Origin: a virus | Reading direction: 5' to 3' (one strand) | DNA: 37,212 bases | IMG/VR virus record: IMGVR_UViG_3300024255_000070 | Coordinates: 1-37,212 of that record | Shown here: positions 1 to 37,212 of the stretch, in pieces | Position numbering within the stretch: position 1 is the first letter of the stretch | How the letters are laid out: every line of letters begins with the position of its first letter | Notes under the pieces: model-generated | The model's input: the letters and a program-made list of their open reading frames with translations, nothing else | Told to the model about the DNA's origin: nothing | Databases searched by the model: none | Translations under genes and position numbers: made by a program

Positions 1-96
1 AACAGCGTTGCAGCAGAATCTGCTACACCTAAAGGAGAGGGAGAGGGTTCAAAAGATTCAAAAATTAATACCGGCGCCGGCGTGGCCCGGTCGTAA
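1..96 (+). CDS. C-terminal fragment of an upstream virion structural gene (5' end outside window)
   Basis: Frame 1 is open from the first base to a TAA at 94-96, giving 31 residues of a hydrophilic Gly/Ser/Lys/Glu-rich tail that ends in TGAGVARS. It lies directly upstream of the gp53 gene on the same strand. By synteny with marine T4-like phages it could be the end of a gp48-like tail-tube cap protein, but nothing in these 31 residues proves that. The last 25 bases are very G+C rich compared with the surroundings. Confidence 0.6.
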   Translation, partial: NSVAAESATPKGEGEGSKDSKINTGAGVARS

Positions 97-122
97 CATC
101 AGTAACGAGTGGACTATAATCA

Positions 123-503
123 ATGACCAAGTATTTTAAACCTTTTCCAACTATAGAATATCAAGGAAGACGAGTTCGAGATATTACTCGACGAAGTTCT
201 TTCATGAGTGCTGTACAAAACAATCCATTCCTATACTATCCTTATACGGTACAAGAAGGTGAGCGCGCCGAAGACATTGCTCAGTTTTATTACGGATCCG
301 TTGACTATATCTGGTTAGTGTATATGGCAAACAACATTATTGATCCATATCACGAGTGGCCGTTAGATCCACGAACATTTAATGCTTATCTTGTCGATAA
401 GTACCAAGATCAGTCTGGTGAAATCGGTGAGAACGTTCTTGATTGGATTAGTGATGAAACAAACGACGACAATATTTTATACTATGTGAGGAGAGTTGAC
501 TAA
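123..503 (+). CDS. 53: gp53-like baseplate wedge protein
   Basis: This 126-residue protein has the hallmark layout of T4 gp53-family wedge proteins. A short N-terminal strand segment (FPTIEYQGRRVRDITRR) is followed by a LysM-like segment (YTVQEGERAEDIAQFYYGS) and the conserved DYIWLVYMANNIIDPYHEWPL stretch (about residues 61-82). In T4, gp53 links the wedges to one another and to the hub during baseplate assembly. An in-frame TAA lies at 117-119, so ATG 123 is the first possible start; the ribosome site is weak (GAGTGG at 107-112). The stop overlaps the next start (TAATG), suggesting translational coupling. Identification rests on recognised family motifs and gene order. Confidence 0.85.
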   Translation: MTKYFKPFPTIEYQGRRVRDITRRSSFMSAVQNNPFLYYPYTVQEGERAEDIAQFYYGSVDYIWLVYMANNIIDPYHEWPLDPRTFNAYLVDKYQDQSGEIGENVLDWISDETNDDNILYYVRRVD

Positions 504-763
504 TGGCCGCAGTAGATGATATTATATTAGCACCGGAATCTTTCCGAACAATTTACCTTCGTCGAGAAGACAGGGTTATTCTACGTACTGAGCAAGGACG
601 TAAAATTATTGTTAAGCGAATTATCCCAGAAGAATGGCAGCCATACCGAATGTATGATTACGAATATGATTTGAACGAAAATAAGAAAGAAATATTCTTG
701 TTTGACAGTAAATTCTTGGGCCAGTTAACTAAAGATTACGTTAGGTCTATGAGCGATAATTAA
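503..763 (+). CDS. Small conserved protein between gp53 and the hub gene, function unknown
   Basis: The product has 86 residues, with many charged and aromatic residues (REDR, EEWQPYRMYDYEYDL, FLFDSKFLGQLTKDY). It has no signal peptide, membrane segment or recognised catalytic motif. Its ATG overlaps the gp53 stop, and its own stop overlaps the start of the hub gene (TAATG at 760-764), so the three genes are probably translated together. The position suggests a baseplate component or assembly factor. A similar small gene sits at this place in related marine phages as I recall, but I cannot name a function. Confidence 0.75.
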   Translation: MAAVDDIILAPESFRTIYLRREDRVILRTEQGRKIIVKRIIPEEWQPYRMYDYEYDLNENKKEIFLFDSKFLGQLTKDYVRSMSDN

Positions 764-2187
764 TGGAAAAGTTTAATCCTGGCATTTGCGAGATTACACA
801 AGCTATTATAATACCTTATCAAGGGTACAAAGATGGGTACATGGTGCCGCCTATTGAAATTGGAAAAGATATCACACCTTTGATTACTGGGTTTCAAATT
901 AACCAAGGTATGAATAATGTTTCAATGTCAGGTACTATTGATTGTATCGATAACGTAGGATTCTTAGAAAATCTTCCACTCCGTGGAGAAGAAGAATTAC
1001 ATTTTGAAATTAAAAGCTTTGATCTTGGAACCACAAGAAGTATAGTAGCACGTATTATTAAAATTAGTAATGTTAACAGAACTGAAAGTGGTAATGGTGT
1101 CGGATATACTTTACAATGGATCTCTAAACTTTCTTATAACGCAAACATTAAAAATATCATTACGTCTTATAATGGTAAAGAAGGTCAAAGTGTTATTGAA
1201 GATCTATTTAGTAAACATTATAGTAAGCTTACAGCAGGTAAAGAAACTTGGTCTGATGGAACCGAGAAAGAACAACCAAGTGATACGAAATCATTTAAGA
1301 TCCAATCTGATCCTGGACGCTTTTTGTGGATCGCTCCTACCCGAGGAATACTAAGAGTTACTATACCAAATTATAGTCCATCTGAAGCGATCCAGTTTAT
1401 CACTAAAAGGATATATTCAAAATCAACCATTGGTCCATCATCAACATTTCGTTTCTTTGAAAGATGGGATGGCTTTCATGCAGTAACCGATGAATGGCTA
1501 CACGTAAAAGCTAAAGCACATGATGACGTACCTACTCTCAACTATTTTACATATTCAAGTAAGCAGCCTGAAGATGCTGCAGTTCAAGTGAGTACAATAC
1601 AAGAATTTGTAAATGATAAACGAGTAGATGTTGCTGACGAAGTTTTAAGTGGTTCATATACAAATTCATTTTTAGAAATTGATTTGCTACGACATAGAAC
1701 AAAACTATACACGTATAAGTATAACGAAGAAGTTAACAAGTATAAAGATTCTGGTGGAAGAACCGCTAGCTTAAGAAATGATATCCATTCAGAAGAATTC
1801 ATAAAAGATACATTTAACCAAAATAATTCTAAACAGTTTATGATTATACGAGAGTATAGTGATAAAGAAAGCGGATCAGCTCAAACCGCAGACGAGAAAT
1901 TCTATCGAGAAACGACTGCACATAAAATCATGTATAATCAACACGCTAACGCAACGAGTGCTACTATTGCTTTAAAAGGTCGATTAGATTTAATGCCTGG
2001 TATGATAACTGATATTAATATACGAGAGCTCGATGCTAGTAATAAATCTGGTAGAAATAAACAGTTAAGTGGTAAATACCTTATCACCGGAGTAATAAAC
2101 AAAGTTGATGGTAACGTACTAAACACTATTTGTAAAATAGTTAAGTATGATTGGAGTGATGGAGCCGGAGACCTAGGAAAGGAATAA
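763..2187 (+). CDS. 27: gp27-like baseplate central hub protein
   Basis: The 474-residue product is somewhat longer than T4 gp27 (391). The N-terminal half (residues 30-130: DITPLITGFQINQGMNNVSMSGTI, then NLPLRGEEELHFEIKS) resembles the tube-like beta-barrel domains of gp27/gpD-type hub proteins. The C-terminal part (KGRLDLMPGMITDIN, then LSGKYLITGVINKVDG) matches the end of that fold, in which a ring-closing domain presents the spike. In T4 a gp27 trimer caps the tail tube and holds the gp5 spike; the gp5-like gene follows here with one intervening base. ATG 763 overlaps the preceding stop. The assignment is by motif style and synteny; sequence similarity to T4 itself is likely to be low. 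Confidence 0.7.
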   Translation: MEKFNPGICEITQAIIIPYQGYKDGYMVPPIEIGKDITPLITGFQINQGMNNVSMSGTIDCIDNVGFLENLPLRGEEELHFEIKSFDLGTTRSIVARIIKISNVNRTESGNGVGYTLQWISKLSYNANIKNIITSYNGKEGQSVIEDLFSKHYSKLTAGKETWSDGTEKEQPSDTKSFKIQSDPGRFLWIAPTRGILRVTIPNYSPSEAIQFITKRIYSKSTIGPSSTFRFFERWDGFHAVTDEWLHVKAKAHDDVPTLNYFTYSSKQPEDAAVQVSTIQEFVNDKRVDVADEVLSGSYTNSFLEIDLLRHRTKLYTYKYNEEVNKYKDSGGRTASLRNDIHSEEFIKDTFNQNNSKQFMIIREYSDKESGSAQTADEKFYRETTAHKIMYNQHANATSATIALKGRLDLMPGMITDINIRELDASNKSGRNKQLSGKYLITGVINKVDGNVLNTICKIVKYDWSDGAGDLGKE

Positions 2188-2188
2188 T

Positions 2189-3940
2189 ATGAGAGGAATT
2201 GGTATACCTAATCCGATGTTCTTCATCGGAGTCGTAGAGAATAATGACGATCGACAATTTCAAGGTCGGGTGCAGGTGCGCGCGTTCGGCGTCCACGGGA
2301 CCCACGCGAACATTCCTACTCAAGATCTTCCTTGGGCTATATGTGTTTCAGGTCACTACGATCCAAACTCTCCTATACCACCAATCAATTCGTTTGTATT
2401 CGGTATATTTACTGATGGCGACGAAGCTCAACATCCAATGATTCTGGGAATGATTCCTACTCAGTATGTAGAAGAAATGTTTCCAACCGCTGACGGATAT
2501 GGTGTTATTCCTGTTAAGAACGGAGAAGTAGCACCTCTGTTAGCAAAAGGATTTACACCTGAAGATATTGGTCATCATCAAAGATCTAAACTTGCTAGAG
2601 CCGAGGATGTCGGAAAAACTTTTCACAACCAAGTATCAGCGAATGTAAAAAGGAACCAAGACATTGCAGGTAGAGAAGAAAAGTGGGAGCAACCACCGTC
2701 TGCTTACTCTACAGTATATCCTTACAATCAGGTAATCGAAACCAGCCACCACACTATAGAATTAGATGATACACCCGGTGGTGAGCGAATTATGATTCAC
2801 CATAAAACTGGTTCTTTTATTCAAATCGATGCGAAAGGTACTACTACTGAGCGAGCAGAAGGCGACCGTTATGAGATTAATATAGGAACAAAACACGAAT
2901 CTTCGTCAGGTAGTATCATTACAATTAATGGCGATGCTTTTGTTAAAGTGAATGGTAATAAAACAGAAGAAGTTACCGGTAACTACAAACTATTAGTGGG
3001 TGGCACAACTGAGATTGGTTCAGGCATGAACTTATTCTTAAATACTGGTGATGGTGTTAACATACGAGGTTCAACTGTTAAAGTCGAAGCAAACACTGAT
3101 ACCCTTACATTGTTTGGTAAAAAACAAATTAAGATCGAAGCAGAACAACAGATTAATAATGTTTCGAATCATATTAAAAATAACGCGTTGCAAGACTTTA
3201 ATGTCTATGCTTCGAAAGGTATTAAGCTTACTTCTCCAATGGATTTTCATCTTCAGGCTTCAAATGGCTTAATGACTTTCACTGGATTAGTTCCTCCATC
3301 ACCGAAAGATACACCGACATCTCTTGCATCTGGTACTATTGGTGTTCCTACTTCTGCTGGTTTAAGTGTTATAGCACCTACTGTAAACATGGTTGCTGCT
3401 AACGGAAGCTTTACCGGTCTATGGAATGCAACTGGTATGAGCACTGGTATTTTAACAGCAACCGTTTCTGTCAATACAAAGCTTGTAAATGCTACTGCGG
3501 TTCAAGCAACAAAGGTAGGAGGAACTCGAGGAGACTTTGCGACATTAGGTGCTCCATTGCCTATTAGTTCATCACCAGGTAGTCCTTGTTCCCCCGGTCC
3601 TGGTCGTGTTACGCCATCGACTATACCCAATGTAAGCATACCAACTGTGCCAATATTAAACGTACCGGCCATTAGTAATCCAGCCCCACCGTTGTTTCCG
3701 ATGGCTTCTGGGATGGCGTATCCGAGAGGTAATGGAGACCTATTCCTAGCTCAAGTTCTCACCTCTCCCTTCACAGCGTTCTTTGGAGGAATCATTCCTC
3801 CGCTATTAGGATCCGGATACGGTATGGAAATGATCAAGGCTCCCGAGCCACCAGCGAAAAATATGTCAATTCAAAAAGATCCATTTGTAAATCGAAAAGG
3901 ACATGTACCCGGCACCTTTAATACGAATCTGGAGGATTAA
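2189..3940 (+). CDS. 5: gp5-like baseplate spike protein (OB-fold plus beta-helix, no lysozyme domain)
   Basis: The product has 583 residues. Residues 1-95 form the gp5/VgrG-type OB-fold (FFIGVVENNDDRQFQGRVQVRAFG, then FGIFTDGDEAQHPMILGMIP). Residues 180-215 carry the needle-entry motif (HHTIELDDTPGGERIMIHHKTG), followed by beta-rich repeats typical of the membrane-piercing prism. Residues 460-510 are Pro/Ser rich and may form the tip. T4 gp5 has a lysozyme domain between the OB-fold and the helix; here that interval (about residues 95-180) is too short and has no lysozyme motif. The downstream gene carries a peptidase that could supply this activity. AGGA lies upstream of ATG 2189. A segment at 2264-2310 is about 74% G+C, unlike its surroundings. 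Confidence 0.85.
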   Translation: MRGIGIPNPMFFIGVVENNDDRQFQGRVQVRAFGVHGTHANIPTQDLPWAICVSGHYDPNSPIPPINSFVFGIFTDGDEAQHPMILGMIPTQYVEEMFPTADGYGVIPVKNGEVAPLLAKGFTPEDIGHHQRSKLARAEDVGKTFHNQVSANVKRNQDIAGREEKWEQPPSAYSTVYPYNQVIETSHHTIELDDTPGGERIMIHHKTGSFIQIDAKGTTTERAEGDRYEINIGTKHESSSGSIITINGDAFVKVNGNKTEEVTGNYKLLVGGTTEIGSGMNLFLNTGDGVNIRGSTVKVEANTDTLTLFGKKQIKIEAEQQINNVSNHIKNNALQDFNVYASKGIKLTSPMDFHLQASNGLMTFTGLVPPSPKDTPTSLASGTIGVPTSAGLSVIAPTVNMVAANGSFTGLWNATGMSTGILTATVSVNTKLVNATAVQATKVGGTRGDFATLGAPLPISSSPGSPCSPGPGRVTPSTIPNVSIPTVPILNVPAISNPAPPLFPMASGMAYPRGNGDLFLAQVLTSPFTAFFGGIIPPLLGSGYGMEMIKAPEPPAKNMSIQKDPFVNRKGHVPGTFNTNLED

Positions 3941-3943
3941 GCA

Positions 3944-5533
3944 GTGGCTAATTGTATTGACTTAAGAGATCAAATTACTCAAAATACTTTATCACTGAGT
4001 ACAGGTCCTTCCGTTAACTTTAATGGTGAGTATACGACAGCTCAAATTGCGGTTTTTACCGAAGAGCTTTCGAAGAACATTGCAGAAAATGCTAACAACA
4101 ACGCTTTAACTCGAATGACAAACGCGTTTGGTGATGGACTTAATAATACGGTTTCGTATTTGAATGGATTGTTTAAAGAATTAATGGCGAACAATTTAAA
4201 CGACTATCCTGAAATACAAACTCGCTGGGCTTCTGGAAATATGACTGCTATCGAAGTAGCGGACTTTATGGAAGCATTTAATTATACACCACAGGGTATT
4301 GCAAATCAAACTGATTTTACTAAACTATTACGAGAGCTGAATAATTATTATACTTCTTCGTTTAGTGATAGTTTACTCGGTGGATTTTGTAGTACTATGA
4401 CAAATATATTTCAAAAGATCGATGCGTTCTATGATCTAATAGGAGTAATTGATGGCATCATTACCGATGCATTAGCTTTCATTCAGAAAATTAATGAGTT
4501 TGAAGGATATCCTCCTGAAATTGCTCAGCAAGGTCTTATTACGTTTTTAATTAATCAAATTAAACAAAAGATGGAAGATATCGCTGAGAAAGTATTCCAA
4601 GAAGTTGAAGATGCGATTAATAACTTTAATGTTGAGAATATTATCGGTGAGTTTACCGAAGGATCTTTGGCGAGTGTTAAAGCAATTATGACTGCTAAAG
4701 AACAATTATGTACTGTATTGACTGATGAGAATAAAAAGAGTATTAAAGATAAGCTCAAAGGATTCGTTGACTATGCGGTAAGTCTATTAGAAAGCCCAGG
4801 ATTAGAACAAATTCGTTATCTTGTCTTTAGGTTCTGTGCCCTTGCAGCTAATGTCGAAGCATTACTTAAAGATATCATGAATCCACTCGATGATTATGGA
4901 TTAAGGTTTCAACGTATTGTTCGCCGGATGGAAGCAATCTCAAACATTAATACATCGACTGCAATTCGTAATGGAGCAATAAGATATTCTCCTGAACGTC
5001 GTGAAGAAGCCATAAATAGATTAAGAGCTATGTGGGATGGTGATAACAACGGAGAGGTCGTTACCTCTACTGGCGAAAAGCCCATAGCAGTAAAGCCGAT
5101 TACCGCAAAGGAATATCAAGAACTTCCTGTATGTGGTAAAGTATTTAAGTCTGGTCATAAAGGGATTAAAGTTTCGGGTGACTGGGTAGAAGATCTTGGA
5201 ATTACAGGTTATACACGAATTGATTTAGATGTTAAAGTATATCTAATGAGATTGAGAAAAGTACTTGGTAAAGATATTACTATTACCAGAGGGTGGTACA
5301 GCACGGAATATAATGAGAAAGTGGGTGGGGATCCAGAAAATAGTCACTTAAGTGGGCTTGTTATAGATATAAAGAACGATTTTAGTTTTGATATTCCGAG
5401 CGAAGACTTGAGTGTTGCTACTTCAATCAAAAGTATAGAAGACTTTCAAGAACAAGCATTTAAAGCTGGATTTAAATATATCGTCATCAAAGACGATGAG
5501 ATTCATCTAGACATCAGGAACGTACCAAGATGA
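3944..5533 (+). CDS. Baseplate-associated protein with C-terminal M15-type peptidoglycan peptidase domain
   Basis: The product has 529 residues. Residues 1-370 are mostly helical, with heptad-like stretches and no recognised family. Residues 395-529 resemble peptidase M15_3 (D,D-/L,D-carboxypeptidase and L-Ala-D-Glu endolysin type): ITRGWYSTEYNEKVGG, then NSHLSGLVIDI giving zinc ligands H468 and D475, and EIHLDIR giving H521 as the third ligand, with E519 or D518 as possible catalytic acid. It lies between the spike and gp25, and the spike lacks a lysozyme, so it probably cuts the cell wall during injection. The start is GTG at 3944, preceded by a strong GGAGGA at 3931-3936. The stop overlaps the gp25 start (ATGA). 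It could alternatively be a tape- or hub-associated lysin. Confidence 0.75.
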   Translation: MANCIDLRDQITQNTLSLSTGPSVNFNGEYTTAQIAVFTEELSKNIAENANNNALTRMTNAFGDGLNNTVSYLNGLFKELMANNLNDYPEIQTRWASGNMTAIEVADFMEAFNYTPQGIANQTDFTKLLRELNNYYTSSFSDSLLGGFCSTMTNIFQKIDAFYDLIGVIDGIITDALAFIQKINEFEGYPPEIAQQGLITFLINQIKQKMEDIAEKVFQEVEDAINNFNVENIIGEFTEGSLASVKAIMTAKEQLCTVLTDENKKSIKDKLKGFVDYAVSLLESPGLEQIRYLVFRFCALAANVEALLKDIMNPLDDYGLRFQRIVRRMEAISNINTSTAIRNGAIRYSPERREEAINRLRAMWDGDNNGEVVTSTGEKPIAVKPITAKEYQELPVCGKVFKSGHKGIKVSGDWVEDLGITGYTRIDLDVKVYLMRLRKVLGKDITITRGWYSTEYNEKVGGDPENSHLSGLVIDIKNDFSFDIPSEDLSVATSIKSIEDFQEQAFKAGFKYIVIKDDEIHLDIRNVPR

Positions 5534-5946
5534 CAGTAGTAGTTAAAACGCCAGTCAGTAAAAGACCGACACTATATGCGGACTTTAAAAAAGACCTGCA
5601 GATTTCTCCTGTCTCTCAAGACCTGACTGTAAACAAAGACGAAGCTGCTGTTAAAGAAGCGATTCGTAATTTGCTATTAACTGATCCTGGTGAACGTCCT
5701 ATGCAGCCTTTTTTAGGTGGTGGCATACGAGCTTTATTATTTGAAAATGTGACACCGGGTACTCTCAAGTTAATAGAAGAAAAAGTAAAAAACACAATAA
5801 AGAATTACGAACCTAGAGCTGAACTCATTGATGTTTTGGTTTCATCTATTATTGATGATAATACAGTAAGTGTAAGAGTAACATTCTACATTAAAAATAC
5901 TAGCGCGCCAATACAACTAGACGTCATACTAGAAAGGATAAGATAA
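5530..5946 (+). CDS. 25: gp25-like baseplate wedge protein
   Basis: The product has 138 residues, close to T4 gp25 (132). The central motif (AVKEAIRNLLLTDPGERPM, then QPFLGGGIRALLFE) is the signature of the gp25/GpW family shared by contractile phages and type VI secretion (TssE). In T4, gp25 sits in the inner baseplate with gp6 and gp53 and primes sheath polymerisation. The C-terminal part (ELIDVLVSSIIDDNTVSVRVTF) fits the family beta-sheet. The ATG overlaps the preceding TGA by one base pair step (ATGA), and gp6 follows after two bases, keeping the conserved 25-6 pair. Confidence 0.92.
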   Translation: MTVVVKTPVSKRPTLYADFKKDLQISPVSQDLTVNKDEAAVKEAIRNLLLTDPGERPMQPFLGGGIRALLFENVTPGTLKLIEEKVKNTIKNYEPRAELIDVLVSSIIDDNTVSVRVTFYIKNTSAPIQLDVILERIR

Positions 5947-5948
5947 AG

Positions 5949-7859
5949 ATGGCCAATCCAAAAACTCCAATTACGGAACTTGACTTTGAAGGTATTAAAA
6001 GTCAGTTAAAAACGTATTTAGCGCAACAGGCACAATTCAAAGATTACAACTTTGAAGGTAGTAACATGGCTGCTTTGCTCGATGTACTCGCTTTTAACAC
6101 GTTCCAAAATAACTTCTATACCAATATGGCAATCAACGAAATGTTTCTTGACTCGGCCGTCATTAAGAACTCCGTTGTTTCCCATGCTAAAGAATTAAAT
6201 TATATTCCAAGATCTCGCAGGTCAGCTAAAGCAACGATAAGGCTTGTAATTACAGCGCCTGATGAAGAAAACTCAACCATTACGATTCCAACCTATAGCA
6301 GCTTTAGTTCAAGCTACCAGGGTGAAACATTTAATTTTGTCACTGAACAAACATATGTTGCTCGTAAAAATATCGATCCAATTACACGTGAAGTAACTTT
6401 CATCGCAGAAAATGTAGATATTTTCGAAGGTCAGATGTTAACGAGCTTCCAGCGAGAAGGATTTATTATTGATGCTGATGGAGTATTACGAGTCTATCTT
6501 TCAAACAACGAAGTTGATACAAACAGTATTGTAGTATTCGTTGATGCTGAAGCAACTGAAGATCAAAACGTCTTTACACGAGCAACTACGATTTATGGTG
6601 TAAAACCCACGGATCGAGTATTCTATATAGAACCTTATTACGATGATCGTTATTCGATTTACTTTGGTAAGAACGAGTTTGGTTTACAACCTCAAGAATT
6701 CGAAGATGTCCGTGTAAGGTATCGTATTTGTTCAGGCAATGAATCAAATGGTGCTAGTCAATTCTCAGCCGGATTTTTAGAAAACGCTACTATTGAATGT
6801 CAAACAACTACGGCCGCAGCCGGTGGTGAAGAACGAGAAAGTATTGAGAGCATTCGTTACTTCGCACCTAAGGCATTGCAAATTCAAGAACGAGCTTGCA
6901 CAACTAAAGATTACGAAATCTTATTGCAGCAAAAATTTCCAGAAATTAAAGCAGTTGCAGCTTATGGTGGTGAAGATCTCGATCCACCTCAGTTTGGTAA
7001 GGTTGCTATTTCAGTTTACTTAGATAGTACTACTCAGTTAATTAGCTCAACATTGAGTAATGCATTTATTGCTTACCTATCAGAAAAGAGTCCTCTAGGT
7101 ATTGAGCCTGTATTTGTACAAACTAAGTTTATTTACGCTGAGCTTAGCGTTGATACTATATTCACATTAAAAGAAACAGAAAAGAATGCTTCGCAACTTG
7201 AATCATCTATACGTCAAATAGTACAAGCTTATTCAGATAATAATCTTGAGAACTTTAATACTTCTTTACGTAAGAGTAGATTAGCAAGTCAGATTGATAG
7301 TATCGATACTGCTATTCAAAGTACATCAATTATAGTCACACCTTACATTGAGTATGCTCCTATTCTAAATGTACGAACCGCTCCTTCATTTAACTTTGAA
7401 GCTCAGCTGGTTAGGCCATATCCTTTTAGAGCTGCTAACGGATTTAGTGGTTATAAGCCCGCGGTTACAAGTACTCCATTTGATGTAAATGGTGTATGTG
7501 TTTATTTGCAGGACGATGGTATGGGTAATATTATGACAGTCACTGATGACGCGACTGATCCACAGGTTGTAAACCCAACAGCAGGCAAGGTCAATTATGA
7601 CACAGGTAACGTTGTATTGTCAAACTTTATTGTTGAAGAATATACTGGTAGTGCAATTAAGATTAAAGCAAACATTAAGAGTAGTGATGTTAAATCTCCT
7701 CAGGGTCGAGTATTCCTGTTAAGAGATGAAGATATATTTGTTTCGGTATTGGAAGAATCAGCCATGGCAACTGGAACTTCTTCAAGTTCGACTATTGGAA
7801 CTCTGCAAACAACAGGATCATCCAGCGGAAGTTCATCTTCCAGTGGCGGCGGTTATTAA
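5949..7859 (+). CDS. 6: gp6-like baseplate wedge protein (Baseplate_J family)
   Basis: The 636-residue length is close to T4 gp6 (660). The N-terminus (TPITELDFEGIKSQLKTYLA, then SNMAALLDVLAFNTFQNNFY and MAINEMFLDSAV) is diagnostic for gp6. The segment from about residue 300 (RYFAPKALQIQERACTTKDYE, then AVAAYGGED) is the Baseplate_J core that dimerises in T4 to build the inner ring of the baseplate. The last 30 residues (about 607-636) are an almost pure Ser/Gly/Thr tail, apparently disordered and not part of the usual family end. It directly follows gp25 in the wedge operon. Confidence 0.92.
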   Translation: MANPKTPITELDFEGIKSQLKTYLAQQAQFKDYNFEGSNMAALLDVLAFNTFQNNFYTNMAINEMFLDSAVIKNSVVSHAKELNYIPRSRRSAKATIRLVITAPDEENSTITIPTYSSFSSSYQGETFNFVTEQTYVARKNIDPITREVTFIAENVDIFEGQMLTSFQREGFIIDADGVLRVYLSNNEVDTNSIVVFVDAEATEDQNVFTRATTIYGVKPTDRVFYIEPYYDDRYSIYFGKNEFGLQPQEFEDVRVRYRICSGNESNGASQFSAGFLENATIECQTTTAAAGGEERESIESIRYFAPKALQIQERACTTKDYEILLQQKFPEIKAVAAYGGEDLDPPQFGKVAISVYLDSTTQLISSTLSNAFIAYLSEKSPLGIEPVFVQTKFIYAELSVDTIFTLKETEKNASQLESSIRQIVQAYSDNNLENFNTSLRKSRLASQIDSIDTAIQSTSIIVTPYIEYAPILNVRTAPSFNFEAQLVRPYPFRAANGFSGYKPAVTSTPFDVNGVCVYLQDDGMGNIMTVTDDATDPQVVNPTAGKVNYDTGNVVLSNFIVEEYTGSAIKIKANIKSSDVKSPQGRVFLLRDEDIFVSVLEESAMATGTSSSSTIGTLQTTGSSSGSSSSSGGGY

Positions 7860-7874
7860 GAGAGATAATTCCTA

Positions 7875-10766
7875 ATGGAAATAGAAAAGAATATATCGTT
7901 TTTCATCGATCAACAATTTCCGGATATCTATAAACAAGATGGTCCAGAACTCGTTGCGCTGACTAGATATTATTATAAGTTTCTAGAGGAAGCTACAAAT
8001 CAAAGTCACCACGTTAATCGAAGGTTGTTTGATTATAAAGATGTAGACTCTACTGTTAAAGAATTACTCGTATTTTTCCACAAAAAGTTCCTAGCCGATT
8101 TACCGTTCAAAGAAAACAGTGTACCATTTCTAGTAAAAAATATTTTAGATCTTTATCGTCGAAAAGGTACACCTGCAGGTATTGAAACGTTCTTCTCGAT
8201 ATTCTATAATGAGTACGAGATTGATATTACGTATCCTGCAGAAAAGATGTTAAAGATATCGAATTCAAAATGGAAGCGTGGTGTTTATCTTCAGCTATAT
8301 TCTAATAATAATTCCTTTGTATCGTCGCTCGGTAAAAAATATACCTACGCAGATTTAATTTCAAAAAATATTCAAGGATCAGTTTCCGGTGCTAAGGCAG
8401 CTGTAAGCCGCATTAACTTTATTTTAATCGAAGGTACGCGCACTCCTATTATTTACATTGATGCAGTTCAAGGTAACTTCCAAAAGGATGATGACGTTCT
8501 TTCAAGTATCGATGGCGAGCTTGTTGACTTTGGTCGAGTCAATGGATCATTAAATGCTTTTGAAGTTGACACTAATAAAGATCGGGCAACAAACAATCGC
8601 GTTGGTGATATTTTAAATGTTGTATCAGATCAAGGTCGTGGTGGTAAAGCAGTTGTTAAAGGTCTTTCAGATAGTACTTCAGGAGAGATTAGTTACGAAC
8701 TCATTTATGGCGGTTATGGATACAGTGTTGAAAATACGAAACTTTTAGTTTCACAACAAACATTTATTCTCGATAATCCCGGCTTAGAATTTGTATTATA
8801 CGAACGAGTAAGAGATACTCAGAACAACGAAGGTATAGTATTAGGTCAAACAGAAAACGCCGTAGGAATATATGTAACGAACATCGTAACTATTCGCGGT
8901 GGTTTCCCTATTGCATTCGAAAATACTCGAAACATATTTGCAATAGACAGGGACCCAAGCAATCCAATTGATATTGACTTAGTTACACCTTACAATGTCA
9001 GCTCGCCAGGAACACAATATGCTGACGACGGTTTAGGTACGAGTGTTATTGCTGACATTAAAAACACAGTTTCAATATCAGTTATTACCGATCCAATCCA
9101 GCCTTATCTTACAACAACTCTCGATGCTGCTGATTATGGGGCAGTTACTCCAATGTCAGGTACTGCAAGTCCGGTAACGATTACTACTCCGCTTGAAGAT
9201 GCATTTGACTTAACACCAATTACAATTGGTCGTATCGAACTATTCCGTAATATTGCTTCAGGTGAGAATTATACTACACAGGTTTTTGCTCGGGCTCAAG
9301 ATCAGGTGATTAAGAATCTTGGACGTAAAGGACAAATAATACGGTTTGAAACACCGGCTGATGCAGGTGTATTTAGTATTGGTGAATTGATTACGGAAAA
9401 CTCTACTGGAAAGAGTGCTGAAGTAAATGCAATTGATACTACGAAGGGAACAATTAGTATTACACCATTTGCTTATTACGGGTTTGATGGTGTTAATGAT
9501 GTTCAAAAAGCAAACGGAGATCGTTTCAGTGTTGATGCAGTTCAAACAGATTATGAAAGCAAAGACTATGGTGATAACGCAATCGTAGAAACTGAAACAG
9601 AGTTTGCTATTGGACAAATTAGTAAAGTCGAGATTATTAACTCCGGCTTTGGATATGTCGCAAATACTGTAGGTGAATTACAAGATGAAGACGGTAACCG
9701 TAAGGCTTACGGTATTATTGAACAAAACACACAAGGTTTTACAGAAGGTTACTGGGCAGATTTTACTTCACATCTAAATGGATACGAACAACAACAAATT
9801 ACGATAGAAAATCCTATTTTACCTACATCGGATTTTGTAGAACAAACGCAAGCTGCTATTGTTGGTGAGACAACAATTCTTCCTATTGGTAATGTATGGA
9901 ATATTGGTGGATTTCAAATTATCTTTGGTAATAATCCCGTAAACATATTCCCAGATCTAGCGCCTCAATGGGCAGCATGGATGGAAAGCACTGCTTCTGA
10001 TGGGTACGCAATATATGATATGACTAAGCAAGGATTTCCGCTAAATGGTCCTGGATTAATACAATTCCAGCTTCTTGCTTCTGGTACAGCTGCTGAAGCA
10101 GTTACTCAAAGATGGAATGAAATTGTTGCACCTAACTTAAAGAGTCAGACTTGGTATGCAGGTCAAGAAGATGTTCTATGGATTCCATATCAAACTCAGT
10201 ATCTCTGGGATGAAGACTTCGCGAACTGGGGAGCAACTATAAGTTCAGACGGATTTCCTTATTTAGATGCAGATCAAGATGGTACAATTACTCCTGATGA
10301 TGTTACAATTTATGAGCGGATCGTTGCTGGCGGAGGTACGGTTGAGCAATTAAATAGATGGAATAATATTGTTGCACCTAGCATGAAGCAACAGGGCTTT
10401 TATGATTTGAGTCCTGAGTTATACGAATATGTTACGCAGTTTAAATACTTTAATGCTGGTGTACGTATTCAAGATAGCGATTTCTATCAAGACTATTCTT
10501 ACTTAATCAAGTCAACACTGCCATTAAGTATGTATGAAAGTACACTTAAAGAAAATGTACACTTAGCAGGAACAAAACTATTCGGTGACTTTGTTTATAA
10601 GGTTGAAGTACCGAATAATGCAAGAACTCGATTCTTCCGACGATTCAATGACGACGGAAGAGGTTCGCCATTAGACACAGCGAATACTGACAGCCTTGAA
10701 GCATCGGTAACGAACTTTACTGTTGATAGTTCTTTCATTACAGTTGACCACGAACCAACTAGTTAA
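7875..10766 (+). CDS. 7: gp7-like large baseplate wedge/structural protein with dockerin-like repeat
   Basis: The 963-residue length is near T4 gp7 (1032), and the gene has the same position after gp6. The conserved N-terminus (FFIDQQFPDIYKQDGPELVA, then YYKFLEEATN and NILDLYRRKGTPAGIETFF) is typical of a large structural protein found at this spot in marine T4-like phages. The middle (about 160-650) is beta-rich with Gly/Asp turns. Residues 690-860 contain two related units of about 83 residues, each ending RWNEIVAP or RWNNIVAP. The second has a perfect dockerin/EF-hand calcium loop (D798, D800, D802, G803, I805, D809), while the first (from D715) is degenerate. The name gp7 rests on position and size, so it is tentative. 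Confidence 0.6.
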   Translation: MEIEKNISFFIDQQFPDIYKQDGPELVALTRYYYKFLEEATNQSHHVNRRLFDYKDVDSTVKELLVFFHKKFLADLPFKENSVPFLVKNILDLYRRKGTPAGIETFFSIFYNEYEIDITYPAEKMLKISNSKWKRGVYLQLYSNNNSFVSSLGKKYTYADLISKNIQGSVSGAKAAVSRINFILIEGTRTPIIYIDAVQGNFQKDDDVLSSIDGELVDFGRVNGSLNAFEVDTNKDRATNNRVGDILNVVSDQGRGGKAVVKGLSDSTSGEISYELIYGGYGYSVENTKLLVSQQTFILDNPGLEFVLYERVRDTQNNEGIVLGQTENAVGIYVTNIVTIRGGFPIAFENTRNIFAIDRDPSNPIDIDLVTPYNVSSPGTQYADDGLGTSVIADIKNTVSISVITDPIQPYLTTTLDAADYGAVTPMSGTASPVTITTPLEDAFDLTPITIGRIELFRNIASGENYTTQVFARAQDQVIKNLGRKGQIIRFETPADAGVFSIGELITENSTGKSAEVNAIDTTKGTISITPFAYYGFDGVNDVQKANGDRFSVDAVQTDYESKDYGDNAIVETETEFAIGQISKVEIINSGFGYVANTVGELQDEDGNRKAYGIIEQNTQGFTEGYWADFTSHLNGYEQQQITIENPILPTSDFVEQTQAAIVGETTILPIGNVWNIGGFQIIFGNNPVNIFPDLAPQWAAWMESTASDGYAIYDMTKQGFPLNGPGLIQFQLLASGTAAEAVTQRWNEIVAPNLKSQTWYAGQEDVLWIPYQTQYLWDEDFANWGATISSDGFPYLDADQDGTITPDDVTIYERIVAGGGTVEQLNRWNNIVAPSMKQQGFYDLSPELYEYVTQFKYFNAGVRIQDSDFYQDYSYLIKSTLPLSMYESTLKENVHLAGTKLFGDFVYKVEVPNNARTRFFRRFNDDGRGSPLDTANTDSLEASVTNFTVDSSFITVDHEPTS

Positions 10767-10772
10767 TAAATA
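10765..10772 (+). promoter_or_regulatory. Candidate T4-type late promoter element (AATAAATA)
   Basis: The octamer AATAAATA fits the NATAAATA late-promoter consensus of T4-like phages (7 of 8 to TATAAATA). It lies in a short intergenic gap, 33 bases before the start of the cupredoxin fibre gene. T4 late promoters need only this element, read by gp55/gp33-modified polymerase. Confidence 0.5.
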
Positions 10773-10804
10773 TTTAGTTAACCAAACTCTAGGAAAAAAA
10801 TGCT

Positions 10805-12574
10805 ATGGCCAAGCAGATAATTAATATCGGTGCATCAGCGAACGACGGAACAGGTGATCCGTTAAGGAATGCATTCGATAAAGCAAACGATAACTTCACG
10901 GAATTATATTTCGCATTAGGTAGTTCTACAAATGCAGAAGTTCTTTTCGATCAAAATGGAGCATTCGATCTTGTTGGAAAACCTCATAAAATTTCATTCT
11001 TGCACGATACAGAAGAATCATTACTCGCTCTAAGCCCAAGTACTTATCACGGATCTATTGGGCATGCTCACGATACAGGCGCATTGTATTACGCTCACGG
11101 TGAATGGCGTAAAGTGTTAACAGACACTTCAGCTGGTGCAGTAACAAACTATTCCGATCCTTTAAACAACATCGTTTACTCAACCAATATTACTAATAGT
11201 GAAACCGTTGATTATGTACTTAAATCAAATGCAGATGGTACATATACTTGGGTAGCTCAAAGTGGTGGCGGTGGTTCAAGCACTATAATCGGTTTATCTG
11301 ATACACCAAGTTCGTTTGGCACGGCCGGCCAAGCATTGGTTGTTAACAGTAATGCTGATGGTTTGGTATTCGATGATATCTCTGGTGGCGGTGGATCTTA
11401 TGCTGATAGCGATGTTGATGCTCATATCAATGTAAGTGGCGCTAGCGAAAACGATATATTAAGTTGGAACGGTACTGACTATTCTTGGATTTCACAAAGT
11501 GGTGGTGGTGCATATAATGATAACGCAGTAAGTGCTCACCTAAACGTAAGTAGTGCAAGTGCAAACCAAGTATTACAGTGGGATGGTTCAGATTTTGCAT
11601 GGGCCGCATTATCAGGTGGCGGTGGTTCAACTGCTATGGCTGATATTACTGATACTACAATTACAAATCCACAATCTGATGATATTTTAAAATACTTCGG
11701 TAGTGATGGGACTTGGAGAAACGTAACGTTCACTCCAACTTATTTAAACATCAGTGAACAGCCTGCCGGTGTTTCAGATAAAGCATTATTTGAAAACAGT
11801 TTCTTAAATGCTACCACTGTATTAAAGGTTACTAATAATGGTTCTTCTTCATATCGTTTTGACCAATATGGTACAGCTGATAACCCAACAATTTATGTAA
11901 AAGCAGGAACGACAGTTGGATTTGATTTAACTGGTGCAGGTGGTGCTGTACACCCATTCGTAATTCAAACTGCGGCAGGTGCAGATTATAATGAAGGACT
12001 AGTTGCACTTGATTTAGGAGTCTATTACGAAGGTTCAGCTGCAAACGCAGGAATAGGTGGCGCTTTATTCTGGAAAATTCCAGCAGGTATTTCTGGTAAC
12101 TATAGGTACATATGTCAAGCACACTCGAGTATGGTTGGTACTATTGTAATTGAACCTGCGGCCGGTAACAGCGGCGGCGGCGGAGGTGGTTCACTATCTC
12201 GAGCTACCGAATCCGAACAAGCAACTAGCCTCAACGCTGGATCGAGTACTAACTTATCATTCGCAAACTTAGGTATTTCGTATGCCTTGTATACATGCCA
12301 AGTAGATGCACCTTGCTGGGTTCGTATCTATAGTGATACAGCATCTCGAACAGCTGATGCTTCTCGAACTCAAGGTGAAGATCCACCAGAAGGTGGAGGC
12401 GTTATTGCCGAGTTTATTGCGACTCAATCAGGAACAACTGAGTTTAAAGTAACTCCGGCAATTTACGGATATGTTGATGATTCAGAAACAACTGTTCCGG
12501 TTACTGTTACAAACATAGACTCAGGAACTGCAACAATTACCGTATCCTTAACAGGGTTAGTATTAGAGAGCTAA
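10805..12574 (+). CDS. Glycine-linked tail-fibre protein with an embedded cupredoxin (type 1 copper) domain
   Basis: The product has 589 residues. The N-terminus (INIGASANDGTGDPLRNAF, then DKANDNFTELY) is a recurring tail-fibre attachment motif of marine phages. Residues 110-275 are three or four beta units joined by Gly-rich linkers (near 153-157, 194-197, 233-235, 271-274). Residues 335-450 form a cupredoxin: VKAGTTVGF, then VHPFVI with ligand H383 and YRYICQAHSSMVG with C437, H440 and M443, the Cys-x2-His-x2-Met spacing of amicyanin-type sites. A poly-Gly linker (457-462) leads to a C-terminal beta-sandwich (ALYTCQVDAPCWVRIYSDTA) common in marine phage fibres. AGGA precedes ATG 10805; an upstream out-of-frame ATG at 10800 opens only seven codons. 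No signal peptide is seen. The role of copper is unknown. Confidence 0.8.
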   Translation: MAKQIINIGASANDGTGDPLRNAFDKANDNFTELYFALGSSTNAEVLFDQNGAFDLVGKPHKISFLHDTEESLLALSPSTYHGSIGHAHDTGALYYAHGEWRKVLTDTSAGAVTNYSDPLNNIVYSTNITNSETVDYVLKSNADGTYTWVAQSGGGGSSTIIGLSDTPSSFGTAGQALVVNSNADGLVFDDISGGGGSYADSDVDAHINVSGASENDILSWNGTDYSWISQSGGGAYNDNAVSAHLNVSSASANQVLQWDGSDFAWAALSGGGGSTAMADITDTTITNPQSDDILKYFGSDGTWRNVTFTPTYLNISEQPAGVSDKALFENSFLNATTVLKVTNNGSSSYRFDQYGTADNPTIYVKAGTTVGFDLTGAGGAVHPFVIQTAAGADYNEGLVALDLGVYYEGSAANAGIGGALFWKIPAGISGNYRYICQAHSSMVGTIVIEPAAGNSGGGGGGSLSRATESEQATSLNAGSSTNLSFANLGISYALYTCQVDAPCWVRIYSDTASRTADASRTQGEDPPEGGGVIAEFIATQSGTTEFKVTPAIYGYVDDSETTVPVTVTNIDSGTATITVSLTGLVLES

Positions 12575-12575
12575 T

Positions 12576-15017
12576 ATGGAAAAGCATAAGCATACAGTTG
12601 TTCTCGTAAAAGGAACTAACGAACCAGAGTTTCTAGCAAATGAAGCTGCAGGAATGCAGGTCAAATCTAATCTAAGTTTATTAGATAGTTTGATTTCAAT
12701 GATGCTAACAGACGAAGAGGTTGCTACGCTTAAAGCAAGTGAAAAGGTCCGAGATGTAGTACCAGAATTACAAGTTGAAGACGCTTCTTATAATACAATC
12801 GGGTCACCTAATTATGAAAGAGGAGATGGAACTACTCCACAAAGATTAGTTGCTAATGATTGGGATAACGCCGGTCTCGGGGTTGCGGATGGTTTAGATT
12901 ATTCTCCAATGGCATTATTGTATACTGGCGGAGCAACCCCTACAGCAAATGAAACATCAAATTTTATCCTTTCCGGCTCGACTGGTTACGGATATCACTC
13001 TAATGCAGAAGGAGTCTCACGAAGCTTACCGATTAATTCGACGACTGAAGACCCTTTTTTCGACGGTCAAGTAATACAAAACTACGCAGGTGAATATGTA
13101 GATATTGTTGCTGTTGAAGCAGGATCACCAACAACCTCTTATGATAGCTGGCACAATAGTCCACATGTAGACTTTTGCGGATTGGGAGCTAACTCGGGTA
13201 CATCAAGGTTTGTTCCAATGAACTGGGAAGACTACGAACCTAACTTAGTGAGCTTTAACCAAGTTGATAACGGATCTGAATATTTTAGCGCTCACGCGAT
13301 TGGTGTATTAAGTGCTACAGGTGGTAAAGCCTCTGGTTGGGCTTTTAACGCATCTTTAAGAGTCGTATATTTGGGCGACGGTGTTGCTGAAGCAATGAAT
13401 GCAGTATTAGCGTGGCATCAAAGTAAACCTGTTAATCCTAACACTGGTATACGTAATGCAACTGTTGTAACTGGAGCTTGGATTTATACAACTGATGGGA
13501 TGAATGGTGGTATCCCAGTAGATAAAGTTAAAGCTATAACGTATTATCCTGATGGGCCAAACAATTCGCTGGGAAATCCCATTGACTCGCCTATAACAAT
13601 TAACCGAGGTGATCCACAACTAGCAACATTTAACTATAAAGTGACTGCTAACGGATCAAGTGCTTATCGTTTTGAAGGATATGACCGAGGTACTTACCGA
13701 CCAACTGGCAGCGTTTTAGCTAGTCAAGATAATCCCACGCTAGTTTTAAAAGCCGGTGACACGGTTGTTTTAGACGCAAGTAGTGTAGGTTCTCATCCTA
13801 TCGAAATTATTGACCACTCGACCTTAGAAGTAAGGACTGACTCGTGGATTACAGGTCAAGGAACTGCTACGGTTACTATTACAGTGCCTGCAAACACCTC
13901 AACTCTTCTTAAGTATAGGTGTACATTACACTCTGGAATGATAGGTGCGATAGTAGCCACTTCGTGGAGTTCAACTAGCTGGGAAGGTGATTTAAGACCT
14001 TTTGCAAATGCTAATATCGCTCCTCGTTTAATAGTAGATCCTTCTGACAGTACAGCTAAGTGGACGATACCATATAACCGTGACCTTCGAGATACAGCAT
14101 TTGACACTATCTTAGATAACTACGATACTGTCGGCGGAATATATTATTTTCAAAGTGCTGGCAATTATGCAATAGCAGGTGAGGTAGGTCCAGAACATCA
14201 GCATTGGCATAACCAGTTAAGTGTAGCTGCAGGGGAAAGTTACATATCAATAGGTATTTCATCTAGCCGATATACTTTAGCTAATTTAACTGCTGTTAAT
14301 GAAGGAGAAGGCCCGCTCGGTTCTGGTTATGAACAATTTTATCCTAACCGCTCTTTTAGAGGATGCTATTCAAACGAGATCACAGTTGCAGCGGCGACTA
14401 CATCCCGGTTGTATCCTTATTTAGATGGTTTTAGTGATAGAGGACCGGGCATAGACATTGCAGCTCCGGGGTCTAACACATTTAGTAGTTACCCAGTTGG
14501 CTCAATGCAAACTACTGATCAAAATGGTTATACATGGTCAGGATTTGGTGGAACGAGCTGTGCAGGACCTAGGGCTGCTGGGGCTGCAGCCTTAATGATA
14601 GATGACTTTTACTTGAAGCGCGGAACATATCCAAGCATAGCTCAACTTAAAGAGCAAATACAAAATGATAGCAAAAATATTGTACGGGGCGTTGACTTCT
14701 CAAGCACCAATTGGATCATAACTGCATATAACACAAAAACCGATACTACACAAGGGTCGGCCGGTGAAAAAGTTGTCCAGTACCTAGATGGGGCCAGCTC
14801 AGATGTTTATAGCATTTACGCAAACGATTTTAAAAACGGCGGCAGTGACATTACTGATTTACACGGGAATACTACTCAAATGATTAATGTTCCGTGGGCT
14901 GTTCGTAATTCACCGGGAAAGTACATGAATCATGGCGCAGCATTTGCACCTCGACATAAAGAAAGGCCTGCGAGTGGAAATGTATTTCCTAGAAGAAAGA
15001 AGACAATTGAGGTATAG
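12576..15017 (+). CDS. Subtilisin-like (S8) protease homologue with an inserted cupredoxin domain
   Basis: The product has 813 residues. Residues 1-72 resemble an I9-type propeptide (HTVVLVKGTN, then MLTDEEVATLKASEKVRDVVPEL). The catalytic domain starts near 165. The usual DTG motif reads VDIVAVEAG, with E181 where Asp is expected. The His motif is YFSAHAIGVLSA with H240, the oxyanion Asn is QSAGN with N530, and the Ser motif is GGTSCAGPRAAG with S661; SDRGPGIDIAAPG (about 620-632) is also typical. Between H240 and N530, residues 345-462 form a cupredoxin with H407, C449, H452 and M455. The C-terminus is basic (PRRKKTIEV). It sits between gp7-like and gp8-like genes, one base after the cupredoxin fibre gene. 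It may process virion or host surface proteins, or be a weak or inactive structural protein. Confidence 0.82.
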   Translation: MEKHKHTVVLVKGTNEPEFLANEAAGMQVKSNLSLLDSLISMMLTDEEVATLKASEKVRDVVPELQVEDASYNTIGSPNYERGDGTTPQRLVANDWDNAGLGVADGLDYSPMALLYTGGATPTANETSNFILSGSTGYGYHSNAEGVSRSLPINSTTEDPFFDGQVIQNYAGEYVDIVAVEAGSPTTSYDSWHNSPHVDFCGLGANSGTSRFVPMNWEDYEPNLVSFNQVDNGSEYFSAHAIGVLSATGGKASGWAFNASLRVVYLGDGVAEAMNAVLAWHQSKPVNPNTGIRNATVVTGAWIYTTDGMNGGIPVDKVKAITYYPDGPNNSLGNPIDSPITINRGDPQLATFNYKVTANGSSAYRFEGYDRGTYRPTGSVLASQDNPTLVLKAGDTVVLDASSVGSHPIEIIDHSTLEVRTDSWITGQGTATVTITVPANTSTLLKYRCTLHSGMIGAIVATSWSSTSWEGDLRPFANANIAPRLIVDPSDSTAKWTIPYNRDLRDTAFDTILDNYDTVGGIYYFQSAGNYAIAGEVGPEHQHWHNQLSVAAGESYISIGISSSRYTLANLTAVNEGEGPLGSGYEQFYPNRSFRGCYSNEITVAAATTSRLYPYLDGFSDRGPGIDIAAPGSNTFSSYPVGSMQTTDQNGYTWSGFGGTSCAGPRAAGAAALMIDDFYLKRGTYPSIAQLKEQIQNDSKNIVRGVDFSSTNWIITAYNTKTDTTQGSAGEKVVQYLDGASSDVYSIYANDFKNGGSDITDLHGNTTQMINVPWAVRNSPGKYMNHGAAFAPRHKERPASGNVFPRRKKTIEV

Positions 15018-15025
15018 AGGATGAT

Positions 15026-15033
15026 AATAAATA
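15026..15033 (+). promoter_or_regulatory. Candidate T4-type late promoter element (AATAAATA)
   Basis: AATAAATA in the 47-base gap between the protease and gp8 genes matches NATAAATA and lies 32 bases before the gp8 start. The spacing is almost the same as at 10765-10772, which supports a real promoter re-initiating transcription at gp8. Confidence 0.5.
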
Positions 15034-15064
15034 AAGTAAACCAGCATCGAACAACGGGGCAATC

Positions 15065-16693
15065 ATGCCAGAGATTCTAAGCACCAATCTAAAAAGTGAC
15101 TTGAATAGACTCTTCCTTGAACAATCAAGAGCAAGCGAAGATTACTATCTTTTTGTGTCGTCAATCGGCCCGTTCGATCCTTCGGATTCTTTATTTTCAA
15201 AAAATGAATTTTTAGAGAAAACACTGTTTGCTAAGAAAATATCGTCTAACGATATGCATTACATGATTAAGTATTATCCTTGGCAGAAAGGATTAGTATT
15301 CGAAGAGTATGACGACCAAGTTGATCTTACCGGTGTTAAGTTCTATGCCGTTGTCGGTCCAAACGATAATGACACTGGAGACTATCGAGTTTATAAATGC
15401 TTAAACAATAACGATCGAACTGAGGTTTCAAACCCACCTAACTGGGCTGAAACAACTCCTAATCAAATATATGAAACAGCTGATGGGTATGTTTGGAAGT
15501 TTATGTATAAGCTTACCGACCTTCAATTCGAAGCATACAACGCTGTTGGTTATATTCCATTAGTTGACGATTATGTTATCGATCCTCCTACGAGTACAGG
15601 TAGCCAAGTCTCTGACATATTAGTTGTTAATCCTAATGATAACTTTGGATATAAAGAAGAGCGTGGTGCTTTAGTAGGTAGTCCATATTCGACTGGTATT
15701 ATTATTGTTGATCCTTCAACTGTAGTAAGTCCAACAACAAATTATTATACTGGGCAATATCTAATAACAACGAATCCTGATGGTGTAACAACAAGAATAT
15801 TTAAAATCACTTATTACTTCTATAATAAGAATACAGGTAATGCTCAGATACGAGTTGGTGGTGAGTTAATTACAGGTGCAGCAAATCCAGTTGCAGCTGG
15901 TGTTACTCAAAACGCTTCTTGGAAAATCTTACCAGAAGTTAAGATTGAAGGTGATGGTACAGGTGCTATTGGAATACCTAATATTGTCGATAGCCAAATT
16001 CGAAGCATTCAATTAATTGAGCCAGGCACCGGCTATCATAATATTACAATTACTGTTACAGATCCTCGAGTTGACTTTAGACCAGGGCAATCTGGAAGTG
16101 ATGAAGTTCGTTGTATTTTACGAGCTAGGCTAACACCTGATGGCGGCCACGGATATAACTTTATTGACGAATTTAAATGTAAGCACTTTATGCTTTATGC
16201 TTATATTACAGCAGATGATAATACACAAATTGGTGATAGCAATACTTACACAGGGGTAGGAATTGTAAAAGAACCAACTTTTCATGATACCACTCCAGTT
16301 ATTTTTGATAACCGTATTGCAATTACAACTGATGATATAGATAAGGTATCTGCAAATACAGTGTTAACACAACTAAGTAGTGGTAATATAGTAACATTCT
16401 CAGGAGTAGTACACGAGGTTGATGAAGATAATAATACCTTCTATTTAGCTGAATACATGGGACCTTATCCTAACAATCCAGCAACAGGAGACGGTGACAC
16501 TTCATTAGATCTTACTTTACCGCTTAGAAATATAACAGGTCAAACAATTACTATAAATAGTCCAGTAGAAGACAACATCGTGATGTCGAACTACCAACAA
16601 CGCTCAGGCGAAGTGTACTTCATGGAAAACTTTTTCCCACTTGCGAGAACGGACCTTTCTAGAGAAGAATTTAAGTTTGTACTGGAACTTTAA
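15065..16693 (+). CDS. 8: gp8-like baseplate wedge protein
   Basis: The product has 542 residues, larger than T4 gp8 (334), as is usual in marine relatives. The N-terminal block matches the gp8 family: LNRLFLEQSRASEDYYLFVS, then PWQKGLVFEEYDD, VYKCLNNND, and DGYVWKFMYKLTD (about residues 140-155). The end (VMSNYQQRSGEVYFMENFFP, then LARTDLSREEFKFVLEL) is also typical. In T4, gp8 dimers bind gp7 and gp10 in the outer wedge. The ribosome site is weak (GGGGC about 8 bases upstream of ATG 15065). A candidate late promoter precedes it. Confidence 0.85.
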   Translation: MPEILSTNLKSDLNRLFLEQSRASEDYYLFVSSIGPFDPSDSLFSKNEFLEKTLFAKKISSNDMHYMIKYYPWQKGLVFEEYDDQVDLTGVKFYAVVGPNDNDTGDYRVYKCLNNNDRTEVSNPPNWAETTPNQIYETADGYVWKFMYKLTDLQFEAYNAVGYIPLVDDYVIDPPTSTGSQVSDILVVNPNDNFGYKEERGALVGSPYSTGIIIVDPSTVVSPTTNYYTGQYLITTNPDGVTTRIFKITYYFYNKNTGNAQIRVGGELITGAANPVAAGVTQNASWKILPEVKIEGDGTGAIGIPNIVDSQIRSIQLIEPGTGYHNITITVTDPRVDFRPGQSGSDEVRCILRARLTPDGGHGYNFIDEFKCKHFMLYAYITADDNTQIGDSNTYTGVGIVKEPTFHDTTPVIFDNRIAITTDDIDKVSANTVLTQLSSGNIVTFSGVVHEVDEDNNTFYLAEYMGPYPNNPATGDGDTSLDLTLPLRNITGQTITINSPVEDNIVMSNYQQRSGEVYFMENFFPLARTDLSREEFKFVLEL

Positions 16694-16708
16694 GGAATTT
16701 AATTAGAT

Positions 16709-19700
16709 ATGCCTATAAACACAGATCTTAATAAGTCACCATACTTTGACGATTTTGACGTCGAGAATCAATACTATCGCGTATTGTTTAAGCCAGGATT
16801 TGCTGTTCAAGCGCGCGAACTGATTCAACTTCAGTCAATGCTTCAAAATCAGGTTGAACAATTTGGAGATAACATCTTCAAAGAAGGAAGCGTTATTAAA
16901 GGTTGTAACTTTACAAACCTTGACAGCCTGCAATTCGTTAAAATAAATGATGCCCTTGGTGGTACTGACATTAATCCTTTAGCATATATCCCTAAAGTTG
17001 AGATTGAAACTATTGGTGGTATTGATGTAGAAATCGATTATGTTTACGTTTTAAGTAATGCCGCAGGTCTGCGAGCAGCCATTGTCCAGGCAGCAAACGG
17101 TTTCCTCGCTGATCCGGTTAACAAGAAAACATTCTTCATTAATTACTTAAACACCATTCCAGGCCAAGAAAAATTCAACAAAGGTGATACACTTACTATT
17201 ACCTTATTTAGATATAAGCGTGGTACTACTGACGAAGTATTCGCTCCATCTGATGTCACACCACCTACTCTTTCTGTAATTTCTTTACCATCGGATGATG
17301 CGGTTGGTGATTCATTTGGTATTCAATCAGCACCCGGTGTTATTTTCCAGAAAGGTCACTTTATATTTGCGGGTGAGCAAACACTTGTTGTATCTAAATA
17401 CAATCGAGTACCAGACGGTGTTTCAGTAGGTTATAAGATTACTGAGCGAAATGTTAATGCTCTTGAAGATGCACAACTTTTCGACAATGCAAATGGATCC
17501 GCTAACGAAAACGCTCCTGGTGCTGATCGACTTAAGCTTACACCAGAACTTATCGTTGTTAATAGCGAAACAGGTAATAGTGATGTCGAATTTTTCTCTT
17601 TGATTCGATACCAAAATGGTAATGCAGTAACAATTCGAGACGTTTCTCAATATAACGTTCTCGGTGAAGAGATGGCCCGCCGGACTTATGAAGAATCAGG
17701 TAACTATGTACTTGATAACTTCGACGTAATTTCAGATGACCTTGTTCCTTCAGGATCAGCACCAGGTACGCCAGCATCAGCACATGCAGTGTTAGGAACC
17801 GGTGTTGCTTATGTTAAAGGTTATCGAGTTGAGAACAATGCAGAACGCTCCTTCCCTATTGATCAAATAACTGAAACAGAAACTGCAGCCAACCAAGCGG
17901 TATCAACTGCTTATGGTTACTATCTTGATGTTACTGGTTTTAGTGGTAAAATTGATTTAAATCGAGCAACGGTTGATATTCAAGATTCTGGTGGTTCGTC
18001 TATCGGTTCTTGTCAAGCGATTAACATTACACCTACAAAAGCCTATATCACAAACGTAGTAATGGTAGGTGCAGTACAAGATATTGCTAAGCTTTCAGAT
18101 GGAAACGGATTTGTTTCAGTAGGAAATGTAATTCGAAATGTAGGACTTAAGCCACTCATTTTCCGCACTGGTTTGGTAAGCTTATTCTCGACCTCAGATA
18201 CTTTGATTCCAGTACGACAACAGGTATCTGCAACTGCCCAAACAAACGTCATCACGATTACAGCAGGCCCAGGTGAAGACTTTGTATGTGATAATAACGA
18301 CGTATTGGTTGTTGCGGCAGGTGGTGCTTATCCAACAATCACTTCAACTACCACACAGACTAATAACAGTGAGCTGGTGATTGAGCTGGATCCATCTGGA
18401 GGTCCTTGGAGTTCAGTAGAGGTTTACTATAACGTTCGTTTGATTGGCTCCACAGATGGTGTAGAGCCTTATGGTAAGGTAGTAGAAGAACCGTTTGTAC
18501 GTGTTGATCATACCCTAGGCCAAAACAAATATAGCCTTGGTTTCCCAGACGTATTTGAAATTATTAGTATCGAAGACACATTAGGAACTGATTACACCAA
18601 GAGCTTTAAGCTGCATAATAACCAAAAAGATACTCACTACGATATTTCATATATTGAATACATCCAAGGTCGACCACGTCCTGGTAACCAGCGATTGATT
18701 ATTCAATTAAAGTGCTTTAAAGTAATTAGTTCATCTGGTGATTACTACTTTACAATTAACAGTTATCCCAATACAATTCAACCATCTGATATTCCAGCTT
18801 ACGTAGCTGATGCAGGTGATTCATATAGTTTACGAGAGTGCTTTGACTTTAGACCAGTCGCAGATAAAGCAGCTAATGCAAACTATGGTGCAAACGACGG
18901 GCCAACCGCTCCTATTATTGCTGGAACCGTAGGTGGTGCAGTTACTACCTTTGGTGCTGATGGTCACGGTACACCTCTCATCCCTGCAGTCGATCAAGCA
19001 ATTACAACTGACATCGAATATTACTTAGCACGTATCGACAGTATTGTTGTTGATTCTTATGGTGAAATTAAACTTCTTAAAGGTAAAGAGCAAGATAACC
19101 CAACACCACCACGAGTAAGTCGAGAAGAGTTTGCCGTTGCTGAAGTTCGAGTCCCTGGCTTTCCAGCTCTATCAGCTCGAGCAGCTGATGCTCAAAATAA
19201 ACGAGCACATGCAATTACTTGTAAGGGCACAGGTGTTAAAAACTTTACTATGAAAGACATGCATTCTCTCGAAAAGAGAATCGACAATATGTCTTATTAC
19301 ATCTCATTGAATCAGCTTGAATCTGATACACAAAATATGCGAGTACTCGATGAGAATGGACTTAACAGATTTAAAAATGGATTTATTGTAGATCCATTCA
19401 ATGATATTTCTCTTTCAAACATTAAAGATCCTTTATTTAGTGCAGCGATTCCGCATGGTCGTAAGGTACTTACTCCTTCAGTCAAGCAATTCCCTATTGA
19501 TCTTAAATATAAGACAAGCTCCGGCGCTTCCTTATTCCCTTCAGCCACAAGTGCTAAGGTGGGTACACTAGGTCGAGATTCAAATGTCGCTTTCATAGAC
19601 CAACCTTCAGCAACTGGTTTTAGAACTTGTGCAAACAACTTCTACCAGTACAAAGGTAACGGTTACATTTCACCTCCTTACGACGTGAACTATGACACTA

Positions 19701-22174
19701 CGGTCAATCCAGTGACAATTGATGTTGATATGACTGGAGCATTTAGCGAACTCATTGATAACATTCAAGAAGTACTACCACTTACTGATACCAGTTACGA
19801 ATATGTTCCTGGCGAATATTGGGGTGGTGATTGGTGGTGGAACAGATGGTGGCATGGCGGATGGCACCACCCACGTTATCGTAACCGTCGGTATGGATAC
19901 AATCCCGGCACATTCCGAGAAGTTACCACTCAGCGTGATATCGATATCTCAATGCCTGAGAATACTAGCGTTTCAGTTCCTGTTGGAGACTTTGTTAGTA
20001 ATGTACAGTTCAAGCCATTTATTGCTGGCAGGGATGTTAAGGTCTATATGTCAGGTCTTCGTCCAAACACTCAACATTATTTCTTCTTCGACAAGACAGA
20101 CGTTAATGCTAATGTAATCCCAGGAAGTGCTGTTGACGATGTTAACCTAGTTGAGCGATTAGGCGAATACGGTGATGCAGTATCTACTGATGCAAATGGT
20201 GTATTACGTGCAGTCTTTACAATCCCTGGTGAAACATTCTTCGTCGGTGATCGCGTATTAGATATTGTGGATGTTGATTCTTACGACAATATTAATTCAG
20301 CTGCAACATCTACAGGTTTTGTTACATACCGTGCTTATAACTTCTCAATGGAGCGTACATCTCTTACTCAAACAACTCGTAAGCCAGATGCTGATGTAGC
20401 TAAGACAACCACTGTTCGAAATGTTGTTCGAAGACCAGAAGGTCGTGATCCACTTGCTCAAACATTCTTTGTTAAGAAAGGTATGGGTGCTGGAAGCAAT
20501 ACAGTATTCTTATCTCAGGTTGATGTATTCTTCAAGCGAGTTAGTACAGAGAATGGTATCACCTGTCAGATACGAGAAGTTGTTAATGGTTTCCCAACAA
20601 ACGAAATCATTCCATTCTCGAAGTCTCGTAAACTACCTTCTGATTTAGTAGGGGCTGCATCTGATGACGCTTCGGTTCCAACTACATTTACTTTTGAAGC
20701 TCCTGTAAGATTGGATGTAGAAAAAGAATATGCATTAGTATTACAAGCAGATGCTAACGATCCTAACTACTTGCTGTTCATATCTCAAATCGGACAAAAT
20801 GATCTTACGCCTGGAGCGACTCAAGGAACTGCTATTGTACAGGACTGGGGTGATGGTGTTCTATTTAGTTCAACAAACAACAGTGCTTGGAAGTCATACC
20901 AAGACGAAGATTTAAAGTTCAAGCTTTATCGACATAACTTTAACGAGTCTGCTGGTTCAATTACAATGACAGCAAATGATTGTGAGTTCTTGACTATCAG
21001 CGACGTTACTGGCCGATTCAATACCGGTGAGCTTGTTTACCAGCAAAAGGCTTTTGCAGGCTCAACATCTGCAACTGTAAGTATGGCAATAAATACAGCA
21101 ATCATTACCGGTACAGATCTCGATGATACGTTTAACGAGAATGACTTTATTCTAATAAATGATGCTGGTGCTACTCGTAAAGATATCTTTAAAGTTATCA
21201 GTGTCGATTCCGCATCGCAACTTACTGTGAATAAGCCAACATCGTTTGCGGTAAGTGGAGGAACTTGTGCAGCAGTGGTGGTAGGTAACATAAGTTACTA
21301 TAATGTACTAAGACCATTTACTATGAACCTCGAGCACAGTTCAGCTAAGCCATCACGAGTATTCCAAGCAAGTAATCCTTCAGATGCAACAACTAAGATT
21401 GTTGGACTCGACAGTGGCAAGACTGCTGACATTACAACGGTTGATGATATTAATCTAAGCTATGTTCAAGCAATGATTCAGAAAACAGAAGATACTGTTG
21501 CAACTACAACTCTTGATGGAACATTCGTTTCACCAGCAGACGTAAGCAGTACTTACACTAAAGGCTTAAAGTTTAATGGTAACATTCACTTCCCAGAAAA
21601 GGGTGTGATGGTATATAGTAAATCTAACGATGTTAATGAAACTAAAGCATTCAACTTTACAGTCAACTTAGAAAACAGCGGTAACGTAACATCTACACCT
21701 GTGGTTGATATCGAAATTGCTAAACTATTCGCATATCAATATAACATCAATAATGATGCATCTGATCCTGATGCGGTGTTTATTTCAAACCGCGTAGAAC
21801 TGGCTGAAGATCTTGACGCCGAAGATATGGAAGTAACTATCAGCGCATATCGCCCTAACGGTACAGACATTAAGGTTTACATTAAGCCTCAGAATGTTTA
21901 CGATGGTCAGAGCTTTGGTGAGATGGAATGGGTAGAATTAGAAATGTTTGAAGGTGTAAATTTATTCTCTTCAAATATTAACATCGGTGATTTTAAAGAG
22001 TACAAGTATAAGGTAGCTGAGTCGGATAAGGATGTTAATGGACTACTACAATATACTAGCAATGCTGGTACTTTCTCTGGATTTAGAAAGTTTGCCATCC
22101 GCATTGATATGCTATCACCTAACATCCACAACGCTCCCACATTAAACGATTACAGGGCCATAGCGTTATCCTAG
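16709..22174 (+). CDS. Giant DUF4815-type baseplate/fibre-base structural protein (gp9/gp10 position)
   Basis: The product has 1821 residues. The N-terminus (NKSPYFDDFDVENQYYRVLF, then PGFAVQARELIQLQSMLQNQ and FGDNIFKEGSVIKG) is the DUF4815 signature found in large wedge/fibre-base proteins of marine T4-like phages. The middle is beta-rich. Residues 860-900 (MKDMHSLEKRIDNMSYYISL) look like a helical stalk. Residues 1037-1064 are an extraordinary Trp/His/Arg/Gly segment with seven Trp in 1038-1052. From D1247 (DPLAQTFFVKKG, then VFLSQVDVFFKR) comes a recurrent virion domain that may bind receptors or neighbouring fibres. It follows gp8 after 15 bases, where T4 has gp9 and gp10, but similarity to those is not visible. 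It probably links fibres to the wedge. Confidence 0.75.
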   Translation: MPINTDLNKSPYFDDFDVENQYYRVLFKPGFAVQARELIQLQSMLQNQVEQFGDNIFKEGSVIKGCNFTNLDSLQFVKINDALGGTDINPLAYIPKVEIETIGGIDVEIDYVYVLSNAAGLRAAIVQAANGFLADPVNKKTFFINYLNTIPGQEKFNKGDTLTITLFRYKRGTTDEVFAPSDVTPPTLSVISLPSDDAVGDSFGIQSAPGVIFQKGHFIFAGEQTLVVSKYNRVPDGVSVGYKITERNVNALEDAQLFDNANGSANENAPGADRLKLTPELIVVNSETGNSDVEFFSLIRYQNGNAVTIRDVSQYNVLGEEMARRTYEESGNYVLDNFDVISDDLVPSGSAPGTPASAHAVLGTGVAYVKGYRVENNAERSFPIDQITETETAANQAVSTAYGYYLDVTGFSGKIDLNRATVDIQDSGGSSIGSCQAINITPTKAYITNVVMVGAVQDIAKLSDGNGFVSVGNVIRNVGLKPLIFRTGLVSLFSTSDTLIPVRQQVSATAQTNVITITAGPGEDFVCDNNDVLVVAAGGAYPTITSTTTQTNNSELVIELDPSGGPWSSVEVYYNVRLIGSTDGVEPYGKVVEEPFVRVDHTLGQNKYSLGFPDVFEIISIEDTLGTDYTKSFKLHNNQKDTHYDISYIEYIQGRPRPGNQRLIIQLKCFKVISSSGDYYFTINSYPNTIQPSDIPAYVADAGDSYSLRECFDFRPVADKAANANYGANDGPTAPIIAGTVGGAVTTFGADGHGTPLIPAVDQAITTDIEYYLARIDSIVVDSYGEIKLLKGKEQDNPTPPRVSREEFAVAEVRVPGFPALSARAADAQNKRAHAITCKGTGVKNFTMKDMHSLEKRIDNMSYYISLNQLESDTQNMRVLDENGLNRFKNGFIVDPFNDISLSNIKDPLFSAAIPHGRKVLTPSVKQFPIDLKYKTSSGASLFPSATSAKVGTLGRDSNVAFIDQPSATGFRTCANNFYQYKGNGYISPPYDVNYDTTVNPVTIDVDMTGAFSELIDNIQEVLPLTDTSYEYVPGEYWGGDWWWNRWWHGGWHHPRYRNRRYGYNPGTFREVTTQRDIDISMPENTSVSVPVGDFVSNVQFKPFIAGRDVKVYMSGLRPNTQHYFFFDKTDVNANVIPGSAVDDVNLVERLGEYGDAVSTDANGVLRAVFTIPGETFFVGDRVLDIVDVDSYDNINSAATSTGFVTYRAYNFSMERTSLTQTTRKPDADVAKTTTVRNVVRRPEGRDPLAQTFFVKKGMGAGSNTVFLSQVDVFFKRVSTENGITCQIREVVNGFPTNEIIPFSKSRKLPSDLVGAASDDASVPTTFTFEAPVRLDVEKEYALVLQADANDPNYLLFISQIGQNDLTPGATQGTAIVQDWGDGVLFSSTNNSAWKSYQDEDLKFKLYRHNFNESAGSITMTANDCEFLTISDVTGRFNTGELVYQQKAFAGSTSATVSMAINTAIITGTDLDDTFNENDFILINDAGATRKDIFKVISVDSASQLTVNKPTSFAVSGGTCAAVVVGNISYYNVLRPFTMNLEHSSAKPSRVFQASNPSDATTKIVGLDSGKTADITTVDDINLSYVQAMIQKTEDTVATTTLDGTFVSPADVSSTYTKGLKFNGNIHFPEKGVMVYSKSNDVNETKAFNFTVNLENSGNVTSTPVVDIEIAKLFAYQYNINNDASDPDAVFISNRVELAEDLDAEDMEVTISAYRPNGTDIKVYIKPQNVYDGQSFGEMEWVELEMFEGVNLFSSNINIGDFKEYKYKVAESDKDVNGLLQYTSNAGTFSGFRKFAIRIDMLSPNIHNAPTLNDYRAIALS

Positions 22175-22187
22175 GGGTAGACTTATC

Positions 22188-22370
22188 ATGCAAAGTAAAA
22201 AAGATCCAATAACCGGTGCTGTTCTCAATACCGATGTTGAAGCGCTGAATAAATATAAAGTAGAGCGTAAGTACTACCGTAAAGTTGACAGGCTCCATGA
22301 TGATATCGTAGAAATCAAGAAGAGCATAACACTTATTTACGACAGAATACAAAAGTTGGAATCCGAATAA
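22188..22370 (+). CDS. Small coiled-coil protein, function unknown
   Basis: The product has 60 residues and is highly charged (KYKVERKYYRKVDRLHDDIV). Hydrophobic residues are spaced in heptads across about residues 28-58, predicting one coiled-coil helix with no membrane segment. It lies between the 1821-residue protein and an S74 fibre, one base before the latter's start, so it is probably co-translated. It could be a small fibre chaperone or linker, but no family is recognised. The length and tight packing support it being a real gene. Confidence 0.65.
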   Translation: MQSKKDPITGAVLNTDVEALNKYKVERKYYRKVDRLHDDIVEIKKSITLIYDRIQKLESE

Positions 22371-22371
22371 A

Positions 22372-23574
22372 ATGGCAAAACCACTAATAACCGAAGTAAC
22401 TACCAGTCAGACGTTTGAGAATTGGCTTGCTAAGACTAATGAAATGGTCGGCATATTCAAAGACGAAGTAATGACTGCGTCAGGCTCTGGGGATACAACA
22501 GACGGAGACGCTACACTAACCGGTATTTTTACAGCTGATAATCTTGTTGTAGATGCAGGTAACGGTGGTGATCTTAAAACTGATCTTATTAACTCTGCAT
22601 CGAGTTCCGGTACGGTTGCATTCGGATCTCCCGTTGAGATTACAGCTGCTGCTAATCCTGCCGCTATATTTAATAACGTTGCATCTGGTGGCCAAGTTCG
22701 TTTCACCGATGGAAGCTTTAGTTGGGATGTGGGTATTGATGATACTCAAGCCGACTCAAACTTTATTATCGACACTGGCGTCGCTCCTGTTAAGTTTGAA
22801 CTTTCAACTGCAGGTGTATTAACAATTCCTAGTATTGTATGTACTGGAACTGTTACTGCGGCCTCATTTGTTGGTGCATCTCAATTCTCTGATACCGATG
22901 ACGTTCCTGAAGGTTCCACTAATCTTTACTTCACAAATGCTCGAGTCGCTAGTGCACTTCAACCTGGGGTTGGTCCTGCTAATGTAAGTGTTAACTATAA
23001 CGCTAGTACTGATATTACTACATTAAATACGCCAAAAGATATACAACAACGAAAGATTAGTTTCGAAGGTTCGGGCTATGCCTCACATGTTAGAGGAACT
23101 CTCGACGGTGCGAATCCTGTTGGACAACTACGAGTTACACTTGCAGGATCAGAGTACTCTACTGCTGAGTGGACTACTGGAGGGTTTAATGTTCTGGGTG
23201 ATCTTGACGTTTCAGGAACCGCTCAAATCGATACTAACCTAACGGTTACTGGTAACATTACTGCATCAGGCAACGTTGTTACCGCATCTGATCAACGATT
23301 AAAAGAAAATTTAATGATTATACCCAACAGCCTAGACAAACTTATGTCGGTGAATGGGTACACATTTAATAAAATTGGTAGTGATACTGTCGAATCCGGT
23401 GTTATAGCACAGGAAGTTGAAAGAGTCCTGCCTGAAGTTATTTATGATATACAAAAAAATGATGGAGTGTATAAAGGCGTGAACTACAATGGCCTTATCC
23501 CTCTACTATTGGAAGCAATTAAAGAATTGAAAGAAAAAGTAGAAGTTTTAGAAAGTCGCTTACCAAGCGAATAG
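22372..23574 (+). CDS. Tail fibre with C-terminal self-cleaving S74 intramolecular chaperone
   Basis: The product has 400 residues. Residues 1-300 are beta-rich fibre shaft, including a motif frequent in marine phage fibres (DTDDVPEGSTNLYFTNARV, about 182-200). Residues 306-400 are the peptidase S74 chaperone: SDQRLKEN with S306 and K311 as the Ser-Lys catalytic pair known from endosialidase chaperones, then VNGYTFNKIG, SGVIAQEVERVLPEV and NYNGLIPLLLEAIKELKEKV, ending in a coiled coil. In this family the chaperone drives trimer folding and then cuts itself off before the Ser, here between A305 and S306. The final virion protein would therefore be about 305 residues. Start ATG 22372 follows the previous stop by one base. 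Confidence 0.85.
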   Translation: MAKPLITEVTTSQTFENWLAKTNEMVGIFKDEVMTASGSGDTTDGDATLTGIFTADNLVVDAGNGGDLKTDLINSASSSGTVAFGSPVEITAAANPAAIFNNVASGGQVRFTDGSFSWDVGIDDTQADSNFIIDTGVAPVKFELSTAGVLTIPSIVCTGTVTAASFVGASQFSDTDDVPEGSTNLYFTNARVASALQPGVGPANVSVNYNASTDITTLNTPKDIQQRKISFEGSGYASHVRGTLDGANPVGQLRVTLAGSEYSTAEWTTGGFNVLGDLDVSGTAQIDTNLTVTGNITASGNVVTASDQRLKENLMIIPNSLDKLMSVNGYTFNKIGSDTVESGVIAQEVERVLPEVIYDIQKNDGVYKGVNYNGLIPLLLEAIKELKEKVEVLESRLPSE

Positions 23575-23597
23575 TCACATTAGTCCAATAATGGTCT

Positions 23598-23605
23598 TAT
23601 AAATA
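23598..23605 (+). promoter_or_regulatory. T4-type late promoter element (TATAAATA)
   Basis: An exact match to the T4 late promoter octamer TATAAATA lies in the 53-base gap between the S74 fibre and the giant fibre gene, 23 bases before the ATG at 23628. A good ribosome site (AAGGAAAGG) lies between them. It probably drives the giant gene and the genes after it late in infection. Confidence 0.7.
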
Positions 23606-23627
23606 TAAAGTAAAAAGGAAAGGCTAG

Positions 23628-26600
23628 ATGGCGAAGATTTCAGAATTACCTCCGATTACCGGTGATAATACTAGATCAGAAGATCTATTTGTTATTGTCA
23701 ATCTGGTACAAGGTGATGATGGCACATCAAACATCACTCGTAAAGAACTCGTACAGGCCATTCAGTACGAGGTATTTGATCGGATCACGATTACCGGCGG
23801 AGACATTTCCGGCGCGTTCATCCACGACCTGCGCATTGATCGAGTCATTATCGACAATTCTGACATCGAAGATACTAACTTTGAACGAGGGACGATTGAC
23901 GATACTGTCATTACGAACTCGGATGCTAATAACTTAATCATTACCTCATCCGAATTTAATATCGGTGAGATTAACGACTCTACAGCAAACAACGTAATCA
24001 TTACTCAGTCTGAGTTCAACGACGGCGAGATTAATGATTCAACCGGTAATAATGTTGTACTCACGAATTCAGAACTTAATGATAGTACAGCAAACAATGT
24101 TGTAATAACAAATTCTGAATTTAATGATGGGTCGATTGAAGATTCCACTGCTAACAATATTGTAATAACAAATTCCGAGTTTACTGATGGAGAGATCTTT
24201 GACTCTACCGGTAACAATGTAGTACTTACAAATTCTGAGTTAAACGACTCTACCGCAAATAACGTAGTTATTACTGATTCTCAGTTTAATGACGGAACCG
24301 GCAACAACGTAGTACTTACCAGATCTACCATTGATACTTCTGTCTTTACGAACGGTGAAATTGAAGATTCGGTTGCAAGCAACGTTGTTATAACTGATTC
24401 TGAATTTAATAACGGTACTGGTAATAATGTAGTACTTACAAATTCTACTATTGATGATTCTACAATCACCGATAGCACTGCTGATAATTTAGAAATTGCT
24501 AATTCAACGTTTACAGATGGCGCAATTGAAGATTCAACAGCAAACAACGTTACAATTACTCAGTCTGATCTTGATAATGTTGAAATCATTAACTCAGACT
24601 TCTCTGATGGTACCGGCAATAACAACGTCTTTACCAATACTACAATTGACCAAGGTACAATTCAGAATTCTGAAATTACTAATTCATCCTTTACAGGAAC
24701 GATGGATAATGTAGTAGCTCAGAACATGACCATCACGAGTTCAAGTGCTGATGGCTTTAGTCAAACAAGATCAACGTTCGACAGTGGTGATGTTACTAAG
24801 TCAACGTTCGACAATGGTATCGTTAAGGATTCTACTCTTGTCGACTTTGACATGGATCTCAATGATAAGTTTGAGCCACCTCTTGATCAAGATAGCTACT
24901 TTGCTATTAAGAACGAAAAGACAGGTCAAACAGAACAAATTTCTTACAGTCAATTATTTGACGAAGTATCGAAGAGTACTGCACAGGCTCTTAAAGTTCA
25001 CGTTGATGCTGCATCAGGTAATGATGACAACCCAGGAACTATGTTACAGCCAGTTCAAAGTATGGAACGAGCGTTTGAGCTTTGTTTAGAAAAGGCTGGT
25101 GGATCATTTGATCGAAATGCTTTAAACAACTCAGTTCATATTTCTGCAGGGCCAGGAACATATTACACCAAGGGTAACTTGATGTTGCCGGATGATTGTT
25201 CGGTTACTTCTACATCTGGTCAGTATGCCACGGTTATTGAAGCACTTCCAGGTTATGAAAATAACAATGCGATTCTAGTAGGTTCTGGTTGTTATGTACA
25301 GGGCTTCTCTTACATGAACTGGAAGATCGATAACTTCGATTTCCCAGAAGGTGGATTCGCGGTTGCTTATCGACCAGGCGCTAAGTTACTTCGTTCTCCA
25401 TACTTGAGAGACTCAACTCAGCTTTCAAACTTTGTTCGTTCTGATGTTGAACCACCTCTTAACCCATACAACACCAAAGGTACACTAGCTGACCTTGGTA
25501 GAGAGTTTACACTTGAAGTTGGCATGACAGGACAAAATGCTAACCCTGCATTGTCGTTGTGGCAAGAAGGTGATGAAGTTACATTCTCATCTGGTGCAGT
25601 TGGTTATCTCTCTTGGGATGACAGCATGGATGCAGCTCAGGGTATTGATCGTGACGTCGACCAAAATCGTAAGATTCGAGTACGAAACCTTAAGAACAAT
25701 CGAGGTTTTGCGGTAGGTGATACCGTACAATGTGAATCAGGCGGAACAGGAACAGTAGCATCCATCGGCATCGACGACTTCCCTAACAGGTTGGTAGGTC
25801 GAGGTGGTGGTTGTGTACTTGCAGACCGAAGAGTTCTAGATCCAGATTCACTATATACATATGTACTATGTTTTGGTTTCACACCTCGTACTCAGAACGG
25901 TATCGGTTATGTAGCACGGGATGGTGCTGGTGTAAACGGTATTGGTTCTCTGTCAATCTTCGTACGTATTGCATTCTACGCCTTGAACGGCGGACAAATG
26001 ACATTGAACAACTCAGGTACTCAGTTCGGTGACATCTCAATGCGAGCAAAAGGTACCACAAGGTTCTTTGCTCCTAAGTCTACTAGCGCTGCTAACATAT
26101 TTGGTAACACGGCATTTGCCGACACTATCGAAGCAAATGAGCCACTTATCATCGACGACATGGTCGACTTCATAACTGCAAATACTGCTTCGGGCGGATT
26201 GGGTTATAAAGGATATGATGCTGATAAGTGTGAGCGAGATTCTAAGATTATCCTCGATGGTCTTGGATATGACATTGCTCTTGATAGTAACTACTGGGGT
26301 CGATTAGCAGGTATTTCTTACCGTTCACCAATTTCATATGTAGTCCCAGGCGAGCAGCTTGAAGAAACTCTTGGTGCTAACGAGTACATGCAAGCTCGAG
26401 TGCAAGATCTCTTCGAAGGTGATCCAGCAATTGTAGCACGAGCAAATACCTCGATGCAAGAACTGTACAATGTTCTTCAATACGGTGAAGAAAACATTAA
26501 CCCAATTACTTGGGTACCAACATCTGTTGAACAAACTGCAGCTCGGGAACTTCTCCAAGATAATAGAACATTCATTCAAACTGAGTTGACCAACTGGATC

Positions 26601-29600
26601 GACAATAACGATCAGTTCTACTCATATGATAGTGTTGCATGCCGTAGAGATACTACTGACTACATCATGCCAGCAGTTAAGAATGACATGCTTCTTGACA
26701 CAAACTATAATGCAGTAACCGCCGGTAATGCATACTACATGGCATCTGCATCTAAGGTTATAGGTGAGCAACGAAATGAAACAATTGGTGCTTACCGATT
26801 CCTGAAAGATCGTACTAACGAAATTCTTGATGCGAACTCTTACATTAGTTCAGCTCGAGTCGATGGTGCTTTCGATGAAATTATTACACAACTACGAGCT
26901 AACGGTGCTACATTTACTCCTACTGGTGTAGATTACGATCACATTACCGGTGTTATGATAATGACCATCGGTACTCATAATTTAGAACCAGGTGATAAGA
27001 TACTATTCAAGCCAGAAAGTATTCTTCTTGCTTGTGAAGGTGATGGAAGCATTGGTCAAATCGCACATCCACGAGCATTGGGTGGAGCAGGTCGTCCAGA
27101 TCCATGCTACAACACACCATGTGAAATTACAGATGTTGGTGCAACCACTATTACAATTAATGCTGGTGTAGCAACAGTCGATAAAGCCCACACCTTCGTA
27201 TCAGCTTTACCAAATGCTATCTCGGTACTTGGTGCTGAAATTACATTCTCTGATGACGCTGGTATTTTGGAAGCTCGACGAGATTCTCGTAAGCTACTTC
27301 AAGCTAACCGAGAGTTTATGCAAGATTCGGTATTGAATTATATCGATACTAACTACTTCCATTACGATAACATCGCTTGCCGTAGGGATGTAACAGATTA
27401 CATCTTACCTGCTGTACAACGTGACATGGTTACCGGTAGTAACTATAACGCAATTCAAGCTGGTATCGCTTATCGTCAGAAAACTGGTGAGTCAACCATA
27501 CTTAATGAACTGCCACAGACTGTTGCAGCAATTGAAGATCTCCAGTTTAATACACGACAAGAAATTACCGACAATGTTGGCGTTGAGTATGGTGCTCAGT
27601 TTACTCCATCCAATGCTACTTACGATCCTAATACTGGAATCTTTGTTGCAACGGTAGGAACTCACAGTTTAGAACCTGGCGATTATGTCTGGTTTGCAGA
27701 TAACGGTATTACAATGAGTTGTGACATGGGAAGTGGTGCTACTAACCATACTTCACCAGCAGCTCACCACCCATTCTATCGTAAGCCATGTTTGGTTACC
27801 GAGGTTGATGCAACTACAATTACTATGAATGTAGGTACTGGTGGAACAGGCTTGTTCCCACATACATTTGTATCATCTGTTGCTAATGCTATCTCTGAAG
27901 TTACTTCGGTCGGACGTAATGCTGAATCTACTCAAGCAGATCTCTCGTTCCGTCAACTTGTTGACATTGTTAATAATACCGGAAAGACATATACACCAAC
28001 TGGCGTAACTTATGATCCTGTAACAGGAATGATGATTAGCACAATTGGTGATCATGATCTTCAGCCCGGCCAAGAAATTGTACTTGCAGATTCTTGCATT
28101 ACGTTTACATGCCCAGATGCAGGTGGTAACCCTGTTTCAATTACCCATCCACGGCCAACTGATCCAGTTTATCGTAAGCCGATCAAGATTACTGCGACAT
28201 CTTCTACTACATTTACTTGCTACATTGGTCCTGCAGGAACAGATAAAGTACACACATTTGTAAGTGCTACCGCTGACTGTGTTAAAGAGTTTGGTTACTC
28301 AGGTACTTACACTCCACAAAATGCTACTTACGATCCTAACACTGGTGTCTTCGTTGCTTCAATTGGAAAGCACAACGTCCAGGTTGGTGATTATGTAGAA
28401 ATCAAACCAGAGAGTGTAGTATTTAGTTGTGACAACGGTAATGGTCCAGAAGATCATGCAAGTCCAGAGCAACACCACCCATTCTATAAGAAACCAGTAT
28501 TAGTTACCGCGGTAACTACGACGTCAATTACTATGAATGTCGGTGCTGGTGGAGGTTATACCGGTGTTCATACATTTGTAAGTGCTGATGTTGGTGCTAT
28601 CATTGCTGATCCACTCGTTTGGACTGATCCATCATCTTACTTGAACTACTACACACCAACAACTGCTACATACGATCCTGCAACTGGAGTCAGTGTTGTT
28701 ACTATTCCTGACCATGATTTGGCAATTGGTGATCGTATTGAGTTTACACCATATAGCTTTACATACACCTGTTCTCTGGATAGTAATGCTACTGAGCATC
28801 AATATCCACGAGTTGGAGATGGTAATTACAAGACCGCAATGGAGATTACAAACGTTGCAGGAAACAATATTACTGTCAATGTAGGTACAGGATCTGGAGG
28901 GACTCACACCTTCGTGAGTGTGGCTAATGACGCGGTCATAAAGGTAACAACCAATACAGCCGGGCAGTTGGCTAGAGAGCAACTCCAAGCAAATCGAAAC
29001 ATGATTCAGACTGAGATCATGGAATACCTTGATACTCAATACTTCGTATTTGATGGTGATAAGTGTTCTCGAGATACTGGATTTATTGTTGATGCAGCAA
29101 GACGTTCGGTTGCTACTGGTTCTAACTATCCTGCAATTTACATGGGATTGGGATATCGAATTGGAACCGTAGGTGCAGACAAGGTCGTTAATGACCAGCT
29201 CACAGAAACTGTTGGTGCAATCAACTACCTCAAGTCAGAGGTTAGTGAAGAACTTACAGGTACTGCTTTAACTCGAAGCAACGATGCTTTCGACGAAATC
29301 ATTGACATCTTATCAAACGGTTCAGGTAATGCTGATACGATTGTTTGGGGTACTAATGCAGTTGATGTAGCTCATGCTAATGCTCGAGTTGCACTACAGA
29401 CAAACAAGACGTTTATCCAAGCTGAAACAGTAGCACATATCGCTGACACTTATCCAAATCTTACTTATGATACTGCTAAGTGTCTTCGTGATACTGGATA
29501 CATGATTGATGCAATCTCTTGGGATATTCAACACGGATCAAATGCTGGTGCGGTTAACTTTGCAAGACTTTACTTTGAAAACGCAATGGCTGTATTACCC

Positions 29601-32600
29601 GAAGATCAAGTTGTTCCAACCGTTCGAACTTGGGAATACATTGCTGAAGTTTGCTACTCGGTTATTCGAGCAATTGCAATTACACCTACAACAGGAAACG
29701 TTCAAACACAGGATGTTTCAGGTGGAGATTTAGGAATCATCCTAGGTAATAAAGGTCGTGATCTTGTTACGGTTGTCACTAAGACAATTGAAGCTGACAC
29801 ACTTGATTGGTTACCTTCTTATGTTGAACCTACCATTGAAGCTGGATTCGAGACTGCCGTTGCTAGAATGGATGGTAAGACTGAAAACCTTCAAACTGAT
29901 GTTATTGAACACATCATCAACGTATTCAACGGTCTTCCATATAACAAGGCTAAGTGTTTCAGAGATATTGGTCATATCATCGATTCGGTATCTAAGGATA
30001 TTGAGTATGGTGGCAATGCTTCTACTATTGAGTCTGCTGCATTCTACTTCTCACGTGATGATGAAACATCCGGTGATTACGAGCAACTACGAAGCGTTAA
30101 CGTTCTTCCTCTTGAAGTAAAAGGACAAATGAGAGATACTGCTGAAGAGTATCCAACTGCTAACGTTTCTGGTCTACGTACACTTATTAATGTTTTACCA
30201 GAAATACAACGAGTTCCAACTCGATTGGCATTCGAGAGATTAGCAGATGTTGCTGAAAAGGTCGTAACAGAAACTGCAATCACTCCTTCATCTGCTAATG
30301 TACCAGCTCAGGATACAAGTGGTACAGCCGCTCCTGCTGCTACCGGTACTGCGGTACATGACTTGATCCAAGCAGTTGCTGCCCTTGTAGATGATAAGAC
30401 TGCTGATTACATTCCTAAAGCTACTAACCCAACAGTTGATCCTAATAGGACTGTGGCACGTAAGCAAATCCAAATGAACAAGGACTTTATTGCTGAAGAC
30501 GTTGTTGAATATCTGAGAGAGCGTTACTACACCTTCGATGGTGAAAAGTGCTACAGAGATATGGCAATTCTGATTAATGCAGTTAAGCGAGATGTTCTAA
30601 CTGATTCAAACTTTAATGCGGTATTCAATGGATTAGCTTATCGAATTGGTACGAAATTAGCTGATAACGTAATCACTGAACAATTAACAGAAACTGTTTC
30701 TGCAATTGAATATACTCGAGATGCTGCGGTAGCCGCTGTAACCGATCCTACTGCTAAGACAAAGACTCTGAATTCATTCAATGAGCTTATCGACATTATG
30801 ACCAACGGTGAAACAGCCGCTGATAATATTGTATTCGGTCCATCAAGCTCTCGTGGTCTAAATGGTATTAATGCTCGGGAACAGTTAAAGAATAACAAAG
30901 CATTCATGCAGGCTGAAATCACTGCTTACCTTGCTGACAACTATCCTTCATATGTTTATGATGTTGCTAAGTGTGAGAGGGACGTTGGTTACTTAACAGA
31001 TTGTGTAATCTTTGACACTTACCACAGCGGTAACTCAGCAGTTCGAGGAAATGCTAAACTTTACTTCGAGAATGCTGTAAGTGTATTACCGGTTGATCAA
31101 CAAGCTAAGACCGCTGAAACATTCATCCACATTGCAGAGGTTGCTAAGTACATCGTACAAGATCAAGATGTCGATGGACTGGGACTTAAGTCTAGCTCAA
31201 ACAGTGCTACACAGAATAGAGACTCAGGTAGTGCTGGTCTAGCGGTTGGTAATGAAGTTGAGAGACTATTCTCTGTAGTTGCTAATGCAATATCAAATAA
31301 CTCACTTGAAAGTATGCCTGCTTTGGAAGAACCAAACAGTGCATCTAATGCTTATGTCGATGAATTCAAGACTGCATTCACTGAGTTGGAAGCTGTAATC
31401 CCAAGCGTACAAGATGGTCTTTATGCTCACCTTGCTGAGTACTTCGAGATTCTTCCTTATAGCGAAGACAAATGTCGAAGAGATACCAAGTACATCTTGG
31501 ATGGAATCTCACATGATATTCAGTATGGTGGTAATGCAGCAACCTTAGGTAATGCTAAACTCTACTTTGATAACGCAGTTAATACTCTGCCACTCGAACA
31601 GAGAGAAGCTTCTAAGTTTGCCTTTACTCACATGTCTGAGTTGGTCGAGAAGATTGTACAACGTCAAGAAATTCCATTACGACCACTTGATCGATTCGGT
31701 GTAAGTACAGTTGCTTATGATCCAGTATCTGGTGAAATGGTAACAACTACTTTGGCACCACACACATTAAGTCTTGGTGATTACATTGTTATCGAAAAGG
31801 AAGGTATTACATTTGAGTGTAATAACCCAGCCGTTGAGATCTCGCATCCACGAGTAACAGATCCTGTTTATCGTAAGCCACTTCGAGTATCTGCTGTTAC
31901 TGCAACTACATTTACAGTTAATGTTGAACCTGCCGGTGGATACACTCAGGCTCACTCATTTGTAAGTGCTAAAGCAAATGCTATCATTAAGGTTTCAAAT
32001 CCATATCGACAAGAACTCGGTAATGTTGCTGGTAACCCAATGATCGCTACTCGAGCAAAAGCATTAGGTATGATTATTACCAATGTTGTTGAGACTGGAT
32101 CTTATGCTACATTCCCAACTCGAGTCGATCCATTACAAACATGGCAATCACCAACAGTTATTGCTGGTAAGGAAGCGGTTGAAGATGCTGTACCTGCTCT
32201 AGCAGATAATGTACTTACATACTTGACCGCAGTTCAAAATGGATTAGGCTTCCCAGGAGCGAAATGTCGAAGAGACATCGGTTACTTAATTGATGCTGTA
32301 TCACACGACGTTCAATATGGCGGAAACTTTGCTTCTAGACAATCTGCAGGAATCTACTTCGAAAATGGAGTAAGTGTACTTCCAGCAGATACCCGTAAGC
32401 AAACTGCAGACATTTACGATTACCTCGGTCTTGTAATGTCACAAGTCGTTCAAGAAAATGATGTATCGCAGTTTACAACTTACACTCCAACTAATGCAAC
32501 TTACGATCCAGCATCTGGAGTATTTACCGCAACGATCGGAAGCAACAACTTTAAGGTTGGAGATCTTGTATGGTTTGCTCCTGAAAGTATTGTATTCTCT

Positions 32601-34325
32601 TGCAACATGGGCTCTGGTAACCAGAATCATAGGTCACCAGAATCACATCACCCATACTATAACAGAGGATGCCCAATTACTGCTGTAGAGGGTACTACGA
32701 TTACGATGAATGTAGGAACGGGCGGAACAGGCCAAGTTGCTCATACATTCGTAACGGCTGATGCTGATTCACTTGCTAACGGTCCTTATCAACAGTTCCT
32801 CGGAACACCGGGAACAGCTACCGAAGCAGCGGCTGCACAGTCTCTCATCGGTATTGTTGAAGATGTTATTCGAGCAAATTCAACTGATGCACTACCAGGG
32901 CTTGAAGGACCTGATCTTTCTTGGGTCAACTCTGAGTTAATTGGAGCTGCAGAGCAAATCGAAGATAATGTCGATCATCTAGCAAATGACTTGGTACACT
33001 TTATCAACACTGAGTTTAATGCTCTTGATTATAACCGAGCCAAGTGTTTCCGAGATGTTGGTTACTTACTCGATGCATTCAGCTATGACTTGAACTATGG
33101 TGGTAACATCGCTTCTCGTTGGAATGCAGACTTCTACTTCTGGAATAACGAGTATCGAGTACCAGAAAATCAACGTGAAGCAACTGCTAAGTCTTATAGA
33201 CAGCTTGGTGTAATTTGTAAAGATATCGTTCTCGGTAAGTATGCAGGACAGGTTGCTAAAGGCGAGCTTGGTACTCAGGTTGAAGCTGATAAAGTTGAAA
33301 AGCTTGCAAATGTATTCTATCTGACTCAGATAAATAAAGATACGAAGTATTTACCTGCTAAGCAAGAACCTGATTACGCTTATGCTGGAGACAAGTTTAC
33401 TGGTGCTCAGTTTATCATCGGTGAGAATAAGATTAATCTCGCTGCTGATACCGTAAGATATGTAAGTGCTGAATACGGATTTATCAACTTACCTCTTACT
33501 AGACGCGATGCATCTAACTTGCTTCAAGCAATAGCAAATGACTTCAAGTATGAGGATGGCACAGAAGTTAATTCACCATCTTACACTGGTAGTATTGCGG
33601 TTGGTGCTCAGAATGCAATAAGAACCTTTACATCATCGTTCTTCGATTACAAAGGTCAACATGCATTCCCAGTATTCAACTCAACTACTCGGGGCTTGAA
33701 GTATCAAGGTTCTTTACAAGGTCCTGTTGGTAGCGGTATTCTAGCATCGGTCACTGGTCAAAAACCAAACCACGCATATATCGTTGCTACTAACATGGCG
33801 GTTAGTCACTACGAGGGTGATATATATTATTGGGATCCTACAATCAACGATTGGAGATACGATGGTCCTAATAACACTGAACTTCTAGATTCCTTCGTAG
33901 GTGCATGGGAACGAATGAGAGATTACATGATTAGTAACCTTTCACCTGACGCGGCTCACTCAGCAATGATTGCCGGATTGTTTAATGATTGTTTGATTGA
34001 TAACGTGGTAAGACCAGAAACATTGATCTTCGGATCGTTGGTTGAATCCATTGCTCACCAGTTCAACGGTGCATCGGCAGGTGTTAACAGAAACGCATTG
34101 CCACTGAACTTTAGAAACTTAGGTCAGCCAATCTCTGCTATCGCTTCGGTATTGAATGAAGATGGTGGACGTATCAGATGGTCAGGTGCGGATGAATTGA
34201 ACAACCAGTACTTCGCAAGAGGATTACGTATTAATGGTCGAACAGGACGAATTGAAGGACGACCATTTACATCATCTGTAAGAAAACTTGCAAGAAGAGC
34301 TTCTAATAGTAGAGCGTCACTTTAA
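23628..34325 (+). CDS. Giant modular virion/tail-fibre protein (3565 residues)
   Basis: One uninterrupted frame of 10.7 kb. Residues 1-60 form an attachment-like N-terminus. Residues 101-316 are about twelve short repeats of the NNVVITNSEF type, probably a beta-helix. From 457 (VHVDAASGNDDNPGT) to about 850 is a pectate-lyase-like right-handed helix. Residues 868-3140 mix eleven helical modules marked by Cys-x-Arg-Asp with seven beta modules marked by YDPxTG and HTFVS. The C-terminal 150 residues (HYEGDIYYWDPTINDWRYD, then GADELNNQYFARGLRI) are typical of large marine phage structural proteins and end very basic. No catalytic site for polysaccharide cleavage is evident. It is preceded by a perfect late promoter. 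It probably forms a long fibre or host-contact structure; the size is exceptional. Confidence 0.85.
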   Translation: MAKISELPPITGDNTRSEDLFVIVNLVQGDDGTSNITRKELVQAIQYEVFDRITITGGDISGAFIHDLRIDRVIIDNSDIEDTNFERGTIDDTVITNSDANNLIITSSEFNIGEINDSTANNVIITQSEFNDGEINDSTGNNVVLTNSELNDSTANNVVITNSEFNDGSIEDSTANNIVITNSEFTDGEIFDSTGNNVVLTNSELNDSTANNVVITDSQFNDGTGNNVVLTRSTIDTSVFTNGEIEDSVASNVVITDSEFNNGTGNNVVLTNSTIDDSTITDSTADNLEIANSTFTDGAIEDSTANNVTITQSDLDNVEIINSDFSDGTGNNNVFTNTTIDQGTIQNSEITNSSFTGTMDNVVAQNMTITSSSADGFSQTRSTFDSGDVTKSTFDNGIVKDSTLVDFDMDLNDKFEPPLDQDSYFAIKNEKTGQTEQISYSQLFDEVSKSTAQALKVHVDAASGNDDNPGTMLQPVQSMERAFELCLEKAGGSFDRNALNNSVHISAGPGTYYTKGNLMLPDDCSVTSTSGQYATVIEALPGYENNNAILVGSGCYVQGFSYMNWKIDNFDFPEGGFAVAYRPGAKLLRSPYLRDSTQLSNFVRSDVEPPLNPYNTKGTLADLGREFTLEVGMTGQNANPALSLWQEGDEVTFSSGAVGYLSWDDSMDAAQGIDRDVDQNRKIRVRNLKNNRGFAVGDTVQCESGGTGTVASIGIDDFPNRLVGRGGGCVLADRRVLDPDSLYTYVLCFGFTPRTQNGIGYVARDGAGVNGIGSLSIFVRIAFYALNGGQMTLNNSGTQFGDISMRAKGTTRFFAPKSTSAANIFGNTAFADTIEANEPLIIDDMVDFITANTASGGLGYKGYDADKCERDSKIILDGLGYDIALDSNYWGRLAGISYRSPISYVVPGEQLEETLGANEYMQARVQDLFEGDPAIVARANTSMQELYNVLQYGEENINPITWVPTSVEQTAARELLQDNRTFIQTELTNWIDNNDQFYSYDSVACRRDTTDYIMPAVKNDMLLDTNYNAVTAGNAYYMASASKVIGEQRNETIGAYRFLKDRTNEILDANSYISSARVDGAFDEIITQLRANGATFTPTGVDYDHITGVMIMTIGTHNLEPGDKILFKPESILLACEGDGSIGQIAHPRALGGAGRPDPCYNTPCEITDVGATTITINAGVATVDKAHTFVSALPNAISVLGAEITFSDDAGILEARRDSRKLLQANREFMQDSVLNYIDTNYFHYDNIACRRDVTDYILPAVQRDMVTGSNYNAIQAGIAYRQKTGESTILNELPQTVAAIEDLQFNTRQEITDNVGVEYGAQFTPSNATYDPNTGIFVATVGTHSLEPGDYVWFADNGITMSCDMGSGATNHTSPAAHHPFYRKPCLVTEVDATTITMNVGTGGTGLFPHTFVSSVANAISEVTSVGRNAESTQADLSFRQLVDIVNNTGKTYTPTGVTYDPVTGMMISTIGDHDLQPGQEIVLADSCITFTCPDAGGNPVSITHPRPTDPVYRKPIKITATSSTTFTCYIGPAGTDKVHTFVSATADCVKEFGYSGTYTPQNATYDPNTGVFVASIGKHNVQVGDYVEIKPESVVFSCDNGNGPEDHASPEQHHPFYKKPVLVTAVTTTSITMNVGAGGGYTGVHTFVSADVGAIIADPLVWTDPSSYLNYYTPTTATYDPATGVSVVTIPDHDLAIGDRIEFTPYSFTYTCSLDSNATEHQYPRVGDGNYKTAMEITNVAGNNITVNVGTGSGGTHTFVSVANDAVIKVTTNTAGQLAREQLQANRNMIQTEIMEYLDTQYFVFDGDKCSRDTGFIVDAARRSVATGSNYPAIYMGLGYRIGTVGADKVVNDQLTETVGAINYLKSEVSEELTGTALTRSNDAFDEIIDILSNGSGNADTIVWGTNAVDVAHANARVALQTNKTFIQAETVAHIADTYPNLTYDTAKCLRDTGYMIDAISWDIQHGSNAGAVNFARLYFENAMAVLPEDQVVPTVRTWEYIAEVCYSVIRAIAITPTTGNVQTQDVSGGDLGIILGNKGRDLVTVVTKTIEADTLDWLPSYVEPTIEAGFETAVARMDGKTENLQTDVIEHIINVFNGLPYNKAKCFRDIGHIIDSVSKDIEYGGNASTIESAAFYFSRDDETSGDYEQLRSVNVLPLEVKGQMRDTAEEYPTANVSGLRTLINVLPEIQRVPTRLAFERLADVAEKVVTETAITPSSANVPAQDTSGTAAPAATGTAVHDLIQAVAALVDDKTADYIPKATNPTVDPNRTVARKQIQMNKDFIAEDVVEYLRERYYTFDGEKCYRDMAILINAVKRDVLTDSNFNAVFNGLAYRIGTKLADNVITEQLTETVSAIEYTRDAAVAAVTDPTAKTKTLNSFNELIDIMTNGETAADNIVFGPSSSRGLNGINAREQLKNNKAFMQAEITAYLADNYPSYVYDVAKCERDVGYLTDCVIFDTYHSGNSAVRGNAKLYFENAVSVLPVDQQAKTAETFIHIAEVAKYIVQDQDVDGLGLKSSSNSATQNRDSGSAGLAVGNEVERLFSVVANAISNNSLESMPALEEPNSASNAYVDEFKTAFTELEAVIPSVQDGLYAHLAEYFEILPYSEDKCRRDTKYILDGISHDIQYGGNAATLGNAKLYFDNAVNTLPLEQREASKFAFTHMSELVEKIVQRQEIPLRPLDRFGVSTVAYDPVSGEMVTTTLAPHTLSLGDYIVIEKEGITFECNNPAVEISHPRVTDPVYRKPLRVSAVTATTFTVNVEPAGGYTQAHSFVSAKANAIIKVSNPYRQELGNVAGNPMIATRAKALGMIITNVVETGSYATFPTRVDPLQTWQSPTVIAGKEAVEDAVPALADNVLTYLTAVQNGLGFPGAKCRRDIGYLIDAVSHDVQYGGNFASRQSAGIYFENGVSVLPADTRKQTADIYDYLGLVMSQVVQENDVSQFTTYTPTNATYDPASGVFTATIGSNNFKVGDLVWFAPESIVFSCNMGSGNQNHRSPESHHPYYNRGCPITAVEGTTITMNVGTGGTGQVAHTFVTADADSLANGPYQQFLGTPGTATEAAAAQSLIGIVEDVIRANSTDALPGLEGPDLSWVNSELIGAAEQIEDNVDHLANDLVHFINTEFNALDYNRAKCFRDVGYLLDAFSYDLNYGGNIASRWNADFYFWNNEYRVPENQREATAKSYRQLGVICKDIVLGKYAGQVAKGELGTQVEADKVEKLANVFYLTQINKDTKYLPAKQEPDYAYAGDKFTGAQFIIGENKINLAADTVRYVSAEYGFINLPLTRRDASNLLQAIANDFKYEDGTEVNSPSYTGSIAVGAQNAIRTFTSSFFDYKGQHAFPVFNSTTRGLKYQGSLQGPVGSGILASVTGQKPNHAYIVATNMAVSHYEGDIYYWDPTINDWRYDGPNNTELLDSFVGAWERMRDYMISNLSPDAAHSAMIAGLFNDCLIDNVVRPETLIFGSLVESIAHQFNGASAGVNRNALPLNFRNLGQPISAIASVLNEDGGRIRWSGADELNNQYFARGLRINGRTGRIEGRPFTSSVRKLARRASNSRASL
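23928..24575 (+). repeat. About twelve copies of a 10-residue-core repeat (NNVVITNSEF type)
   Basis: Residues 101-316 of the giant protein hold degenerate units with cores such as NNLIITSSEF, NNVVLTNSEL, NNVVITDSQF and NNVTITQSDL, separated by short linkers (NDGEINDST and similar). Repeat lengths vary, some with and some without a DGEI insert. Alternating hydrophobic residues and Asn/Ser/Thr suggest coils of a right-handed beta-helix related in style to pentapeptide repeats. The DNA is also repetitive, a likely site for recombination-driven length change. Confidence 0.8.
26229..33180 (+). repeat. Eleven helical Cys-x-Arg-Asp modules (type A) in the giant protein
   Basis: Modules are anchored by a conserved Cys followed by [ERSLFY]RD and then a helix such as YIxDAxxxDxxxGSN or GGN. 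The Cys codons start at 26229, 26640, 27378, 29064, 29481, 29955, 30549, 30972, 31473, 32265 and 33045 (residues 868, 1005, 1251, 1813, 1952, 2110, 2308, 2449, 2616, 2880, 3140). Two subfamilies are visible. One continues AYRxGT and QLTETVxAI; the other continues AKLYFENAVSVLP. All eleven keep the Cys, Arg and Asp. The last coordinate is approximate. Confidence 0.8.
26913..32774 (+). repeat. Seven beta-sandwich-like YDPxTG...HTFVS modules (type B) in the giant protein
   Basis: Copies of about 97 residues start at 26913, 27600, 27990, 28308, 28650, 31698 and 32481. They end near 27229, 27893, 28283, 28601, 28937, 31988 and 32774. Copies 2 to 5 are almost in tandem, while 1, 6 and 7 are separated by type A modules. 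Each has YDPxTG, a GD[YKR] turn, one Cys, a His before a Pro-rich YRKP-type segment, TITMNVG or a variant, and H[TS]FV[ST]. The Cys and the two His are present in all seven. Confidence 0.8.
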
Positions 34326-34340
34326 ATAGGATAGAAAAAA

Positions 34341-34760
34341 ATGGCAACAATTACTACCAGTCAGGCGCCAGACGCGAAACCGGTATACAGTAGTTTAATA
34401 CTTGAAACTACAGCGAAGGAATTAATGAATGTACCTAACTATGAGGTACCTGAATTAGTCTTTGGTGGTAGTACTACTGTTGAGCCGGGTGTTGGCGAAG
34501 TTATTTCTCCATTGCTCCTGTGTAACACAACTGCAAACACGGTTACTGTTGATGTTGAAATATATAGAAACGTAGAAAACCAGTTTTTCCACATTGTTAA
34601 AAATTTACCTGTTCCGGCTTATGACACAGTTCCTTTGCCATTGAACGGTCAATTTCTAAAAACTGGAGACATACTACAAGCATCAGCTTCCGTAAGCTTT
34701 GCGATTCACAGTACCCTATCGTTCACACTTGGACAATCAGAAGAAGATGACGTTGTTTAA
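34341..34760 (+). CDS. Small beta-rich structural protein, function unknown
   Basis: The product has 139 residues, with alternating hydrophobic strands (NTVTVDVEIYRNVENQFFHI, then LNGQFLKTGDILQASASVSF) consistent with a jelly-roll or immunoglobulin-like fold. There is no Cys-based motif, signal peptide or membrane segment, and it ends acidic (EEDDVV). It is preceded by AGGATAG and separated by 15 bases from the giant gene. A small protein of this style commonly accompanies fibre genes in marine T4-like phages and could be a fibre connector or tip. I cannot name a family. Confidence 0.7.
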   Translation: MATITTSQAPDAKPVYSSLILETTAKELMNVPNYEVPELVFGGSTTVEPGVGEVISPLLLCNTTANTVTVDVEIYRNVENQFFHIVKNLPVPAYDTVPLPLNGQFLKTGDILQASASVSFAIHSTLSFTLGQSEEDDVV

Positions 34761-34774
34761 AACAACATATATAG

Positions 34775-34780
34775 TATAAT
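34775..34780 (+). promoter_or_regulatory. Possible sigma70-like -10 element (TATAAT)
   Basis: TATAAT lies 24 bases before the collagen-like gene start. A poor -35 match (TTGTTT at 34753-34758) sits 16 bases upstream and overlaps the end of the preceding gene. The site does not match NATAAATA well. A GGAG ribosome site lies before ATG 34804. Confidence 0.3.
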
Positions 34781-34803
34781 AAAGGATCACGGAGAAATAC
34801 TAA

Positions 34804-37212
34804 ATGGCCAATAGATTCGGCACACTAACAGGAAGAAGTAAGCTAATAGGCTTCGGAACGCCGCAAGCGTTTCCGATTACATTAGATCCTGTCGTCCATG
34901 AGGGCGCTCTCGTTTATGCCGATAACGATAAGGTATATTTTTCCGATGGAACTGCTTGGGTAGAACTAGCAGGCGCAGGGACAGGAGGAGCAGTTAATGC
35001 TATCCTTCCATTCGCATTTATTCGAGTAGGCCAAACAGCAGATATCTCAGGTACTGGAATCTCAATGTCCAACTGGGATGGAGCTGCTGGGACCGCAGAC
35101 TTTACCTTCGATACCGCTCAGCCTGACACAGATTATACTGTTATTACTGACGGTGAATTGAATGACGATAGCCGGTTAGTTTCGATTCAAAGTAAAACAG
35201 TCAACGGATTTGAAGCTTCGTTCTATGATAACAATGGTGCTGCAACCGCTCCATCTGGTGCAAGTGCATTTAGTATCATGGTATTTGGATCAGATCCAGT
35301 TGTTTCGGTTGGTCAAGGTATACCGGGCATACAAGGTGTTCAAGGTACTCAAGGTGAGTATGGTCCTGGCTTTACTATTGTCGGATCAGTACCAGATGTT
35401 GACTCAGGCGGTGATCCTCAAGCAACATTAAACGCAGCATTTGCAACTCCCAATACCGGTGACGGTGTTATTGATGAAGCCGATGATGAGCTCTGGATTT
35501 ATGACGGAGCCGCTTGGATAAACATTGGTTCATTCAGAGGGATTCAAGGTTTACAAGGCGATCTAGGACCACAAGGTACTCAAGGACCAACCGGTAATAC
35601 TGGTGTTCAGGGTTATCGTGGTGTTCGTGGTTTCCAAGGCGCACAGGGTACTCAAGGTCTTCAAGGTTTCCGTGGCTTCCAAGGAACACAGGGTGTTCAA
35701 GGTAGACGTGGACCGCAAGGTGTTCAGGGTACACAAGGTATTCAAGGTGACTTGGGTATTCAAGGTACTCAGGGAACACAAGGTGTTCAAGGTACGCAAG
35801 GTTTCACCGGTATCCAAGGTAAGTTAGGTTTACAAGGATATAACGGTACAGACTCAGGTGGTGTTATAGACTTTGGAATGATGAACACGAGTGGAGAGTT
35901 TCCTGCTCCTCCCGGCGGATTCTTCCAAGTTAACGGTCAATCAAATCCAACTGACGACTTTAGTGCTGTAACTAAACTTTATATCAGCGAAAATGATACC
36001 TATAACAATGACATTGAGCCTTTGCTCACTGCTGTATCTCAGTCTACATCCGCAAATAAAGCATTCGTAAAAATTACAAGACGCGATGAACCTTCAAGAT
36101 ACGTTATCTTTACCGTTCAAACAATGGTTGATGATGGATCATATTGGGAACTCGATGTCACATACGTTTCTGGTTCTGCTGCTAAAGAACATTTTGTTGC
36201 AGAATCTTCTCCTGGTTCAGGCACGTTTATTTCTCAACCTTTGGTTGTTGCATTTAGTATTGCAGGTGACCAAGGTATCCAAGGTTTCCGTGGACCACAA
36301 GGTGTTCAGGGTTTACAAGGTGATCTTGGTCCTCAAGGCGTTCAAGGTGTACAAGGTCCACAGGGACTACAAGGTGTTCAAGGATTACAGGGTGTACAAG
36401 GACCTCAAGGTGTAACTGGTTCTCAAGGTACTCAGGGAACACAAGGATTACAGGGTGCTCAAGGTACCCAAGGCTTTACCGGTGCTTACGGTGGAGTTAC
36501 ATTTAGATTTACATATGACGCTACCGACACGACAGCATCAGATCCCGGCATTGGTTTTGTAAAAGGTAACAATTCTGTCTTCGGTAACTCTACTCAACTT
36601 TACTTTGATGTTGAAGATGCTGATAGTGTACAAATTGCTGCAATGCTTGCAGACTTCTTTGCATCAACTAACCCAGGCAATAAGGGTTACTTAAAGTTAG
36701 CAGACGCTTCAAACGTTTACAATTATGCCCTGTTCGAAGTTACTGGTGGCGCTCTGAATGGTAACGCTGGTTCAGGTTGGTATCTCATTGACGTTGATAC
36801 AATGTCAGCTGCTCAAACCTATCCTAATGGTACTGATTTCCGAATCTCGTTTGTCAGAACTGGTGATCAAGGTATTCAGGGAATGCAAGGTCTCCAAGGT
36901 TTACAAGGTGCTCAAGGTGTTCAAGGAACGCAGGGTACTCAAGGATTGCAAGGTCTCCAAGGCTTACAGGGCCTTCAGGGTGTACAAGGTGAAGCAATCC
37001 AAGGTATCCAAGGACCTCAAGGACCGCAGGGTACTCAAGGTCTCCAAGGCTTACAGGGTGTTCAAGGCGAAGCTATTCAAGGTATGCAAGGACCACAGGG
37101 TCCTCAGGGAATGCAAGGTCTCCAAGGTGTTCAGGGTGAAGCAATCCAGGGCATGCAAGGACCACAAGGTGTTCAGGGTATGCAGGGTACACAAGGTATC
37201 CAAGGCGTACAA
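34804..37212 (+). CDS. Collagen-like (Gly-X-Gln) tail-fibre protein, 3' end outside the window
   Basis: The frame starts at ATG 34804 (MANRFGTLTGRSKLIG), after a GGAG ribosome site, and stays open for 803 codons to the last base. The N-terminal 170 residues include a fibre-attachment-like segment (VHEGALVYADNDKVYFSDGT). Four collagen-like blocks follow (35311-35370, 35539-35847, 36265-36492, 36862 to end), mostly G-[V/T/L/I/P/M]-Q triplets with few prolines. Between them lie three globular domains (about 35371-35538, 35848-36264, 36493-36861). The last two each end in a strand followed by GDQGIQG, which looks like duplicated domain-plus-collagen architecture. Homotrimeric fibres are expected. 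The C-terminus and any tip or chaperone are not seen. Confidence 0.85.
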   Translation, partial: MANRFGTLTGRSKLIGFGTPQAFPITLDPVVHEGALVYADNDKVYFSDGTAWVELAGAGTGGAVNAILPFAFIRVGQTADISGTGISMSNWDGAAGTADFTFDTAQPDTDYTVITDGELNDDSRLVSIQSKTVNGFEASFYDNNGAATAPSGASAFSIMVFGSDPVVSVGQGIPGIQGVQGTQGEYGPGFTIVGSVPDVDSGGDPQATLNAAFATPNTGDGVIDEADDELWIYDGAAWINIGSFRGIQGLQGDLGPQGTQGPTGNTGVQGYRGVRGFQGAQGTQGLQGFRGFQGTQGVQGRRGPQGVQGTQGIQGDLGIQGTQGTQGVQGTQGFTGIQGKLGLQGYNGTDSGGVIDFGMMNTSGEFPAPPGGFFQVNGQSNPTDDFSAVTKLYISENDTYNNDIEPLLTAVSQSTSANKAFVKITRRDEPSRYVIFTVQTMVDDGSYWELDVTYVSGSAAKEHFVAESSPGSGTFISQPLVVAFSIAGDQGIQGFRGPQGVQGLQGDLGPQGVQGVQGPQGLQGVQGLQGVQGPQGVTGSQGTQGTQGLQGAQGTQGFTGAYGGVTFRFTYDATDTTASDPGIGFVKGNNSVFGNSTQLYFDVEDADSVQIAAMLADFFASTNPGNKGYLKLADASNVYNYALFEVTGGALNGNAGSGWYLIDVDTMSAAQTYPNGTDFRISFVRTGDQGIQGMQGLQGLQGAQGVQGTQGTQGLQGLQGLQGLQGVQGEAIQGIQGPQGPQGTQGLQGLQGVQGEAIQGMQGPQGPQGMQGLQGVQGEAIQGMQGPQGVQGMQGTQGIQGVQ
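36862..37212 (+). repeat. Collagen block with a recurring GEAIQG interruption
   Basis: About 39 triplets, nearly all G-X-Q. Three times the three-residue phase is broken by GEAIQG, in which the glycines are five positions apart. The Glu codons of the three breaks start at 36991, 37069 and 37138, giving a higher-order period of 26 and 23 residues. The flanks of the breaks (IQGPQGPQG or MQGPQGPQG) are also repeated. Confidence 0.8.

Follow-up and report, generated by a model that had tools for sequence, protein, structure and literature searches.

Related systems

The closest described enzymes are those of the subtilisin/proteinase K family (MEROPS S8, PF00082). The protein described here shares with them the His, oxyanion Asn and Ser motifs and the fold, as judged from profile and fold matches. 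It differs in having a Glu as the acid, in its phage tail context, and in the presence of a cupredoxin and an extra β-hairpin subdomain inserted between the His and the Asn. The cupredoxin resembles the blue copper proteins plastocyanin, rusticyanin and amicyanin (PF00127/PF13473) in its profile match and its H...C-x2-H-x2-M ligands, the C-x2-H-x2-M spacing being similar to that of amicyanin. Unlike these proteins, however, it is embedded in a putative tail protease, and in relatives it is also permuted. No description of a cupredoxin inside an S8 protease was found in Pfam, NCBIfam, the PDB or the literature searched. Nor was a report of a cupredoxin in phage virions found in the literature searched, which lay largely outside the subscription journals.

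Homologous S8 proteins occur in the tail/baseplate regions of cyanophages and related T4-like marine phages (S-SSM7, P-SSM2, S-CAM1 and S-H9-1). The S-SSM7 and P-SSM2 proteins have no insert, that of S-H9-1 has a C-terminal cupredoxin, and that of S-CAM1 has a permuted cupredoxin in another loop. Immunoglobulin-like domains are mobile β-sandwich modules scattered through phage tail and capsid proteins; the phage cupredoxins have another fold and, unlike them, keep a putative metal site. Metal-binding domains of marine phage tails are represented by tail fibers with iron-binding domains (PMC11705849). These differ from the present case in that the metal is iron, the motif is another one and no protease is involved.

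The S8-cupredoxin gene and its baseplate neighbors

The window, that is, the whole stretch of DNA analyzed, is a 37,212-base virus record, IMG/VR IMGVR_UViG_3300024255_000070; other records are cited by L numbers. Positions 12576-15017 (+ strand) form an unbroken reading frame of 813 amino acids, which was assigned as an S8 protein with an inserted cupredoxin from the ORF, PF00082, homologues and phrog_15006 ("tail fiber protein", E=2e-39). The gene is also present on four other IMG/VR contigs, full length in L002-L004 and with its start only in L005, where the contig end is reached before the insert. It is therefore not an assembly artefact.

The S8 gene is surrounded by baseplate genes of the T4 type, which encode a gp25-like wedge subunit, a hub/lysozyme, gp6, a gp9-type connector and a wedge subunit. 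The gp9-type baseplate wedge/tail-fiber connector protein (10805-12574, +; 589 amino acids; PF07880, phrog_677) is encoded upstream, with a gap of one base. By profile match and alignment it has a cupredoxin module of its own, the second of this family in the window, at residues ~338-452 (11816-12160, +). The wedge subunit (15065-16693, +; phrog_438) follows downstream. In the insert-bearing members of the S8 clade to which the window belongs, the Glu clade described below, the directly upstream gene always ends in the C-terminal domain of the gp9-type protein.

The host is probably, though tentatively, not a cyanobacterium, since the closest relatives of the window gp6 protein are in Sinorhizobium and Caulobacter phages and psbA was not found in a 98-kb sibling contig. 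Elsewhere in the window, the protein encoded at 3944-5533 has a peptidase M15 match in its C-terminal part (E=1e-5). A 3565-amino acid ORF (23628-34325) has pentapeptide-like repeats close to its start (Pfam E=1e-11), and collagen-like repeats (Pfam E=6e-43) are found at 34804-37212, in a frame still open at the window end.

The S8 domain

The preliminary description, made from the sequence of the window, recognized a subtilisin-like protease with motifs at His240, Asn530 and Ser661. This was borne out. Residues 516-677 score above the cut-off of Pfam Peptidase_S8 (PF00082), with E=1e-9. The catalytic His240 (13293-13295, +), the oxyanion Asn530 (14163-14165, +) and the catalytic Ser661 (14556-14558, +), which is in the sequence GGTSCAGP inside the PF00082 match, are invariant in an alignment of the window protein with nine divergent phage S8 proteins. 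Collection scans together with annotated phage records yielded 216 usable S8 ORFs, or 103 representatives after removal of near copies. The His and the Asn are each present in 103/103, and the Ser in all 102 that reach it, a count biased in one subset because one search pattern adjoined the Ser motif.

The catalytic Asp expected at the first triad position is replaced by Glu181 (13116-13118, +), which aligns with the VDVVIxD motif found in other phage S8 proteins. Of the 103 representatives, 91 have Asp as the acid and 12 have Glu. Glu is found in 12/12 representatives of the window's clade, and the Glu members, including the window and S-CAM1, form one clade with a support of 1.0, at the end of a long branch. 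On its sequence, the 813-residue protein, a putative protease, is classed among the S8-fold homologues, its triad being variant.

With Glu as the acid, activity may be altered or lost. The S8 fold could have degenerated into a non-catalytic tail scaffold, with Glu181 marking its decay and both domains structural, which would fit the change from Asp to Glu throughout the clade and the long branch leading to it. Such a pseudoprotease is unlikely, however; the His, Asn and Ser are invariant across the representatives, the Glu clade included, and every member retains an acid.

Two regions flank the catalytic domain. The N-terminal ~64 residues (12576-12767, +) are predicted to form a β-α-β-β-α-β domain, with strands at residues 4-10, 28-31, 39-44 and 58-63 and helices at 16-22 and 46-53 of the AlphaFold2 model (pLDDT ~77-90, one block 57). 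Judged from this predicted fold, it is a probable subtilisin-type prodomain; its sequence matched no solved prodomain significantly and had no Pfam match. Near the C-terminus, alignments identify a GxxFPR tail motif (14976-14993, +), which several phage S8 proteins of this group share and which could be a processing or attachment signal.

Fold searches with the models of the window protein and of a permuted member gave S8 structures only, among the matches listed. No cellular relative was found in the prokaryote genomes searched with the window/S-CAM1 alignment.

The inserted cupredoxin

The cupredoxin occupies residues ~350-463 (13623-13964, +), close to the 345-462 originally proposed, and was delimited by phrog_677/9158, profiles and the model. 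A cupredoxin profile built without window sequences matches residues ~351-460 with an i-E of 6e-19. Searched against the PDB, a profile of nine such phage modules hit the blue copper proteins rusticyanin (3e-6), plastocyanin (1e-5) and amicyanin (1e-4). Single module sequences fall below the Pfam cupredoxin cut-offs, and the single-protein match to PF00127 is weak or absent. Structure prediction, which had been suggested as a check on the folding of the two domains, gave the cupredoxin as a confident β domain: its AlphaFold2 pLDDT is ~80-89 over most of the second half and 62-82 before, and the S8 scaffold is modeled with moderate confidence only (mean pLDDT 56.6).

The insert has the complete type-1 copper ligand set (His, Cys, His, Met) of the cupredoxin family. 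The ligands are those predicted from the outset: His407 (13794-13796, +) and, in the C-x2-H-x2-M motif (13920-13940, +), Cys449, His452 and Met455. All four are invariant in the nine-module alignment. Among 42 divergent phage modules, defined as those below 60% identity, each is present in 40, and the remaining two lose the whole ligand pattern together. The ligand columns rank with the best-conserved positions of the module, and one Tyr is invariant across all 42 modules. That the four are so widely conserved, and kept or lost together, points to selection for a putative metal site.

The insert is at the tip of a hairpin, at a point that falls between NRPG and SW in insert-free relatives when the inserts are removed from the alignment. 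This slot is between the strand ending in ATVVTGAW and the helix that precedes the Asn motif, and relatives align through the region once the inserts are removed. By reference to the S8 fold, the slot would be near the substrate-binding side.

Recurrence and circular permutation

A search for S8 proteins with this inserted domain, also suggested earlier, found them recurrently, in several slots and clades. The window and L022-L035 have a standard cupredoxin between the His and the Asn. L041-L046 have no insert, yet they retain the Glu, His, Asn and Ser; the S8 scaffold can therefore dispense with the insert. The single-cell marine virus AG-345-F15 and L070-L073 have a standard copy in the same interval as the window and are nested among insert-free Asp-type proteins. 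Their clade acquired the insert independently. In S-H9-1 and many relatives the cupredoxin is at the C-terminus, and in L059 copies are ahead of the catalytic domain. The module reached S8 proteins by several independent routes. It is also found in many phage ORFs without a protease; among the matches listed for a degenerate YYYCxxHxxMxG DNA pattern, 105 of 118 ORFs with the motif fit the cupredoxin profile.

S-CAM1 and L036-L069 (except L041-L046 and L059) have a circularly permuted cupredoxin between the Glu and the His, in which the C-x2-H-x2-M part precedes the part with the first His. An example is the S-CAM1-type S8 gene at 7080-9335 of L006. Two different loops of the catalytic domain are thus used for inserts within the Glu clade. 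In L036-L040 and L049 the slot used in the window is occupied by a second permuted copy, so that this slot has received both standard and permuted copies. When the permuted halves were rejoined in standard order, the profile score rose by 17-29 bits in 19/19 cases. In the AlphaFold2 model of one permuted member the domain has a pLDDT of mostly 74-92. Permuted copies of both slots cluster together (support 0.999), a pattern that points to a single permutation and a later internal duplication. No relevant report of a natural permuted cupredoxin was found in the literature searched.

For most pairs of relatives dN/dS is 0.15-0.6, and the protein is under purifying selection in most of them. Between the window and its nearest copies it is about 1.3, on few changes.

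Function of the insert

The gene product is best explained, with a probability of about 0.6, as a tail-associated S8 protease whose surface hairpin bears a mobile copper-binding β-sandwich with an accessory role, structural or adhesive; we infer the copper binding, activity, virion location and role. It would be part of the tail or baseplate of a T4-like marine phage. The probable prodomain and the Glu-His-Ser triad suggest that the protease may mature itself, and it may then target a host-surface protein at adsorption or tail proteins during assembly. The insert would be one copy of a β-sandwich common in marine phage tail proteins, folding on its own and playing no part in catalysis. Most probably it serves as a metal-stabilized adhesive or spacer domain orienting the protease on the tail or toward the host envelope.

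Several observations argue for an accessory. First, the gene is in a baseplate cluster between the gp9-type connector and the wedge subunit, with a conserved upstream partner. Second, the module is also in the adjacent gp9-type protein and in protease-free phage ORFs. Third, the slot at the hairpin tip is clean, the scaffold can do without the insert, the module entered by several routes, its ligands are kept or lost together, and selection is purifying in most relatives. Against it, the strong conservation of the redox-type ligands exceeds what a purely adhesive domain would need. The dN/dS of about 1.3 and the mean pLDDT of 56.6 for the S8 model were also counted against it.

Of the two roles first proposed for the insert, a structural accessory projecting from the protease is the best fit, given the hairpin tip, its absence in sisters, the other slots and the non-protease tail proteins. 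Control of the activity by metal or redox state is less likely, though possible, with nothing specific in its support. In such a switch the cupredoxin would gate the active site, and metal loading or oxidation state at the host envelope would turn the protease on or off. In favor of a switch, the insert interrupts the catalytic domain on the side of the substrate, two catalytic-domain loops were used in the Glu clade, and the copper ligands are strictly kept. However, sister clades have no insert, another clade has the module at the C-terminus, protease-free proteins have it, and no sign of allostery was seen, which makes a switch quite unlikely. Its fuller form, a copper/redox gate on a Glu-triad tail protease with host-envelope contact triggering proteolysis during infection, is improbable. 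The domain has been plugged in repeatedly, once in permuted form, a pattern suggestive of a movable module of the tail and not of a switch that arose a single time.

The cupredoxin could also be an electron-transfer or copper-delivery domain, the protease being the carrier by which the tail takes a copper/redox center to the host envelope. The full type-1 ligand set with amicyanin-like spacing, present in 40/42 divergent copies, would suit this role, and for iron, phage tails that carry the metal have been proposed under the name "Ferrojan horse" (PMC11705849). No partner oxidoreductase was seen near the S8-cupredoxin gene, however, and the window has only two copies of the module; delivery is improbable. 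That chance similarity, a frameshift or misassembly produced the apparent fusion is scarcely credible in view of the intact ORFs on independent contigs, the external PDB cupredoxin match, the window-free profile at 6e-19, and the repetition of the architecture in divergent clades.

Implications

The architecture given in the preliminary description stands; the phage-tail context, Glu181, the recurrence and the permutation were absent from it. With the accessory reading, a copper-protein fold joins the mobile modules of marine phage tail proteins, in a placement inside a protease catalytic domain that was not found described before. The natural permutation in the S-CAM1 clade offers a ready comparison of insertion topologies, and the Glu conserved where the triad otherwise has Asp is a natural test of the S8 acid requirement.

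Cyanophage PetE is a stand-alone small plastocyanin, whereas the window cupredoxins are embedded in tail proteins of 813 and 589 amino acids and do not qualify as PetE. In Synechococcus phage S-SCSM2R (L009), a short PetE-annotated protein (7209-7715), encoded beside an S8 gene, carries a structural-type cupredoxin of this kind; it is probably a tail protein rather than a photosynthetic plastocyanin. Structural cupredoxins can pass for photosynthetic PetE in cyanophage annotation, which affects counts of phage metabolic genes.
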